Below are positions 1 to 64,000 of a stretch of 64,000 bases of DNA, in pieces (position 1 is the first letter of the stretch; each line of letters begins with the position of its first letter). The stretch comes from an uncultured Blautia sp. (lineage in GTDB: Bacteria; Bacillota; Clostridia; Lachnospirales; Lachnospiraceae): contig CAMNTH010000009.1 of the NCBI GenBank assembly GCA_946557785.1, positions 1 through 64,000 of the forward strand. The letters are read 5' to 3'. A program made the translations under genes and the position numbers. Below the pieces are notes generated by a model. The model saw only the letters and a list, made by a program, of their open reading frames with translations, was not told the origin of the DNA and made no database searches.

Positions 1-55
1 ACCTGCGACCTCACGGCCCCCAGCCGTGCGCGCTACCAAGCTACGCCATACCCCG
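1..55 (-). tRNA. tRNA-Pro (GGG), 5' part only
   Basis: Read on the minus strand, this starts with the acceptor strand CGGGGTA, a D-arm (GCGT stem, AGCTTGGTA loop, GCGC) and an anticodon arm CACGG-CTGGGGG-CCGTG, giving anticodon GGG for proline CCC/CCU codons. The variable loop and the first T-stem bases follow, and the T-loop and 3' acceptor strand lie outside the window. The structure is clear even though the gene is cut. Confidence 0.9.
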
Positions 56-200
56 TGACAGAGGTTATTATAACAATCTCTCAAAAAAAAATCAACCTCT
101 TTTTTGCAATTTACCAATATTTTTTCCGCCCCGCTGTAATTTTTTATAACCTCCTTGAAACCTCAACAGACTTTACACTTTTTATGATATCCTTTGTTTA

Positions 201-665
201 TTACGATGCTTTGATCACTCTTTCCAGATTATCAACCCTCATTTCCAAACTGGCAGTTTTCTCTAAAGTTTCTTTATTTTCTTTTCTATGGCGTATTTCA
301 TCCATTCGGGCATCATATAATACGCTGATCTTTACCTGAATATCATTCTCTATGGTAACCTCAAGCTTTTTCACTGATTCTCTCAGATACGCCATCTCAC
401 TAGAAAGACTCTCTTTTGTATCCGCAATCTCTTTATGAAGACTCTCATAAAGGCTCTCTTTCGTATCCGCAATCTCTTTATGGAGACTCTCATAAAGGCT
501 CTCTTTCGTATCCGCAATCTCTTTATGGAGACTCTCATAAAGGCTCTCTTTCGTATCCGCAATCTCTTTATGAAGAGCATTTCTGTTTTCTATAACCTCA
601 CCGTGGAGTGTTATAATACTGCTTTGAATTGAAAAAAGTATGTTCTTTAATTCTGTATCGTCCAT
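201..665 (-). CDS. Hypothetical coiled-coil protein with 15-residue tandem repeats
   Basis: About 154 residues, highly charged, with no membrane segment or signal peptide. The middle is a 15-residue unit (HKEIADTKESLYESL) in three near-identical copies plus a partial one, with Leu/Ile spacing typical of a long alpha-helical coiled coil. The C-terminal part (VKKLEVTIENDIQVKIS, then EMRVDNLERVI) looks like a second coiled coil. I chose the ATG at 665. A TTG 42 bases upstream is also in frame, and neither has a strong ribosome site. No family is recognised. The shape resembles small coiled-coil proteins of clostridial accessory regions that oligomerise, but the function is unknown. Confidence 0.65.
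   Translation of the reverse strand: MDDTELKNILFSIQSSIITLHGEVIENRNALHKEIADTKESLYESLHKEIADTKESLYESLHKEIADTKESLYESLHKEIADTKESLSSEMAYLRESVKKLEVTIENDIQVKISVLYDARMDEIRHRKENKETLEKTASLEMRVDNLERVIKAS
418..577 (-). repeat. 45-bp in-frame tandem repeat
   Basis: Unit beginns start at 418, 463, 508 and 553, exactly 45 bases apart. The first three are full length and differ by about one base (atgaag versus atggag), and the fourth is partial. Near identity at DNA level suggests recent slippage expansion or contraction inside the coiled-coil gene. Confidence 0.9.
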
Positions 666-707
666 ACAACCACGCCCCAAATCAAAATTATGTGTGCAGC
701 ATATCAA

Positions 708-985
708 AGAAAAGTGTAAAGCCTATTGAATTTTCAAGGTACAGTTTTGGGAAGGTGCTCTCGCGCCGGAAAAAATCGATATATATATATTCAGAGTATC
801 CATTCATACAACAGAAATGTTTAAACAGGAAAATTGCAGGTTTCACTCTTAAAGAAATCTATATTAGAATAATAGCACATTATGCTCTAACATGCAAGAA
901 AAAAATATGATGATTTTATATCATAGTTGGGGGGCTTTTGCCCCCAACATCATAATTTATTATATCCACCGCAGAAATCAGATCA
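708..985. other. AT-rich intergenic region, terminator only
   Basis: No coding sequence with a ribosome site or recognisable similarity is seen here. It holds AT-rich sequence and, at its right end, the leuD terminator described separately. Confidence 0.5.
920..953 (-). terminator. Probable terminator of leuCD
   Basis: Stem GTTGGGGGC / GCCCCCAAC around a four-base A/T loop, extended by complementary ATGAT/ATCAT flanks. It lies about 35 bases past the leuD stop. The T-tract on the minus strand is weak (ATATAAAAT), so termination efficiency is uncertain. Confidence 0.55.
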
Positions 986-1477
986 TCATGCATTCTGTCC
1001 GTTAATATAATTTACCAGCCCTTCAGCTTTAATAATCTTCTGCATGAATTCCGGAAACGCCTGGCCTTTAAATTCGGTTCCCTTTGTACGATTGTAGATT
1101 ATACCGGAATCAAAATCCACCTCCACTTCATCTCCATTCTCAATCCCTTTGCTTGCCTGAGGACATTCAATGATAGGAAGTCCGATATTAATTGCATTGC
1201 GGTAAAAAATCCTTGCAAAAGTTTCTGCGATGACACAGCTTACCCCTGCTGCTTTAATCGCAATAGGCGCATGTTCCCTGGAAGAACCGCATCCAAAATT
1301 TTTATCAGCAACAATGATATCTCCCTTGGAAACCTTATTTACAAATTCTTTATCAATATCCTCCATGCAGTGCGTTGCTAATTCCGCCGGGTCTGAAGAA
1401 TTCAGATAACGTGCCGGTATAATAACATCTGTATCTACATTGTCTCCATATTTAAAAACTCTGCCTTTTGCCTGCAT
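986..1477 (-). CDS. leuD: 3-isopropylmalate dehydratase small subunit
   Basis: 163 residues, the usual length for the short bacterial/archaeal LeuD type. It forms the swivelling domain that pairs with LeuC to isomerise 2-isopropylmalate to 3-isopropylmalate in leucine synthesis. Visible motifs: [16 protein letters not shown] near the N-terminus and the conserved [14 protein letters not shown] substrate-binding loop. It lies 14 bases after leuC with its own ribosome site and is evidently cotranscribed. No leuA or leuB is in the window, so the rest of the pathway is encoded elsewhere. Confidence 0.95.
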
Positions 1478-1491
1478 AATCTCACTCCTCC

Positions 1492-2760
1492 TTATAATCC
1501 CAGTTCTTCCGGTACGGAAATCTTTCCGGTTACCGCACTTGCGGCAGCTACCGCCGGGCTTGAGAGATAAACCTCCGAATCCACATGCCCCATACGTCCC
1601 ACAAAGTTACGGTTTGTTGTAGATATACAGCGTTCCCCTGCTGCCAGAATCCCCATATAACCTCCAAGGCACGGTCCACAGGTAGGCGTACTTACAACAG
1701 CTCCTGCTTCTATAAAAATTTTCAAAAGTCCCTCTTCCATTGCTTGTAGATAAATAGACTGGGTAGCCGGAATTACGATACAGCGGATTCCTTTCTTTAC
1801 CTTACGGCCTTTCAGGATCGCAGCTGCAATACGAAGGTCCTCGATTCGTCCATTGGTACAGGAACCGATCACAGCCTGATCAACCGCTACATCTTCTTTT
1901 ATCTCAGAAACCGTCTTTGTATTTTCCGGAAGATGCGGAAATGCAACCGTAGGCTCTAAAGTACTTAAATCTATGGTATATTCCTCATCATAAACAGCAT
2001 CCGGATCTGCTTCATATATCTGATACGATCTGGAAGAATGTTCCTGCATGTATGCCACTGCTAAATCATCCACCGGGAAAATTCCATTTTTACCGCCTGC
2101 CTCGATCGCCATGTTTGCAATAGTAAAACGATCATCCATAGTCAGATTTTTAATTCCTTCCCCAACAAATTCCATAGACTTGTAAAGAGCTCCGTCCACG
2201 CCGATCATCCCTATAATATGCAGGATAACATCTTTTCCGCTGACCCATTTCTTCGGCTTTCCGATGATATTAAACTTAATTGCGGAAGGCACCTTAAACC
2301 AGGCTTTTCCCGTAGCCATACCTGCTGCCATATCCGTACTTCCCACACCTGTAGAGAAAGCCCCCAGGGCGCCATAGGTACATGTATGAGAATCTGCACC
2401 AATGATCACATCCCCTGCTACAGTCAGGCCTTTCTCCGGAAGAAGCGCATGCTCGATTCCCATTTCTCCTACGTCAAAGTAATTCGTAATCTGATGCCTG
2501 CAGGCAAATTCACGGACACATTTACAGTGTTCTGCTGATTTAATATCTTTATTTGGAATAAAATGATCCATTACTAATGCAATTTTATCCTTGTGAAATA
2601 CTGTATCCACGGTCATCTTTTCCATTTCATGAATGGCTACCGGAGAAGTGATATCATTTCCCAAAACAAGATCTAACTCCGCCTCAATAAGCTGTCCCGC
2701 TTCTACATGATCCAGCCCGGCATGTGCAGCCAAAATTTTCTGCGTCATTGTCATTCCCAT
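1492..2760 (-). CDS. leuC: 3-isopropylmalate dehydratase large subunit
   Basis: 422 residues from the ATG at 2760, chosen because AGGAGG sits 6 to 7 bases upstream; an in-frame start 30 bases earlier lacks this. It is the aconitase-family catalytic subunit carrying a 4Fe-4S cluster. Cluster ligands are visible in IGSCTNGR (around residue 300) and [10 protein letters not shown] (around residue 360). Substrate motifs [21 protein letters not shown] and the N-terminal [11 protein letters not shown] match the 420-residue HacA/LeuC type. It forms an operon with leuD and is divergent from a LysR gene that probably controls it. Confidence 0.96.
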
Positions 2761-2796
2761 TTTATTTCCTCCTGTTCTTCTATAGGACAATTTCTG

Positions 2797-2826
2797 TTGC
2801 TATTTTAACACGGTTTCTGCTATAAT
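2797..2826 (+). promoter_or_regulatory. Promoter of the LysR gene, overlapping the leuC promoter
   Basis: TTGCTA (2797-2802), an 18-base spacer and TATAAT (2821-2826) precede the regulator gene. On the opposite strand TTAGCA followed by TTAAAAT in the same interval is a plausible leuC promoter. Overlapping divergent promoters are typical of a LysR regulator with its target; the AT-rich dyads around 2845-2880 could hold its binding sites, but no site can be fixed. Confidence 0.6.
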
Positions 2827-2894
2827 GCTAATACATATTAATCATACTTATTATAATTTATAGTTATATTATTTTGAAATAGCATGGAGGAAAA

Positions 2895-3767
2895 ATGCAC
2901 GAAAATTTATCTTTATATCATGTTTTTTATACAGTAGGATGTACCGGAAACATTTCCCTGGCTGCTAAAGAGCTTTTTATCAGCCAGCCGGCCATCAGCC
3001 GTTCCATACAGAAACTGGAGGAAAGCCTGGATACCATATTATTTACACGCAATTCCAGAGGCGTAATGCTGACACCGGACGGGGAAGCTCTTTTTGCAAA
3101 AGTAAAAGAGGCCTTTTCCCTCCTTGCTGAGGGAGAAAACCTCATTCACCACAATCGTCTTCGCAATATTCCCAGAATCCGTCTGGGTGCCAGCTCAACC
3201 TTAAGCAAATATGTGCTCCTTTCCCACCTAAAGTCTTATATCAAAGAACATCCACAGGTGCGCATCAATATCTCCTGCCAGTCCACCTATCAGACCCTCC
3301 AGCTTCTGGACAGCGGCAAAATTGATGTCGGGCTGATCGGACGGCCCAAAAGCCTTCAGGGATATTATTTCCGGCCGCTTCTCCATATCCGGGACACCTT
3401 TGTGGCAACCAGACAGTACCTGAAAAATCAGGCTGAACTATACCCGGGAGAAACCCTCCTTCATACTGCAACTTTTATGATGCTGGATGAAGAAAACATA
3501 TCCAGGCAATCTGTCAACAGCACTCTGAAATCACACCAAATTGAACTTAGCCATATCCTGGAAGTAACCTCCATGGATCTGCTCATTCAATTTGCTGAAA
3601 TCGGGCTGGGAATCGCATGTGTCATACGGGAATTTGTCCAAAAAGAATTGGACAGCCAGATTCTGGTAGAAGTTCCCATGGGAATCAATTTCTCTGACAG
3701 AGAAATTGGGTTTGTCTGCAGGCGGAAAGAAGAACATCTGCCTCTTCTTTCATATTTCTTTCAGTAA
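2895..3767 (+). CDS. LysR-family transcriptional regulator, probably of leuCD
   Basis: 290 residues, standard LysR length. The N-terminal winged helix-turn-helix is clear (residues about 5-65: NISLAAKELFISQPAISRSI, then LFTRNSRGVMLTPDGEAL), followed by a periplasmic-binding-protein-like effector domain. The start has a GGAGG ribosome site. It is transcribed away from leuC with about 130 bases between, the usual regulator-target arrangement. The effector cannot be told from sequence; a leucine-pathway intermediate such as isopropylmalate would be the expected ligand by analogy with other divergent leu regulators. Confidence 0.88.
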   Translation: MHENLSLYHVFYTVGCTGNISLAAKELFISQPAISRSIQKLEESLDTILFTRNSRGVMLTPDGEALFAKVKEAFSLLAEGENLIHHNRLRNIPRIRLGASSTLSKYVLLSHLKSYIKEHPQVRINISCQSTYQTLQLLDSGKIDVGLIGRPKSLQGYYFRPLLHIRDTFVATRQYLKNQAELYPGETLLHTATFMMLDEENISRQSVNSTLKSHQIELSHILEVTSMDLLIQFAEIGLGIACVIREFVQKELDSQILVEVPMGINFSDREIGFVCRRKEEHLPLLSYFFQ

Positions 3768-3783
3768 ATTTCCCATTCATACA

Positions 3784-3813
3784 AAAATGCCCGTAAATCT
3801 CCGGGCATTTTTT
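3784..3813. terminator. Bidirectional terminator between the LysR gene and ilvC
   Basis: AAATGCCCG / CGGGCATTT stem with an eight-base loop and a T-run on the plus strand; A-run on the left supplies a T-run on the minus strand. It separates two convergent genes and can serve both. Confidence 0.88.
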
Positions 3814-3833
3814 ACGAATAATTCTTTATACAA

Positions 3834-4865
<1,032 letters not shown>

Positions 4866-4942
4866 CTAATATTCGTAAATTTTTTCATAATATCGTTAAG
4901 GGACGATCTTCCCCTAGCAAACCTCTTCTGTACAATTCCTCA

Positions 4943-5440
4943 TTACAGGAAAGTTACATCGTCAGATCCTCTGGAAAGACCGGTAACGCCGGTACGCGCC
5001 AGCTCCAGAATCTCATAATCTCCAAGAAGGTCAATAAATGCCTCTAACTTGGATTTGCTTCCCGTCATCTCTATAATCAGGGATTCCTTACTTACATCAA
5101 CAACTTTCGCACGGAAAATATCAGCAACTGCAATAATACCCTGCCTCTGCTCCGGCTTTGCTGCTACTTTGATCATCACCAGCTCATGACTTACGCAGTT
5201 GGCAGGATCCAATACCTTAATGGCTCTTACATCCACCAGCTTGGCAAGCTGTTTCGTGATCTGCTCCAGAATCTGCTCATCTCCGCTGCATACAACCGTC
5301 ATTCTGGAGAAACGCTCATCCGCAGTCACACCAACGGTAAGACTGTCAATATTATAGCCCCGGCGGCTAAATAGTCCGGCAATCCGGCTAAGTACACCTG
5401 CGGTATTGTCAACCAGCAAGGACAAAATTCTCTTCTGCAT
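4943..5440 (-). CDS. ilvN: Acetolactate synthase regulatory (small) subunit
   Basis: 165 residues. The N-terminal ACT domain (RILSLLVDNTAGVLSRIAGLFSRRGYNIDSL) and the C-terminal regulatory domain are those of the IlvN/IlvH family, which binds the catalytic subunit and gives valine feedback inhibition. The catalytic subunit gene is absent here, which is unusual because ilvB normally lies immediately upstream. It heads an ilvN-ilvC unit with a strong promoter of its own. Some annotators would call this ilvH. Confidence 0.93.
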   Translation of the reverse strand: MQKRILSLLVDNTAGVLSRIAGLFSRRGYNIDSLTVGVTADERFSRMTVVCSGDEQILEQITKQLAKLVDVRAIKVLDPANCVSHELVMIKVAAKPEQRQGIIAVADIFRAKVVDVSKESLIIEMTGSKSKLEAFIDLLGDYEILELARTGVTGLSRGSDDVTFL

Positions 5441-5474
5441 ACTCCACCTGCTTTCATCACTTTAAACTTCTAAA

Positions 5475-5492
5475 TATTTAATATATTAAATA
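5475..5492. repeat. 18-bp perfect palindrome in the ilvN leader
   Basis: TATTTAATATATTAAATA, all A/T and perfectly self-complementary, starts about 4 bases past the predicted transcription start. It could be an operator or simply an AT-rich element. Confidence 0.6.
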
Positions 5493-5502
5493 CCTGCCCT
5501 TA

Positions 5503-5530
5503 ATTATAACAAGAATCACAGTTTTGTCAA
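5503..5530 (-). promoter_or_regulatory. ilvN-ilvC promoter
   Basis: On the minus strand TTGACA (5530-5525), a 16-base spacer and TATAAT (5508-5503), both hexamers at consensus. There is no T-box-like leader between it and ilvN. Confidence 0.85.
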
Positions 5531-5568
5531 TCAGAAATTGCCTTCAACAGCAGAAGCTCCCCTTCCTT

Positions 5569-6621
5569 TTACACCAGATATTTTTCCTGGAGATCTTCTA
5601 CCGCCTTCGGCGTCAGATACAGCGCCCTTCTTAAAAACCGTTCCACAGAGCCGTAATGCTGTTCAATAGCATCAAACACCCCATCCAGGTATTCTTCCTT
5701 TACCCTGTAGAAACAATTGATCCGATCCATAACCTTTGGATCCACAATTGTTTTTGTTTCCATCAGCCGTATCATATATTCCTGCTCGTTTTCCAGACAG
5801 GCATTGGTTTTCATAAAGTCAGCAAGCACATCCTCCCTGGAAACGCCAAGAGTACATAAAAGAAGGGCCGTCCCGATTCCTGCCCGGTCTTTTCCCATGC
5901 TGCAGTGCCACAAAACTGCTCCCTCATCCTGCCGCAGGAGCATATCCAAAAATCTCGCATACTGTTTTACGGAATACTGATCCAGAATCAGGTTCCGATA
6001 CTGCCGGATCATAAATTCATCTGAATCCCCCTGCATATTCAGTATGATTTCCGAAATGTTCCCTTCTCTGGAAATCATCACCGCTTCCTCATCTATAATG
6101 GGAATATCATAATACTTTACACCCTCTAAGATCGTATCCGGCCTTTGTTCCCGTTCCATTTTATTTCGAAAATCTATCACCGTTGATAAATGATATTCAT
6201 TTTTCAAAGCTTCCTGATCCAGAATAGACATATGATAAAGGCTGCCGCTTCGAAGCAGTTTTCTTGGCATGATATGCCGGCCGTCCTTTACGGTAATCGC
6301 ACCCAGGTCCCTGGTGTTTGGAAGGCTTTGGAGCCCCACACGTCCGCCCTTTGGAAAGCCCACTGCCATTTCCGGATTCAGAACACGCAGAAGAGTCATA
6401 CATTCATGCACTTCTTTCTCTGTCATATCAAATTTATAGCGTTTCCTTCTCCGGGTCACGATTACCAAATAATTGGTAATGATCTGCCTGCCTGCTTCCT
6501 CTTCATTTCCCTCTCTGCGCATATAAGCCCACAGAATATCCCGGCAGGGCAGACTGTTAATCCTCATATGCTTCGTAAAAATAAGATAGCCGTCTTCTAT
6601 TCGGATTTTTCCGTATTTCAC
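5569..6621 (-). CDS. Tyrosine/dual-specificity protein phosphatase
   Basis: 350 residues. Residues about 1-95 form a small beta-rich domain reminiscent of PH-like domains (IRIEDGYLIFTKHMRIN, then YLVIVTRRRKRYKF). The rest is a protein-tyrosine phosphatase domain of the bacterial Y_phosphatase3 type, beginning NTRDLGAI and carrying the catalytic P-loop HCSMGKDRAG with Cys and Arg intact. The substrate is unknown; relatives act on phosphoproteins or phosphoinositides. It is the last gene of a four-gene operon, starting two bases after the M20 amidohydrolase stops. Confidence 0.82.
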   Translation of the reverse strand: MKYGKIRIEDGYLIFTKHMRINSLPCRDILWAYMRREGNEEEAGRQIITNYLVIVTRRRKRYKFDMTEKEVHECMTLLRVLNPEMAVGFPKGGRVGLQSLPNTRDLGAITVKDGRHIMPRKLLRSGSLYHMSILDQEALKNEYHLSTVIDFRNKMEREQRPDTILEGVKYYDIPIIDEEAVMISREGNISEIILNMQGDSDEFMIRQYRNLILDQYSVKQYARFLDMLLRQDEGAVLWHCSMGKDRAGIGTALLLCTLGVSREDVLADFMKTNACLENEQEYMIRLMETKTIVDPKVMDRINCFYRVKEEYLDGVFDAIEQHYGSVERFLRRALYLTPKAVEDLQEKYLV

Positions 6622-6623
6622 AC

Positions 6624-7808
6624 TCAGCCCTCCATTTCTTTCTTCTCTTTTTCCTCACCAATTTCCCGAAGGATCTCATAAATCGCTTCCAGACTATAGG
6701 TAAGAATCTTCTCATCCATCGCAAACTTTGGATGATGAAGAGGAAAGTTTTTTTCGGACGTCCCCGCAAGGAACACGGCAAAAAGCCCCCTTGTCCGCTG
6801 AAAATACCGATAAGCATTATCCCCCGAAAGGAATACCTCATCTTCTCCCTCCAGCACAAACCGATCTCCAAAAATCTTTCTTCCTACAGCCTCTCCAATC
6901 CTGGTAAGTTCCGGATCGTTTGCAAAAGCCAAAACAGGATCTTTGGCAAACTCCATTTCAATCACAGTTCCTGTCTTCAGCTCAATTTCCTTTAAAATCA
7001 GGCCCAAACGCCTATAAAGCTCATAAAAATCCGCTTCCTTCACTGCCCTGATATTCACATCCATTTCCACACGGTCAGCAACAATATTCGCATACTTTCC
7101 CCCATGGATCGTACCGATTCCCACAAGGCAGGGAGAGCTCCCCCGGTACTCCTTATCCAGATCATGGACAGCTGTTCCCACCAGGGACGCAGCATAAATG
7201 CTGTCGATTCCTTTTTGGGCCTCGCTCCAATGGCTGGACTTTCCATGCACAATAACACGGACACCTGCGATCATTGCTGATGTCTGTCCTTCATGCACAG
7301 CCATGCCAAACTCCATATCCGTAGCAAAATGAAACATCACAAAGGCATCCGGCTTCGGGTTTTCCAAAGCACCTGCCGCAAGCATCCGGCTGGCGCCCTC
7401 TCCAATTTCCTCTGCCGGCTCAAACAAAAATCGGACGTTTGCAGGAAAGGAAGTCCCTTCCTCTGCCAAAATTTTTGCCATTGTTAAGGCCACGGCTAAA
7501 ATAGCATCATGTCCGCAGGCATGCATACACCCCTCATGTCCCGATGCAAATTTCAGCCCTGTTTGTTCTTGTATTGGCAGCGCATCCATCTCTGCGCGCA
7601 GTACAGCCGTACATTTTTTCCCTGACAGCTCCGGAAGCTGTGCGATCCATCCGGTTGGAGGCACGGCACTCAGCCGATACCCAAGCGATTCCAGGTATTC
7701 CCGGATAAAAGCAGATGTCTTTTCTTCTTTCAGCGCCAATTCCGGATAACGGTGAAAATGTCTCCGCAGCCTTATTAATTCTTCTCTGTATTCTTCCCTA
7801 TTCTTCAT
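6624..7808 (-). CDS. M20-family amidohydrolase
   Basis: 394 residues, the usual length for IAA-amino-acid hydrolase/hippurate hydrolase-like enzymes. The dinuclear-metal motifs HACGHD (around 105) and EPAEEIGEGA (around 140) are present, with the dimerisation domain inserted at 180-290. These enzymes hydrolyse N-acyl amino acids or peptides in the cytosol; the precise substrate is not readable. It is followed immediately by the phosphatase gene and preceded by the HAD gene, so is part of the same transcript. Confidence 0.88.
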   Translation of the reverse strand: MKNREEYREELIRLRRHFHRYPELALKEEKTSAFIREYLESLGYRLSAVPPTGWIAQLPELSGKKCTAVLRAEMDALPIQEQTGLKFASGHEGCMHACGHDAILAVALTMAKILAEEGTSFPANVRFLFEPAEEIGEGASRMLAAGALENPKPDAFVMFHFATDMEFGMAVHEGQTSAMIAGVRVIVHGKSSHWSEAQKGIDSIYAASLVGTAVHDLDKEYRGSSPCLVGIGTIHGGKYANIVADRVEMDVNIRAVKEADFYELYRRLGLILKEIELKTGTVIEMEFAKDPVLAFANDPELTRIGEAVGRKIFGDRFVLEGEDEVFLSGDNAYRYFQRTRGLFAVFLAGTSEKNFPLHHPKFAMDEKILTYSLEAIYEILREIGEEKEKKEMEG

Positions 7809-7855
7809 TCCTTACCTGAACCCTCCGGCAGCTTCTCGTCTCCTGCCTGATCGTC

Positions 7856-8662
7856 CTAAATCAGCCCAAGCTTCTTAAGCCCGTTCTGAATTCCATAATG
7901 AAACATGTCTGTCGTAACATAATCTGCAAGCTCTATGATTTTCTTAGAGGCATTTCCCATTGCAACTTTGGTTGCCGCATATTCAAACATAGAAAGGTCA
8001 TTGTTGCTGTCTCCGAAAACCACCGTATCCTCCCATGAAATAGAAAACAAAGTACACACAGCAGCAATCCCCACTGCTTTGTTCAGTCCTTTGGGAATCA
8101 TTTCAATGGTGGTTCCTGCGAAAGAACCGCTTTCATGACGGATAATATCGTAATATGCAGACAATTCCTCACATGCCTTCTGGGTATTACACCCCTCTGT
8201 CATCTTAGCGCTGATCTTGTTTATATACATATGATCTTCATTTCCCTTGATGGGTCTCCATTTGTCTCCCAGAGCCTCTGTGATCAGATCACAATACCAG
8301 TTAATCTGATTATTATATTCCTCTTTATCATAATACATAAAATCTGCGCCTTCCATCACAGGAATCAGACCATGTCTTCTAAGGACCTCAACAGAATGCT
8401 TCGCTGTTTCGCAGGGCATCTCCCTGTTAAACAAACGAACTCCGTCCTTTTCAATCGTTGCTCCGCAGGCACTGATCATACCTGTAAAAGGAATCTCTTC
8501 CAAATACCCAGGCACAAATGCTCTGCTTCTCCCAGTGCATAGCCATGCCTCATGTCCATTTTCCCTAAGGCATTTCACCGCATCTTTTGCACTTTGAGGA
8601 ACACCTCTTTCAATATCACAGATGGTGCCGTCTGCATCAAAAAACACTGCTTTTTTCTTCAT
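7856..8662 (-). CDS. HAD-superfamily (Cof-type) hydrolase
   Basis: 268 residues from the ATG at 8662, picked because GGAG lies six bases upstream; an in-frame ATG at 8674 is possible. HAD motifs: FFDADGTI with the nucleophile Asp at the start, a C2-type cap, and VVFGDSNNDLSMFEYA (motif IV) near residue 225. Cof-type members dephosphorylate sugar phosphates, FMN or PLP-type compounds. It begins 13 bases after the threonine-aldolase gene ends and belongs to the same operon. Substrate is not determined. Confidence 0.88.
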   Translation of the reverse strand: MKKKAVFFDADGTICDIERGVPQSAKDAVKCLRENGHEAWLCTGRSRAFVPGYLEEIPFTGMISACGATIEKDGVRLFNREMPCETAKHSVEVLRRHGLIPVMEGADFMYYDKEEYNNQINWYCDLITEALGDKWRPIKGNEDHMYINKISAKMTEGCNTQKACEELSAYYDIIRHESGSFAGTTIEMIPKGLNKAVGIAAVCTLFSISWEDTVVFGDSNNDLSMFEYAATKVAMGNASKKIIELADYVTTDMFHYGIQNGLKKLGLI

Positions 8663-8675
8663 CTTACTCTCCATG

Positions 8676-9701
8676 CTAAAATAATTCCAGCAATCTGTCA
8701 ATATTGTCTTTTTTTGTTGCCCAGCTTGTGGCAAATCGAACCACCGTATGATCTTCGTCCAGCTTTTCCCAATAGCTGAACTCTACCTTTGCCTGAAGCT
8801 CTTTCATAGCACTATTTTCCAAAATTACAAACTGCTGATTGGTAGGAGACTCCAGATAAAATTTCACACCCTTTTTGCGCAGTCCCTCTTTCATATAATC
8901 TGCCATCTCAATAGCATGTCTGCTGATGTCAAAATAAAGATCATCTGTAAACAGCGTATCAAACTGCACTCCCAAAACCCTGCCTTTGGCAAGGAGTGCT
9001 CCGTGCTGCTTTACTATGGTCAGAAAATGGGCAGGCATATTCTGTTTTGTAAATACGACTGCTTCTCCGCACAATGCTCCTACCTTGGTTCCTCCGATAT
9101 AAAAAACATCACAGTATTTAGCAATATCAGAAAGAGTAACGTCTGTTTCGCTGCTCATTAATCCGTAGCCAAGACGCGCTCCGTCCATATAAAAAGGAAG
9201 GTGATACTTTCTGCAAACTTCTGAAAGGCTTTTCAATTCTTCCTTAGAATATAAAGTTCCATATTCCGTAGGATGGGAAATATAAACCATTCCGGGGAAT
9301 ACCATATGCTCATAGCTTTCATCATCCCAAAAATCAACCAGCATGCTTTCCAGCTCTCCGGCGTCAATCTTCCCCTGGTGTTCCGGCAATACAAGCACCT
9401 TATGTCCGCTGTGTTCAATGGCACCTGATTCATGTGCATTTATATGTCCTGTTTTTGCTGCCACAACGCCTTCATAAGTACGAAGCAGGGAATCGATCAC
9501 TACGTCATTCGTCTGGGTTCCTCCTACCAGGAAAAAGATTTCCGCTTCCGGACAGCTGCATGCTCTGCGGATTTTTTCCTTCGCCTGCTGGCAATAATGA
9601 TCGCTTCCATATCCAGGAAGCTGTTCCAAATTGGTTTCAAGAAGGCGTGCCAGAATTTTTTCATGTGCGCCTTCTGTATAATCACATTCAAATGATAACA
9701 T
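8676..9701 (-). CDS. Low-specificity threonine aldolase-like PLP enzyme
   Basis: 341 residues. A fold-type I PLP enzyme of the beta-eliminating lyase/threonine aldolase group, which splits threonine or allo-threonine to glycine and acetaldehyde. Seen: LVGGTQTNDVVIDSLLR near residue 60, HINAHESGAIEHSGHKV, the PLP-contacting YMDGARLGYG, and the Schiff-base Lys in DVFYIGGTKVGALCGEA. The start has GGAGG seven bases upstream. It leads the four-gene operon and is driven by a strong promoter at about 9.75 kb. Amino-acid specificity is inferred from the family only. Confidence 0.85.
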   Translation of the reverse strand: MLSFECDYTEGAHEKILARLLETNLEQLPGYGSDHYCQQAKEKIRRACSCPEAEIFFLVGGTQTNDVVIDSLLRTYEGVVAAKTGHINAHESGAIEHSGHKVLVLPEHQGKIDAGELESMLVDFWDDESYEHMVFPGMVYISHPTEYGTLYSKEELKSLSEVCRKYHLPFYMDGARLGYGLMSSETDVTLSDIAKYCDVFYIGGTKVGALCGEAVVFTKQNMPAHFLTIVKQHGALLAKGRVLGVQFDTLFTDDLYFDISRHAIEMADYMKEGLRKKGVKFYLESPTNQQFVILENSAMKELQAKVEFSYWEKLDEDHTVVRFATSWATKKDNIDRLLELF

Positions 9702-9749
9702 CGTTTTTCCTCCATATTCCTGCGCTACTGGATTTTTATACAGTTCTTT

Positions 9750-9779
9750 ATTATAACCCTCTCAGTTCCTTACTGTCAA
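9750..9779 (-). promoter_or_regulatory. Promoter of the threonine-aldolase operon
   Basis: TTGACA (9779-9774), an 18-base spacer and TATAAT (9755-9750) read on the minus strand, about 50 bases before the start codon. Confidence 0.82.
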
Positions 9780-9901
9780 ATAAACGTTTCCCGTATCCTT
9801 CGGCTTGCGGCCTGCGCCTGCAGATAGATAATGGTTAAAACTGTTTATGGGAAATATTTCAGAATAGTATCAAAACATCCGAAGGCGATTAAGAAGTGGG
9901 A

Positions 9902-10003
9902 ATCAAAAAATCTGCCAAGAGTGATGGCAGGAGTGAAATGACAATCACGAGGCTTTCGTAAAAAAATTCGTGCTATCATGAAACCTGTCATTCCTCTTGG
10001 CAG
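9902..10003 (-). terminator. Large imperfect hairpin after dapL
   Basis: CTGCCAAGAG (9912-9921) pairs with CTCTTGGCAG (9994-10003), AATGACA (9937-9943) with TGTCATT (9986-9992) and CACGA (9946-9950) with TCGTG (9968-9972), making a nested stem of about 90 bases with one 15-base bulge. Read on the minus strand it is followed directly by ATTTTTTG, so it probably terminates the aspS-gatCAB-dapL transcript. The rest of the 9780-10036 interval shows nothing else. Confidence 0.7.
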
Positions 10004-10036
10004 CGTCAAGGAAATCTGCATAAGAAGAAATGGAAA

Positions 10037-11251
10037 TTAGAGCTTTGTAATTCGCTCTATCGCTTCTGTCGTACTTTCATAAGTTCCAAATGCAGTCAGG
10101 CGGAAAAATCCTTCTCCATGAGAACCGAAACCGGATCCCGGAGTTCCTACCACATGAGCTTTTTCCAAAAGGTGATCAAAGAATTCCCAGGAACTCATCC
10201 CATCTGTAGTTTTCAGCCAGATGTAGGGTGCATTTACACCGCCGGACACAGAATATCCTGCATTCTTCAAGCCTTCATAAATTACTTTTGCATTACGCAT
10301 ATAATAGGAAATCTGTTCTTTTAACTGGATCTTTCCTTCCGGGGAATAAACGGCTTCTCCTGCCCGCTGTACAATATAAGGTGCACCGTTAAACTTTGTA
10401 CCGTGGCGTCTTGCCCATAGACTGTGGAGCTTCACCCCATCTCTCTCCAAAGCCTTTGGCACTACCGTAAAGCCCAGACGGACTCCTGTAAATCCTGCAT
10501 TTTTCGAAAAGCTGCGAAGTTCCATAGCACAGGTTTGGGCGCCCTGGCATTCATAAATGGTATGGGGAATGTTTTCTTCGGTAATATAAGCTTCATATGC
10601 TGCATCATAAATAATCACCGCACCTGTGTTATTTGCATAATCAACCCACTCCTGCAGCCGTTTCTTTGTAATTGCAGCTCCGCTTGGATTATTTGGAAAA
10701 CATAGGTAGATGATATCCGGAGTCTCTTTTGGAAACTCCGGGAGAAAGCCGTTCTCTTCCTTGCAGGGCATATAAATCACACCGTCAAAATTTTCATGTG
10801 CCGGATTGTACGCACCTGTACGTCCTGCCATTACATTCGTATCCACATATACCGGATAGACAGGATCGCATACTGCTACTTTATTTTCTACACCAAAAAT
10901 TTCCTGGATATTTCCAGAATCACTTTTTGCACCGTCAGAAATAAAAATCTCGTCAGCCTGGATTGTGCAGCCACGATCCTGGTAATCGTTTTTTGCAATA
11001 GTGCTGCGCAAAAACTCATATCCCAAGTCAGGCGCATACCCATGGAAAGTCTCTGCGCATGCCATCTCATCCACAGCCTTATGAAGCGAATCAATAATCA
11101 CCGGTGCCAGAGGCTGCGTTACATCTCCGATCCCAAGACGGATAATATCTGCGCCCGGATTGGCAGCCTGATATGCTGCAACCTTTTCTGCAATTGTTGA
11201 AAACAGATAGCTGCCTGGTAATTTCAAATAGTTTTTATTCACTGTAACCAT
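10037..11251 (-). CDS. dapL: LL-diaminopimelate aminotransferase
   Basis: 404 residues, typical for the DapL family of class I/II aminotransferases. It makes LL-diaminopimelate directly from tetrahydrodipicolinate and glutamate, bypassing the acylated intermediates of lysine/peptidoglycan synthesis. Seen: ADIIRLGIGDVTQPLAP, FISDGAKSDSGNIQ, FPNNPSGAAITK, and the PLP-lysine segment SFSKNAGFTGVRLG. AGGAGA lies upstream of the start. It starts 14 bases after gatB, so is cotranscribed with the tRNA-amidotransferase genes; it consumes glutamate, the co-product of their reaction. Confidence 0.95.
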   Translation of the reverse strand: MVTVNKNYLKLPGSYLFSTIAEKVAAYQAANPGADIIRLGIGDVTQPLAPVIIDSLHKAVDEMACAETFHGYAPDLGYEFLRSTIAKNDYQDRGCTIQADEIFISDGAKSDSGNIQEIFGVENKVAVCDPVYPVYVDTNVMAGRTGAYNPAHENFDGVIYMPCKEENGFLPEFPKETPDIIYLCFPNNPSGAAITKKRLQEWVDYANNTGAVIIYDAAYEAYITEENIPHTIYECQGAQTCAMELRSFSKNAGFTGVRLGFTVVPKALERDGVKLHSLWARRHGTKFNGAPYIVQRAGEAVYSPEGKIQLKEQISYYMRNAKVIYEGLKNAGYSVSGGVNAPYIWLKTTDGMSSWEFFDHLLEKAHVVGTPGSGFGSHGEGFFRLTAFGTYESTTEAIERITKL

Positions 11252-11265
11252 ATTCTTCTTATCTC

Positions 11266-12705
11266 CTAACTTCTTTTTACAATTTCTTTTGCCAGAGCTT
11301 CCCTCACAGTATCAGGACTTGCCTTGCCTCTTAATTCTTTCATTAGCTTCCCTACAAAAAAACCGAATACTTTTTCCTTGCCGCCCAAAAGCTCGGAAAA
11401 AGGTCCTGGATTTTCATCAAGAATGCGGTTGAGCACATCATTAAGAAGGCTGGTATCCTCCACGATCTTCATCCCCTGTTCTTCAATATAAGCAACAGGA
11501 TCAATATCCTCTTCAAACACTCTTTCAAATACTCTCTTGGCGTTTTGTGCACTGACTTCCTTCTTTTCTACCATTAGGATCAGGTCAGCCAGGTGTCCGG
11601 GGGAAAAACGAAGCTGTTCCGGCTCCAGACTTTTTTCTTTCATCAGACGGAGCACCTCCCCCATAAACCAGTTCGCCGCCTTCTTGGCATTCCCGCATAC
11701 TTTCGCTGTCTCTTCAAACAGTTCAGAAAGAGCTCTTGATTCTGTAAGAAGACCAGCATCATATGCCGGAAGTCCGTACTTCTTCTGATAGCGCTCCTGT
11801 TTCTCCTCCCGAAGCTCTGGTATGGAAGCACAGACATCATTGATCCAGGCTTCTGAGATATGAATAGGGGGAAGATCCGGATCCGGAAAATAGCGGTAAT
11901 CCTTCGCATCTTCTTTAGAACGCATGGTATAGGACGATTCTTTGTTATCATCCCAGCGCCGTGTCTCCTGCATCACAGCCCTTCCCGTTTCCAAAAGCTC
12001 AATCTGACGTTCACGTTCCCCTTCTATAGCTCTGGCAATGGCTTTAAAGGAGTTTAGGTTCTTCATTTCCGTTCTTGTCCCCATCGCCCTGGTGCCTGCT
12101 TCCCGTACAGAAAGATTTACATCAGCACGCATGGATCCCTCCTGAAGCTTACAGTCAGAAACACCCAGATACTGCATCATACAACGAAGTTTCTCCAGAT
12201 AAGCGATCACTTCTTCTGCATTTTCCATATCCGGTTCCGAAACAATCTCAATAAGAGGTACGCCGCTTCGGTTATAATCTACCAGGGAACAGTCTTCCCA
12301 CTCATCATGAATCAGCTTTCCGGCATCCTCTTCCATATGCATTTCATGAATGCGGACTTTTTTCTTTCCTGCAGAGGTTTCAATTTCCACCCAGCCATTG
12401 CGGCAGATGGGCAGATATAACTGAGAAATCTGATAGTTTTGAGGATTGTCTGGATAAAAATAATTCTTTCTGTCAAACTTACAGTATCGGCTAACCTTAC
12501 AGTTTGCAGCAATTCCTGCCTTTAAGGCAAATTCTACTACCTTTTTATTCAATACAGGAAGAGAGCCCGGCATACCGGTACAAACCGGGCAGGTATGTGT
12601 ATTAGGTGCCCCTCCGAACTCTGTGGAACAGCCGCAAAAAATCTTTGTCTTCGTGGCAAGCTCCACATGAACCTCCAGACCAATCACTGCCTCATATTGT
12701 TTCAT
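11266..12705 (-). CDS. gatB: Asp/Glu-tRNA amidotransferase subunit B
   Basis: 479 residues from the ATG at 12705, which has AGGAGG upstream and overlaps the end of gatA by 14 bases; a longer in-frame reading has no ribosome site. GatB phosphorylates and amidates Glu-tRNA(Gln) or Asp-tRNA(Asn) using ammonia from GatA. Seen: EAVIGLEVHVELATKTKIFC at the start, a CSTEFG/CPVCTGMPG zinc-type region, GVPLIEIVSEPD, and the C-terminal tRNA-binding YqeY-like tail. It works in a heterotrimer with the two genes upstream. Confidence 0.96.
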   Translation of the reverse strand: MKQYEAVIGLEVHVELATKTKIFCGCSTEFGGAPNTHTCPVCTGMPGSLPVLNKKVVEFALKAGIAANCKVSRYCKFDRKNYFYPDNPQNYQISQLYLPICRNGWVEIETSAGKKKVRIHEMHMEEDAGKLIHDEWEDCSLVDYNRSGVPLIEIVSEPDMENAEEVIAYLEKLRCMMQYLGVSDCKLQEGSMRADVNLSVREAGTRAMGTRTEMKNLNSFKAIARAIEGERERQIELLETGRAVMQETRRWDDNKESSYTMRSKEDAKDYRYFPDPDLPPIHISEAWINDVCASIPELREEKQERYQKKYGLPAYDAGLLTESRALSELFEETAKVCGNAKKAANWFMGEVLRLMKEKSLEPEQLRFSPGHLADLILMVEKKEVSAQNAKRVFERVFEEDIDPVAYIEEQGMKIVEDTSLLNDVLNRILDENPGPFSELLGGKEKVFGFFVGKLMKELRGKASPDTVREALAKEIVKRS

Positions 12706-14173
12706 ATTCTTTTGCCTCCTTCCAGGGTGACGGAAATGCTCCCCGTGCCATTTCATAACATTTCGCTGCACGAAGGATTTTCTTTTCCATAAAGCATTCC
12801 CCGATCATCTGGACTCCAATGGGAAGCCCCCCCTGATCAATACCGCAGGGAACCGTAATCCCCGGCAGGCCGCAAAGATTTACTGCTACAGTATAAATAT
12901 CTCCCAGGTACATGGCAAGAGGATTTTTTAAGCTTTCTCCGATTTTTGGTGCAGTATAAGGGGCTGCCGGTGCAAGAAGCACATCATATTTTCTAAATGC
13001 CTGATCAAACTCCTTTTTGATCAATGCTTTTGTCTTAAGCGCTTTCTGATAATACGCATCATAATAACCGGAACTTAATACAAAGGAACCAAGCATGATC
13101 CGGCGCTTTACTTCCTCTCCAAATCCTTCTGTTCTGGTTTTCTTGTACATATCATGAAGGCCTTCATAATCTGCCCCGCGATATCCATATTTAACCCCGT
13201 CAAAACGTTCCAGGTTTGAGCTTGCCTCTGCACTGGCAATAATATAATAAGCAGGAATCATATATTCTGTTGTTTTCATAGAAAAAAATTCTACAATAGC
13301 TCCCTGTCGGGTTAATGTTTTCAGCGTCTCCATAAAAGCATCCTTTACATCAGGTTCTAACCCTTCAGACAGATATTCTTTAGGAACGCCGAACTTCATT
13401 CCCGCCACACTGCCGTTCAAGGATTTAAAAAAATCCAGATCCTGCCTCTCTATGGAGGTACTGTCCTTTCTGTCATGTCCTGCAATAATCTCAAGAAGGG
13501 CTGCACAGTCTGCCGTATCCTTTCCCACCGGTCCAATCTGATCCAAAGAAGAAGCATAAGCAATCAAGCCATAGCGGGATACAGTTCCATAAGTGGGCTT
13601 TATTCCGGTAATGCCGCAGTAGGAGCTTGGCTGCCTTATAGAACCACCCGTATCGGAGCCAAGGGCCAGGTAAGCCTCTCCGGACGCTACTGCTGCGCAG
13701 GAGCCCCCTGATGATCCTCCCGGAACATGTTCCGGATTCCAGGGATTTCTAGTAACTCCATAAGCAGAAGTTTCCGTAGTACTTCCCATGGCAAACTCGT
13801 CCATGTTGGTTTTTCCGATAATAATAAGCCCGGCACTATCCAGACGCTTAATAACTTCCGCATCATACTGAGGGATGAAATTCTCCAGGATTTTTGAGGC
13901 ACATGTGGTCTTCTTTCCCTTGATGCAGATATTATCTTTAATAGCAATAGGAACACCGGCAAGCAGTCCTGTATAAGTACCATCGGCAATTCCCTTTTCC
14001 ACCTGCTTTGCTCTTGCATAGGCATCTTTTTTATAAATATCAAGATAAGCGTGAAGCTTAGGCTCATTTTTCTGAATCTGGTCAAATACCTGCTTTACAC
14101 CATCCAAAACACTGATCTGGTTCTGTTTTATTTTTTCCGCAAGCTGCAATGCGGTAAGCTTCTCGAAATCCAT
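12692..14173 (-). CDS. gatA: Asp/Glu-tRNA amidotransferase subunit A
   Basis: 493 residues, full length. It is an amidase-signature enzyme that hydrolyses glutamine to supply ammonia to GatB. The Ser-cisSer-Lys triad is visible: Lys in GVPIAIKDNI (about residue 80), the first Ser in VPGGSSGGSCAAVASGEA, and the nucleophile Ser in LGSDTGGSIRQPSSYCG. It lies between gatC and gatB, with a 14-base overlap into gatB suggesting translational coupling. Confidence 0.96.
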   Translation of the reverse strand: MDFEKLTALQLAEKIKQNQISVLDGVKQVFDQIQKNEPKLHAYLDIYKKDAYARAKQVEKGIADGTYTGLLAGVPIAIKDNICIKGKKTTCASKILENFIPQYDAEVIKRLDSAGLIIIGKTNMDEFAMGSTTETSAYGVTRNPWNPEHVPGGSSGGSCAAVASGEAYLALGSDTGGSIRQPSSYCGITGIKPTYGTVSRYGLIAYASSLDQIGPVGKDTADCAALLEIIAGHDRKDSTSIERQDLDFFKSLNGSVAGMKFGVPKEYLSEGLEPDVKDAFMETLKTLTRQGAIVEFFSMKTTEYMIPAYYIIASAEASSNLERFDGVKYGYRGADYEGLHDMYKKTRTEGFGEEVKRRIMLGSFVLSSGYYDAYYQKALKTKALIKKEFDQAFRKYDVLLAPAAPYTAPKIGESLKNPLAMYLGDIYTVAVNLCGLPGITVPCGIDQGGLPIGVQMIGECFMEKKILRAAKCYEMARGAFPSPWKEAKEYETI

Positions 14174-14216
14174 CCTTTCATCTCCTCATAAATCTCTATC
14201 GAAATCCCGGGGCTTC

Positions 14217-14510
14217 CTATAAAATCGTCTTAGGAACCTGGTATTGCCATTCTTTAGCTCTTGGTGCATTAAAAAGCATTGCTTCCCTTGCATCATCGTT
14301 TGTAACAATATCCTCCCGAAATACATTCTTATCACCAAAAATATGGGACAAAGGTTCTGCATTCCCCGTATCTAATTCTTCCAGTTTTTCTACATAATCC
14401 AGTATTCTCTGCATATCTTCCCTGGCCTTTTTCTTTTCTTCTTCATTGAGGGATAGCTTTGCCAAAATGCAGACATTCTCTATAGTTTCCTCATCAATCA
14501 TTTTTGACAT
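14217..14510 (-). CDS. gatC: Asp/Glu-tRNA amidotransferase subunit C
   Basis: 97 residues from the ATG at 14510 (AAGGA upstream); the reading frame extends further upstream but without a better start. GatC wraps around GatA and GatB and stabilises the complex. Family features: MIDEETIENVCILAKLSLNEEE at the N-terminus, a helical ILDYVEKLEELDT segment, and the conserved end DDAREAMLFNAPR. It begins about 20 bases after aspS ends. Confidence 0.93.
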   Translation of the reverse strand: MSKMIDEETIENVCILAKLSLNEEEKKKAREDMQRILDYVEKLEELDTGNAEPLSHIFGDKNVFREDIVTNDDAREAMLFNAPRAKEWQYQVPKTIL

Positions 14511-14529
14511 ATTGATCATCCTTTTTCCA

Positions 14530-15861
14530 TTATGGTTCAAGCCTGCTTAAATCTCTTGGAAACAGACATACTTCTCTTATGTTTTCTTCTCCCAAAAGCT
14601 GCATAGTCAGCCGCTCCAGCCCAATGCCAAGACCGCCATGGGGCGGCATACCATATTTAAAAGTATCCAGATACTTCTCCATCCCCTCTTCTTCCATTCC
14701 TCTGGCAGCCATTTTTTCCTTAAGCGTATAATAATCATGAATCCTCTGACCTCCCGTAGTCACCTCAAGCCCATGAAATAAAAGATCAAAGCTTAATGTA
14801 AATTTTTTATCTGCAGGATCGTCCATTGCATAAAAGGGACGTTTTTTGGAGGGATAATGGGTCACAAAAACAAAATCAGCTTGATACTCTTCTTTAAAGT
14901 ACTTTCCGATCAAGGCTTCCTCCTCCGGATCCAGGTCATAGGGATTACGGATCCTCCGTTCGTACTTTTTCGCTGCAAGCCGCTTTGCGTCATCAAAACG
15001 AACTGTGGGAATCTTAGAAACCTGGGGAATCCTTACATCCAGAATAGAGAGTTCCTTGCCATATTCCTTTTTCAGAAGTTCTATGGCATATTGAAGATAT
15101 CCTGTTTCCACAGCCATAAGATCTTCAAATCCATTAATGTATCCCATCTCCAGATCCAGACTGGTGTATTCATTTAAGTGGCGTTTGGTATTGTGCTTTT
15201 CTGCACGGAATACAGGACCTGTTTCAAATACGCGGTCAAATACGCCGACCATCATCTGCTTATAAAACTGGGGACTCTGTGCCAGCACTGCCGGTTTATG
15301 GAAATAACTAAGGCGGAACATATTGGCTCCCCCCTCCGCACCTCTTGCGCCAATTTTAGGCGTATGGATTTCCGTAAATCCCCGCCCGTAGAGATAATCC
15401 CGGAATGCTTTTACCAGTGCCTCCTGTATTTTAAACTTCGCCTGTTCCCGGATATTACGAAGGGCAATAGAACGGAAATTCAGCTTTGCTTCCAGGGATG
15501 TGTTAATTTTCCATTTATCAACAGCTATGGGAAGCGGCTCTGCCGGAGCTGAGAGAATCTTAATCCTATCAATGCAAAGCTCCCTGCCATGAGGAGCTCT
15601 TGGTTCTTTTCTTATGAGTCCATATATCCGGACAGCCATGCCTTCCTTAAAAACGTGAATAGAAACATTCCCCTTCGTATTTTCAAAAACTGCCTGAAAA
15701 AGACCTTCCCTCCTCCGCAAAATAATGAAGGCTACGTCTCCCATATGGCGGATGCTGTGAATAGTTCCTTCTGCCGTAACAGTCTGATCAAGAACAGATT
15801 CACCCATCAGGACATCCCAGTCACAGATTTCTTTTTTCCATGTTCCGTCTAAATACTCCAT
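14530..15861 (-). CDS. aspS: Aspartyl-tRNA synthetase, archaeal-type, probably non-discriminating
   Basis: 443 residues from the ATG at 15861, chosen because GGAGG lies eight bases upstream. It is the short AspRS of archaeal type without the bacterial GAD insert: an N-terminal OB anticodon-binding domain (VTAEGTIHSIRHMGDVAFIILR), then class II motifs (FTEIHTPKIGARGAEGGANMF, QSPQFYKQMMV, FRAEKHNTKRHLNEY, and GGLGIGLERL motif 3). The adjacency of gatCAB argues that it charges tRNA(Asn) with Asp for transamidation, the known role of such second AspRS enzymes in clostridia. Discrimination is inferred, not visible. It follows nitR with an attenuator between. Confidence 0.9.
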   Translation of the reverse strand: MEYLDGTWKKEICDWDVLMGESVLDQTVTAEGTIHSIRHMGDVAFIILRRREGLFQAVFENTKGNVSIHVFKEGMAVRIYGLIRKEPRAPHGRELCIDRIKILSAPAEPLPIAVDKWKINTSLEAKLNFRSIALRNIREQAKFKIQEALVKAFRDYLYGRGFTEIHTPKIGARGAEGGANMFRLSYFHKPAVLAQSPQFYKQMMVGVFDRVFETGPVFRAEKHNTKRHLNEYTSLDLEMGYINGFEDLMAVETGYLQYAIELLKKEYGKELSILDVRIPQVSKIPTVRFDDAKRLAAKKYERRIRNPYDLDPEEEALIGKYFKEEYQADFVFVTHYPSKKRPFYAMDDPADKKFTLSFDLLFHGLEVTTGGQRIHDYYTLKEKMAARGMEEEGMEKYLDTFKYGMPPHGGLGIGLERLTMQLLGEENIREVCLFPRDLSRLEP

Positions 15862-15910
15862 TTCCTCATCCTCCATTTCAATTCTTCCATATTCCGTTCT
15901 TAACTCATAT

Positions 15911-15988
15911 AAATATAAAAATCCCGGCATACCCGTAATCACCCACAGTATGCCAGGACTGGATATTTTGATCACGCCTTTGTGATCA
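15911..15988 (-). promoter_or_regulatory. ANTAR-type hexaloop hairpin plus terminator between nitR and aspS
   Basis: Minus-strand RNA reads TGATCAC-AAAGGC-GTGATCA (15988-15969): a 7-bp stem closing a hexaloop with A at position 1 and G at position 4. It is followed by a terminator with stem CCTGGCATAC / GTATGCCGGG (15957 to 15923 region) and ATTTTTATATTT. The 5' arm of the terminator can alternatively pair as CAGT/ACTG just downstream of the hexaloop hairpin. No promoter is seen here, so the unit probably controls read-through from glnA-nitR into aspS-gatCAB-dapL. Confidence 0.72.
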
Positions 15989-16009
15989 GAATTCAATATT
16001 TAATTTCTA

Positions 16010-16564
16010 CTAAATCCCATCATAAAAAAGCATCAGCAGCATCTGTGCTGTTTCTGCCATATCAGTACCGGAATCCATACTGCACTTCTGAATATAGCGG
16101 TATGCTTCCTCTTCGCTTAGATGGTTCCTCTGCATGAGCATCATTTTCGCATTTGAAATATAGTTCTGTTCCTTCCATGTCCGCAGCTTTGGCTTTTTCT
16201 TATCTTTTCTCCCACGGCGTTCAATCTGTTCAAGCACCATACTTACAGTATTCATGAAATCCCCAGCCTTCATAGGCATCTCCAGAGTCAGCACGGATGA
16301 CGGAACCTCCTGGATTATCCTTGGAGATGCAAGAAGGAGCATTTCAAAGCCTTTCGGCAGGCATTCACGCAAATTATGATAATACATATCCGGCAGATGG
16401 TAACCGCAGATCAGGATTCCGCTGTCCAGCCCGGAAATACTGGAAAGTGCATGAGAAGCCGTATTGCAAACTGCAGCTACTGCAAATCCGTGTCTTACCA
16501 GTATCGTACGGATTCTTTTTGCATCTTCAATTTTTGGTAAAGCGATTACGATGCTGCCACTCAT
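16010..16564 (-). CDS. nitR: ANTAR-domain antiterminator, NitR-like
   Basis: 184 residues. The C-terminal third (ISNAKMMLMQRNHLSEEEAY, then QKCSMDSGTDMAETAQMLL) is an ANTAR RNA-binding domain. The N-terminal ~115 residues follow the receiver fold, but the acidic pair after beta-1 is missing (IVIALPKIED) and the phospho-acceptor position reads Gly in ILICGYHLPD, so it cannot be an ordinary phosphorylated response regulator. GAGGAG precedes the start. A glnA-nitR pair with such a protein is known from Clostridium saccharobutylicum. It probably senses nitrogen status through a partner protein and promotes antitermination at leaders in this window. Confidence 0.85.
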   Translation of the reverse strand: MSGSIVIALPKIEDAKRIRTILVRHGFAVAAVCNTASHALSSISGLDSGILICGYHLPDMYYHNLRECLPKGFEMLLLASPRIIQEVPSSVLTLEMPMKAGDFMNTVSMVLEQIERRGRKDKKKPKLRTWKEQNYISNAKMMLMQRNHLSEEEAYRYIQKCSMDSGTDMAETAQMLLMLFYDGI

Positions 16565-16609
16565 ACAATACTACTCCTCATTTTGCTCTTACTGACAAGG
16601 CTTGGAACA

Positions 16610-17932
16610 TTAGACCCGATATAAGTAATTTTCAATTTCCCAATCTGTTACCTGTCTTGTATATTTCAGCCATTCCTTTTTCTTACAAGCTGCATATTTC
16701 TCGCAAAAGTCTCTCCCCAGTACATTTTTCATCCAGGAGCTTCCCTCAAAAAGTTCAATAGCCTCCTTCAAATTCTCCGGAAGGTTCTCCACTGCCTGTA
16801 ACTCTTCAAAGGACCCTTTCTCCGAGCAATCCGATGCCTTTGCAGGTGAAATCTTCTTATGAATCCCATCCATTCCTGCTGCAAGGCAAACTGCAAATAC
16901 CAGGTACGGATTGGATGCCGCGTCCGGACTTCTCAGTTCAATCTTTGTATCTCCTCTCCCTGCAGCCGGAATCCTTACCAGAGAGTTCTGATTATTCCTG
17001 GTCCAGGTCAGTTCCGTAGGCGCCTTATACCCCGGCACAAGACGTTTATAGGAATTTACCAGAGGATTGGTAACAAGCGCCATCTCTCTGCTGTGGGCAA
17101 GAAGTCCGCCAATAAAATAATATGCCTCATTGCTAAGACCCTTATTGTCCTTCTGGCATTCAAAAATATTTTTTCCATCTTTAAAAACAGAAAAGCTGAT
17201 ATGCATACCGGAACCATCCACATCAGTTCTCGGCTTCGGCATAAATGTGGCATGAAGCCCATGACGCTTAGCAATGGTGCGCACTGCCATTTTAAAAGTC
17301 ATAATACGGTCAGCCATTTCATTTACTTCTCCGTTCTTAAAGACAATCTCATGCTGTGCAGGCGCGATCTCGTGATGGGAGGATTCTACTTCAATTCCCA
17401 TATCCTCCAGATTCAGGACCATATCCCTTCTTGCATTCTCCCCAAGATCCAGGGGACTCATGTCAAGATATCCCGCCCTCTCATGGGTCAGTGTGGTTGG
17501 CATGCCATTATCATCCGAATGAAACAGAAAAAATTCACATTCCGGGTCAATAAAGCAGATATAGCCTTCCGCTCTTGCCTTTTTGGACACCTTTCTCAAA
17601 ATAAATCTGGCGCTGTTTACATAGGCGGTTCCATCTGATTTGTATAAATCGCACAAAAGCCTTGCAACCTTCCCCTGCTGGGGCCTCCACGGCAAAACCG
17701 TAAATGTGTTGGGATCCGGATACAAATATAAGTCCGGTTCCGTCTCCTCTGCCACTCCGGCAATGGAGCTTCCGTCAATAATGTATCCGTTATTCAGCAC
17801 CCGGGGAAGTTCCCGAGCAGTAATCGCAATATTTTTCAAAGCACCGAACATATCAGTAAACTGAAGCCGGATAAATTCCACATCCTCTTCTTCAGCCATC
17901 TGCAGGACTTCCTCTCTGGTATAATTCCCCAT
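16610..17932 (-). CDS. glnA: Glutamine synthetase type I
   Basis: 440 residues, the GSI-alpha size found in Firmicutes. It makes glutamine from glutamate, ammonia and ATP in a dodecamer. Seen: FTDMFGALKNI, the IDGSSI loop, GYLDMSPLDLGENARRDMV, ESSHHEIAPAQHEI (metal site), FMPKPRTDVDGSGMHI, and NSYKRLVPGYKAPTELTW (ATP/glutamate site). The adenylylation Tyr motif of GSI-beta enzymes is not present, consistent with feedback rather than covalent control. Its own strong promoter and an attenuator-like leader precede it; nitR follows 45 bases downstream. Confidence 0.96.
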   Translation of the reverse strand: MGNYTREEVLQMAEEEDVEFIRLQFTDMFGALKNIAITARELPRVLNNGYIIDGSSIAGVAEETEPDLYLYPDPNTFTVLPWRPQQGKVARLLCDLYKSDGTAYVNSARFILRKVSKKARAEGYICFIDPECEFFLFHSDDNGMPTTLTHERAGYLDMSPLDLGENARRDMVLNLEDMGIEVESSHHEIAPAQHEIVFKNGEVNEMADRIMTFKMAVRTIAKRHGLHATFMPKPRTDVDGSGMHISFSVFKDGKNIFECQKDNKGLSNEAYYFIGGLLAHSREMALVTNPLVNSYKRLVPGYKAPTELTWTRNNQNSLVRIPAAGRGDTKIELRSPDAASNPYLVFAVCLAAGMDGIHKKISPAKASDCSEKGSFEELQAVENLPENLKEAIELFEGSSWMKNVLGRDFCEKYAACKKKEWLKYTRQVTDWEIENYLYRV

Positions 17933-17956
17933 GTTATTCTCTCCTTATCATTCAAT

Positions 17957-18015
17957 GAAATAAAATAAAGGACGCACTTCTGACTGGTTTCCCCATCAAA
18001 AGAACGTCCTTGTTC
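17957..18015 (-). promoter_or_regulatory. glnA leader: hexaloop hairpin overlapping a terminator
   Basis: Minus-strand RNA starts near 18017 and at once forms GAAC-AAGGAC-GTTC (18015-18002), a hexaloop hairpin with A1 and G4. The loop itself is the 5' arm of a larger hairpin, AAGGACG (18011-18005) with CGTCCTT (17974-17968), with inner pairing TGG/CCA, followed by TATTTTATTTC. The two folds exclude each other, as expected of an ANTAR-controlled antiterminator. The larger stem's T-tract is interrupted. Confidence 0.72.
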
Positions 18016-18023
18016 ATGCAGGT

Positions 18024-18052
18024 ATTATATCAATCGCACAGCTCTTTGTCAA
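18024..18052 (-). promoter_or_regulatory. glnA promoter
   Basis: TTGACA (18052-18047), exactly 17 bases, TATAAT (18029-18024): a perfect consensus sigma-A promoter about nine bases after the gltD stop. Confidence 0.92.
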
Positions 18053-18060
18053 CCACCTTT

Positions 18061-19545
18061 TTAGAGGTTGGTATATCCCATCAGAGATTCGTCAACCACC
18101 TTCGCAGCCTCCCTGCCTTCCCGGATAGCCCATACAACCAGGGATTGGCCTCTGTGCATATCTCCTGCAGCAAATACGCCCTGTACTGAGGTATCATAGC
18201 AGTCCGGCTTTGTGTCAACGTTATTTCGGGCATTCACAGCCACGCCAAAGGCATCTGCCACATATTTTTCGCAGCCAAGGAAGCCTGCTGCTATCAGAAC
18301 TAGATCTGCCGGAATCACTTCCTCTGTCCCTTCTACCGGAACCATCATCATTCTTCCTGTTTTTTCATCCTTTTGTCCTGACAGCTTCACAATCTTCGCT
18401 TTGCAGACTTTCCCCTTCTTATCAGGGATGAATTCTGTTACGGTTGTCTGGTAAATTCTTGGATCACTGCCGAATACGGCAATAGCTTCTTCCTGACCAT
18501 AATCCGTTTTCAGTACTCTAGGCCACTGGGGCCACGGATTGCTCTCCAGCCGTTCCATGGGTAATTTAGGCATCATTTCCAACTGCTTCACTGATTTCGC
18601 TCCTAGGCGGATTGAAGTTCCTACACAGTCATTCCCTGTATCTCCGCCGCCAATAACCAGGACATGCTTTCCCCCTATAAGTTCATAGGGTACTTTTTCA
18701 AAATTACTGTCAAGAAGTGATTTCGTTACCCTTTTTAAGAAATCCACCGCGAAGAAAATCCCCTTTGCATCCCTTCCGGGAACCTTAATATCCCTTGGAT
18801 TGGAGGCTCCGCAGGCCAGAATAACCCTGTCATACTTTTCCTGCAGTTCTTTTGCAGAAACATCCACGCCAATATTGACATTTGGAACAAAACATACGCC
18901 TTCTTCTTCCATAAGACGGATCCTTCTGTCTATCACACATTTTTCAAGTTTCATATTGGGAATCCCATAGCGAAGAAGACCGCCGAACCTGTCGCTTCTC
19001 TCATAAACGGTCACGCTGTGTCCTCTCCTGTTTAGCTGCTGCGCTGCGGCAAGCCCTGCTGGTCCGCTTCCTACAATTGCAACCGTCTTTCCTGTACGCA
19101 CATTAGGTTTCTGCGGTACTACCCAGCCCTCTTCAAAAGCAGTTTCTATGATTGCTCTCTCGTTTTCCTTTGTTGCAACCGGTTCTCCGTCCAGATTGCA
19201 GGTGCAGGCAGCCTCACAAAGGGCCGGACATACTCTGGATGTGAATTCCGGAAAGCTATGGGTCTTGCTTAGGCGATTATATGCCTGTTTCCAGTTTCCC
19301 GTATACACCAGGTCATTGGTTTCTGGAATCAAATTATGAAGCGGACATCCTGATGCCATTCCGGCAATCATGGCTCCGGACTGACAGAAAGGAACGCCGC
19401 AGGCCATGCAGCGTGCTCCCTGTAATTTCTGTTTTTCTTTATTCAGCGGAATCCGGAACTCATGAAAATTGGAAATCCGGATCTTTGGAGGCAGTACCTT
19501 CCCTGTCTCTCTATGATAATCCAAAAAGCCTGTTGGTTTTCCCAT
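18061..19545 (-). CDS. gltD: Glutamate synthase (NADPH) small subunit
   Basis: 494 residues, full length. It oxidises NAD(P)H and passes electrons through FAD and 4Fe-4S clusters to GltB. The N-terminal cluster-binding region has GARCMACGVPFCQSG and RVCPALCEAACTC; the FAD site is VAIVGSGPAGLAAAQQLN and the NAD(P)H site HVLVIGGGDTGNDCVG. A C-terminal GVFAAGDMHRGQSLVVWAI motif closes the FAD domain. It begins 12 bases after gltB, forming pyrG-gltB-gltD. Confidence 0.96.
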   Translation of the reverse strand: MGKPTGFLDYHRETGKVLPPKIRISNFHEFRIPLNKEKQKLQGARCMACGVPFCQSGAMIAGMASGCPLHNLIPETNDLVYTGNWKQAYNRLSKTHSFPEFTSRVCPALCEAACTCNLDGEPVATKENERAIIETAFEEGWVVPQKPNVRTGKTVAIVGSGPAGLAAAQQLNRRGHSVTVYERSDRFGGLLRYGIPNMKLEKCVIDRRIRLMEEEGVCFVPNVNIGVDVSAKELQEKYDRVILACGASNPRDIKVPGRDAKGIFFAVDFLKRVTKSLLDSNFEKVPYELIGGKHVLVIGGGDTGNDCVGTSIRLGAKSVKQLEMMPKLPMERLESNPWPQWPRVLKTDYGQEEAIAVFGSDPRIYQTTVTEFIPDKKGKVCKAKIVKLSGQKDEKTGRMMMVPVEGTEEVIPADLVLIAAGFLGCEKYVADAFGVAVNARNNVDTKPDCYDTSVQGVFAAGDMHRGQSLVVWAIREGREAAKVVDESLMGYTNL

Positions 19546-19557
19546 GTGTTTTCCCCC

Positions 19558-22500
19558 TTAATGTTTTGCACCAATACTTTCATAGAACGCTTCCATCTGT
19601 GCCTGTTCGCTTGTAAGCCCCTTTTCCTCCAGCTTTGCGCTGAGGGTAAGCATTCTCTTATATTCACCTGGAATCAGTTTCTTAAAATGCGGAAGATAGG
19701 ATTCAAAATCCTCCAGGATTTTGGCGCCAAGCTTCGAACCGGTTGCATTCACATGAGCCTGGATCAGATCATGCAATTCTTTCTTATCATATTTATTTTC
19801 CACTTTTTCAATGGAAATCATGGCTTTGTTAATGTTTTTATAAAGCTCGCTGTGCATATCCAGTACATAGGCAATTCCGCCGCTCATACCTGCAGCAAAA
19901 TTTTTGCCCGTTCTGCCAAGAACCACAACACGTCCTCCTGTCATGTATTCACAGCCATGTTCTCCAACTCCTTCCACAACTGCATACGCTCCGGAATTGC
20001 GCACTGCAAACCGCTCCCCTGCAACGCCATTGATAAATGCAGCTCCGCTTGTCGCACCGTAAAGAGCCACATTTCCTATGATAATATTTTCCTCTGCTTT
20101 GTAGGCTGCCTTCTCCGGAACCTTTACGATCAGCTTGCCTCCGGAAAGTCCCTTTCCAAAATAATCATTGCTGTCACCCGTAAGATTCAAAGTAAGACCT
20201 TTGGGAATAAACGCACCAAAACTCTGTCCGCCTGCACCTGTACAATTCACCACAATGGTATCCTCTCTAAGACCTTCTTTATTCTTTCTGGTAATTTCTG
20301 CGCCAAGTATTGTACCAAAGGCTCGATCCGTGTTGGTTACTCCTATGCTGATCTCCACTGGTTTTCCTGCAGCAATAGAATCCCCACACTTTTTCAGCAA
20401 AACCCTTTCATCTAAAGTTTTCTCCAGCTCAAAGTTATATTCTGCTTTCGGATCAAACGTAACCTTTTCCTTGCTTCCCCCATAAGGATTATACAAAATC
20501 CCGCTTAAATCCATTTTTCCTTTATGGGGTTCTTTCACCGAAACAGATGGAACCAGAAGATCTGTCCTCCCAACCATTTCATCTATGGTGCGGATTCCAA
20601 GACGTGCCATATATTCCCGAAGCTCCTGTGCAATAAAACGCATAAAGTTTTCTACATATTCCGGTTTGCCCCGGAATCTTTTTCGAAGCTCCGGGTTCTG
20701 GGTAGCTACGCCCATCGGGCAGGTATCAAGGTTGCAGACACGCATCATTACACAGCCCATAGTCACAAGAGGTCCTGTGGCAAAGCCAAATTCCTCTGCA
20801 CCAAGAAGGGCAGCAACAGCCACATCCCGCCCGCTCATCAGCTTGCCGTCCGTCTCAATCCGCACCCGGTTCCGAAGCCCATTCATCAGCAAAGTCTGAT
20901 GGGTTTCCGCAAGTCCAAGCTCCCATGGAAGACCGGCATTATGAATAGAGCTTCTGGGTGCCGCCCCGGTTCCTCCATCATATCCGGAAATCAAAATCGT
21001 CTGGGCGCCGGCTTTTGCAACACCGGCAGCCACAGTTCCCACGCCTGCTTCCGAAACCAGCTTTACGGAAATATCTGCATATTTATTCGCATTTTTCAGA
21101 TCATAAATCAATTGTGCCAAATCCTCAATAGAATAAATATCATGATGAGGCGGCGGCGAAATCAGGCTGACGCCAGGTGTGGAATGGCGGGTTTTGGCAA
21201 TCCAGGGATAAACCTTCTTTGCCGGAAGGTGCCCTCCTTCTCCTGGTTTTGCCCCCTGAGCCATTTTGATCTGTATTTCTTTTGCAGAAACAAGATACCT
21301 GCTGGTAACGCCAAACCTTCCGCTTGCAACTTGTTTGATTGCTGAACAGCGGTCATTTTGGGATCCTGCGGAATCAATACGTTCCTCACTCTCTCCTCCC
21401 TCGCCTGTATTTGATTTTCCATGGAGATGGTTCATTGCAACAGCCAGGGTTTCATGTGCTTCCTTGGAAATGGAGCCGTAAGACATTGCCCCGGTCTTAA
21501 AGCGCTTCACAATATCCTCCACGCTTTCCACTTCCTCAATAGGAAGTGGGACGTCCGCATATTTTAATTCCAGCAGTCCTCGTAAGTTCCCGTGGCTCTC
21601 CTGATCCACAAGAGACGTATATTCCTTAAACATCCGGTAATCACCGCACTTCGCAGACTGCCAAAGAAGGTGGATTGTTTTTGGATTATACCGGTGTTCC
21701 TCCCCCTGGCTTCTCATCTTATGAGCGCCAACGCTATCCAGCGTCAGATCCGTATTCAGCCCCAGGGGATCAAATGCTTCTGAGTGAAGCTTCTCCACAT
21801 TTTCCTCAATATCTTCCAGCGCAATACCGCCTACACGGCTGACCGTACCGGTAAAATATTTTTCAATTACATCCTGTGAGATTCCAACCGCTTCAAAAAT
21901 CTGAGCGCCCTGGTAAGACTGCAGCGTAGAAATTCCCATCTTGGAGGCAATTTTGACAATGCCACTTAAAACGGCATGATTATAATCATCTACGGCTGCA
22001 TAATAGTCCTTATCCAGCATATGATTATCAATCAGCTCTTTTATGGTTTCCAATGCAAGATAAGGATTGACCGCACTTGCTCCATATCCCAAAAGAGCAG
22101 CAAAATGGTGTACCTCTCTGGGTTCGCCGGACTCCACAATAATTGACATAGAAGTACTTTTTTTGGTTTTCACAAGATGCTGATGCACAGCAGATACTGC
22201 CAGGAGAGAGGGAATTGGCATATGGTTTTCATCCACGCCTCTGTCAGACAGTACTAATATATTCGCACCCTCACGAAATGCCTTATCTACCTCCACAAAC
22301 AGCCTGTCAATTGCACGTTCCAGCTTGGTACTCTTATAATAAAGGGCGGAAACTACCGCTACCTTAAATCCTTCCAGTTTCATATCCTTAATCTTCAGCA
22401 TATCCGTATTTGTGAGAATGGGATGAGCTATTTTCAAGACCTGGCAGTTTTGAGGCTGCTGTATCAAAAGATTTCCATCCTTACCTACATAGACCGCAGT

Positions 22501-24099
22501 AGATGTTACAATCTCCTCACGGATGGAATCAATTGGAGGATTTGTAACCTGGGCAAATATCTGTTTAAAGTAGTCAAACAAAGGACGGTGCTCTTTTGAA
22601 AGAACAGCAAGCGGTGTATCCACGCCCATAGCTCCAATGCTTTCACTGCCATTTCGTGCCATATTCCGGATAGAAGTTCGATACTGTTCATAAGTATATC
22701 CAAATGCCTTCTGCAGGCGCGCCCTCTGCTCCTCCGTATATTCCTCCACTCTCTTATTTGGAATTTTAATATCCATAAGCCGGACAAGACAACTATTCAG
22801 CCATTCTCCATATGGATGCATTCCGGCATAGGTTTCTTTTAATTCATCGTCATCAATGATTCTTCCCTGAATGGTATCTACAAGAAGCATCTTTCCCGGA
22901 TGGAGACGCTCTTTCAGTATGATTTTCTCTTCCTGAACAGACAAAACCCCTACTTCAGAGGAAAGAATCACATAGCCGTCAGACGTAACATAATATCTCG
23001 ATGGGCGAAGACCGTTCCGGTCAAGCACAGCCCCCATCACATCTCCATCGGAAAACAAAATTGATGCGGGGCCGTCCCATGGCTCCATCATGGTTGCATA
23101 ATACTGATAAAAATCTCTCTTTTCCTGGGAAATAGTATCATTATTTGCCCATGGCTCAGGAATGGTGATCATCACTGCAAGAGGCAGTTCCATGCCGCTC
23201 ATCACCAAAAACTCCAATGTATTATCAAGCATAGCAGAATCTGATCCTAAACGATTGACCACCGGGAGAACCTTGTGCAGCTCGCCTTTAAGATATGGTG
23301 ATTCCATATTTTCTTCCCTGGCCAGCATTTTATCTGCATTTCCCCGGATGGTATTGATTTCTCCGTTATGTACCATAAAACGGTTTGGATGAGCCCTTTC
23401 CCAGCTAGGATTAGTATTGGTGCTGAAGCGGGAATGAACCATGGCAATTGCTGATTCATAATCAGCACTCTGCAAATCTGCAAAAAATGTACGAAGCTGT
23501 CCTACAAGAAACATGCCTTTATAAACGATGGTTCTGCTGCTCATAGAAACAACATAGGTATTGTCATTGCTTTGTTCAAACTCACGGCGGGCAATATAAA
23601 GCATTCTGTCAAAAGGAAGGCCTTTTTCCACATCTTGTGGTTTTTTAATGAATGCCTGCATGATACATGGCATGCATTCCTTTGCCTTATGTCCCAGCAC
23701 TTCCGGAATTACAGGTACCATTCTCCATCCAAGAAGCTCAAGTCCTTCTTTCCGGATAATAATTTCAAACATTTTTTTCGCCTGGGCACGCTTGATCTCG
23801 TGCTGAGGAAAGAAAAACTGTGCAATACCATATTCCCGCTCCGATCCGATTTCAATTCCTTCCTTTTTGCATGCCTTTTTAAAAAATTTGTGTGAAATCT
23901 GCAATAAAATGCCTACCCCGTCTCCGGTTTTTCCCTCTGCATCTTTTCCTGCTCTGTGCTCGAGATTCTCCACAATTTTCAGGGCATTAACAACCGTATC
24001 ATGGGTTTTCTTTCCTCTGATGTTGACTACTGCGCCGATACCGCAGTTATCATGTTCAAATTGGGGGCGGTACAGGCCGGCCTCTTCCTTTCTTTTCAT
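19558..24099 (-). CDS. gltB: Glutamate synthase (NADPH) large subunit
   Basis: 1513 residues from the ATG at 24099 (AAGGA eight bases upstream; an ATG nine bases earlier is also possible). It converts glutamine and 2-oxoglutarate to two glutamates. After a short propeptide comes the class II amidotransferase Cys in FEHDNCGIGAVV; then the central domain, the FMN/3Fe-4S synthase domain (IKQVASGRFGVTSRYLVSAK, GYDGGTGAAPRSSIHNAGLPWEL, and CNLDTCPMGVATQ cluster ligands) and the C-terminal glutamate synthase alpha-subunit beta-helix (GGRVVVLG). It starts 23 bases after pyrG ends. Confidence 0.97.
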   Translation of the reverse strand: MKRKEEAGLYRPQFEHDNCGIGAVVNIRGKKTHDTVVNALKIVENLEHRAGKDAEGKTGDGVGILLQISHKFFKKACKKEGIEIGSEREYGIAQFFFPQHEIKRAQAKKMFEIIIRKEGLELLGWRMVPVIPEVLGHKAKECMPCIMQAFIKKPQDVEKGLPFDRMLYIARREFEQSNDNTYVVSMSSRTIVYKGMFLVGQLRTFFADLQSADYESAIAMVHSRFSTNTNPSWERAHPNRFMVHNGEINTIRGNADKMLAREENMESPYLKGELHKVLPVVNRLGSDSAMLDNTLEFLVMSGMELPLAVMITIPEPWANNDTISQEKRDFYQYYATMMEPWDGPASILFSDGDVMGAVLDRNGLRPSRYYVTSDGYVILSSEVGVLSVQEEKIILKERLHPGKMLLVDTIQGRIIDDDELKETYAGMHPYGEWLNSCLVRLMDIKIPNKRVEEYTEEQRARLQKAFGYTYEQYRTSIRNMARNGSESIGAMGVDTPLAVLSKEHRPLFDYFKQIFAQVTNPPIDSIREEIVTSTAVYVGKDGNLLIQQPQNCQVLKIAHPILTNTDMLKIKDMKLEGFKVAVVSALYYKSTKLERAIDRLFVEVDKAFREGANILVLSDRGVDENHMPIPSLLAVSAVHQHLVKTKKSTSMSIIVESGEPREVHHFAALLGYGASAVNPYLALETIKELIDNHMLDKDYYAAVDDYNHAVLSGIVKIASKMGISTLQSYQGAQIFEAVGISQDVIEKYFTGTVSRVGGIALEDIEENVEKLHSEAFDPLGLNTDLTLDSVGAHKMRSQGEEHRYNPKTIHLLWQSAKCGDYRMFKEYTSLVDQESHGNLRGLLELKYADVPLPIEEVESVEDIVKRFKTGAMSYGSISKEAHETLAVAMNHLHGKSNTGEGGESEERIDSAGSQNDRCSAIKQVASGRFGVTSRYLVSAKEIQIKMAQGAKPGEGGHLPAKKVYPWIAKTRHSTPGVSLISPPPHHDIYSIEDLAQLIYDLKNANKYADISVKLVSEAGVGTVAAGVAKAGAQTILISGYDGGTGAAPRSSIHNAGLPWELGLAETHQTLLMNGLRNRVRIETDGKLMSGRDVAVAALLGAEEFGFATGPLVTMGCVMMRVCNLDTCPMGVATQNPELRKRFRGKPEYVENFMRFIAQELREYMARLGIRTIDEMVGRTDLLVPSVSVKEPHKGKMDLSGILYNPYGGSKEKVTFDPKAEYNFELEKTLDERVLLKKCGDSIAAGKPVEISIGVTNTDRAFGTILGAEITRKNKEGLREDTIVVNCTGAGGQSFGAFIPKGLTLNLTGDSNDYFGKGLSGGKLIVKVPEKAAYKAEENIIIGNVALYGATSGAAFINGVAGERFAVRNSGAYAVVEGVGEHGCEYMTGGRVVVLGRTGKNFAAGMSGGIAYVLDMHSELYKNINKAMISIEKVENKYDKKELHDLIQAHVNATGSKLGAKILEDFESYLPHFKKLIPGEYKRMLTLSAKLEEKGLTSEQAQMEAFYESIGAKH

Positions 24100-24122
24100 A
24101 CTCCTCATCCTTTCTCTCTCTT

Positions 24123-25733
24123 CTATTGGAAATTTGCATAATGCAGTGCAGATCGTATGAATCCCTCAAACAGCGGATGTGCCTGATCCGGGCGGGATTT
24201 AAACTCCGGATGTCCCTGGGTTCCCACAAAAAACGGATGTTTTTTTATCTCTATCATTTCTACGATACGATCGTCCGGAGAGGTTCCGGCAATCATCATC
24301 CCCTTCTCCATTAGTTGTGCCCTGTAAGCATTATTCACCTCGTAACGATGCCGATGCCGTTCCTGAATTTCTTTTTTACCAAAGAGGCTGATGGAAATGG
24401 TGTCTTCTTTCAGGATGCAGGGATAGCTCCCAAGCCGCAGGGTACCTCCCAAATTCTTTACGCTTTCCTGATCCGGCATAAGCGCAATCACCGGATGCTT
24501 TGTTTCCGCATCCAGCTCCATACTGTTGGCATCCTGATACCCTAAAACATTCCGGGCATACTCAACGATAGCCATCTGCATCCCAAGGCAAATTCCCAGG
24601 AAAGGAACCCTATGTGTTCTTGCGTACCAAGCCGCAAGTATCATTCCCTGCGTCCCCCTATTTCCAAATCCACCTGGGACCAGGATTCCATCCGCACCAT
24701 GAAGTCTCTGATCCAAACTTCTTTCGTCCAGTTCCTCTGAATCCATCCATATAATGTCCGGCTTTGTCCTGCATGCAATCCCTCCATGCTTCAATGCTTC
24801 CACCACACTTAAATAAGCATCATGAAGCTGGGTATACTTTCCTACCACTGCAATCTTCACTGTACCGCAGGGATCCTTCAGGCTATTTACCATAGCTTTC
24901 CAGTCTTCCAGATCCGGCTCCCTGTTTTGCAGGTGCAGACACTCAAGAACAACATCCGCAAGTTTCTCCTTCTCCATTGCAAGAGGAGCTTCATACAAGT
25001 ATTCTACGTCCAGGTTTTGTAAGACACGACTTATCGGAACATTACAGAACAGGGCAATCTTTTCTTTTACTTCTTCTGTAACCGGATACTCGCTTCTGCA
25101 TACCAGGATATCCGGCTGGATTCCCATTCCCTGCAGTTCCTTCACGCTTGCCTGGGTAGGTTTCGTTTTCATTTCACATGATGCTTTCAGGTAAGGGATC
25201 AAAGTTACATGAAGCAGTATTGCATTCTCCCTCCCTGCCTCATGTTGAAACTGACGGATTGCTTCTAAAAAGGGCTGACTTTCAATATCCCCAACAGTTC
25301 CTCCTACCTCTATAATGGCAATCCGTTCTTCTTCCTCCGTCTTTCCCCTGTAAAATCTGCTTTTAATCTCATTTGTAATATGAGGGATCACCTGCACAGT
25401 TCCTCCGCCAAAATCTCCGCGGCGTTCCTTCTGGAGCACGGACCAGTAAATCTTTCCTGTAGTAACATTGGAATTTTTGTCCAGGGATTCGTTAATAAAA
25501 CGCTCATAGTGCCCAAGGTCAAGATCTGTCTCCGTTCCGTCATCTGTTACAAATACTTCTCCATGCTGAATGGGATTCATAGTTCCGGGATCAATGTTAA
25601 TATAGGGGTCAAACTTCTGCATGGTTACCTGATATCCTCTGGCCTTCAGCAACCTGCCAAGAGATGCTGCGGTAATACCTTTTCCAAGACCGGATACTAC
25701 TCCGCCTGTGACAAACACATATTTTACTGCCAT
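24123..25733 (-). CDS. pyrG: CTP synthase
   Basis: 536 residues. It amidates UTP to CTP with ATP and glutamine. The amidoligase domain opens [23 protein letters not shown], with [13 protein letters not shown] and [11 protein letters not shown]; the C-terminal class I glutaminase has the oxyanion/nucleophile motifs PGGFGNRG and FLGICLGMQ, and the His-Glu pair in [11 protein letters not shown]. It is first in a pyrG-gltB-gltD operon, an unusual grouping that makes sense as glutamine-using enzymes, and has a leader attenuator unlike the reiterative-G type known from Bacillus. Confidence 0.97.
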
Positions 25734-25780
25734 CTGTGATTTCCTCCTCTATTACCCTGAAAGATTTTCTATCATCATGC

Positions 25781-25847
25781 AAGAAAAAAAGCGCCGGAAA
25801 CAGAAAATAGGGAATACCCCTTTTTCTGTTTCTGACGCCTTTGTCAG
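25781..25847 (-). promoter_or_regulatory. pyrG leader: hexaloop hairpin overlapping a long terminator
   Basis: CTGAC-AAAGGC-GTCAG (25847-25832) is a 5-bp stem with an AAAGGC hexaloop, the same loop as in the aspS leader. Bases 25838-25832 also form the start of the 5' arm of a 22-position terminator stem (GCGTC...GGCGC, two mismatches, TATT loop, 25838-25791) followed by TTTTTTTCTT. The hexaloop hairpin and terminator exclude each other, so the hairpin would act as antiterminator. Confidence 0.8.
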
Positions 25848-25880
25848 CTCTATTGTGCATCTTTTTTAAATATGTGCATT

Positions 25881-25909
25881 ACTATAACCTATTTTGGATA
25901 ATTTGTAAA
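25881..25909 (-). promoter_or_regulatory. pyrG operon promoter
   Basis: TTTACA (25909-25904), 17 bases, TATAGT (25886-25881), about 35 bases upstream of the hexaloop hairpin. Confidence 0.78.
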
Positions 25910-25919
25910 TATGTTATTT

Positions 25920-27302
25920 TTATTTTCCTGGAATACCCATTGGATATTCACCTGTAAAGCAGGCTTTGCACAGCGGCAGACCGCCGGCCATACCTTCCAG
26001 GGAGTCAATTTTCATATATCCCAGAGAGTCTGCTCCAATAAGGCGGCAAATTTCTTCCATGCTGTTTGTACTCGCAATCAATTCATTATTTGATGGAACA
26101 TCAGTTCCAAAATAGCAGGGATATAAAAATGGAGGAGAAGAAATCCTTACATGAACTTCCAAGGCTCCGGCATCCTTCAGCATCCGAATCAGATTTTTAA
26201 TCGTGGTTCCTCTGACAATAGAGTCATCCACAAGAACGATCCGCTTTTCTCTGACTGCTGATTCCAGAACGCTTAATTTCAGATGAACCCCGGATTCCCG
26301 TTCCTTCTGGGTAGGCTTAATAAAGGTTCTGCCGATATAGCTGTTTTTATAAAAAGCAAAGCCAAAGGGAATGCCGGACTCCTCCGAGTACCCCTTAGCT
26401 GCAGTAACACCTGATTCCGGAACGCCTGTCACAAGGTCAGCCTCCACAGGATAGGATTTTGCCAGGGATTTCCCGCCCCGGATACGGGCGTCATAAATCC
26501 GCACGCCGTCCATGGTACTATCCAGCCTTGCAAAGTAAATGTACTCAAAAACACAATGGGCGTGCTTCTTTATGGCCAGGCTCTTATCTGAAACAATCCC
26601 CTGCCTGGTAATGGCAACAATCTCTCCCGGCTCCACATCCCTTACAAATTCCGCCCCAACACAGGTAAGCGCGCAGCTTTCAGATGCCAATACATAGGTG
26701 TTTTCTTTTTTCCCGATGCAAAGAGGTTTTAGCCCATAAGGGTCGCGCACACCCACCAATTTCCGCGGACTCATTATAACCAGAGCATATGCCCCTTTCA
26801 TCTTCTCTGCTGTTTTTCTTATAGCCTCCTCTGCCGTTTTGGAATGCACCCGTTCCCTTGCAATATGAAACGCAATCACTTCCGAATCCGTTGTAGAATG
26901 GAAAATAGCTCCTGTCTGAATCAGCTCCCATTTCAGTTCTTCAGTATTCACCAGATTCCCATTATGGGCAAGGGCAAGAGTTCCTTTCACGTATGTAAGA
27001 ACCAAAGGCTGGGCATTCTCCGCCACGGAATCACCTGTGGTAGAATAACGTACATGGCCCACTCCAATATCTCCTTCCATGGAATTAAGGGTATCTTCCC
27101 GCAAAACCTCGCTTACAAGCCCAAGATTCTTATGAAACTGCACGCTCCCAACGGTTCCGTCTGTCCTGGAAACTGCCAGCCCGCAGGCTTCCTGGCCCCT
27201 GTGCTGTAAAGACGTCAGTCCATAATAAATCGAGGGAACCACATTTCCCCCGTCTAAATCATAGATTCCAAAAACACCGCACTCTTCCTTAATTTCAGCC
27301 AT
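25920..27302 (-). CDS. purF: Amidophosphoribosyltransferase
   Basis: 460 residues from the ATG at 27302, with GGAGG eight bases upstream. It makes phosphoribosylamine from PRPP and glutamine, the first committed step of purine synthesis. MAEIKEE is a short propeptide before the catalytic Cys (CGVFGIYD), as in the Bacillus-type enzyme that also carries a 4Fe-4S cluster (C-terminal PLCKACFTGEYP supplies Cys ligands). The PRPP-binding motif is IVLVDDSIVRGTT. It stands alone with its own promoter, divergent from glnN. Confidence 0.96.
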   Translation of the reverse strand: MAEIKEECGVFGIYDLDGGNVVPSIYYGLTSLQHRGQEACGLAVSRTDGTVGSVQFHKNLGLVSEVLREDTLNSMEGDIGVGHVRYSTTGDSVAENAQPLVLTYVKGTLALAHNGNLVNTEELKWELIQTGAIFHSTTDSEVIAFHIARERVHSKTAEEAIRKTAEKMKGAYALVIMSPRKLVGVRDPYGLKPLCIGKKENTYVLASESCALTCVGAEFVRDVEPGEIVAITRQGIVSDKSLAIKKHAHCVFEYIYFARLDSTMDGVRIYDARIRGGKSLAKSYPVEADLVTGVPESGVTAAKGYSEESGIPFGFAFYKNSYIGRTFIKPTQKERESGVHLKLSVLESAVREKRIVLVDDSIVRGTTIKNLIRMLKDAGALEVHVRISSPPFLYPCYFGTDVPSNNELIASTNSMEEICRLIGADSLGYMKIDSLEGMAGGLPLCKACFTGEYPMGIPGK

Positions 27303-27339
27303 TAAATCAACCTCCATCCTAACATTTTCTTGTCAAGTC

Positions 27340-27361
27340 CTATTTAACGTTCTCTAAATAG
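27340..27361 (-). other. Small dyad in the purF leader
   Basis: CTATTTA (27340-27346) and TAAATAG (27355-27361) flank eight bases in the purF 5' untranslated region. No terminator or T-tract accompanies it, so a role is uncertain; it might be an operator. Confidence 0.4.
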
Positions 27362-27376
27362 TTCTATACTTTCTGC

Positions 27377-27404
27377 ATTATAATTCCAGTCCAAAATTTG
27401 TCAA
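27377..27404 (-). promoter_or_regulatory. purF promoter
   Basis: TTGACA (27404-27399), 16 bases, TATAAT (27382-27377), about 75 bases from the purF start codon. Confidence 0.88.
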
Positions 27405-27450
27405 CCCTTTTTCTTTTTTCACTTTTGCAAAAAATTTTTTAAGAAAAACA

Positions 27451-27478
27451 TTGACAACTTTTATTTTTCGTGTATACT
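27451..27478 (+). promoter_or_regulatory. glnN promoter
   Basis: TTGACA (27451-27456), 16 bases, TATACT (27473-27478). Transcription should start near 27485, a few bases before the leader hairpin. Confidence 0.82.
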
Positions 27479-27487
27479 ACCACACAT

Positions 27488-27527
27488 AAGCAACGGCGCT
27501 TTGGATCATTTCCAAGGCGCCTTTTTT
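27488..27527 (+). promoter_or_regulatory. glnN leader: hexaloop hairpin overlapping a terminator
   Basis: AAGC-AACGGC-GCTT (27488-27501) is a hexaloop hairpin with A1 and G4. Its loop and 3' arm are also the 5' arm of a textbook intrinsic terminator: 11-bp stem from GGCGC (27495) to GCGCC (27521), loop TCATT, then TTTTTT (27522-27527). A terminator between a promoter and the gene it serves must be an attenuator; the hexaloop hairpin is the obvious antiterminator. Confidence 0.8.
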
Positions 27528-27548
27528 GTTAGAAAGGAGCACACCTAT

Positions 27549-29648
27549 ATGGCACAGAATATTCCTGAATTATACGGCAGTCTTGTATTCAACGACAAGA
27601 TCATGCGTACCAAATTACCAAAAGATATGTACAAAGCACTGAAAAAAACTATACAGAACGGTTCCCACCTGGAACTGGACGTAGCCAATTCTGTAGCAGT
27701 TGCCATGAAAGAATGGGCAATCGAAAACGGTGCCACCCATTATACTCATTGGTTCCAGCCAATGACCAACTTCACTGCCGAAAAACATGACAGCTTCATT
27801 TCCCCTACAGGCGATGGACAGATCATTATGGATTTCTCCGGCAAGGAACTTGTAAAAGGAGAACCAGATGCATCCAGTTTTCCCTCCGGAGGGCTCCGAG
27901 CTACATTTGAAGCAAGAGGATATACTGCATGGGATCCTACCTCCCCTGCCTTTATTAAAGACCGTACCCTTTACATTCCCACTGCATTCTGCTCCTACAG
28001 CGGTGAAGCACTGGACAAGAAAACGCCTCTTCTGCGTTCCATGGATGCATTAAATACACAGGCATTGAAGCTGCTGCGTATCCTTGGCAATACAGAGGTA
28101 CGCCACGTCACCACTACCGTAGGACCGGAGCAGGAATACTTCCTTGTTGACAAAGAGCTTTATAACCAGAGAAAGGATCTGATCTTCTGCGGCCGTACTT
28201 TAATTGGTGCACCAGCTCCAAAAGGCCAGGAAATGGAAGATCACTATTTCGGAACATTGAAGCCAAGGATTTCCTCCTATATGCATGACCTGGATGAGGA
28301 GCTGTGGAAGCTTGGAATTCCGGCAAAGACAAAACATAATGAAGTTGCACCTGCCCAGCATGAGCTTGCCCCGGTTTTTGACACCACCAATGTTTCAGTT
28401 GACCACAATCAGCTTACCATGGAAATCATGAAGAAAGTAGCCGATAAGCATGGAATGGTCTGCCTCCTTCACGAAAAACCATTTGAAGGCATCAATGGAA
28501 GCGGTAAACACAACAACTGGTCCATGAGCACGGATACAGGTGTAAACCTTTTGGATCCAGGCAAGACTCCTGCTGAAAACATCCAGTTCCTGGTATTTTT
28601 AACAGCAGTTATCAAGGCCGTAGATGATTATGCAGATCTCCTGCGTATCTCTGTTGCAAGCGCAGGAAATGACCACAGGCTAGGGGCAAATGAGGCGCCT
28701 CCTGCTATCGTATCCATTTTCCTTGGAGATGAACTCATGGAAGTTCTAAGCTCCATTGAAAAGGACGAATTCTTTACAGGTCACGGCGTTGTCCAAATGG
28801 ATATTGGTGCAAAGGTACTCCCTCACTTTGTAAAGGACAATACAGACAGAAACCGTACCTCTCCCTTTGCATTTACAGGCAATAAATTTGAGTTCCGTAT
28901 GCTTGGCTCTTCTTCTTCCGTAGCCAGCCCCAACATTATACTGAATACTGCCGTGGCAGAAGTACTCCGCCAGTTTGCCAATACTCTTGAGGGCGTCTCT
29001 GCCGGAGAAATAAACCATGCGGTTCACAAACTTTTAAAAGAAACTATTACAGCTCATAAGCGTATCATCTTCAATGGCAATGGATATACAGACGAATGGG
29101 TGGAGGAAGCCCAAAGGCGGGGGCTTTACAATCTAAAGGCTACCCCTGATGCTCTGGAGATGTTTATCAGCCCCAAAAATGAGGCGCTGCTTACAGGGCA
29201 CAACATCTTTACAAAGGGTGAGCTTTATTCCCGTTATGAAATTAAGCTTGAAAATTATATAAAGACTCTGCATATTGAGTCCAACACTATGGCTGAAATC
29301 ATTCGAAAAGATCTTCTTCCCAGCATTACACAGTACATGGAACAGGTTGCACGTACTGCGAGCCTGAAGAAATCCGTAATTCCGGACATTTCCGTTTCCT
29401 GCGAAGCGGCTGTTCTTACAAAGCTCACTTCCCTTTCGGAAGCCATGACTGCCGGGCTTGACGCCCTAAAGAGAGATACTGACACAGCAGAAGGCTGCAC
29501 GGATATCCTGTCCAGCGCAAAAACATATGAATCCATTGTACTCTCTGACATGGAAAATCTCCGGAAATCTGCTGATGAAGCAGAGGCTATGCTACCTGAA
29601 AACATTCTCCCGTATCCTACATACGGCAGGCTTCTCTTCTCTATCTAA
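27549..29648 (+). CDS. glnN: Glutamine synthetase type III
   Basis: 699 residues from the ATG at 27549 (AAGGAG nine bases upstream); an earlier in-frame start would overlap the leader terminator. GSIII enzymes are large hexamer-of-dimers type glutamine synthetases. Family signs: PSSFPSGGLRATFEARGYTAWDP, GPEQEYFLVDKELY, KTKHNEVAPAQHE, LLHEKPFEGINGSGKHNNWS, and AGNDHRLGANEAPPAI. It is divergent from purF and followed by the Amt-PII gene in the same direction. With glnA it makes a second, probably nitrogen-limitation, route to glutamine. Confidence 0.95.
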   Translation: MAQNIPELYGSLVFNDKIMRTKLPKDMYKALKKTIQNGSHLELDVANSVAVAMKEWAIENGATHYTHWFQPMTNFTAEKHDSFISPTGDGQIIMDFSGKELVKGEPDASSFPSGGLRATFEARGYTAWDPTSPAFIKDRTLYIPTAFCSYSGEALDKKTPLLRSMDALNTQALKLLRILGNTEVRHVTTTVGPEQEYFLVDKELYNQRKDLIFCGRTLIGAPAPKGQEMEDHYFGTLKPRISSYMHDLDEELWKLGIPAKTKHNEVAPAQHELAPVFDTTNVSVDHNQLTMEIMKKVADKHGMVCLLHEKPFEGINGSGKHNNWSMSTDTGVNLLDPGKTPAENIQFLVFLTAVIKAVDDYADLLRISVASAGNDHRLGANEAPPAIVSIFLGDELMEVLSSIEKDEFFTGHGVVQMDIGAKVLPHFVKDNTDRNRTSPFAFTGNKFEFRMLGSSSSVASPNIILNTAVAEVLRQFANTLEGVSAGEINHAVHKLLKETITAHKRIIFNGNGYTDEWVEEAQRRGLYNLKATPDALEMFISPKNEALLTGHNIFTKGELYSRYEIKLENYIKTLHIESNTMAEIIRKDLLPSITQYMEQVARTASLKKSVIPDISVSCEAAVLTKLTSLSEAMTAGLDALKRDTDTAEGCTDILSSAKTYESIVLSDMENLRKSADEAEAMLPENILPYPTYGRLLFSI

Positions 29649-29679
29649 ACCGGAAGGAAGTTTTCTACAATTTCATAAG

Positions 29680-29776
29680 GTAAAACCAGGGGATATCCGC
29701 TATGAATATCTACTTCATAATTTATTATCGTTTTCCTCATCCATGAATCACACGATACCGGTATCCCCTGTTTTAC
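29680..29776 (+). repeat. Long inverted repeat between glnN and amt
   Basis: GTAAAACCAGGGGATA (29680-29695) is complementary to TATCCCCTGTTTTAC (29762-29776) but for one unpaired base, giving a 15-bp stem with a 66-base interior. The interior contains the palindrome GATACCGGTATC (29754-29765), partly shared with the right arm. It may be part of the amt leader structure or the glnN 3' end. Confidence 0.65.
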
Positions 29777-29788
29777 ATACACATTCAG

Positions 29789-29832
29789 TTCGCAAAGATG
29801 CGGAGGGCTTAAATTCAGTCCTCCGCATTTTT
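29789..29832 (+). promoter_or_regulatory. amt leader: hexaloop hairpin overlapping a terminator
   Basis: TTCGC-AAAGAT-GCGGA (29789-29804; one T-G pair) is a hexaloop hairpin with A1 and G4. The last two loop bases and the 3' arm also form the 5' arm of terminator ATGCGGAGG (29798-29806) / CCTCCGCAT (29820-29828) followed by TTTTT. GAT-ACCGGT-ATC at 29754-29765 could be a second, weaker A1/G4 hexaloop upstream, matching the two-hairpin layout described for ANTAR targets. No clear promoter was found between glnN and here. Confidence 0.78.
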
Positions 29833-29877
29833 CGATAAACTCTAACATTTTATTTCAATAACAGGGAGGAAATTATT

Positions 29878-31617
29878 ATGGGATTTTCATCTGCAAACAC
29901 AATCTGGGTGCTCCTTGGCGCTGCCCTGGTCTTCTTCATGCAGGCCGGTTTTGCAATGGTAGAAACAGGCTTTACCAGAGCAAAAAATGCAGGCAATATT
30001 ATCATGAAAAACCTGATGGATTTCTGTATCGGAACACCAACCTTCTGGATCATTGGATTCGGAATTATGTTTGGTACGGGAAATGGGTTCTTCGGCTCCA
30101 TCCATGGTCTGGCATCAGAAGCCAATTATGGAACCGGAATGCTTCCTGAAGGAGTTCCTTTCTGGGCATTCTTAATTTTCCAGACGGTCTTCTGTGCAAC
30201 ATCTGCTACCATTGTTTCCGGCGCTATGGCTGAACGTACCAAATTTTCTTCCTACTGCGTCTACAGCTTTTTGATCAGTCTCATCGTCTATCCGGTATCA
30301 GGCCATTGGATCTGGGGCGGAGGTTTCATCAGCCAAATGGGCTTCCATGATTTTGCCGGTTCCTGTGCAGTCCATATGGTCGGCGGCGTTGCAGCCTTTA
30401 TCGGCGCTGTTGTACTTGGTCCCCGTATCGGCAAATATACCAAAGACGGAAAATCTAAGGCCATTCCCGGCCATAACCTGACCGTAGGCGCATTAGGCGT
30501 TTTTATACTCTGGTTCTGTTGGTTCGGATTCAATGGTGCTTCTACTGTCAGCATGGAAGGTGCTGCCATTATAAGCGCAGGAAAAATCTTTGTCACCACC
30601 AACCTGGCTGCTGCTGTTGCAACCGTAACGGTTATGGCCATCACATGGATCCGCTACGAAAAGCCGGATGTTTCCATGTCCCTTAACGGTTCTCTCGCCG
30701 GTCTGGTTGCCATTACCGCAGGCTGTGATACAGTATCTCCTGCATCAGCTGCCATTATCGGCATTCTCTCCGGATTCCTCGTTGTTTTTGGCATCGAGTT
30801 TATTGACAAAATTCTGAAAGTAGATGATCCTGTAGGAGCAGTAGGTGTTCATGGCCTAAACGGAGCCTTTGGTACCCTTGCAGTAGGAATTTTCTCAGAC
30901 GGAACCGGAACCGGCTGGAAGGGACTTCTGGTTGGAGGCGGCTTTGAGGGCTTTAAAGTGCAGTTTCTTGGTATGTTCGCCACCGTCGTATGGGTCGCTG
31001 TTACAATGACCATCATCTTCCAGCTGATCAAACATACAATGGGGCTCCGCGTATCTCCGGAAGAAGAAATTGCCGGCCTGGATGGCAAGGAACATGGCCT
31101 TACCAGTGCATATGACGGATTTGTCGTTCATGATTCCATGACAACAGTCCCCACCCCCATGGGTGTCTCCAAAGCAGATCCTGCTTCCGAGACTTATGCT
31201 GCTGTCTCTGCTCCTGCGGAATTCATTCCTGGGATCCCGGCAGAGGGTGTACACAAGCTTACAAAAGTAGTCATCATTACCCGGCAAAGCAAGCTGGAAG
31301 ATTTTATGCATGCCATGAATGAAATCGGCGTAACCGGGATCACCATCACAAATGTCATGGGCTGTGGAGTTCAAAAAGGCGCCCGTTCTTTCTACCGCGG
31401 CGTTGAAATGGATATGAATCTTCTTCCAAAGATCAAGATTGAGATCGTTGTCAGCCTGGTTCCTGTAAAGAAGGTTGTGGAAACCGCAAAGGCAGTCCTT
31501 CACACAGGACAATACGGAGACGGCAAGGTATTTGTATACGATATCGAAAATGTCGTAAAAATCCGTACAGGTGAGGAAGGCTTCATGGCACTTCAGGATA
31601 CCCATCCCCTTGATTAA
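29878..31617 (+). CDS. Ammonium channel fused to a PII signalling domain
   Basis: 579 residues. Residues 1 to about 410 form an Amt channel with about 11 membrane segments ([23 protein letters not shown], the [21 protein letters not shown] segment, [25 protein letters not shown]). After a linker, residues about 455-579 are a GlnK/GlnB domain ([64 protein letters not shown]). The T-loop reads [20 protein letters not shown]: the uridylylated Tyr of enterobacterial PII (in AEYSVN) is replaced by Met. The fusion ties gating directly to 2-oxoglutarate/ADP-ATP sensing. Such fusions are known in some clostridia. GGAGG precedes the start. Confidence 0.93.
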
Positions 31618-31661
31618 ACCATTGTCATGATTTCCGGAATGAATCATTTTATACGTAAAGT

Positions 31662-31699
31662 AAAAAAGAGAGAGGGAAGAAAACCTCTCTCTCTTTTTT
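31662..31699. terminator. Bidirectional terminator after amt
   Basis: AAAAAAGAGAGAGG / CCTCTCTCTCTTTTTT stem with an eight-base loop, T-runs on both strands, between convergent amt and the TRIC gene. Confidence 0.92.
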
Positions 31700-31716
31700 A
31701 TCACATGGTATATTCT

Positions 31717-32382
31717 TTAGGCGCCCGGGCGCTTCTTTTCATCCAGCTTTGGAAGATTCCAGTGATAGTGCGCAGCCAGATACCGAATCAGGATTACAAC
31801 TGCAGAAGACACTACCATTGCTTCAATGGCACCAAAGTTTCGATAGATATGTACACAGGATATTGATCCCACAATAGATGCACACGCATAGATATGCCGA
31901 ACAAATATATATGGAGGTACGCCTGCCATCATGTCACGCAGCAAGCCTCCCCCTACACCGGTAATGGTACCCAAAAAAACCAAAAGGAATGCATTACCCA
32001 GGTAACCCTGCCTGATCCCTGTATTCACACCCACTACCGTAAAGATTCCCAGTCCAATGGAATCCATCACCAGCATGGCTTTGTCATAGGTTTCCCTGAA
32101 ATGCCCTTCCAATAGTTCCTTTTTGATATATAATACTCCAAATACAATACAAGAAGTTATAGTAGCTACAGCAGCATAAATTGGATTCTGAAATACGCCG
32201 GGCGGAGTAATTCCAAGAATAATATCCCTGGTCATTCCCCCTCCTACAGAGGTCACCACCCCAAGCACACAAACTCCAAAGATATCCATGCCTCTTCCAA
32301 CGCCTACCATGGCGCCCGAGGCTGCAAATGCCACAGTCCCAAGCATTTCCATAATAAAAATAATGATCTCCTGATACTCCAT
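31717..32382 (-). CDS. TRIC-type / UPF0126 membrane channel protein
   Basis: 221 residues with about seven hydrophobic helices arranged as two homologous halves, each with a glycine-rich GVVTSVGGGMTRDIILG or GTITGVGGGLLRDMMAG loop followed by a proline-containing turn, the signature of the UPF0126 (YadS) family related to trimeric intracellular cation channels. It probably moves small cations or glycine; the substrate is not settled. It stands alone, convergent with amt. Confidence 0.88.
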   Translation of the reverse strand: MEYQEIIIFIMEMLGTVAFAASGAMVGVGRGMDIFGVCVLGVVTSVGGGMTRDIILGITPPGVFQNPIYAAVATITSCIVFGVLYIKKELLEGHFRETYDKAMLVMDSIGLGIFTVVGVNTGIRQGYLGNAFLLVFLGTITGVGGGLLRDMMAGVPPYIFVRHIYACASIVGSISCVHIYRNFGAIEAMVVSSAVVILIRYLAAHYHWNLPKLDEKKRPGA

Positions 32383-32463
32383 CTTCTATCCTTCCCCCAA
32401 ACCTGAAATAATACCCATTATGCCTTAAAAGCATATGCTTATTATAACATCCTTTTTTCCCGC

Positions 32464-32508
32464 AGAAAAGCCCCACACAGATTTTTCCATCTGATGCGGG
32501 GCTTTTCT
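32464..32508 (-). terminator. Terminator of the sugar ABC operon
   Basis: AGAAAAGCCCC (32464-32474) pairs with GGGGCTTTTCT (32498-32508), with CAGAT/ATCTG stacking inside. It follows the malG-like gene by about 36 bases. Confidence 0.8.
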
Positions 32509-32544
32509 GTTTGTAATAATTATTTCATGCCTTGCAAGAAGCAA

Positions 32545-33399
32545 TCAGCCTTTTACACCGCCTGCGGCAACGCCGCCAACAATGCTTCTGGATAAGAAAA
32601 GATATACCACGATAACCGGAAGAATAGAAAATACGATCATAATATAAACCTGACCCATATCAAACTTCAGGAAATCCGCAGAACGCAGCTGTGCAATTAA
32701 AATCGGCAAAGTTTTCTTTTTGTCTGCATGAAGGATCAATGCAGGAATAAAGTAATTATTCCAGCTTGATACAAAGGTAAAAATCATCTGTACTGCAATT
32801 GCCGGCTTCATCAACGGAAGCACGATCATATTAAATGTGTGCAGCTCGCCGGAACCGTCAATTCTAGCAGCCTCTACCAGAGACAGTGGAAGATTGCTCT
32901 GCATATACTGCTTCAGGTAATAGAACGTAACCGGAGCCGCAATGGAAGGAACGATCAGCGGTACAAAGGAATCTTCCAGTTTTAGTTTCGTTACCAGCTG
33001 AACAAAACCAAGTGCAGTTACCTGCGTAGGAATCATCATAACCATCAGGATGAATGTAAACATGGCTTTTTTCAGCCGGAAATTATATGCATGTATTGCA
33101 TAAGCAGTCATGGTTGAAAAATAAGTACTGAGAATGGCGCTGAGACACGCAACAATCGCACTGTTAATAAGTCCGTTCCATACAGGCAATGTTCCTGCCA
33201 TCAGGTTTTTCCAGTTTGTAACAAAATTATCGCTTGGTACAGGCGAAAATCCTCTTGTTAATTCTCCATTGGATCTTGTTGAGTTTACAAACAGCACGTA
33301 AAACCAAAACAGACATAGGAATACCATTAACACCAGCACCGCATATGCGATTACTCTTCTTGGACCGATACCGAGACCTTTTGCTTTTTTCTTCTTCAT
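32545..33399 (-). CDS. Carbohydrate ABC transporter permease (MalG-like)
   Basis: 284 residues, six membrane helices. The EAA loop that docks on the ATPase is visible (EAARIDGSGELHTFNMIVLPLMKPA, about residues 175-200). It pairs with the MalF-like permease 13 bases upstream. No ATP-binding subunit is encoded in the operon, so it likely uses a shared MsmK/MalK-type ATPase from elsewhere, as is usual for such clostridial importers. The locus suggests a cello-oligosaccharide substrate. Confidence 0.93.
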   Translation of the reverse strand: MKKKKAKGLGIGPRRVIAYAVLVLMVFLCLFWFYVLFVNSTRSNGELTRGFSPVPSDNFVTNWKNLMAGTLPVWNGLINSAIVACLSAILSTYFSTMTAYAIHAYNFRLKKAMFTFILMVMMIPTQVTALGFVQLVTKLKLEDSFVPLIVPSIAAPVTFYYLKQYMQSNLPLSLVEAARIDGSGELHTFNMIVLPLMKPAIAVQMIFTFVSSWNNYFIPALILHADKKKTLPILIAQLRSADFLKFDMGQVYIMIVFSILPVIVVYLFLSRSIVGGVAAGGVKG

Positions 33400-33412
33400 A
33401 TCTGTCCACCTC

Positions 33413-34327
33413 CTAATCGTTCTCAGATTTTGTAAACTTAAAGATAATCATACTCAGCACGCCGGTTACGATAAACAGCAATACAGAAAGAGCGCCGGCC
33501 ATACCATAGTTCTTACTGAACAAATGCTTATTCAGATACATGATCAGCGTCATTGTAGATCTCATAGGATCACCGGAACCATTGGTCAGAATCTGAGGAA
33601 CATCAAACATCTGCAGACCGCCGATCAGGGATGTGATCATTACATAAATCAAAATCGGTCTTAAAAGAGGCAGCGTAATCTTGTAGAAAATCTGTGTGGA
33701 AGTTGCGCCATCTACCTCTGCAGCTTCGAATAAGGCAGTGTCAATTCCCAGCATACCTGCCATCAGCAAAATGGTCGTATTTCCGAACCACATCAGGAAG
33801 TTCATCATCGCAATCAGGGTTCTTGTACTCCAGGTATTGGATAGAAACTTGAAAGGCTGATCTAAAATTCCAAGATTTATCAGAATGGAATTCATAGGAC
33901 CGCTGTCAGAGAACAAGGTAAAAAACAGCATTGCAAACGCAGAAGCCATGATCAGGTTTGGCAGATAAATAACTGTTTTAAAGAAATTCGTAAATTTTAG
34001 TCTGAGCTGCGGATCTGAAAACCATGCTCCAAGTAAAAGAGAAACAATAATCTGCGGAACAAAGCCCATAATCCACATGATCATGGTATTCTTGAAATAA
34101 ATAAGCAGATCCCCCTGCGACAAAAGAGCCTTGTAATTATCGAATCCAACAAAATTCGGTCCGATCTGGGTAAGGCCGGAACGATAGTGTTCAAAAAAAC
34201 TATTGTAAATTGTTGTAAAAAGTGGAATTAACTGAAAAACAACATATACTACAACAAAAGGAATCAGAAATATGTATCCCCATTTATTATAGCTAACTGC
34301 CTTTTTATTGTTTGTTTTCTGATTCAT
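33413..34327 (-). CDS. Carbohydrate ABC transporter permease (MalF-like)
   Basis: 304 residues; a first helix at about 15-37 followed by a periplasm-facing loop and five more helices. EAA loop: EAAEVDGATSTQIFYKITLPLLRP near residue 210. It lies 240 bases downstream of the solute-binding protein gene with a large palindrome between, so the binding protein is probably made in excess. Confidence 0.93.
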   Translation of the reverse strand: MNQKTNNKKAVSYNKWGYIFLIPFVVVYVVFQLIPLFTTIYNSFFEHYRSGLTQIGPNFVGFDNYKALLSQGDLLIYFKNTMIMWIMGFVPQIIVSLLLGAWFSDPQLRLKFTNFFKTVIYLPNLIMASAFAMLFFTLFSDSGPMNSILINLGILDQPFKFLSNTWSTRTLIAMMNFLMWFGNTTILLMAGMLGIDTALFEAAEVDGATSTQIFYKITLPLLRPILIYVMITSLIGGLQMFDVPQILTNGSGDPMRSTMTLIMYLNKHLFSKNYGMAGALSVLLFIVTGVLSMIIFKFTKSEND

Positions 34328-34503
34328 AAACAGTCTCCTCCTTTCCTAATAGCTGCGTTATGCGCAGTCCTTCGATTCTTGATTATGCAAAGTTCGCAGC
34401 AAATCTTTAAACTTCACAATTCCATGAAATATAAAAAACTGATGCCAGCCCTACATAACAAGATTCTTCAACCTCTCCGGGCATCTTTTCTAAACAGCAT
34501 GAA

Positions 34504-34531
34504 CGCCATGCCTGCCTAGGCAGGCATGGCG
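34504..34531. repeat. 28-bp perfect palindrome between binding protein and permease genes
   Basis: CGCCATGCCTGCC followed by its exact complement around a TA centre, 28 bases without mismatch, no T-run behind it. Stable hairpins at this place commonly protect the upstream binding-protein mRNA from 3' decay. The rest of the 34328-34567 gap holds nothing else recognisable. Confidence 0.9.
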
Positions 34532-34567
34532 CCAAATTACTAGTTCTGGCTATAATCCATACACAGA

Positions 34568-35908
34568 TTATGCTTCAGGTTTTGTCAGTTCCGGATATTT
34601 CTCGATAACTGCTGTGTAGAACTGCTCTAATGCTTCTTCGTAAGTTGCATTTCCATCAAAGTAGTTCTTCATAGCTGCCTGGAACTCTTCGTTGCAGCCC
34701 TGGTCATAGTTAGAAAGGTTGCTCAGGTCGATAGAATCAATTCCTGCAAGGAATTTTCCGATCGGGTTCTGACCGCCAAGGATTGCATCGCCGAAGCTTT
34801 CGTCTGTTGAAAGAGCTTCCATAGCACCTTTATTGTTTACAAAGTCACCGTCAGCTTTTGCGATTTCTGTCATAACGTCTGCATTGCAGGTCATCTGAAG
34901 CATAATATCCTTTACAAGAGATGCATTATCTGTTCCTGCAGCACCGCAAAGCCATGTACCGCCCCAGAAGAAGCCCTGAGGACCTTCAGTTGTTGCCCAT
35001 CCGCCCTGGTTAGCGATAGAGCCTTCGGTATCTCCTGCCATAGAGAAGTCATAGAACCAAGCCGGTCCAAAGTAGCAGAATACCTTTCCGTCCGGATAGA
35101 AGCCTTTGCTCCAGTCATCGCTCCACAGATCGTAAGTATTTGTCTGTCCTGCGTCTACCATTTCTTTGGACATATCAACCCATGATTTAATGTTTGCGTC
35201 AACATTGATGGTTGTTCCGTCTACCCATTTGCTTGTTACATTATTGGAGAATACACGATACGCATCATTTGTAGTAGATGTCATAAAGTATCCTTTTTCT
35301 TTCATTGTTGCTGCTGTTGCTTTGAAGGTATCCCAATCAGCTACAGCCTTCTGTACTTCTGCAGGATCATCGGAGCCAAAAACTTCTTTTGCAATTTCAC
35401 GGTTGTAGATCAGAAGTCCAGGACAGCCCTGCCATGAAACACCTTTAAGAACGCCGTTGGAATCTGTTACAACATCCTGTGTATAACCAAACTGCTGAGC
35501 AAGGTCATCAGCGGTAATTCCAAGATCAGCTACGTTCATGGTGTACTCTGTATCAACATATTTCAAAGCATAATCAGCTTCGATCAGGAACAGGTCAATC
35601 TTGTCATCTGCTGCAGCATCTGCCTGAGCCAGAAGCTTCTCGTCCAGATTGTTCTGATATGCATTGTCATCACTAGGAGTAATGTTCCAAACAACATCTA
35701 CATCACCAATCTTGCCATGTGTAGCGTCAACTTCCTCATATCCTGGATAGTGATCTGTAATACGGCTCTTAAACTCTTCATTCCAGCAGTAAATATTTAA
35801 CACTTTTCCTTCTTCTGCTGCCTCTGCTGATACCGGTAATACACTACCTACTGTCATGCCTGCCAACATGGCTGCTGTCAATACAGCGCTAATCATTTTT
35901 TTCTTCAT
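34568..35908 (-). CDS. Extracellular sugar-binding protein of an ABC importer
   Basis: 446 residues, family 1 extracellular solute-binding protein. A classical signal peptide is seen (MKKKMISAVLTAAMLAGMTV, ending VSAEA), but there is no lipobox cysteine, so it is not an obvious lipoprotein, unusual in a monoderm. The mature part starts KVLNIYCWNEEFKSRI and has the aromatic-rich pattern of oligosaccharide binders. It follows the LacI gene by 75 bases. Neighbours (GH94, GH3, GH5) point to cellobiose or longer beta-glucan oligosaccharides. Confidence 0.92.
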   Translation of the reverse strand: MKKKMISAVLTAAMLAGMTVGSVLPVSAEAAEEGKVLNIYCWNEEFKSRITDHYPGYEEVDATHGKIGDVDVVWNITPSDDNAYQNNLDEKLLAQADAAADDKIDLFLIEADYALKYVDTEYTMNVADLGITADDLAQQFGYTQDVVTDSNGVLKGVSWQGCPGLLIYNREIAKEVFGSDDPAEVQKAVADWDTFKATAATMKEKGYFMTSTTNDAYRVFSNNVTSKWVDGTTINVDANIKSWVDMSKEMVDAGQTNTYDLWSDDWSKGFYPDGKVFCYFGPAWFYDFSMAGDTEGSIANQGGWATTEGPQGFFWGGTWLCGAAGTDNASLVKDIMLQMTCNADVMTEIAKADGDFVNNKGAMEALSTDESFGDAILGGQNPIGKFLAGIDSIDLSNLSNYDQGCNEEFQAAMKNYFDGNATYEEALEQFYTAVIEKYPELTKPEA

Positions 35909-35983
35909 TTGATGCTACCTCCTTAAAATTTTGCTTTTTGCAAGTGCATTTATCTCATATTACAGCTAGTGTAATAGAAATGC

Positions 35984-37000
35984 CTATCGTAGATCGATTC
36001 TTTTTACAGAAGCGCCTTTAAAAAGAGTACCGCTTACCGTAAATTTATCAATCAGCGTGGTTTTGGGATTTTCGATCAAATCCACCAGTTTCTCTGCTGC
36101 AATTCTTCCAATAGCCGCTGTATCCTGACAGATTGTGGTCAGCTTCGGCTCAAGAACTCTTGCAACTGTAATTCCGTCATATCCGGCAATGGAAATATCC
36201 TGGGGAATCCTAAGACCTCTTTCCCGGATTTCATTGATTCCGCCCAAGGCGGAGAAATCATCCGGATACAGAATACATGTCGGCGGGTTTTTCAATTCCA
36301 GAAGCTGTCCTGTAGCCAGAGCAGCTGCATCGGCATCCCTATAAGGAACCGTAAGCATATAATCATCCGGAATCTCCACTCCTTCTCTTTGAAGTGTTCT
36401 GTAAAATGTATTCAGACGGCTTCTTGTTACCGATGAATCCTCTCCGTGTATGTAGGCAATCTTTCTGTGACCCATACTATATATATAGGAAACAAGTTCC
36501 TCCATTCCCTGGATATTGTTAGATACGACAGCGATTCTTCCATCAAACACATGGTCAATGGTTACTACGGGAAGTTCTGATCTTACCAGCTCCTGCACCT
36601 CTTCCGAATAGAAGTCCACACAAGCAATTACAACACCATCTACGCCTCGGAAACGGCAGTGTTCATAGTAACTCATCTTCTGACCAGAAATATTTCCACT
36701 GGTAAAAGTAATATCATAACCTTTCTCTTCTGCAGTTTTCTTAAAGCTTTCCAATACAGGATTAAAAAAATCATGTGTCAGTCCACTCATAGCCTCATCC
36801 ATAAAAAGGACTCCAATATTGTGGCTTCGTTTCGTTTTTAATGATCTTGCAGAAGAATTCGGAAGATACCCCATTTCAGATGCTGTTTTTACTATGTAGT
36901 TTCTAGTCTCTTCGCCAATGTCTGAGTATCCATTTAAAGCTTTGCTGACGCTGGCTATGGAAACATTGCACCTTTTGGCAATCTCTTTCATGGAAACCAT
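35984..37000 (-). CDS. LacI-family transcriptional regulator
   Basis: 338 residues. The N-terminal helix-turn-helix (MKEIAKRCNVSIASVSKALNG) and hinge (LPNSSARSLKTKRS) are clear, followed by a sugar-binding domain (NIGVLFMDEA, SIAGYDGITVARVLEP). It lies between the ABC importer and the divergent cellobiose phosphorylase gene and should control both; its promoter start overlaps one of the repeated half-sites, suggesting autoregulation. Inducer is probably a cello-oligosaccharide, by context only. Confidence 0.92.
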   Translation of the reverse strand: MVSMKEIAKRCNVSIASVSKALNGYSDIGEETRNYIVKTASEMGYLPNSSARSLKTKRSHNIGVLFMDEAMSGLTHDFFNPVLESFKKTAEEKGYDITFTSGNISGQKMSYYEHCRFRGVDGVVIACVDFYSEEVQELVRSELPVVTIDHVFDGRIAVVSNNIQGMEELVSYIYSMGHRKIAYIHGEDSSVTRSRLNTFYRTLQREGVEIPDDYMLTVPYRDADAAALATGQLLELKNPPTCILYPDDFSALGGINEIRERGLRIPQDISIAGYDGITVARVLEPKLTTICQDTAAIGRIAAEKLVDLIENPKTTLIDKFTVSGTLFKGASVKRIDLR

Positions 37001-37038
37001 AGGCCTGCCTCACTCTTTCTTCGTTCGTTTTCCTAAAT

Positions 37039-37083
37039 CGTTTTCGTAAGTTTATTTTAATCTTTTCCGCACAAAAAAGCAAG
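37039..37083 (-). promoter_or_regulatory. LacI gene promoter with overlapping operator
   Basis: TTGCTT (37083-37078), 17 bases, TAAAAT (37060-37055). The predicted start falls inside TCGTTTTCGTAA (37039-37050), a 12-mer repeated exactly at 37416-37427 before the GH94 gene. An inverted repeat CGCACAAAAAA/TTTTTTGTGCG overlaps the -35 region. Confidence 0.7.
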
Positions 37084-37191
37084 TGTTTTTTTCATTTTTT
37101 TGTGCGTTTTGGATATTTTAGATTAATTGCACAAAACTATCTTTCTTTCTTTTTCTATTTTTTCATCCAATCCCGGAAAATTTGCCGCCAA

Positions 37192-37211
37192 TTTACGAAA
37201 CATTTCGTAAA
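37192..37211. promoter_or_regulatory. Candidate LacI-family operator
   Basis: TTTACGAAA-CA-TTTCGTAAA, an almost perfect 20-bp palindrome. Its half-site TTTCGTAA recurs at 37043-37050 and 37420-37427, so three copies span the divergent intergenic region and could support looping. A further short palindrome TTTTCGAAAA is at 37224-37233. Confidence 0.68.
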
Positions 37212-37330
37212 CATTACTAAACATTTTCGAAAAAAGCTTTGCCAGAGCATCATACTCTGAACTGCTCCTGCCATATCTATTATATTTTCCCCTGTTCCTT
37301 CTGCTTTTTTTCTTATATTAAGAAATTATA

Positions 37331-37359
37331 TTGATTTTTCTCTTTCTTTCCTATATACT
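37331..37359 (+). promoter_or_regulatory. GH94 gene promoter
   Basis: TTGATT (37331-37336), 17 bases, TATACT (37354-37359). The half-site at 37416-37427 lies about 50 bases into the transcript. Confidence 0.75.
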
Positions 37360-37490
37360 AATGGCAAGTGGATGCCCTGTTTTCCAACTTTTTTCATTAT
37401 TTTATCTTAACTCATTCGTTTTCGTAATTAAATTTTCTGTATTTTTCTAAACCATCGTTTTTATTATAAAATAATTCAGGAGGTTTCATT

Positions 37491-39926
37491 ATGAACTTCG
37501 GGCATTTTGATGATGCAGCAAAAGAATATGTGATTACTACCCCTAATACCCCCCTTCCATGGATCAACTATTTAGGCACTCAGGACTTTTTTACTCTGAT
37601 TTCCAATACCTGCGGAGGATATAGTTTTTACAAGGATGCCAAGCTTCTGCGCATCACACGCTACCGCTACAATTCCCTTCCGCTGGACTCCAACGGGAAG
37701 TATTACTATATTAATGACAATGGCACTATCTGGAATCCGGGAACTATGCCTTCCAAGACAGAGGTAGACTCTTATAAATGCCGCCACGGCCTTGGATACA
37801 GCCGTTTTTGTTCTTCTAAAAATGGTCTTAATGCTGATCTGCTGGCTTTTGTCCCGGTAGATGCCACCTGTGAGATCAACCACTTAAAACTAAAAAATAC
37901 TTCTGCAGAGGTAAAAAGCATTTCCCTTTTCTCCTATGTAGAGTTTTGTCTCTGGAACGCAGTAGACGATATGAACAACTTCCAGCGTAACTTAAGCATT
38001 GGCGAAGTGGAAATCGAAGGAAGCACCATTTATCACAAAACCGAATATCGTGAGCGCAGAAAGCACTACAGCTTCTTCAGCGTCAATACCCCTGTAGATG
38101 GTTTTGATACAAGCCGTGATATTTTCCTTGGCTACGGCAACGGCAATGCTTTTCCTGACGCAGTAAAAGAAAAAAAATGCCGCGGCTCCGTTGCAAGCGG
38201 CTGGTACCCCATTGCAAGCCATCAGATTGATATTATCCTTACTCCTGGTGAAGAAAAAGATTTTGTGTTTGTTCTTGGCTACTGCGAAAATCCGGAGGAT
38301 CAGAAATGGGAAGCTCCCGGTATTATCCGCAAGAACGGGGCTCATGAAATTTTAAGCCGCTTCTCCTCCTCTTCGCAGGTTGAGGCTGCTTTTGCACAAT
38401 TGAATGAATACTGGGATGCACTTCTTTCCAAATACGTAGTCAGCAGCAAAGACGGGCATGTTAACCGTATGGCAAATATCTGGAATCAGTACCAGTGTAT
38501 GGTTACCTTTAACATGTCTCGTTCCGCCTCCTACTACGAATCCGGTACCGGACGCGGTATGGGATTCCGTGACTCCTGTCAGGATCTTCTTGGTTTTGTT
38601 CATCTGATTCCTGAACGTGCCAGAGAGAGAATCCTGGACATTGCTGCTACCCAATTTGAAGATGGAAGCGCTTATCATCAGTACCAGCCTCTGACCAAAA
38701 AAGGCAATCTGGATATCGGAAGCGGTTTTAACGATGATCCCCTGTGGCTGATTGCTGCTGTAGCTGCCTATATCAAAGAATCCGGCGATTTCTCTATCCT
38801 TGATGAAATCGTTCCCTTTGACAACCAAATAGAAAAGGCACAGTCTCTGTTTGAGCACCTGTACCGTTCCTTCCATTATATTTGTACTCATTTAGGACCG
38901 CATAGGCTTCCCCTTATCGGCCGTGCAGACTGGAATGACTGCCTGAATCTGAACTGCTTCTCCAAAGAGCCTGGAGAACCCTTCCAAACTACAGGTCCTT
39001 CCGAAGGTCCTGTTGCAGAATCTGTATTTATTGCAGGAATGTTTGTAAAGTATGGAAAAGAATTTGCAGAAATCTGCTGCCGTCTTGGAAAAAAAGAACT
39101 GGAAAAAGAAGCTCTGGATGCTGTTGATCAAATGTATCAGGCGGTTTTAGACGCTGGCTGGGACGGCGAGTGGTTTGTCCGTGCATATGATGCCGAGTCT
39201 AAAAAGGTTGGTTCCAGGGAATGCAGGGAAGGCCAGATTTACATTGAGCCACAGGGCTTCTGCGTTATGGCCGGCATCGGTGTAAAGGAAGGTCTCGCAG
39301 AAAAAGCGCTGGATTCCGTAAAAGAACGTCTGGATACCAAATACGGTATCATGATCCTGCAGCCTGCTTATACACAGTACTATCTCAACCTTGGAGAAAT
39401 TTCTTCTTATCCTCCGGGATACAAAGAAAATGCCGGTATCTTCTGCCACAACAATCCATGGATCTCCATTGCGGAAACCAACATCGGCCGGGGCGACAGA
39501 GCCTTTGAGATTTACAGGAAAACATGCCCGTCCTATATTGAAAACATCAGTGATATCCACAGGACAGAGCCCTACGTTTATTCCCAGATGATCGCAGGAG
39601 CCGATGCTTTCTATCACGGAGAAGCGAAGAATAGCTGGCTGACCGGTACTGCTGCATGGACCTTTGTCAATGTATCCCAGGCAATCCTGGGCGTTCAGCC
39701 GGACTATGACGGATTGCGGATCGACCCATGTGTTCCTTCTGATTTCGGTGATTTCCAGTTGATCCGAAAATTCCGGGGTGCAACTTATTACATTGATGTA
39801 AAGAAGCCTGACGGCGTACAGAAAGGTGTTTCCAAGATTTCCGTAGACGGAAAAGAAATGGAAGGAAGCCTCATTCCATTGGAATCAGGCAAAACCGAAT
39901 ATCACGTAACTGTTTACATGGGATAA
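37491..39926 (+). CDS. Cellobiose phosphorylase (GH94)
   Basis: 811 residues, typical length. It cleaves cellobiose with phosphate to glucose and glucose-1-phosphate in the cytosol; there is no signal peptide. The N-terminal beta-sandwich ([40 protein letters not shown]) and helical-barrel catalytic domain match cellobiose phosphorylases closely, including [24 protein letters not shown], and [14 protein letters not shown], where the acid Asp sits. AGGAGG lies upstream. It is divergent from the LacI gene. A cellodextrin phosphorylase is less likely given length and motifs. Confidence 0.93.
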
Positions 39927-39950
39927 ATTCTGAAAGAATATACTAATAAG

Positions 39951-39989
39951 AAGGGCTTGCGCTGACTTTACAGGTCAGCGCAAGCCCTT
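39951..39989. terminator. Bidirectional terminator between GH94 and pstB genes
   Basis: AAGGGCTTGCGCTGAC (39951-39966) and its exact complement (39974-39989) around a seven-base loop; a 16-bp stem between convergent genes. The T-tract is only CTTCTTCC. Confidence 0.88.
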
Positions 39990-40021
39990 CTTCCGACTGA
40001 AGTTTAAAATGTGCTGCCATA

Positions 40022-40780
40022 TTAACCAAATCTCCCTGTAATGTAATTCTCCGTACGCTTATCCCGTGGCATGGAAAACAGCTTATCTGTATTGTCAAAC
40101 TCCACGATCTCCCCCAGTAGGAAGAAAGCGGTTCTATCAGAAATACGGGTGGCCTGCTGCATATTGTGTGTCACCATTACAATGGTGTAGTTTTTTTTCA
40201 GTTCCAGCGCCAGTTCCTCAATCTTGAAAGTAGAAATGGGATCCAGCGCCGAGGTGGGTTCATCCATAAGCAGAACTTCAGGCTGCACAGCCAGAGCCCG
40301 GGCAATGCACAGTCTCTGCTGCTGCCCGCCGGACATCCCCAGGGCACTTTTTTTCAAGCGATCCTTCACCTCATCCCATACAGCTGCGTCCCGCAGAGAT
40401 TTTTCCACAATTTCATCCAGACGGGCTTTGGAACGAATTCCGTGTGTCCTGGGGCCATATGCAATGTTGTCATAAATACTCATAGGAAAGGGATTTGGTT
40501 TCTGAAACACCATGCCAACCCTCTTCCGAAGCAGGTTCACGTCCATATTTCCGTAAATATCCTCTCCATCCAGAAGTACCCTTCCCGTAATCACGCAGCT
40601 TTCCACCAGATCGTTCATACGGTTCAGAGACTTTAAAAAAGTAGATTTTCCGCAGCCGCTTGGCCCGATAAAAGCTGTAATCTCCTTCTTCGGAATGTTG
40701 ATATTGATATTTTTCAAAGCGCGGAAAGAGCCGTAATGGAGTTCCATATTTTCCACGCTGATTTTTGTCGTCTCGTCCAT
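40022..40780 (-). CDS. pstB: Phosphate ABC transporter ATP-binding protein
   Basis: 252 residues. Walker [10 protein letters not shown], signature [15 protein letters not shown], Walker [14 protein letters not shown] and the switch His in MVTHNMQQ are all present; [12 protein letters not shown] and [13 protein letters not shown] are PstB-specific. It powers the PstCA channel. It starts six bases after pstA. No phoU follows, which is unusual for pst operons. Confidence 0.96.
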
Positions 40781-40786
40781 AATGAA

Positions 40787-41701
40787 TCATCCTTTCCCAA
40801 TTTTTCTGGCAATCATTCCGGAAATGCCATTGACCACAAGCACAAACAGCAAAATCACAACAGCAGTGGCCGATGCCTGATTCATATGCAGGCCTTCGCT
40901 GGACAGCACGTACATATGAAGTGCCAGAGTCCGACCGGAACCCATAAGACTTTTGGGTACCGCAGCCACAGTACCTGCTGTGTAAATCAAGGCTGCTGTC
41001 TCTCCTACCACCCGTCCGATAGCCAGGATCACACCTGCCAGGATCCCTGGAACTGCTGAGGGGAGCACAATGGTGAAAATGGTGCGAAGCTTTCCTGCAC
41101 CCAGACCGAAACTTGCCTCCCTGTAAGAATCCGGCACAGATTTCAAAGCCTCCTCTGCAGTACGCAGAATCAGCGGAAGAACCATGATGACCATGGTAAA
41201 AGCTCCGGAAAGAAGGCTCAGTCCCCATTGCAGCGTTACCACAAAAAACAGCATACCGAAAAGTCCGTATACGATCGAAGGAATGCCGGAAAGTGTCTCA
41301 GCAGTAATACGTATCACTTTCATAAACCGGCTCCCTTTCTTTACATATTCCACCAGATAAATGGCCGCGAAAATCCCAATGGGTGCCGCAAGCAAAACAG
41401 CAACCATCGTCATGATAAGAGTATTGATCAGCGAAGGTACCAGGGATACATTCTCCGAGGTATATACCGGGCTGAACAAATCCATGTTCAAATAGGGAAT
41501 TCCTTTTACAAGGATATAAATGATCAAAAACGCCAGCATGGCAAAGGTCAGCATGGCCGCAGCCACCACCAGCAGCGCCAGTAGTCTGGAGCCAAGATGT
41601 CCCTGATAGGTTTGCAGCCGAATGCCCATGGAAAACGCATTTTTCTTTTCGGCCTCTTTGTTTCCTTCCCAAACTGCACTTGTCTCAATCTGCATGTTCA
41701 T
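40787..41701 (-). CDS. pstA: Phosphate ABC transporter permease PstA
   Basis: 304 residues, six membrane helices after a ~30-residue cytoplasmic tail. The permease loop EEALKSVPDSYREASFGLGAGKLRT matches PstA. Its start overlaps the end of pstC by 17 bases, indicating coupled translation. Confidence 0.94.
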   Translation of the reverse strand: MNMQIETSAVWEGNKEAEKKNAFSMGIRLQTYQGHLGSRLLALLVVAAAMLTFAMLAFLIIYILVKGIPYLNMDLFSPVYTSENVSLVPSLINTLIMTMVAVLLAAPIGIFAAIYLVEYVKKGSRFMKVIRITAETLSGIPSIVYGLFGMLFFVVTLQWGLSLLSGAFTMVIMVLPLILRTAEEALKSVPDSYREASFGLGAGKLRTIFTIVLPSAVPGILAGVILAIGRVVGETAALIYTAGTVAAVPKSLMGSGRTLALHMYVLSSEGLHMNQASATAVVILLFVLVVNGISGMIARKIGKG

Positions 41702-42542
41702 TCCTCCTGTTCAGCAGAGAAAGGCTTACGTTGATGATTAGACTAAAAACAAACAGCACTGCTGCCGTTGCGATCAGACTTTCTCTGTGAATTCCAGACG
41801 CATAGCCCATCTCTGTTACGATATTAGCAGTCATGGTCCGAACGCCTTTCAAAATCCCCTGCGGCATTCTTGGCTGGTTTCCTGCCACCATGATCACAGC
41901 CATGGTTTCTCCGATGGCACGGCCGATTCCCAAGACCACCCCTGCCAGAATTCCCGACTTTGCTGCAGGAAGCACTACAAAAAGAATGCTCCGTTCTCTG
42001 GTAGCTCCCAAAGCCAGAGATCCCTCATAGTAACTTTCCGGCACGCTTCGAATCGCAGACTCTGTTACACCGATCATGGTTGGCAGAATCATCATGCCCA
42101 AAAGCAGGGAAGCCGCCAGCATACTGCTTCCCGTTCCTCCGAAAAGCCTGCGGATCAAAGGCACCAAAAGAATTAAGCCAAAGAAACCATATACTATAGA
42201 AGGAACTCCTGCCATTAATTCAATACCGGATTTTAGTAGTCCGTAAATTTTCTTTGGGCAGTATCGCGCCATGAATACCGAAGTAAATACCCCAATGGGA
42301 ACCCCCATAAGAATCGCTCCGCCAGTGACGTAAATGCTGGCCACGATCATGGGAAAGATTCCGTAAATTCCATTAGAGGGCCTCCAAACCTTTCCAAATA
42401 AAAACTTCACCGACCCAATCTTTCCAATTGCCGGAAGCCCGTTTGCGAACAGGAAAAAGCAAATAAGGAATACCGCCAGTACCGAAGTACAAGCTGCAAT
42501 CATAAATATGAGCTTCATCCCCTTTTCTTTAATATGGCTCAT
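41685..42542 (-). CDS. pstC: Phosphate ABC transporter permease PstC
   Basis: 285 residues, six membrane helices; loop TESAIRSVPESYYEGSLALGATRERSI and the FGKVWRPSNGIYGIFPMI motif after helix 1 are typical of PstC. It lies 22 bases after pstS. Confidence 0.94.
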   Translation of the reverse strand: MSHIKEKGMKLIFMIAACTSVLAVFLICFFLFANGLPAIGKIGSVKFLFGKVWRPSNGIYGIFPMIVASIYVTGGAILMGVPIGVFTSVFMARYCPKKIYGLLKSGIELMAGVPSIVYGFFGLILLVPLIRRLFGGTGSSMLAASLLLGMMILPTMIGVTESAIRSVPESYYEGSLALGATRERSILFVVLPAAKSGILAGVVLGIGRAIGETMAVIMVAGNQPRMPQGILKGVRTMTANIVTEMGYASGIHRESLIATAAVLFVFSLIINVSLSLLNRRNEHAD

Positions 42543-42564
42543 AATGATATCCTTTCCTTTGCAT

Positions 42565-43425
42565 TTACTTTACAAGTTCTTCCCACTCTGTGGCCTCACC
42601 GGTAAAGATTGCCTTAACCTGTTCGCTTGTCATGTCTTCCAGCTCATTGGTATTGTTTACGATCACTGCGATTCCGTCGATTGCGATTACCTGGCTGGTT
42701 ATTTCCTGTTGTTCCTCTTCCGGCTTCAGCTCACGGGAAGCCATCCCGATATCACACACACCTTCAATTGCAGAAGTTATTCCTGTGGTGGAATCGCTCT
42801 GCTGTACTTCTACTGTCACATCAGAATTCAGTTTCTCATAGGCCTCTTTCAGTTTCTCCATTACCGGTGCTACAGAGGAGGAACCTGAAACCACGATGGT
42901 GCCTGCAGCGTTTCCTCCCTCATATGCCGGAGCCTCCGTGTCCTTTTTGATGTAACCGTTATCCTCAATCACCTGCTGGCCCTCAGCACTCATGATAAAG
43001 TTAATGAAATCCCGGGCGCTGTCGCTTACCTCTTTTCCCGTCACAATGTTAAAAGGACGTGAAACCTTATATGTATCGTTGGCCACGTTCTCAGCCTTTG
43101 CCTCTGCACCATCGATTTTCAGAGTCTTTACGGTATCGTTCAAGGAGCCCAGGGAAATATAGCCAATGGCGTTTTCATCCCCTGCTACGGTAGTCATCAT
43201 TACAGAAGTGCTGTTGGTAATGCTTGCATCCAGTGTGGTCATATCCACCTTTTCGCCGTCTGTCTCTTCCTGCACACCGAACAGCTCAATAAAAGCGCCA
43301 CGGGTACCGGAGCCCTCCTCACGGGAAACAACGTTGATCGTTCCGCTTGCTGCATTTACTGTGCCTGCCAATGCTGTAGTCCCCATAATTGCTGTACATA
43401 ACATCACTGCAATTTTTTTCTTCAT
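42565..43425 (-). CDS. pstS: Phosphate-binding protein PstS, circularly permuted
   Basis: 286 residues from the ATG at 43425 (AAAGGAG upstream). A signal peptide (residues 1-26) lacks a proper lipobox. The mature part opens with what is normally the second half of PstS (GTINVVSREEGSGTRGAFIE to FINFIMSAEGQQVIEDNGYI, residues 28-159) and then continues with what is normally the first half (GTIVVSGSSSVAPVMEKLKE, SDSTTGITSAIEG, ASRELKPEE, DMTSEQVKAIFTGEATEWEE, residues 175-286). Both phosphate-contact segments, SGTRG and GSSSVAP, are kept. It is followed by pstC, so its role as the Pst receptor is secure. Confidence 0.92.
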   Translation of the reverse strand: MKKKIAVMLCTAIMGTTALAGTVNAASGTINVVSREEGSGTRGAFIELFGVQEETDGEKVDMTTLDASITNSTSVMMTTVAGDENAIGYISLGSLNDTVKTLKIDGAEAKAENVANDTYKVSRPFNIVTGKEVSDSARDFINFIMSAEGQQVIEDNGYIKKDTEAPAYEGGNAAGTIVVSGSSSVAPVMEKLKEAYEKLNSDVTVEVQQSDSTTGITSAIEGVCDIGMASRELKPEEEQQEITSQVIAIDGIAVIVNNTNELEDMTSEQVKAIFTGEATEWEELVK

Positions 43426-43475
43426 TATTTTTTCTCCTTTATCTTCTTTTTCTAATTGCCTTATTGACAAGCTTG

Positions 43476-43530
43476 ATTATAGAAGGGCAATGTTAAATGT
43501 AAAACCATGAATCTGTAAAATGTCCGTAAA
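43476..43530 (-). promoter_or_regulatory. pst promoter with Pho-box-like repeats
   Basis: TTTACA (43503-43498), 16 bases, TATAAT (43481-43476). TTTAACA, TTTTACA, TTTTACA and TTTACGG elements recur between 43530 and 43491 on the minus strand, resembling the TTAACA-type repeats bound by PhoP in Gram-positives, though spacing is irregular. Confidence 0.6.
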
Positions 43531-43570
43531 AAAGAAGCTGCTGCAAAGGCAGGTAAGCCCTTGCAACAGC
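43527..43570 (-). terminator. Terminator after the GtrA-like gene
   Basis: GCTGTTGCAAGGGC / GCCTTTGCAGCAGC on the minus strand (43570-43537), six-base loop, then TTCTTTTTT. It insulates pstSCAB from the GH3-GtrA operon. Confidence 0.9.
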
Positions 43571-43591
43571 CCCAAACATCCACCGGCATTC

Positions 43592-44146
43592 TCAATGGTC
43601 TGATTTCAGTTTCTCAGGAAAAATAGCCTTATTTACGAAGAAAAATATAATCATAGACACACCGCCATTAAGCACTGTTGTACCAATATTATAGATAAAA
43701 TCCGGCACAAGAAGACCGGCTACTGCAACCCAGATACAATTGATGGAATTTACAATACAGGTTATCACGCAAAATGCAGCAGTATACCATGCAATCTGTT
43801 TGCCTGTATTCCCATGGCTGCGGAATACAAAGAGCTTCTGTATTGGAAAATTAATACATTCTCCAATTACCATTGCAGTCATATACGCCATAAAATATGC
43901 AAGGCCCCCATGTGCCTGATCATATCCCAGGATATTCCACTGGAATGTCTCTCCAAACAATGTTGCCGGAATTCCCGGCCAGCCAAAAGATCTGTCTCCC
44001 ATTCCGGCAAATGCATACGGGAGAAACTGAAGCATAATATATTTCAGAACTGTGATTATATTTGAGACAATAACAAACAGTCCGCCTTCTCTTACCCATT
44101 TAGCAAGCTTCGGATTTTTTGTCTCAAAGGCTTTCCATATATTCAT
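43592..44146 (-). CDS. GtrA-like membrane protein
   Basis: 184 residues with four predicted helices (GLFVIVSNIITVLKYIMLQF, LAYFMAYMTAMVIGECINFP, WYTAAFCVITCIVNSINCIW, GTTVLNGGVSMIIFFFVNKA) and the F-x-x-QKLFVFR signature of GtrA-family proteins, which take part in moving lipid-linked sugars or in cell-envelope polysaccharide synthesis. It lies 13 bases after a GH3 gene and ends at a strong terminator, so is cotranscribed with beta-glucosidases; the reason is unclear. Confidence 0.82.
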   Translation of the reverse strand: MNIWKAFETKNPKLAKWVREGGLFVIVSNIITVLKYIMLQFLPYAFAGMGDRSFGWPGIPATLFGETFQWNILGYDQAHGGLAYFMAYMTAMVIGECINFPIQKLFVFRSHGNTGKQIAWYTAAFCVITCIVNSINCIWVAVAGLLVPDFIYNIGTTVLNGGVSMIIFFFVNKAIFPEKLKSDH

Positions 44147-44159
44147 TTTCTGCTGCCTC

Positions 44160-46511
44160 CTATTTCATGTTCTTCAACAAAGCTTCGTACTTTCTATTTG
44201 CCCTTGCATTCCGGAAAAATCCGCCGATCAATCCTGCCGCTCCACGGAAAAAGTGTCCGTTGGCAACAGTTACAATGGACTCAGTCATTTCCCTGGAAAC
44301 CATACCTGCAGTCATCTTACTGATTGCCCTGAACGGCATATTGTAAATAAAGAGAGTATTCAAATCCGGCACCCCCTTTTCCACTGCTTTGTCCAGCTTT
44401 TTCTGCAAAATCTTATACACAAGACGGCAGATACCGCTCCTGGCATATTTCATCTGGCAAAGTGCATCATTGATATTAAGAGGTCCAACCTTTTCCTCTG
44501 GAAGAATATCTCCGTAGAACAGTTGAAATTCTTCATAATGAACATTTCGAACAAGCCCGGATTTATAGCTTGGAAGCTTTTCAATATCATAGGGAAGTTT
44601 CTCCGTTGTGCCCTGCTTCTCCATCTCTGCACAAAGTCTGATGTCTGCACTGGAGGCACCGATCATAATGGTATAAGTACCGCCTTCTACCTCCCACTGA
44701 TTAGTTTTGGTGTTAAAATAGCGGAAGGTTTTATCATCAAATCCAATCTCAACCTCTTTCGATTCTCCGGCTTCCAGCCATACCTTTACAAAACCTTTCA
44801 GCTCTTTTTTTGGTCTGACAAGCTTTGACTCCTTCTTTCCTACATATAACTGAGCAATTTCTGCACCCGAATAAATTCCTGTATTGGTAATGGTAAAGCG
44901 TACGCCTTCGTTTGTAAATATCAGAGAATCATAAGCAAATGCCGTATAGGAAAGGCCATATCCAAAGGGGAACTGTACTGGAATATCTGCTGTATCATAG
45001 TACCGATAACCGATAAATGGCCCCTCCCTATACTGAAGATTTCTGTATTTTTCATCTGCATAATTGAACATGGAGCAATCTGCATAAGCAAAAGGATAAG
45101 ATTCCGCCAGTTTTCCTGACGGTACCTCTTTTCCTGTAATAAGGTCAAGTAGCGCACTTGCACCTGCCTGGCCGGTAAGGTATCCATGAAGAAGCGCTGT
45201 CAGCTTATCCAGCCAGGGCATTTTTACTGCGGAACCTGCAGACATCACACCAACCATATTGGAATTTTGAGCTGCCAGCTCTTCCAGTTCTTTGATCTGA
45301 TATTCCGGAATATCCATAGAGGTTCTGTCAGCACCCTCAGATTCTGCAATTTCATCCAGTCCGAAGAAGAACAGCACCACATGTGCTTCTTTTGTATCAT
45401 CCACAACCTGCAGATTATATTTTTTAATCTCCTGGGCAATTGTCTCTACTTTTGTAGCATTTACCTGTGAAGAACCTGCACCCTGATATCTCGGCTTATT
45501 CACAAATGGTCCGCGCAGTGCAACCTTTGTTCCGTCTTTCAAAGGAAGGATTCCTCTTTCGTTTTTCAAAAGTACGGCACTATCCACTGCTGCCTGATGT
45601 GCTATTCTATGATGCGCTTCTTTATCGAAATCCTTTTGCTCATTCTCTTTAAAATAAATTGCAGCCTGGATAATCGGCGCGATTGCCCGGTCAATTTCCT
45701 CTTCGGTAATTTTACCCAGCTTCAGATCTGCAAGCAAGTCTCTGGCAGAATCCAGACCCGGGTTGGGCATTTCCACATTAGACTGACATTTCACCCCTTC
45801 GGTATGGTTATTGCTGGCACCCCAGTCAGTAACTACAATTCCATCAAATCCCCATTCATTTCTCAGAATGTCTACCAGTAAATGCTCATTCTCGTTTGCA
45901 TACTGCCCATTGACTTCATTATAAGAAGACATGATGGACTTTGCCTTTCCTTCTTTTACTGCGATCTCAAAAGCAGTCAGATAAATTTCCCGGAGAGTTC
46001 TCTCATCCACTACGGCATTCATAGCCATACGACGGCATTCTCTGGAATTTACTGCAAAATGCTTCGGGCATGCGTACACATGTTTACTCTGGATTCCTCT
46101 CACATAGGCTGCTGCCATTTTTCCTGCAAGAATGGGATCCTCTGAAAAATATTCAAAGTTTCTTCCACACAGAGGAGAACGTTTCATATTCAGTCCTGGT
46201 CCAAGAACTACATTCACCCCTTGCGCAACAGCCTCTTTTCCCAGAGCTTCACCGATTTTTTCGCCAATGCCCGGGTTCCAGCTATTGGCAGTTGTGGCAG
46301 CAGTAGGAAAGCAGGTTGCAGGAAGAGAGGCATTCAGCCCCAGGTGATCCCCGGCTCCTTCCTGGCGGCGCAGACCGTGAGGACCGTCTGAAAATGTAAT
46401 GGAATCAACTTCAAGTCTTGGAATATCTCTTGATTCCCACTCATTTTTTCCGCTTAACAGAGCTGCTTTTTCTTCTATTTTAAGTTTTGAAATAATATCC
46501 TTTACGTTCAT
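44160..46511 (-). CDS. GH3 beta-glucosidase, cytosolic
   Basis: 783 residues, no signal peptide. Order is GH3_N (SDGPHGLRRQ, GRNFEYFSEDP, KHFAVNSRE, nucleophile Asp in IVVTDWGASNN near residue 225), GH3_C (ALRGPFVNKPRYQGAGSSQVN), then a fibronectin-III-like domain (EIAQLYVGKKES, ELKGFVKV). A further ~120-residue C-terminal extension of unknown fold ends in basic helices. It should release glucose from imported beta-glucosides or aryl glucosides. It is in an operon between the membrane GH3 and the GtrA-like gene. Confidence 0.93.
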   Translation of the reverse strand: MNVKDIISKLKIEEKAALLSGKNEWESRDIPRLEVDSITFSDGPHGLRRQEGAGDHLGLNASLPATCFPTAATTANSWNPGIGEKIGEALGKEAVAQGVNVVLGPGLNMKRSPLCGRNFEYFSEDPILAGKMAAAYVRGIQSKHVYACPKHFAVNSRECRRMAMNAVVDERTLREIYLTAFEIAVKEGKAKSIMSSYNEVNGQYANENEHLLVDILRNEWGFDGIVVTDWGASNNHTEGVKCQSNVEMPNPGLDSARDLLADLKLGKITEEEIDRAIAPIIQAAIYFKENEQKDFDKEAHHRIAHQAAVDSAVLLKNERGILPLKDGTKVALRGPFVNKPRYQGAGSSQVNATKVETIAQEIKKYNLQVVDDTKEAHVVLFFFGLDEIAESEGADRTSMDIPEYQIKELEELAAQNSNMVGVMSAGSAVKMPWLDKLTALLHGYLTGQAGASALLDLITGKEVPSGKLAESYPFAYADCSMFNYADEKYRNLQYREGPFIGYRYYDTADIPVQFPFGYGLSYTAFAYDSLIFTNEGVRFTITNTGIYSGAEIAQLYVGKKESKLVRPKKELKGFVKVWLEAGESKEVEIGFDDKTFRYFNTKTNQWEVEGGTYTIMIGASSADIRLCAEMEKQGTTEKLPYDIEKLPSYKSGLVRNVHYEEFQLFYGDILPEEKVGPLNINDALCQMKYARSGICRLVYKILQKKLDKAVEKGVPDLNTLFIYNMPFRAISKMTAGMVSREMTESIVTVANGHFFRGAAGLIGGFFRNARANRKYEALLKNMK

Positions 46512-46562
46512 TTATTCCTCCATTCTTCTTGCGGAGCTGTGGTACTTCTGCGATAAAAAAAC

Positions 46563-49500
46563 TTACTCTGCCGCCTTAGCTGCTTTCTTTTTCTTTAGCA
46601 GATAATGAACAAATACCAGTATTGCAGTACCGCCGATCACTACACCGCCAAGTATATTCACTTTCAGGAAAAGCTTATCCATATTGGAAAGACCACCCAC
46701 CGGATTTTCACTGCCTGCATAAACACCACTGTTTACGATCGTATACATGATATTCTTACATGCTGTACGCATTGCAAGAACCGCTGTTGCGCTCTGGTTT
46801 GTAAACTGATTGGATGCGGAATTTCCATAGCCAAGCATCAGATCATTTCCATTTCTCATGCAGCTTTCAGAAATCATATATCCATAAGATCCATCGTAGT
46901 CACTGATTACCATTCCGCAGAATCCCCATTCGTCACGAAGAACAGTTTGGAGAAGATCTGGGTTTGCACATGCCGGTACACTTCCAAGCCAGTTATAAGA
47001 AGACATACAAGCCATAGCTGTTCCCTCAAATCCCTTCACACAAAGCTCAAATGGTTTCAGATAGATCTCACGCATTGCCTGCTCGGAAACAAAGGTAAGC
47101 AGGAAGGATTCACGATTACATTCCTGATCATTTACTGCGAAGTGTTTGATGTACGGATAGACACCTTTTGTTGCAGCACCGTTTACCTGGTTTGCTGCCA
47201 GATATCCTGCAAGTACACCATCTTCGGAATAGTACTCAAAGTTACGTCCGGAGAATGCAGAACGATGTGTATTCATAGCAGGTCCGTACCAGCCATAGTT
47301 CTGTACATCTGCAAACTCCTGTCCCATAGATTCTCCTGTCTCATAAGCGAGCTGCTTATTCCATGTCTGTGCCAGTAAGACTTCGCAAGGATATGGAGTA
47401 CCATAAGTTTTTGTCACAAAGTTGTTAAGGCCTGCAGGTCCGTCACAGTCAGAAGTAGCGATCTTACCAACAGATTCGATTTCGGCTGTCTGCCATCCTC
47501 CTACGTTGATCATGGTTGCCATGTCTTCAAAGCTTAACTGATCCAACAGATTTTCCCACTTTTCATCCTCATAGTCCACTCCCTTAAGGTCAAAAAGTGT
47601 CAAACCATTGTCTTCTCCCATTGAAGGCATTTCATCATCTGCATTATCATATTTACTGCTGTCATAAATACCAAATGTATTTTCCTCTACTGCCGCACGA
47701 AGTTCATCAGACATTGCATAATCTGTCGGTCTTGCCCAGGAAGCTCCGGCATTTTTGAATCCGTCTGCACGGGAAAGCTCAATGAAATCTCCCCGTGTAT
47801 AATCGTTAAATACATTTGCGGCTGTTATTTCATCTGTAGAACGTCCGTCCCTGCTGTAGTCAATATCTTCATCAACTGTGAATTTCTCTTCTGCAACTAC
47901 GGTGTGAGAATCAGAACGTACAGAAATTGCATACTCACCAGCTTCAAGAATATATCCGCCTCCTGCAATCTTGATCTCACTGGAATCGTAGGACGCCATA
48001 TCTTCTTTTGCTATTTCAAAAGAAAGTGTCTGGGATTTACCAGGCTCCAGAAGTTCCGTTTTCTCAAACTGGATCAGATTTACAGAAGCCTTTTCAATAC
48101 CACCGTTTGTATAAGGCGGTGTATAGTAAATCTCTACAACATCTTTGCCTGCAGAATCCCCTGTATTCTTTACTTCCACATCAAAGGAAACAGTATCGCC
48201 ATTGTCCTTGAAGTTTACCATTGTTTTTTCAAAAGTAGTGTAGCTCAGACCATATCCAAAGGGATACTGCACACTGTTTTCATAGTCGATCAGTCCTTCT
48301 TCTGCGGCTGTCTCATAAAACTTGTATCCAACATAAATGCCCTCTGCATAATTTACAAAAGAAATATTTCCTTTGTAAGAAGCATCTGCTTCCAATGCCT
48401 GTGCTTTCAGGTCATCCACATTATTGTACGGAAGGTTTCCAATATTGTTGATGTAATGTGTGGAAAGCAGATTTTTTACATAAGTATCTGCTGTTTTACC
48501 GGATGGGTTCACAGAACCGTTGAAAATCTTACCCAGTGCTGCAAAGCCGGTTGAACCGCCGCCAGGAGCAAGAAGAACGGATTTAATCTGTTCGTACTCA
48601 TCTACCCAGCCAAGTTCCATTGCATTGTTTGCATTAATAATTACAATTACATTATCAAATTCGGAGCAGACTTTATCTACCATCTGTTCCTCTGTTACGG
48701 AAAGCTCCAGATAATGTTCACCTTCCTCAAAGTCATCATAAGAGCCATTATTTGTATAAGAAGCATTCATATAACGCCAGTTTGCCGGAGCATTGGAAGT
48801 AGCAAGACCCTGGTTATATGTACCTTTAATTACAGCGTTCATATCAGTGGGAAGGTCCGCGCCCTCACCGCCCGGACGTCCGATCACAATCACTGCTGTA
48901 TCAGAAAAACCTTTTGCTTCGTTCATCAGTTCATCTGTATAATGGGTCATGTTCGGCTCCGGCAGAGACCAATCCTGTGCAGACATGGAAATAGACGGAC
49001 GCTGATCATAATAATCTGTGTACATTTTTGAAAGTGTTTCATTAGTTTTATAGCCAGCATCCTTAAGAGACTGTAAAATACCAACTGCACCTTCAGAATG
49101 GGAACCGGCGGAACCTGTTCCTCCAAATATGGGATTCGTGGAGTCCCATCCAAATACATTCAGACTTGTCACATCGGAAGACAGAGGAAGAAGTCCTTCG
49201 TTTTTTACCAGAGTGATACCTTCTTCTCCGATTTTCTTGATTGTTTCTTTGCTGTTTGCAATCGTTTCTTCAGAAAATTCTGCTTTTGAAGCATTCAGGA
49301 AGCCAGATACATTTGAGTACATTGGACCATAGCAAATAGAATTTACAATGATCAGAACGGCTAATAGGAATGCCATTAGAGCTTCCACCCGGATCACATG
49401 GCGGAATCCTTTTTTTGCAAAGTGAGCAAGAACCATAACGGCAACCAACACAACGGCCGCACCTATAATTCCATAGATGTAGCCTTCAAGCTGCGTAAGA

Positions 49501-49577
49501 TAAGAGAGCAGGTCTGCTTCACTAACACCAAGGCTGTACATAAACGGCCCCAGAAGTTTTATCAATAAATCAACCAT
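46563..49577 (-). CDS. Membrane-anchored GH3 glycosidase with reversed domain order
   Basis: 1004 residues from the ATG at 49577 (GAGGAG upstream). Two membrane helices near residues 30-85 (YGIIGAAVVLVAVMVLAHFA; LMAFLLAVLIIVNSICYGPM) precede the GH3_C domain (EEGITLVKNEGLLPL, FGGTGSAGSH), a fibronectin-III-like domain (VSFDVEVKNTGDSAGKDVVE), then the catalytic GH3_N domain (TSDCDGPAGLN, GRNFEYYSEDG, KHFAVNDQE, nucleophile Asp in GMVISDYDGSYG), and a last helix near the C-terminus with a KKKKAAKAAE tail. The order GH3_C-Fn3-GH3_N is reversed relative to most GH3. The catalytic part should face outside. It probably trims oligosaccharides at the surface. Confidence 0.92.
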   Translation of the reverse strand: MVDLLIKLLGPFMYSLGVSEADLLSYLTQLEGYIYGIIGAAVVLVAVMVLAHFAKKGFRHVIRVEALMAFLLAVLIIVNSICYGPMYSNVSGFLNASKAEFSEETIANSKETIKKIGEEGITLVKNEGLLPLSSDVTSLNVFGWDSTNPIFGGTGSAGSHSEGAVGILQSLKDAGYKTNETLSKMYTDYYDQRPSISMSAQDWSLPEPNMTHYTDELMNEAKGFSDTAVIVIGRPGGEGADLPTDMNAVIKGTYNQGLATSNAPANWRYMNASYTNNGSYDDFEEGEHYLELSVTEEQMVDKVCSEFDNVIVIINANNAMELGWVDEYEQIKSVLLAPGGGSTGFAALGKIFNGSVNPSGKTADTYVKNLLSTHYINNIGNLPYNNVDDLKAQALEADASYKGNISFVNYAEGIYVGYKFYETAAEEGLIDYENSVQYPFGYGLSYTTFEKTMVNFKDNGDTVSFDVEVKNTGDSAGKDVVEIYYTPPYTNGGIEKASVNLIQFEKTELLEPGKSQTLSFEIAKEDMASYDSSEIKIAGGGYILEAGEYAISVRSDSHTVVAEEKFTVDEDIDYSRDGRSTDEITAANVFNDYTRGDFIELSRADGFKNAGASWARPTDYAMSDELRAAVEENTFGIYDSSKYDNADDEMPSMGEDNGLTLFDLKGVDYEDEKWENLLDQLSFEDMATMINVGGWQTAEIESVGKIATSDCDGPAGLNNFVTKTYGTPYPCEVLLAQTWNKQLAYETGESMGQEFADVQNYGWYGPAMNTHRSAFSGRNFEYYSEDGVLAGYLAANQVNGAATKGVYPYIKHFAVNDQECNRESFLLTFVSEQAMREIYLKPFELCVKGFEGTAMACMSSYNWLGSVPACANPDLLQTVLRDEWGFCGMVISDYDGSYGYMISESCMRNGNDLMLGYGNSASNQFTNQSATAVLAMRTACKNIMYTIVNSGVYAGSENPVGGLSNMDKLFLKVNILGGVVIGGTAILVFVHYLLKKKKAAKAAE

Positions 49578-49607
49578 TTTTCTTTTCTCCTCTTTTCTAT
49601 CATTCAA

Positions 49608-49634
49608 ATAACTGTTCTATACTTTCACAGTTAT
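49608..49634. promoter_or_regulatory. Inverted repeat in the membrane-GH3 promoter region
   Basis: ATAACTGT (49608-49615) and ACAGTTAT (49627-49634) with an 11-base spacer that includes a TATAGA-type -10 on the minus strand. A candidate operator; no regulator is assigned. Confidence 0.45.
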
Positions 49635-49677
49635 AGTTCACAAGAAACCAAGCGGCTATCTCCTATAAGCTCAGAAA

Positions 49678-49735
49678 CCCGGCAAAGATTTCTCTCTGCC
49701 GAGCCATATACTGAGCATTGACCAAGGCTTAGCTC
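49678..49735 (-). terminator. Stem-loops after the repeat-bearing GH3 gene
   Basis: TGAGC/GCTCA (49712-49735) and CGGCA/TGCCG (49680-49701) follow the GH3 stop; the second is trailed by a short GGTTTCT on the minus strand. Weak T-tract, so perhaps partial termination. Confidence 0.45.
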
Positions 49736-49740
49736 AATAA

Positions 49741-52485
49741 TTATTTGTTTGCTTCTGCATATGCAGCATAGTCAAAGTTCTGAACTTTGGTAAGTGGTTC
49801 AGCAGTATATTTCGCTGTACGCTCATCATCAATCTTACCGGACCAATTAAGTCCAAATGCAAAATCATAAGTATTCCCTGACGCATCTGAGTAGCATTCC
49901 ATATCACGCGGAACATCTTCTAACTGAGCTTCCACAGCTTCCATAGATACAGGCTGCTGGAATACAAGAAGTCCGCTCGGCTCTGTCTGTCCCATGATTA
50001 CTTCTGCAACAACATCTTCACGCTGCATATTGTAATTTACAAGGATAACATCTGCCAAAGGTTCTACTTCGTCCCAAACCATGCCGCGCTCCATCTTCAT
50101 GGATACGATTACCGGAACATCGCCAGCAGCTTCTGCTGCATACTGAAGGGCTTCCAAATCACCATAGTTTGAAGTTTCATGGGCTGCTACGCCTTTGTAG
50201 GAACGGTTCTCTTTCGTTCCGTCTTCCAGAACTTTACCGCTGATGGATACTTCCCGTGCTGTCTCAGCCACATATTCACCATACTGCAGATTTGCCGGAT
50301 ACCAAACCTGTTCAATTCCCTCAGCAACCGGTTCTCCACCGAATGCGCCTGTCATAAGGGCTTCATAAGAAGGCGTATATGCTCCGCTTATACCAACCAG
50401 CACATAGTCACAGGCTGCGATTTCCTCTGCTGCTGCACGTGTCAGATCATCTTTTGTATAAGCCGCATTTCCTTCAGCATCTGCTTCCCCTGTAGGATCG
50501 CCAAGAGTGTCTGTTACAACATTGAAGTATTTTCCAAGTTTCTCAAGATCCATACCTGGTGTCCAGCTTGGAGTTCCTTCAGAAATGCCGCTCATCCATG
50601 TAGCGCTGAAGCCTGTGTTATATACATATGGTACATATACGGTTGGTTTTTCAGAAACTGCACCATCTGCGCTGATTGTTCCATCATTTTTAATCATAAC
50701 AACTGACTGTCTCTGTGTATCCATAGCATATTCTTTTGCAGAATCACTTGCCACAACGGAACCAGCGTAAGCAGAATCACTGTATGGCTGTTCGAACATC
50801 TCAAGATTCATCATAGTTCCAACAAATTTTTCCGCTGCAGTTCTCATAATTTCGTCTGCTTTTTCCTGTCCATCACGTTCTACAAGAACACCGTAAGCAG
50901 CTTTTGCAATATCAATATCGCTGTAACCGCCAAGAAGATTTGCACCAGCCTCCCAGCTTGCAGCAATACGATCCGGTTCTTCGAGAGATTCTGCTCCCCA
51001 AACGCCTGCAAACTGATATACACCCCAGTCAGTAATCTTCAGTCCGTCAAATCCGCTTTCCTCCAGCATATTGTTCAAATATGGATTGTAAGCACCTGCC
51101 CACTCACCACCGATAGGATTACCTTCGCCATCAACATCAATTGCATACTGAGTCATGATTCCGGAAGTACCAGTTTTTCCCGGCAGATTGAATACACCAT
51201 CAAAATAAGTAATCAGATGTGCTTCCAGGTTATTTCCAGGGAAGACTCCATAACGTCCGCCGTTTGCATGGTCATCACGTCCGCCCTCTGTAGAACCTGC
51301 ACCTGCAAAATGTTTGGTAAAGCAGTAAACAGATTCATTTCCCCATCCAAGATCTTCACCGTTTTCATCATAAGTCGACTGCATACCATTTACATAAGCT
51401 GTTGCAATATCCAGTGTAAGCTGTGGATCCTCACCATAAGTACCTCCTGCACGGGACATGATGGGAGAAGCAATATCAACCTGAGGTCCAAGAAGTGCAG
51501 ATACACCTGCTGCACGATACTGTTTTGCTGTTTCCTGGCCGATTTCAGCAGCCAGTTCCGGCTTCATAGTGGAAGCCAGGGAAAGTGTCTCGATCAGCCC
51601 AGAAATATTAGCCGGGTCGATAGAGATCATAGCTGGAATACCATAGAAGCTCTTCTCAGCTACTTCCTGGATCGCATTTGCCCATTTAGCATGAGCTGCG
51701 CCGCCTTCAGAAATCTTACGGGTAACACCGCCGCGTCCGCCCTGCATCAGATATGTATAAGAACCATCATCTTCTGCCAGTGGATCTGTTGTGAAATCTC
51801 CCCATCCACCATGTGTCAAAACTGCTGCGATTTCTTCGCCCTGCATCTGAGCTGCAAGGTCTTTCGCACGCTCTTCTGTAGAAAGTCTCCAATCTTCATA
51901 TACATCCAGTTCTCCGTTCTGGTTCATGTCCTTGAATGCATATCCGTCTGCTTCAAGAAGTTTCACACCGGATGTCTGTGACAGCCCAAGTGTATCTCCC
52001 CCTTCATTCTCAACCTTGATCCAGTTGTCATCTGTAACAGTTATCGTATATTTTGCATCTGCACTTGGAACAATTCCTCCAATGACATCTTCAACAGCAG
52101 CCTCTGCCTGTTTATATGGATCGTCTGCATTTGCCGCCTGTTTGTATGGATCATCTGTGGCTGTTTCTGCCTGTTTGTACGGATCGTCTGCGTTTTCTGC
52201 CTGTTTGTACGGATCATCTGCATCTGCCGCCTGTTTGTACGGATCATCTGCATCTGCCGCCTGTTTGTACGGATCATCTGCATCTGCTGCCTGCTTGTAC
52301 GGATCATCTGCTGCCTGCTTGTATGGATCATCTGTGGCTGCTTCTGCCTGTTTGTACGGGTCATCTGTGGCTGCTTCTGCCTGTTTGTACGGGTCATCCG
52401 CAGCTGCAGCCGGAGCAGCAGCTCCGCCGGCTGTTAAACTCAAAGTCAGCATTAACGCCATTAAACGTTTTGTTCTCTGCTTCAT
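49741..52485 (-). CDS. Secreted GH3 glycosidase with ten N-terminal DDPYKQA repeats
   Basis: 914 residues from the ATG at 52485 (GGAGGACAAGAT upstream). A signal peptide (MKQRTKRLMALMLTLSLTAG, cut near PAAAA) is followed at once by ten DDPYKQA units (residues 30-130). A beta-rich segment and an EF-hand-like DMNQNGELDVYED loop follow, then the GH3_N domain (GGRGGVTRKI, KHFAGAGSTEGG, nucleophile Asp in LKITDWGVYQ) and GH3_C (SVVMIKNDGTISADG, VLVGISGAYTP). No membrane or sortase anchor is seen at the C-terminus. It likely acts on beta-glucans outside the cell. It is divergent from the LytTR regulator gene. Confidence 0.9.
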   Translation of the reverse strand: MKQRTKRLMALMLTLSLTAGGAAAPAAAADDPYKQAEAATDDPYKQAEAATDDPYKQAADDPYKQAADADDPYKQAADADDPYKQAADADDPYKQAENADDPYKQAETATDDPYKQAANADDPYKQAEAAVEDVIGGIVPSADAKYTITVTDDNWIKVENEGGDTLGLSQTSGVKLLEADGYAFKDMNQNGELDVYEDWRLSTEERAKDLAAQMQGEEIAAVLTHGGWGDFTTDPLAEDDGSYTYLMQGGRGGVTRKISEGGAAHAKWANAIQEVAEKSFYGIPAMISIDPANISGLIETLSLASTMKPELAAEIGQETAKQYRAAGVSALLGPQVDIASPIMSRAGGTYGEDPQLTLDIATAYVNGMQSTYDENGEDLGWGNESVYCFTKHFAGAGSTEGGRDDHANGGRYGVFPGNNLEAHLITYFDGVFNLPGKTGTSGIMTQYAIDVDGEGNPIGGEWAGAYNPYLNNMLEESGFDGLKITDWGVYQFAGVWGAESLEEPDRIAASWEAGANLLGGYSDIDIAKAAYGVLVERDGQEKADEIMRTAAEKFVGTMMNLEMFEQPYSDSAYAGSVVASDSAKEYAMDTQRQSVVMIKNDGTISADGAVSEKPTVYVPYVYNTGFSATWMSGISEGTPSWTPGMDLEKLGKYFNVVTDTLGDPTGEADAEGNAAYTKDDLTRAAAEEIAACDYVLVGISGAYTPSYEALMTGAFGGEPVAEGIEQVWYPANLQYGEYVAETAREVSISGKVLEDGTKENRSYKGVAAHETSNYGDLEALQYAAEAAGDVPVIVSMKMERGMVWDEVEPLADVILVNYNMQREDVVAEVIMGQTEPSGLLVFQQPVSMEAVEAQLEDVPRDMECYSDASGNTYDFAFGLNWSGKIDDERTAKYTAEPLTKVQNFDYAAYAEANK
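52096..52398 (-). repeat. Tandem repeat encoding ten DDPYKQA units
   Basis: Units of 24, 30 or 33 bases. Residue tails vary (EAAT, EAAT, A, ADA three times, ENA, ETAT, ANA, EAA) while DDPYKQA is invariant in all ten. The three ADA units are nearly identical at DNA level, which suggests recent duplication. Confidence 0.95.
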
Positions 52486-52536
52486 ATCTTGTCCTCCTTT
52501 TCCTATGCACAAGAACTGGCTTCTTGCTTTGACAAG

Positions 52537-52567
52537 AATATATCACAAACCCTTTTGTATATGTCAA
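52537..52567 (-). promoter_or_regulatory. Probable promoter of the repeat-bearing GH3 gene
   Basis: TTGACA (52567-52562) and TATATT (52542-52537) with a 19-base spacer, longer than ideal; an alternative -10 one base earlier is possible. Confidence 0.55.
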
Positions 52568-52634
52568 AATCTGCATAAATTGTTGTTTTTTTGCATTAAC
52601 TGTCATCCATATCTATGTATATAGGAAAGTTTTT

Positions 52635-52657
52635 GTATAAAACATACAGTTTTATAC
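52635..52657. promoter_or_regulatory. 23-bp inverted repeat, candidate operator
   Basis: GTATAAAAC-ATACA-GTTTTATAC, perfect 9-bp arms, midway between the divergent GH3 and LytTR genes (70 to 80 bases from either promoter). Confidence 0.6.
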
Positions 52658-52689
52658 CTCAGTAATTTATATATTATGTTTAAAAGTAC

Positions 52690-52719
52690 TTGCATAATCC
52701 CCTTAAACTATACTATAAT
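52690..52719 (+). promoter_or_regulatory. Promoter of the LytTR regulator gene
   Basis: TTGCAT (52690-52695), 18 bases, TATAAT (52714-52719). Confidence 0.75.
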
Positions 52720-52779
52720 AAGGAAAATTGAAACAAAAGCGGATCAACACCAAAAGCAACGGCCAAAAGGAGCGGAACC

Positions 52780-53484
52780 ATGATCAGGATAGCAATCGTG
52801 GAAGACGAGAAAGCGTATGTCAACCAGTTTACACAATATCTGCAGGAATATCAAAAGACCATAAATGAAGAAATTGACATCACCGTATACCACGATGGTG
52901 ATGAAATCACTTCTAAATACAAACCACAATATGACATCATATTAATGGATATAGAAATGAAGTTTATCAGTGGAATGTCTGCAGCAGAAGAGATCCGCAA
53001 TGTAGATTCCAAGGTAATCATTATCTTCATTACATACATGGCACAATATGCCATTCAAGGTTATAAAGTAGGCGCACTGGACTATATATTGAAACCAGTC
53101 TCCTATTTTTCATTCAGTAAACACATTGGAGATGCCATTGCACGTATTAAAAAACGAAGCAGTACCTATATAACCATTCCGGTAAAAGGAGGGATTCTGC
53201 GTCTGGATGTTTCTGATATTTATTACATAGAAAGTCAGGGACATAATCTGTTCTATCACACAAGCAGCGGAGTACACCTCTCTTCCGGTACAATGAACGC
53301 AGCTGAGCAGCAGCTGAATAACTATGGCTTTTCAAGAGGAAATAAAAGCTATTTGATCAATCTCGCTCACGTAGATGGTATTCAGGATAAATGTGCACAG
53401 GTAAAGGGGGAGTTACTCCAGTTAAGCCGTCCAAGACATAATGCATTTCTGCAGGATCTTACAAACTACTGGGGTGAGAACTAA
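52780..53484 (+). CDS. LytTR-family response regulator (AgrA-like)
   Basis: 234 residues. Receiver domain residues 1-120 with the acidic pair in IAIVEDEKAY, phospho-acceptor Asp in IILMDIEM, and Lys in DYILKPV. LytTR DNA-binding domain residues 135-230 (ITIPVKGGILRLDVSDIYYIE, FSRGNKSYLINLAHVDGI). It is divergent from the repeat-bearing GH3 gene and convergent with a GHKL kinase gene, its probable partner. The likely role is control of the neighbouring glycosidase genes. Confidence 0.93.
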   Translation: MIRIAIVEDEKAYVNQFTQYLQEYQKTINEEIDITVYHDGDEITSKYKPQYDIILMDIEMKFISGMSAAEEIRNVDSKVIIIFITYMAQYAIQGYKVGALDYILKPVSYFSFSKHIGDAIARIKKRSSTYITIPVKGGILRLDVSDIYYIESQGHNLFYHTSSGVHLSSGTMNAAEQQLNNYGFSRGNKSYLINLAHVDGIQDKCAQVKGELLQLSRPRHNAFLQDLTNYWGEN

Positions 53485-53512
53485 AAAAGGTGCTGCCAAG
53501 ACCAACAGCACC
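53483..53512 (-). terminator. Terminator of the GH5-kinase operon
   Basis: GGTGCTG (53489-53495) / CAGCACC (53506-53512); on the minus strand the stem is followed by TTTTTTAG, about 50 bases past the kinase stop. It overlaps the end of the convergent regulator gene. Confidence 0.78.
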
Positions 53513-53561
53513 CATAAGAATCAAATTTAATTATAGAATGTTCCCGGACAGCCAGAGTTTC

Positions 53562-54887
53562 TCATACTCCTAACAACACTTTCACCTTAAACCACCCCTC
53601 AAAGGAGGTGATCCTCATGGCACCTCCATATTTTTCTGCTACTTTCTGAATGGATTTCAGGCCGAAACCATGACGGATTTTATCCCCCTTGGTAGTATTG
53701 GGAAGTGCTCTGCTCTTCTCAATTTCCACTATATTTTCGCTGTAATTTTCACATTCAATAATAATAAACTGTTTATGCCGTCTGACTGACAAATTAATCA
53801 GACGCTTGTCTTCACTCTTCACCTGCTGAGTTGCCTCAATAGCATTATCGAGAATGTTTCCAAACAGCGAACACAAGTCTTTTACGTGAATGCCTGACAA
53901 AACATCCCCCTCAATCATTGCCTGGAGTGTGATTCCTCGTTTCTGGCATTGCAAACTCTTTGTGGTAAGAATCACATCCAGGACCTGATTTCCAGTATTC
54001 ATGAAGGACTCCTGAACCGCAATTGCCCGTTCCATATCCCAAAGCACCTCTTTACGTTTTTCAGGATCTTCCTCTCCTTTAAGTACCGCAAGATAATGCT
54101 TCATATCGTGCATCTCCTTGCGCAGAATTTCAGAATTTTCAATTGCCAATCTGTACTGTTCATATTGTTTTTTAAACAGACGGTTTATTTCATCGTTTTC
54201 CATTGAAACTGCAAGCTCGTTTCTTCGTCCCATCTGGGTCATGAGCATCAGCATCCCGCTAAAGTCCACCAAGGTTCTGACATAAAGCAGGCTTCCCTGG
54301 GCAGAAAACGGAGTTCTTGTCCACACGAAGCTGATATTTCCCATAGCAAAAGCCCCCATTCCTGTCAGAAGAACCGAAATCAATTCATGTCCATTTATAT
54401 TCAATGGAATATCCTTATGAATATTTTTGCTTTCTACACGATAATAAAAACCATACACAACTGCATAAGTCAGTACCATCATTGCAGCTGAAAACAAAAA
54501 TGTATCTTTTCCGGATATGCTGCTAAACCAAACATAAAGCTGTCGATAGACTGAAGCTGCAAACTCTGCCAAAACAAATGCATGTACAGTTATCACACCA
54601 CAGTCCATAGGCATGATATCCAGAACCATATAAAGTGAAAGATACATAAGTGCCAAAGCTCCCATCATCATGGGAATCCAGAAAACAATTGGGAGTAAAC
54701 CTGCCGCAAGCTGAAATAAGATTATCATTACTGCAGAAATAATACAATAAGCTACGTATGTTTTTCGGTCAATTCTCCTCCTGCAAATATTAAAATATAC
54801 AAAAATTGCCATCCATTCAGCAATTGCCGTAAACAATCTGGGCGTATCCAGAATCGCCTCCGGAAATAAAAAAGTATTATGAACCAT
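53562..54887 (-). CDS. GHKL sensor histidine kinase (AgrC-like)
   Basis: 441 residues from the ATG at 54887, chosen for GAGGGTGG upstream; a longer frame reaches 54926 without one. About six to seven N-terminal membrane helices (to residue ~215), then a coiled linker, the dimerisation/phospho-acceptor helix EMHDMKHYLAVLKGE, and a GHKL ATPase with N-box LFGNILDNAIEATQQ and G-box HGFGLKSIQKVAEKYGG. It begins 46 bases after the GH5 cellulase gene in the same direction, so cellulase and sensor are probably cotranscribed. No agrB/agrD peptide genes are seen, so the signal need not be a peptide. Confidence 0.9.
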   Translation of the reverse strand: MVHNTFLFPEAILDTPRLFTAIAEWMAIFVYFNICRRRIDRKTYVAYCIISAVMIILFQLAAGLLPIVFWIPMMMGALALMYLSLYMVLDIMPMDCGVITVHAFVLAEFAASVYRQLYVWFSSISGKDTFLFSAAMMVLTYAVVYGFYYRVESKNIHKDIPLNINGHELISVLLTGMGAFAMGNISFVWTRTPFSAQGSLLYVRTLVDFSGMLMLMTQMGRRNELAVSMENDEINRLFKKQYEQYRLAIENSEILRKEMHDMKHYLAVLKGEEDPEKRKEVLWDMERAIAVQESFMNTGNQVLDVILTTKSLQCQKRGITLQAMIEGDVLSGIHVKDLCSLFGNILDNAIEATQQVKSEDKRLINLSVRRHKQFIIIECENYSENIVEIEKSRALPNTTKGDKIRHGFGLKSIQKVAEKYGGAMRITSFEGWFKVKVLLGV

Positions 54888-54933
54888 AGTACCACCCTCA
54901 CAAAATATACATTCTGTTTTTTCCATAACACTA

Positions 54934-56352
54934 TTAATTACAATTCAAAGCATCAAATACAAACCTTCCGGATTCACTAAGGTCTTCCTCCCCCAAACCT
55001 TCACTGTCTGTACCCGGCAGAAAGGCCGCAGAGGATTCTTCCTTATCTGACAGAGACCAGTTAATCCAGCTTATTCCCTTTTCATCCAAGTAATCCAGCC
55101 ATCTGTGACTTTCTTCCAGAAATACCCCGTTGCTTCCGTCTGCACGGCTGGTTCCCCATTCTGAAACAAAGATACCGCAGCCATTACGCAATGCCGTTTC
55201 TATTTTTCCGCAAAATGCATCCAGCATATGGGTTCCGGCATAAAAATGAAACGTATACATCACATTTTCAAAATCCAGTTTGTCCATGGAAGCCACATCC
55301 ACATCCTGGCTCCAGGTATTGCATCCCACCAAAACCACCGCATCCGGCGAGTTTTTCCGGATTACGGGAATCACCTCCATGGCGTAGGGTTTAATGTCGC
55401 TTCCCCAGTCCGTGCCATTTGGCTCATTACAGATTTCATAAATCACTGCAGGGTTCCCTGCATATCTTTCAGACGCTTCAGCAAAAAACTCCAGTGCCTC
55501 TTCTTTATGGAGCTGTGGAGTATGGTCACTTAAAATATGCCAGTCAATCACCACATACAGATCCAAAGCGATGGCTCTGTCCACTGCATCGAAGGTTAAT
55601 TGTTTCGCCTCCTGTGCATTTCCTTCGCAATATCCTCCATCCTCTGCCGTATACATGGCTGCCCGAAAAATGTTTGCGCCTTTTTCCCGGATGCTTTCCA
55701 ATATATGCTCACTTGTGAATTGCGGGTACCAGGCCATTCCATGAGAACTCATACCATGAAGCACTACCGGCTTTCCCTGTTCATCTACAAGCTGTGTTCC
55801 CTCTACCCGAAGCTGACCATGGACAGACACCCCTTTTCCATCATAGTCACAGCTATGGGCTTTTTTCTCTGCATTCTGCAGCTGTACTTTCTTTTCCTCA
55901 TACCCCTTGGAGAAATTTTCCTCTGTCCGTTCTTCCATATCCGCCGTCACCTTTACCTGCGGCAGCTCCATTTTTTCTGCCGTGCGGATAATAAATCCCA
56001 CCTCCGCAGTCTCCCCTTCATGGATAGTGGTATTATAACTGGCAGCTGTAATAATTATATTTTCTTCCATCACATTCTCCTGGCCATTCCAGATATCCTG
56101 AATTTCTCCGCCCTCAGGCAAAGAAAAAATAATCTTCCAGTTTTTTGCCGCAGCATCTGTCTGATTACAAATTGTTATGGCAATCTTTGCCCAAAAAGCC
56201 CCTTCACTCTCCCATTGTTCATGCATCTGTGCATTTATTTCCAAGCTCTCTTTCCCATGAACCGTGATCCCCATGAATCCTGCAAAAAGGAACACCCAGA
56301 GCAATACCTGCCACGATCTTCCCAAAGTATTCTTTTTATTCGATTCTTTCAT
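54934..56352 (-). CDS. Secreted GH5 endoglucanase with N-terminal cellulose-binding-type domain
   Basis: 472 residues. A signal sequence or anchor (SWQVLLWVFLFAGFMGITVHG) precedes a ~110-residue beta-sandwich resembling CBM2 (WAKIAITICNQTDAAAKNWK, FSLPEGGEIQDIWNG). The GH5 barrel starts at VEGTQLVDEQGKPVVLHGMS; Arg in NIFRAAMYT, VVIDWHILSD, the acid Glu in YEICNEPNG, YTFHFYAGTH, and the nucleophile Glu in IFVSEWGTS are all present. It should cut internal beta-1,4-glucan bonds. The kinase gene follows directly. Confidence 0.92.
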   Translation of the reverse strand: MKESNKKNTLGRSWQVLLWVFLFAGFMGITVHGKESLEINAQMHEQWESEGAFWAKIAITICNQTDAAAKNWKIIFSLPEGGEIQDIWNGQENVMEENIIITAASYNTTIHEGETAEVGFIIRTAEKMELPQVKVTADMEERTEENFSKGYEEKKVQLQNAEKKAHSCDYDGKGVSVHGQLRVEGTQLVDEQGKPVVLHGMSSHGMAWYPQFTSEHILESIREKGANIFRAAMYTAEDGGYCEGNAQEAKQLTFDAVDRAIALDLYVVIDWHILSDHTPQLHKEEALEFFAEASERYAGNPAVIYEICNEPNGTDWGSDIKPYAMEVIPVIRKNSPDAVVLVGCNTWSQDVDVASMDKLDFENVMYTFHFYAGTHMLDAFCGKIETALRNGCGIFVSEWGTSRADGSNGVFLEESHRWLDYLDEKGISWINWSLSDKEESSAAFLPGTDSEGLGEEDLSESGRFVFDALNCN

Positions 56353-56443
56353 GATACCATCCTTCCTCTCTTATCTTTACTTCCAAAGTTATGCCAAAAG
56401 CCAAGGGAAACCGCCGGAAATTTCAAACTGCTTCTTCTCTTTT

Positions 56444-56923
56444 TTAAAATCCTTCCCTGCGCCTTCTCTTCCATAGCTCTGCACGCTTCAGTGCTGCTTC
56501 ATTCTCAATCTGCTGAGTGACCCCCTCTATGATCAGCCCAGGAACTTCCACAGGCCGTTGGTTTTCATCTGTTCCCACCATTGTAAAATATGCGCGGTTT
56601 ATCATAGTCCTTTTCCCATCGCTGTCCTCCCTATAGGTATCAATACGTACCTCCATGGAGGAATGCCCAACATAAGTCAGACGCCCGATCAGGACGATCA
56701 TGTCATTAACTTTTGCCCCTGCTTTAAAATACATATTGTCAACGGCAACTGTCACTACATGCCTCTCTGAATGGCGTCTTCCAACGATTCCGGCAGTTTC
56801 ATCAATCCATGCCAGCAATTCACCGCCAAACAGATAACCCGCAGAATTCAGAGACTTCGGCATGACCAAATGTGACTGCTCTGTAATGGAATCCTCAACA
56901 CGTTTCATTTTACGATCCGGCAT
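56444..56923 (-). CDS. Acyl-CoA thioesterase, hotdog fold
   Basis: 159 residues. The hotdog helix and Asp region PKSLNSAGYLFGGELLAWIDE and the strand VTVAVDNMYFKAGAKVNDMI are those of YciA/Acot-type acyl-CoA hydrolases. AAAGGAG lies upstream. The natural acyl chain is unknown. Same direction as the GH5 gene 91 bases downstream, but no functional link is apparent. Confidence 0.88.
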   Translation of the reverse strand: MPDRKMKRVEDSITEQSHLVMPKSLNSAGYLFGGELLAWIDETAGIVGRRHSERHVVTVAVDNMYFKAGAKVNDMIVLIGRLTYVGHSSMEVRIDTYREDSDGKRTMINRAYFTMVGTDENQRPVEVPGLIIEGVTQQIENEAALKRAELWKRRRREGF

Positions 56924-57102
56924 TTTTTTATTCTCCTTTTACTTGATCTATTTTTTATTCTTTTTTCGTATCTGTGACCATCGCTGGTATCTTTCCGCAT
57001 CCATCATAACACAAATGGAGAAAAATGTATCTGTATTTTCGTCTTTTCACACATATTTTGCTGCAAATCCGCCCATTCTATTAATGAAAGGATGGTGCTA
57101 TT

Positions 57103-57252
57103 ATGCTGGATAACAAAAACTCTGTTAAAAATGTCTATGATGATGACAATATTCCGGAAATTGACCTTCCGAAAGATTCCTGGATCACAGAGCCGCTTCC
57201 GGAATCCACAAGACCTCGCAAAGATGGCCCCGGAGGTGATGGGGATGATTGA
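57103..57252 (+). CDS. Small acidic protein, 49 residues, unknown
   Basis: Begins MLDNKNSVKNVYDDDNIPEI and ends PRKDGPGGDGDD; acidic, proline/glycine-rich, probably unstructured, no membrane segment. AAAGGA lies about 11 bases upstream. Its last codons contain the ribosome site (GGAGGTGAT) and overlap the start (ATGATTGA) of the next small gene, a translational-coupling arrangement that supports both being real. No family recognised. Confidence 0.6.
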   Translation: MLDNKNSVKNVYDDDNIPEIDLPKDSWITEPLPESTRPRKDGPGGDGDD

Positions 57253-57421
57253 CAATGAAGAACTTCCCATCGGCTTTACCATGGAGCTTGCCATGCATTC
57301 TGACATTTTAAACCGTTTTTCACAGCTTTCCAAATCCCAACAAAGCTCCGTTATTGACGGTGCACGGAATGTGAACTCTAAAAATGAAATGCGGGATTAT
57401 GTGGAATCGATCTTTCAGTAA
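57245..57421 (+). CDS. Small protein, 58 residues, unknown
   Basis: Begins MIDNEELPIGFTMELAMHSD and ends RDYVESIFQ; helical, soluble. The start has a near-perfect anti-16S match, GGAGGTGAT at 57232-57240. The helical SDILNRFSQLSKSQQSSVID pattern recurs in small clostridial proteins of unknown role. A strong terminator follows at 57.45 kb, so this pair is a self-contained transcript. Confidence 0.65.
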   Translation: MIDNEELPIGFTMELAMHSDILNRFSQLSKSQQSSVIDGARNVNSKNEMRDYVESIFQ

Positions 57422-57446
57422 TTCTTAACGAAGCAGTATTGTAAAA

Positions 57447-57486
57447 AAATCCGGCTGGATAGAATATGTGCCAGCCGGATTTTGAT
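57447..57486. terminator. Bidirectional terminator
   Basis: AAATCCGGCTGG / CCAGCCGGATTT with a 12-base loop and T-runs either side, between the small-gene pair and the convergent MATE gene. Confidence 0.9.
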
Positions 57487-57497
57487 TTCTCAAATTT

Positions 57498-58850
57498 TTA
57501 TGAATTGTAAAGAGGACGGATATCCTTTTTATAAATGTACCGCAAAAATACAGCGCAGACAATGACCGATATTACTTCTGCAATGGGGAATGACCACCAG
57601 ATTGCCTGAAGGCCGCCTGCCTTTGCCAAAATAAACGCTGACGGGAGAAGCACTACAAGCTGACGGAGAATTGATACGATCAGACTCAGTACCCCATGCC
57701 CCACTGCCTGAAAAGAGGAAGAGGATACAATGCCAAAACCAGCCAGGATAAAATGTACACTGATAATCCGAAGCGCTGGTACGCCAATCTCCAGCATGGT
57801 ATCTGACGCATTGAATATATTCAGCAGCAGTTCCGGAATAAACTGAAATAAAGCAGTTCCCAGAATCATGATACATATAGCATAGGTAATACCAAGGCGT
57901 AATACCTTTATGATTCGCTCAGGCTTACGGGCGCCGAAATTATATGCCACAATGGGAACTATCCCGTTGTTCATTCCGAAAATCGGCATAAACACAAAGC
58001 TCTGCAGTTTAAAATAAACGCCAAAAACTGCTGTGGCCGTAGATGTAAATGCCATTAAGATTTTATTCATGCCAAAAGTCATGATGGAGCCAATGGACAT
58101 CATTATAATAGAAGGAATCCCTACACTGTATATGCTTTTGACCACTTCACCGGAAAGGCGGTATCTTTTTAGGGATATAGTCAGTTCCGTATTTCTATGG
58201 ATATTAAACCAAAAGGCAAGAATCGCCGCAACGATCTGACCTGTAACAGTTGCAAGCGCTGCTCCTGCCACTTCCAGACGCGGAAATCCAAAAAGTCCGA
58301 AGATCATAATTGGATCCAAAATAATATTGATGATGGCTCCAAGAGACTGGGTGATCATTGTATAGATTGTCTTTCCTGTCGACTGCAAAAGACGTTCTGC
58401 AGTAAACTGAAGAAACATCCCAAAAGACATCATGCCGCAGATACGTACATAGGCAGTTCCATAGCTTAAAATCTGCGGATTACTGGTCTGCACTGCAAAA
58501 AACACCCCGCCCAATAATCCGGTCAGCACCGCAAAACCCAAAAAGCTGAAAATAGCAAGAAAAATACCATTATTAGCAGTCTTATTAGCATATTCCGTAT
58601 TTTTCTCTCCCAGGCAGCGAGATACCAGAGCATTCAGTCCCACTCCGGTACCGGAGCCAATGGCAATCATCAGATTTTGTACAGGGAAGGCCAGGGATAC
58701 GGCAGTCAGCGCATTTTCATTAAGCTGTGCCACGAACATGCTGTCTACGATATTGTACAAAGCCTGCACCAGCATAGAAATCATCATAGGTACTGACATA
58801 GTAATCAGCAGCTTATTTACAGACATAACACCCATCTTATTTTCTTTCAT
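57498..58850 (-). CDS. MATE-family efflux transporter
   Basis: 450 residues from the ATG at 58850 (GGAAGAAAGAG upstream; a TTG 18 bases earlier is the alternative). Twelve membrane helices in two MatE repeats, first opening MSVNKLLITMSVPMMISMLV with YNIVDSMFVAQLNENALTAVS, second near FGMNKILMAFTSTATAVFG and MNNGIVPIVAYNFGARKPER. It exports cationic drugs or metabolites with Na+ or H+ exchange; substrate unknown. Stands alone. Confidence 0.92.
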   Translation of the reverse strand: MKENKMGVMSVNKLLITMSVPMMISMLVQALYNIVDSMFVAQLNENALTAVSLAFPVQNLMIAIGSGTGVGLNALVSRCLGEKNTEYANKTANNGIFLAIFSFLGFAVLTGLLGGVFFAVQTSNPQILSYGTAYVRICGMMSFGMFLQFTAERLLQSTGKTIYTMITQSLGAIINIILDPIMIFGLFGFPRLEVAGAALATVTGQIVAAILAFWFNIHRNTELTISLKRYRLSGEVVKSIYSVGIPSIIMMSIGSIMTFGMNKILMAFTSTATAVFGVYFKLQSFVFMPIFGMNNGIVPIVAYNFGARKPERIIKVLRLGITYAICIMILGTALFQFIPELLLNIFNASDTMLEIGVPALRIISVHFILAGFGIVSSSSFQAVGHGVLSLIVSILRQLVVLLPSAFILAKAGGLQAIWWSFPIAEVISVIVCAVFLRYIYKKDIRPLYNS

Positions 58851-59060
58851 TATTTCTCTTTCTTCCAAAAATATCCCTCGTTTCTTTTTTCTCTTGTTTT
58901 TTTGTTCTGCGAATAATTGTAACCAAGTATTTTCTATATGTCAATGGGCTTTTGCCATATCAAAAAATAGCAGTGCTTACACACTTTCCGGAACATAACT
59001 TTTTTTAAAGCCTTCCCTGTTGCCCCATTCATCCATATCCAGTTCTATGCAGCTGCTGAT
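58851..59060. other. Intergenic, nothing recognised
   Basis: AT-rich sequence upstream of the MATE gene. No tRNA, clear terminator or coding sequence was seen. Confidence 0.4.
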
Positions 59061-59725
59061 CTAATGAGCGCCTGTTTTTCTGCTGTACAGTAATACATTA
59101 TGCAGAAAAATCCTGTCTATTCCCGGTACCGCAAGAATTACGGAATAAGAAGTATCTTCCTTTTCGAAAAATACGATGCTGCAGTCTACATAATAATCTT
59201 CCAGTATATTCATTACCATCTGGACCAAACGTATCTTTCCCAAGTTTGCACATCAGAGTAATGTCCGGCACAGCAAAAACAATAAGTTTTTAACACGCTA
59301 TAGTCACGCTTTACTCCCTTATAATTCGAGCAGGCACATAAGAATTTTTCACCGTCAGAGTAATACACAGCGTGTATGGTTATCGTCCCATCTTCGTTTC
59401 TTACAGGTCTTCCCATATAGGGAACATCTTTAATAAGTTCAAGCTTTTCCTCAAGAGAAAGATTCCCGTTGTTTTTCGCGAACGCTTTTGATGCTTTCTC
59501 TCTTGCGCCACCTTTGCAACATGCATTCCATTCCAAAATCTCATGAAGCTTTTTAGCTTCAACGCACTCAGTCATGATATCAACTGCACGTTTAAAATAC
59601 AGTGCTCTCACCTTCTTAGGTGTTTTGCTGTCAATGATTCCATATCCTTCATTTATTTGAGAAATTGTTTTTTCATCTACATTAAACTTTTCGAGTGATT
59701 CTTGAAATTTTCCAAAACTGAGCAT
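59061..59725 (-). pseudogene. Unknown cysteine-rich protein, possibly frameshifted near its 3' end
   Basis: An ORF from the ATG at 59725 (GAGGAG upstream) runs 170 residues to 59213: LSFGKFQESLEKFNVDEKTI, EWNACCKGGAREKASKAF, EEKLELIKDVPYMGRPVRN, FLCACSNYKGVKRDYSVLKT, YCFCCAGHY. Several Cys pairs suggest metal binding. After CCAGHY the frame ends quickly, while another frame continues for about 55 residues to 59061 (ILEDYYVDCSIVFFEKEDTS) with protein-like composition. This hints at a frameshift, but without a homologue the shorter protein could be intact. Confidence 0.5.
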
Positions 59726-60002
59726 AACACATCTCCTCAATGTTTCTCATGAAAAACAACTTGAATCTTATGCTTCTTGAACTGGTACATACAAATGGCA
59801 TGCTTCAACATTGAAACTTGAATGTGTGCACCTTCGGGCTGCCTGAGCTGTAATGCCTGATTTTTTCCCTTAATTGCAGTCCTTTGTTTTGACTGCAATA
59901 AACATCAGTTAAACGGCAATTTTCTTTATCCAGGTATATATCAAAATCCTTGAGAATAGGGGGGCTGCTTTTATGATACAACATCACGTATTATCCTCTG
60001 AA

Positions 60003-60172
60003 TTATTCTTTATACTCTACATGTACATAAGCATAAAACAAATCGGCTCCATGATTGTACATTTCTATTTCCTGCGCACCGTTCGTACCCACAACATATC
60101 CATTTTCATTTAATGAAAGTGGCAATTTTTTGATATATGTTTATTGTGGAATCACCACAGGACCACTTAAAA
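60003..60172 (-). pseudogene. C-terminal remnant of an unknown protein
   Basis: Reading the minus strand, IVLSGPVVIPQ, an in-frame stop, then TYIKKLPLSLNENGYVVGTN and EIEMYNHGADLFYAYVHVEYKE. The composition is protein-like and the stop inside argues for decay. No start codon is available. The 59726-60002 interval beside it shows only a short frame (59805-59987) that I cannot support as a gene. Confidence 0.35.
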
Positions 60173-60315
60173 CAATATCTCAAACTGCTATGCTTATGTT
60201 ATCATGGATTTTTAAACTCAACAAATACATATCTGAAAAATTTTGCCGTCCACCTCCAACTAGATGTTTGTTTTTATATTTTTCTTTACAAACATTATTT
60301 TCGGGAGGTTCTATC

Positions 60316-60669
60316 CTGGGCAAATATTTAAACACTTATCGGGAGATGATATCCCTTCGCGGTCTCACCCACCACACTTTAAAATCTTATTGCAATTATA
60401 TTCGTGCTTATCTGGATTACCTTTCTGATATTCTACACAAACAGCCGGAAACGGTTGCCTGGGACGAATTACGTGATTACATCCGTTGGGCTCAGAAAGG
60501 ACGTAATCTATCAGATTGTACCATCAATCACTGCATTTCCCAACTCCGTTTTTTTCTTGGCCATAAATCGATTAATTCAACGGTTATCTACGTACATCTT
60601 GCCTCCTATACTTCGCATAAGATTTGCAGTCCCTTCTACCAGACAGACGAAGGACAGAACAATGGCTGA
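60316..60669 (+). pseudogene. Tyrosine recombinase with internal deletion
   Basis: The frame carries a core-binding (SAM-like) domain (YLNTYREMISLRGLTHHTLK, AYLDYLSDILHKQPETVAWD, SDCTINHCISQLRFF) that jumps directly to the extreme C-terminal box LGHKSINSTVIYVHLA. The catalytic domain with Arg-Lys-His-Arg is missing; only the last Tyr region is left. GGGAGG precedes a CTG at 60316 where a start is expected. The stop overlaps the start of an IS91-type transposase fragment, the arrangement of intact elements. Confidence 0.8.
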
Positions 60670-60787
60670 TAGAAAAATCCAGCTCATCTGGCAGAATGCT
60701 TATGAAACATTCCTTTCCTCCGGACAGTTCCTTTCCGATGTACAAAAGAAAGTATCTCATGCAATTTTAAACTGTAAAGCTGGATCC
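60662..60787 (+). mobile_element. IS91-like transposase, N-terminal fragment
   Basis: MADRKIQLIWQNAYETFLSS followed by GQFLSDVQKKVSHAILNCKAGS is the N-terminus of Y1/IS91-family transposases, just before the zinc-binding region. After KAGS the reading frame diverges (CHPYVIKKN) and soon stops, so about nine tenths of the protein is lost. With the recombinase fragment it marks one eroded element. Confidence 0.7.
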
Positions 60788-60894
60788 TGCCATCCCTATG
60801 TGATTAAAAAAAATTATTCAAATCTCCCTCTTGACTTTAACATTATTTATGTTATACTTAATTTTATTAAATATAATATGAAAGGATAATCAAA

Positions 60895-61191
60895 TTGGAG
60901 ATTGACAAGATACCACCGTGGATATTAGCTTTAGAACAGGAGGATGCTGCTTTTCTCAAAAATTTTGTATTGAAATCTGGTTCTTTGAAAGAGATAGCAA
61001 AACTATATGAGGTTTCATATCCTACTGTCCGATTGCGGTTAGATAAGCTCATTCAAAAAATTGAATTGAATGACCAGAAAGAAGATGAACCGTTCTCAAC
61101 TTTTATTAAAGGTTTAGCGGTTGACTCTCGAATAGATTTAGAAACCGCAAAAATCATTATTGAGAAATATAAGCAAGAAAAGGAGAAATAA
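60895..61191 (+). CDS. DUF2089 family protein
   Basis: 98 residues from a TTG at 60895 with AAAGGA eight bases upstream. IPPWILALEQEDAAFLKNFV, GSLKEIAKLYEVSYPTVRLRLDKLI gives a helix-turn-helix-like segment, and the end KGLAVDSRIDLETAKIIIEK matches DUF2089. Probably a small DNA-binding regulator. It is followed five bases later by a small membrane protein gene, a recurring pair in Firmicutes. Intact although mobile remnants flank it. Confidence 0.8.
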   Translation: MEIDKIPPWILALEQEDAAFLKNFVLKSGSLKEIAKLYEVSYPTVRLRLDKLIQKIELNDQKEDEPFSTFIKGLAVDSRIDLETAKIIIEKYKQEKEK

Positions 61192-61195
61192 TTTT

Positions 61196-61471
61196 ATGAA
61201 ACACTGGATTATTGTTATAGTTGCAATTATGTTGATGATTTTACATAAACGGTTAAGTGCAACAAAGCTTTGGTTTTTAGGAGGTGTGCTTCCATTGGCT
61301 GGCATTGCAGCAATGGTTCATCAACTTGTAATATCTAAACCCTATTTTTCAACACAACTTTTTATTGCTTATGCTGTTTTCTTTATTGTCACTATTTTAC
61401 TTTGGATTGTAGGACGGTATGAATACAGACAAAAAGAATTGAAACGTATGAAAGCAAAGGACATAGACTAA
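61196..61471 (+). CDS. Small membrane protein
   Basis: 91 residues from the ATG at 61196 (AAGGAG upstream). Three hydrophobic helices (WIIVIVAIMLMILHK, LWFLGGVLPLAGIAAMVHQL, LFIAYAVFFIVTILLWIVG) and a basic tail KELKRMKAK. Function unknown; presumably works with, or is controlled by, the DUF2089 protein just upstream. Confidence 0.75.
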   Translation: MKHWIIVIVAIMLMILHKRLSATKLWFLGGVLPLAGIAAMVHQLVISKPYFSTQLFIAYAVFFIVTILLWIVGRYEYRQKELKRMKAKDID

Positions 61472-61486
61472 TGGGAGGGATAACAA

Positions 61487-61654
61487 ATGATTGATTTGAT
61501 TATAGGATTTGCTGTTGCTGATATACTTTTCATTACGGAATACATTCTATGTACAAAATTAAAAAATCCACTTTGGGGAAGAAAGGGGGAATTTTCTACG
61601 ACTTGTACGGAAGCATACAAGGAGCACATTAAATGCACCTTTAGCCTTTTGTAA
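61487..61654 (+). CDS. Small membrane peptide, probably truncated
   Basis: 55 residues: MIDLIIGFAVADILFITEYI forms one helix, then CTKLKNPLWGRK and an unrelated-looking tail. GGGAGG lies upstream, and it is 15 bases after the previous gene, as if third in the operon. The tail coincides with the start of degraded mobile DNA, so the original 3' end was probably lost. Confidence 0.5.
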   Translation: MIDLIIGFAVADILFITEYILCTKLKNPLWGRKGEFSTTCTEAYKEHIKCTFSLL

Positions 61655-61669
61655 AGTTGTTATACGCTA

Positions 61670-61858
61670 TGATGCTATCAACACATGACGTAATAGAAAC
61701 AAACGGCGGCAAAAAGAAATATCCCTTGAATACTCACAGAAGAAAAGTTTTACCCTTTAGGCATAACAGACGAATATTTTGAAGCACCCTATAAAGAATG
61801 CCCCATTACGATATGCGGTCAGACAGTTATCCTCACCAATAGAGAACTTGCCGCCGCC
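61670..61858 (+). pseudogene. Degraded reading frame, probably from a mobile element
   Basis: Two or three frames combine to one protein-like stretch: MLSTHDVIETNGGKKK, then SLEYSQKKSFTL in another frame, then GITDEYFEAPYKECPITICG and QTVILTNRELAAAL in the third. A one-base insertion in the CCCTTTAGGC run and an earlier shift would explain it. It ends abruptly where the IS21 fragment begins. I cannot name the family securely. Confidence 0.5.
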
Positions 61859-62107
61859 CTGGGCTGTGTGGTGCTGCTTGCGCCAGTGCTTTTTATCTTC
61901 CTCCAGCCATTCCTGTATGATTGTTTTAAAGGGATCCAGCTTGGAAGGCTTTTCTTTCGTAATTGGTGGCTCAGGTGAAAAATCATCCTGTGAGAGATAT
62001 TTCCGTATTGTTTTTGGATCCGTACAGGTTTTTTGAGAAATTTCACTGATGCAGTATCCACAATTGCTCAAATCTTTGATATGATTGATTTGGGACATAG
62101 TGAGCAT
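61859..62107 (-). mobile_element. IS21-family transposase (istA) N-terminal fragment
   Basis: MLTMSQINHIKDLSNCGYCI, SEISQKTCTDPKTIRKYLSQ, DDFSPEPP, then SKLDPFKTIIQEWLEEDKKHWRKQHHTAQ is the helix-turn-helix N-terminus of IstA. Homology stops at HHTAQ (61859), where a different sequence is joined. GGAGG precedes the start. The integrase core and istB are absent. Confidence 0.8.
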
Positions 62108-62249
62108 CTTCCTTTCCTCCTTTATCTTTGGTCGTGCTTAGATAAAGGATAATCGTAATGTAGAGGGGGGCAATATGTCCCGCCTTTTTTAGGGAAAATC
62201 CCTTGCTGATTTTAGGGGATTTTGACGCTTTTTTTCGGGAATTTTAGTG
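62108..62249. other. Probable IS21 terminal region
   Basis: Non-coding sequence with the G-rich run GAGGGGGGCAATATGTCCCGCC and several short repeats (TTTTAGGG, TTTTTCGGG), upstream of the istA fragment and joining to the next recombinase fragment. The exact IS end cannot be set. Confidence 0.35.
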
Positions 62250-62761
62250 TATCATAAACATTGGATACTGATTCAATGTTACACGGGATGGAGGCCCCAG
62301 GAATTGGCAACTCTTCGTTTGAACGAAATTAATATGCAAGACTGGTACCTGCAGGCCGGAATGAAAACTGATGCCGGGAAGCAGCGTATTGTCCCAATTC
62401 ATACAATGATTCGAGAATTAGTTCAGAAAAACTATGATTTTGCTATAAGCATTGGAAGTGAATATTTGCTAAACGACAAATGCAGACTCATAGCGGATCG
62501 TAGAAAATGACTTATGATAAATATGCAAAGCGATTCGAAAAAGTCATTAAAGAGTTAAATCTCAACCAAGAGCACCGCCCACATGATCCGTGGATGACAT
62601 TTATCACAATGGCAAAGAAAACTGGGGTTGCTGATGCTGCTATCAAGAAAATGGTGGGACGCAAAATACAGGATATCACTGAATCTGTGTATACCTACAG
62701 GGACATCGAATGGCTGAAACAGGATATAGAAAAAATAAAATATGGGTGCCTCGGTAATTGA
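62250..62761 (+). pseudogene. Tyrosine recombinase, C-terminal half, frameshifted and mutated
   Basis: YTGWRPQELATLRLNEINMQ keeps the first catalytic Arg; the frame continues to SIGSEYLLNDK, then shifts near 62505 into YDKYAKRFEKVIKELNLNQE, HRPHDPWMTFITMAKKTGV, MVGRKIQDITESVYTYRD. Relatives read HDPRKTF and MVGHK, so both the second Arg and the following His are mutated (to Trp and Arg). The core-binding half is missing. Clearly dead. It is the phage/ICE integrase type. Confidence 0.82.
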
Positions 62762-62776
62762 GACACCCATATTTTT
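62742..62776 (+). terminator. Terminator after the recombinase remnant
   Basis: ATGGGTGCCTC (62742-62752) / GAGACACCCAT (62760-62770) followed by ATTTTTC. Confidence 0.82.
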
Positions 62777-62898
62777 CACATCAAAAGTAAACAAGTCTCG
62801 TTGAACAAATAATGAACAAATAGTGCACATGTGTATGTTTATCTACCATTTTTTATCATATTCAACTTTCGTCAAAACCCTTGATTTTACTGCACTTA

Positions 62899-63909
62899 TT
62901 AGAACTTACCTTCTTTAGCAGCTTCCTCAATGGAAACAGCAACAGCAACGGTCATACCAACCATGGGGTTGTTTCCTGCGCCGATCAGACCCATCATCTC
63001 TACATGAGCCGGTACGGAAGAGGAACCTGCGAACTGTGCATCAGAGTGCATACGTCCTAATGTATCTGTCATACCATAGGAAGCCGGGCCTGCTGCCATG
63101 TTGTCCGGGTGAAGGGTACGTCCTGTACCGCCGCCGGATGCAACAGAGAAGTATTTTTTACCTTTTTCGATACATTCTTTCTTATAGGTACCTGCTACCG
63201 GATGCTGGAAACGAGTTGGGTTGGTGGAGTTACCTGTGATGGAAACGTCAACGCCCTCTTTCCACATGATTGCAACACCTTCCGGAACGCTGTTTGCGCC
63301 GTAGCAGTTAACCTTTGCGCGAAGCCCTTCGGAGTAAGATTTTCTGAATACTTCCTTTACTTCGTTAGTGTATGGATCATATTCAGTCTCAACATATGTA
63401 AAGCCGTTGATTCTTGCAATAATCTGTGCAGCGTCTTTTCCAAGACCATTCAGGATAACACGCAGAGGTTTCTGACGAACTTTGTTTGCTTTTTCCGCAA
63501 TGCCGATAGCACCTTCTGCTGCCGCAAAGGACTCATGTCCTGCCAGAAATGCAAAGCACTCTGTTTCTTCTTCCAGAAGCATTTTTCCAAGGTTACCATG
63601 TCCAAGGCCTACTTTACGGGTATCAGCAACAGATCCGGGAATACAGAAAGCCTGAAGCCCTTCCCCAATTGCTGCTGCTGCGTCTGCGGCTCTTCTGCAG
63701 CCTTTTTTGATCGCAATTGCTGCGCCTACGATGTATGCCCAGCAAGCATTCTCAAAGCAGATTGGCTGAATGCCTTTGATCTGATCGTACACGTTCAGAC
63801 CAGCATCTTTTGTGATTTTTTCAGCTTCTTCGATGGAAGCAATGCCATAACTATTTAAAACAGAATTGATTTTGTCAATTCGTCTCTCGTATGATTCAAA
63901 TAAAGCCAT
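62899..63909 (-). CDS. GGGtGRT protein
   Basis: 336 residues. It has the namesake motif in SVASGGGTGRTLHPDNMAAG, plus GLGHGNLGKMLLEEETECFA and the Ala-rich GAAIAIKKGCRRAADAAAAI. The family is conserved in anaerobic Firmicutes and its biochemical role is unknown to me. AGGAGG precedes the start. It lies 24 bases downstream of another gene in the same direction and is probably in an operon with it. The codon use differs from the degraded region on its other side. Confidence 0.88.
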   Translation of the reverse strand: MALFESYERRIDKINSVLNSYGIASIEEAEKITKDAGLNVYDQIKGIQPICFENACWAYIVGAAIAIKKGCRRAADAAAAIGEGLQAFCIPGSVADTRKVGLGHGNLGKMLLEEETECFAFLAGHESFAAAEGAIGIAEKANKVRQKPLRVILNGLGKDAAQIIARINGFTYVETEYDPYTNEVKEVFRKSYSEGLRAKVNCYGANSVPEGVAIMWKEGVDVSITGNSTNPTRFQHPVAGTYKKECIEKGKKYFSVASGGGTGRTLHPDNMAAGPASYGMTDTLGRMHSDAQFAGSSSVPAHVEMMGLIGAGNNPMVGMTVAVAVSIEEAAKEGKF

Positions 63910-63933
63910 TTCCCGTTACCTCCTCAAATATAA

Positions 63934-64000
63934 TTATTCTTTTCTCGGGTCAATAATCTTAACAGCATCTGCAACACGGCCATACTGACCTTTTGCTTTT
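63934..64000 (-). CDS. 3' end of an unidentified gene
   Basis: The last 21 codons, KAKGQYGRVADAVKIIDPRKE, then stop; the rest lies beyond the window. It is 24 bases upstream of the GGGtGRT gene and in the same direction. Too short to identify. Confidence 0.6.
   Translation of the reverse strand, partial: KAKGQYGRVADAVKIIDPRKE

Follow-up and report, generated by a model that had tools for sequence, protein, structure and literature searches.

Do the genes that make glutamine, take up ammonium and spend glutamine in this Blautia genome answer to one RNA switch? In the window (the whole stretch of DNA analysed here, 64,000 nt), a first-pass annotation had read the leaders of aspS, glnA, pyrG-gltBD, glnN and amt as sharing a small hairpin whose six-base loop carries A at position 1 and G at position 4 (A1/G4), and had placed all five units under NitR, the product of a neighbouring gene. 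We consider it likely that these leaders act as transcription attenuators within a single nitrogen regulon, opened by NitR antitermination. Judged from sequence comparison, NitR probably grips the leader hairpin and stops early termination in Blautia and its relatives.

Genes and leaders of the nitrogen island

The genes concerned are as follows.

16010..16564, minus strand: nitR, ANTAR RNA-binding protein with a pseudo-receiver, 184 aa (PF03861)
16610..17932, minus strand: glnA, glutamine synthetase, upstream of nitR (PF00120/PF03951)
18061..19545, minus strand: gltD, glutamate synthase small subunit (ORF named by eye; orthologues in relatives)
19558..24108, minus strand: gltB, glutamate synthase large subunit, start 24099 likely (ORF named by eye; orthologues)
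24123..25733, minus strand: pyrG, CTP synthase, heading the pyrG-gltB-gltD unit (ORF named by eye; same-place orthologues)
27549..29648, plus strand: glnN, type III glutamine synthetase (PF12437/PF18318/PF00120; ORF taken from 27501)
29878..31617, plus strand: amt, ammonium transporter with a PII domain fused at the C-terminus (PF00909, PF00543)
14530..15879, minus strand: aspS, non-discriminating aspartate--tRNA(Asn) ligase, likely start 15861
14217..14507, minus strand: gatC (TIGR00135, above cut-off)
12692..14173, minus strand: gatA (TIGR00132, above cut-off)
11266..12711, minus strand: gatB (TIGR00133, above cut-off)
10037..11251, minus strand: dapL, closing the aspS-gatCAB unit (TIGR03542, above cut-off)

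The identity of aspS is given by NF003483 (546 bits) and TIGR00458 (402 bits), both above cut-off. As annotated, the nitR gene beside the island is an ANTAR gene (PF03861, 57.4 bits; cut-off 27.3), and it is the sole one detected in its genome (one match by profile search). It adjoins glnA in 70 of 74 loci of relatives. The same gene order is presumably found in Clostridium saccharobutylicum, with a protein of the same name, on which no publication was found among the matches listed.

The AF2 model of NitR (mean pLDDT 84.4) consists of alternating strands and helices followed by three ANTAR helices. Its best PDB folds are EutV, Rv1626 and AmiR (1qo0), the top solved match being EutV 6ww6 (TM 0.65 on the query). 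Residues matching EutV Lys149, Glu160 and Met172 are kept by 75 of 75 NitR sequences, and the EutV backbone contacts Arg142, Arg168, Arg175 and Arg177 are replaced in the NitR of the window. At position 54, which an alignment by eye places at the phospho-Asp of receivers, all 75 aligned sequences (the window's included) have G or S; by this alignment the NitR receiver is a pseudo-receiver, without the phospho-acceptor aspartate.

The leaders contain the following elements.

15969..15988, minus strand: aspS leader hairpin P1, loop AAAGGC, 7-bp stem, upstream of the terminator
15949..15965, minus strand: candidate second aspS hairpin P2, TATCC[AGTCCT]GG(C)ATA, loop A1/C4, sharing bases with the terminator 5′ arm
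15917..15958, minus strand: aspS leader intrinsic terminator
18024-18029, minus strand: TATAAT box just before the glnA hexaloop, read by eye
18002..18015, minus strand: glnA leader hexaloop, GAAC[AAGGAC]GTTC, 4 bp
17962..18011, minus strand: glnA leader terminator, sharing bases with the hexaloop
25832..25847, minus strand: pyrG leader hexaloop, CTGAC[AAAGGC]GTCAG, 5 bp
25784..25842, minus strand: pyrG leader terminator, sharing bases with the hexaloop
27488..27501, plus strand: glnN leader hexaloop, AAGC[AACGGC]GCTT, 4 bp
27495..27527, plus strand: glnN leader terminator, sharing bases with the hexaloop
29789..29804, plus strand: amt leader hexaloop, TTCGC[AAAGAT]GCGGA, 5 bp with one G-U
29797..29832, plus strand: amt leader terminator, sharing bases with the hexaloop

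All five hairpins are present with the loops and at the positions first given, and a C-G pair closes the loop in each. The overlap with a terminator, which had been claimed for four leaders, is found in glnA, pyrG-gltBD, glnN and amt, where a strong intrinsic terminator takes the loop and 3′ stem into its 5′ arm; P1 of aspS lies upstream of the terminator and shares no bases with it. The glnN hexaloop begins a few bases past a predicted transcription start (TTGACA at 27451, TATACT ending at 27478). Neither gltB nor dapL is preceded by its own leader in the window.

No Rfam family matched at its gathering score anywhere in the window; a snoRNA match within 15800-29900 (E 0.14) was taken as chance. 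No T-box was seen in these leaders. By eye, a GGGTGGTACCGCGG tract was noticed in aspS of three relatives (L038, L046, L083).

A loose scan of the window (stem of at least 4 bp, weak terminator) returned 24 A1/G4 cases, and 24 and 24 for two other loop classes, so that the window by itself proves no more than chance. Since A1/G4 could not be separated from other loops in this way, comparative tests were used.

Hexaloop leaders in related genomes

With a detector that demanded hexaloop-terminator overlap, an A1/G4 hexaloop plus terminator was found in 42 of 66 distinct glnA upstream regions, 26 of 39 glnN (26 of 29 distinct orthologues and none of 10 second copies), 10 of 19 pyrG, 12 of 29 amt and 9 of 25 purF, counts that are not independent because the genomes are related. 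The remaining 24 glnA regions held no recognised leader, as was the case in many relatives. Fifteen other loop classes were compared, and none exceeded 4 in the glnA, glnN, pyrG, amt or purF sets. No hexaloop leader was detected upstream of gatA, gatB, gatC, gltB, gltD or nitR in relatives, nor in 59 distinct dapL upstream regions.

The loop conservation and stem covariation that the first-pass annotation had looked to in relatives are both found, A1/G4 standing far above all 15 classes. In a loop-anchored test on 77 distinct hairpins, in which no stem was demanded past the closing pair, stem pairs 2, 3 and 4 were formed in 77, 76 and 74 hairpins, respectively (shuffled means 63.7, 50.5 and 39.5; maxima 69, 59 and 49), and pair 5 in 42 of 77 (shuffled mean 33.8, maximum 43). 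At stem position 4 the pair may be AU, GC, UA, GU, CG or UG. An alignment of 41 leaders, which had been picked with a stem requirement, gave a covariation of 0.831 as compared to 0.328 when shuffled and at most 0.397 when slid; their loop-closing pair is C-G in 40 and U-G in one.

The hairpins commonly stand at the 5′ end of the predicted transcript. For 42 of 44 glnA leaders and 24 of 26 glnN leaders, a -10 box is predicted whose end falls 4-11 nt short of the stem, compared with 10% and 12%, respectively, of shuffled stretches. For pyrG, the distance between hairpin and predicted -10 box is 18-33 nt in 8 of 10 leaders. A second A1/G4 hexaloop within 55 nt upstream was found in only 2 of 101 glnA, pyrG, purF, glnN and amt leaders, a frequency not above that of other loop classes.

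Of the family genomes tested, 45 of the 48 with an ANTAR gene and none of the 12 without one gave a match at E<=0.01 to a covariance model of the leaders (R1). At E<=0.1, three of the 12 ANTAR-less genomes had one match each and one of 30 NitR-bearing genomes had none. The glnN leader of the window, itself part of the training set, scored 47.6 bits (E 2.4e-8 genome-wide). Among 150 sampled family genomes, 129 have a NitR match at E<=0.001; in 107 it reaches E<=1e-20, and the others are weak matches, 15 of which were checked and are ANTAR genes. Downstream of R1 matches, nitrogen genes were recognised by eye in 25 of 30 cases. In a second set they followed about 45 of 60 regions (35 named by BLAST to window proteins, two of these at 20-33% identity, and 10 by eye), about 15 of 60 being followed by other or unrecognised genes; this set comprised R1 matches with E below about 0.008 and no locus, a few (G063, G069) being left out.

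These data point to NitR and 5′-terminal hexaloops as a family-wide nitrogen switch in the Lachnospiraceae, which are dominant gut bacteria. That the regulon takes in glutamine-consuming enzymes, as had been proposed, is supported, and dapL carries a leader of its own at one locus (L214). The spending of glutamine on Asn-tRNA amidation and on CTP, purine and asparagine synthesis would in this way be joined with its making, a combination for which, to our knowledge, few bacterial nitrogen regulons are known.

Proposed NitR antitermination and other readings of the leaders

In the mechanism that we propose, the transcript would begin with, or soon reach, a hairpin whose stem has 4 bp or more and whose loop, A-A-N-G-G-C or a near variant, is closed by C-G. 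Without NitR, the loop and 3′ stem would join the terminator 5′ arm and transcription would end within roughly 60 nt. Active NitR would clasp the hexaloop so that the terminator cannot fold, allowing readthrough into glnA-nitR, glnN, pyrG-gltBD and amt, and into aspS-gatCAB-dapL through the P1/P2 variant. Since the NitR receiver has no phospho-acceptor, control of NitR activity probably falls to a partner protein reporting glutamine or nitrogen status, the best candidate for which would be the glutamine synthetase encoded just upstream of nitR.

The least secure members are aspS, for its different architecture, and the amt of the window. It is unlikely, but a possibility of some weight, that only glnA, glnN and pyrG (with purF in relatives) are NitR targets and that the aspS and amt hairpins of this genome are relics or coincidences. 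The separation of aspS P1 from its terminator would fit such a reading, as would its recognition in 7 leaders (own included) by a pattern that fixed part of it. Across these leaders, however, 100% of P1 cells are paired and two pairs are changed on both sides (two of six pairs having been dictated by the search pattern itself), and P2 can form within the linker, with 97% of cells paired and no pair changed on both sides (two of five pairs fixed). The predicted aspS leader fold (-32.4 kcal/mol) has both P1 and terminator formed. The amt leader is the weakest of the five: R1 missed it despite its belonging to the training set, and among the 29 amt upstream regions two other loop classes each account for 4, versus 12 for A1/G4. 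Against a coincidence, AAAGGC hexaloops occur in several of the amt leaders found in relatives, and amt is a target in other genomes. The proposal of one ANTAR-type regulon over five units stands as regards covarying stems, terminator overlap, the sole ANTAR gene and ANTAR co-occurrence, and is weakened at aspS and amt.

A second reading, in which the attenuators are read by another factor (a riboswitch ligand, the ribosome or another RNA-binding protein) and NitR is a mere neighbour, seems to us quite improbable. The tie between NitR and the RNA comes from comparing sequences, and of 18 tested genomes in which the ANTAR protein matches NitR weakly or was missed by the NitR search, 16 have leaders too. 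Yet the A1/G4 hexaloop with its closing C-G is the ANTAR recognition element as described in the accessible text of PMC8934654 and PMC7496416, leader presence tracks ANTAR genes, and no relevant Rfam match was obtained.

Alternatively, NitR might act on these hairpins as a repressor or as a stabiliser of the RNA 5′ end. A hairpin at the 5′ terminus can affect mRNA decay, and antitermination as the direction of control is what we infer; the sharing of bases between hairpin and terminator in four window leaders, as in known antitermination, nevertheless makes this very improbable. Because the detector required overlap, the relatives add no independent support on this point. Finally, that the inverted repeats are DNA operators is hardly credible: those of glnA and glnN do lie at the predicted transcription start, where a repressor would bind, but stem letters vary freely among genes while pairing is kept, the conserved part is an asymmetric loop on the sense strand followed by a terminator, and pyrG hairpins lie further from the -10 box.

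Read as NitR-dependent attenuators, the leaders represent a pared-down, single-hairpin form of a known type of switch. EutV, acting on the Enterococcus faecalis eut leaders (accessible text of PMC3369931 and PMC8934654), is likewise an ANTAR protein with A1/G4 hexaloops overlapping the terminator 5′ arm, but its receiver is phosphorylated and the eut leaders have two tandem hexaloops, whereas the NitR receiver is a pseudo-receiver and the leaders here mostly bear a single, 5′-terminal hexaloop. The dual form, with A1/G4 in both P1 and P2, was not found here, the second aspS hairpin having C4. AmiR of Pseudomonas aeruginosa is, according to the part of PMC3369936 available, also an ANTAR antiterminator with a non-phosphorylated pseudo-receiver under partner control; in contrast to NitR, it serves a single amidase operon with AmiC as partner and no nitrogen-assimilation regulon. 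NasR/NasT of nitrate assimilation share the A1/G4 hexaloops, the closing C-G, also obtained in NasR SELEX (PMC7496416, in part), and the nitrogen theme (PMC3795266), but have a nitrate-sensing NIT domain or NasS partner and two-hairpin leaders.

Against the proposed mechanism, known ANTAR leaders carry two hexaloops, and NasR binds a single hairpin about 12-fold more weakly (PMC7496416, accessible text); the replaced EutV arginine contacts in NitR also count against it. PMC8934654, in the part available, regards one hexaloop as the minimal ANTAR target, a claim for which the single-hexaloop leaders offer a natural test. Compared to EutV/NasR, the new features are the single hexaloop at the transcript 5′ end and the extension of the regulon to tRNA amidation, dapL, and CTP, purine and asparagine synthesis. 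The first-pass annotation had considered such membership undescribed. The accessible text of PMC3369931 (Ramesh et al. 2012) already predicts, for other bacteria including Desulfotomaculum, ANTAR motifs upstream of glutamine/glutamate synthases, PII and ammonium transporters, which leaves only the broader membership and the use of a single hairpin as apparently new; those regulons follow a dual-hairpin model, and that text names no tRNA amidation, dapL, CTP or purine genes. Among the matches listed (freely readable text without supplements), no publication was found describing this regulon or the glnN element below.

A structured RNA in the glnN 3′UTR

Apart from the hexaloop system, one further RNA element lies in the island.

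29679..29776, plus strand: structured RNA element, glnN 3′UTR

Its consensus has 28 pairs, 7 of them with compensatory changes (15 sequences), and it was found in 19 of 41 genus genomes. With no Rfam match at that place, we describe it as a previously undescribed conserved structured RNA. A parallel is offered by GlnZ of Enterobacteriaceae, in which the mRNA of a glutamine synthetase also has a regulatory 3′UTR; GlnZ differs in being Hfq-dependent, derived from glnA rather than glnN, and directed mainly at sucA (PMC9731577, accessible text).

We tentatively suggest, as a possibility that we hold to be rather doubtful, two RNA layers. In one, glutamine synthetase would free or hold NitR, and NitR would open single-hexaloop 5′ terminators; in the other, the 3′ structured RNA of glnN mRNA, itself a NitR target, would pair through its invariant loop UUUCCUCAUCC with ribosome-binding sites of glutamine-consuming operons (aspS-gatCAB-dapL, gltBD, perhaps pyrG), curbing their translation when glutamine is short. 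Complementarity to the loop exists at the ribosome-binding sites of aspS and gltB and also in the pyrG start region; it is confounded by clade, and shuffled loops were not clearly worse. The core GGATGAGG before ATG occurs at 45 sites genome-wide (reversed pattern 8); as nearly all lie inside coding frames by eye, they were set aside as a refutation of pairing. A preset start filter passed 0 of 30 sites because aspS and gltB open in frame upstream. The test of loop-aspS pairing in the window gave -20.3.

The nitrogen island and its conserved leaders

The nearest named nitR loci are on Blautia or Eubacteriales/Clostridiales contigs (NitR identity 71-86%), and the window is from a Blautia-like Lachnospiraceae. 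It includes the following features:

minus strand, in order: pyrG-gltB-gltD, glnA-nitR, aspS-gatC-gatA-gatB-dapL
plus strand: glnN and amt
29878-31617, plus strand: amt, encoding an ammonium transporter that carries a PII domain fused at its C-terminus
29679-29776, plus strand: undescribed, conserved structured RNA element of about 98 nt between glnN and amt

Since the aspS product is a non-discriminating aspartate--tRNA(Asn) ligase, aspS-gatCAB constitutes the established glutamine-dependent route to Asn-tRNA. Synteny is strong across 74 loci (54 named, and 20 stretches taken from family genomes): in 70/74, glnA immediately precedes nitR. The four exceptions are L064, L101 and L105, without glnA or an intact nitR, and L103, whose diverged NitR falls under the table's filter. 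Because some loci duplicate each other (e.g. L033 and L063), later counts were made on distinct upstream sequences. The window's own genome also carries a second type III glutamine synthetase gene, 55% identical (L166, C33:1179-3275).

The first-pass annotation had proposed A1/G4 hexaloops (A at loop position 1, G at 4) in the aspS, glnA, pyrG-gltBD, glnN and amt leaders. All five are present in the window with the loop sequences it quoted, and they overlap the 5′ arm of a terminator in four leaders, the number it gave, the exception being aspS. Scanning the window alone was not convincing for such hexaloops and relatives were therefore compared, using for all genes a single detector (A1/G4 hexaloop with overlapping terminator, in upstream regions).

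Upstream regions with an A1/G4 hexaloop and overlapping terminator
glnA 42/66; glnN 26/39; pyrG 10/19; amt 12/29; purF 9/25; aspS 1/27
gltB 0/19; dapL 0/59; nitR 0/68; gatC 0/44; gatA 0/42; gatB 0/40; gltD 0/25

With the same detector, 15 other loop classes gave at most 4 in glnA, glnN, pyrG, amt or purF and at most 5 in any gene. The glnN leaders split into orthologues (26/29) and second-copy genes (0/10), the latter being a useful internal control; amt leaders were found in 6/16 at 60% identity or more and 6/13 below. Antisense-strand counts were 1/66 for glnA (in a run counting 43 on the sense strand), 2/19 for pyrG, 5/39 for glnN, 2/29 for amt and 18/25 for purF, the last because the divergently oriented glnN leader falls within the region scanned. 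Hexaloop leaders of purF itself were seen in relatives L141, L143, L144, L147, L140, L142, L159 and L062, mostly divergent from that of glnN; none was recognised at the window purF.

The stem covariation expected in leaders of related genomes was also found: every cell of 41 aligned leaders pairs, with covariation of 0.831 versus 0.328 when shuffled. A test anchored solely on C-AANGGY-G and a T run, an anchor that excludes the glnA and amt loops of the window, yielded 77 distinct hairpins, of which 77, 76 and 74 form stem pairs 2, 3 and 4, respectively (shuffled means 63.7, 50.5 and 39.5). Pair 5 was formed in 42/77 (shuffled mean 33.8, maximum 43), and pairs 6 and 7 were near the shuffled mean. 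The main claim stands, the leaders apparently representing a novel form of ANTAR hexaloop control, with aspS and amt as the weaker members.

Leader architecture and the aspS variant

In 42/44 glnA and 24/26 glnN leaders, 4-11 nt separate the stem from the end of a predicted -10 box, compared with 10% and 12% of shuffled stretches. These predicted promoters would place both hairpins at or very near the RNA 5′ end; the pyrG hairpin is 18-33 nt from the box in 8/10. Another A1/G4 hexaloop in the 55 nt upstream was present in 2/101 leaders, not above other loop classes. With mostly a single hexaloop, the leaders depart chiefly here from the dual-hexaloop rule of Ramesh 2012 (PMC3369931), and they agree with the minimal ANTAR motif, redefined as one hexaloop in PMC8934654.

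The aspS leader is built differently. Its first hairpin (P1) has two covarying pairs, under a search pattern that already specified UCCA[AG]UCCUGG and the two pairs closing P1; six of the seven leaders were first seen in an unfiltered listing, before the pattern search. The linker can fold into a further hairpin, loop A[AG]UCCU, that overlaps the terminator; no double changes occur among its pairs in the seven leaders. By eye, a T-box-like GGGTGGTACCGCGG tract precedes aspS in three relatives (L038, L046, L083), which suggests that aspS control has been swapped between systems.

NitR and the extent of the proposed regulon

NitR is rare in the wider class (12/118 genomes at E<=1e-15, own included), and nitR is the sole ANTAR gene found in its own genome. 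We searched 60 chosen family genomes, none among the handles giving training loci though possibly overlapping named genomes, with R1, the covariance model of aligned leaders. At E<=0.01, matches occurred in 29/30 NitR-bearing genomes, in 16/18 whose ANTAR protein is a different or diverged one, and in 0/12 in which no ANTAR gene was found; relaxing to E<=0.1 gave a match in 3/12 of the last group. On these sequence comparisons, a role of NitR in reading the leaders appears well supported.

In its own genome R1 ranked glnN, glnA, a site on contig C2, one on C14, then pyrG; amt was absent from the matches and aspS scored only 11.3 bits in the window. The additional sites, with genes named by eye, are:

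L180 1501-1552 (C2): GTAC[AAAGGT]GTAC, before a sodium/amino-acid symporter gene
C14: before a helicase-like gene
L184 1501-1547 (C10): one of the weaker matches, with E 1.3 and three stem pairs only, preceding a gene for a glutamine-type ABC binding protein

Among 60 further match regions, 35 had a downstream gene resembling window proteins by BLAST (glnN 14, gltB-like 6, glnA 5, amt 4, PII 2, purF 2, pyrG 2). Ten more were named by eye (asnB, gdhA, asnA, purC, a GltB-domain protein, amino-acid binding proteins, an aminotransferase), and in about 15 the gene was other or unrecognised. Of 30 earlier loci, 25 had nitrogen genes by eye, including asnB, gdhA, gltB, amt and PII; in one, L214, dapL has its own hexaloop leader. 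Tandem matches 10-22 nt apart (G010:C6:109942-110070, G036:C33:59375-59480, G109:C156:4635-4778) are perhaps double attenuators.

The NitR structure model (pLDDT 84.4) has EutV, Rv1626 and AmiR as best ANTAR matches, followed by other response regulators. An alignment of 75 sequences, window included, shows no variation at the residues matching EutV Lys149, Glu160 and Met172; Tyr164 corresponds to His, Tyr or Phe in 74/75, and Gln stands in place of Arg168 in all. Window NitR also differs at Arg142, Arg175 and Arg177 (the paper's numbering, two below the chain as deduced from residue identities). At the phospho-acceptor position all 75 have G or S, and none has D.

Termination would be the default state of the leaders, and NitR bound to the 5′ hexaloop would keep the terminator arm occupied; the signal and direction of control are inferred. 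Since its receiver is not phosphorylatable in the usual way, NitR would likely have a protein partner, by analogy with AmiR, which is under control of one (PMC3369936). Gene order makes glutamine synthetase a first guess, and Amt, with its fused PII domain, is a possible nitrogen sensor for NitR.

The glnN 3′UTR element

By a strict pattern, the element between glnN and amt occurs once per genome in 19/41 genus genomes, shortly downstream of glnN in 18 and near a contig end in the remaining one; it follows glnN even with amt on another contig (G158, G184). Its consensus fold has 28 pairs, 7 with compensatory changes; RNAalifold nevertheless assigns covariation a small penalty (+0.35 kcal/mol), and no Rfam match was found there.

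The loop UUUCCUCAUCC does not vary; it shows complementarity to the gltB and aspS start regions, including their ribosome-binding sites, and may pair with them, which from sequence we regard as a lead and not a result. Against 53 candidate starts in the window, gltB (-21.0) and aspS (-20.3) were best, with the third at -20.2; against aspS the real loop surpassed shuffled ones by only about 2 sd (shuffled mean -14.9, sd 2.9, minimum -29.5). In Blautia proper, a group set by kinship and checked for the element in part, median duplex energies were -23.7 for aspS, -22.5 for pyrG and -20.5 for gltB, and -10.1 to -16.4 for the remaining genes with at least two sequences; in other species these three gave -12.7 to -13.7. 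Genome-wide, GGATGAGGAAA has 22 sites versus 3 for the reversed pattern, one being the element itself and only aspS resembling a gene start by eye. Of 45 GGATGAGG-N(1-7)-ATG sites, three resemble the start of a gene (aspS, gltB and one that is plsY-like). The aspS-start sequence (at most 1 mismatch, position at aspS assumed) was matched in 19/19 element-bearing genomes and 2/22 others, a co-occurrence confounded by kinship; one of these two exceptions, G179, carries a diverged element.
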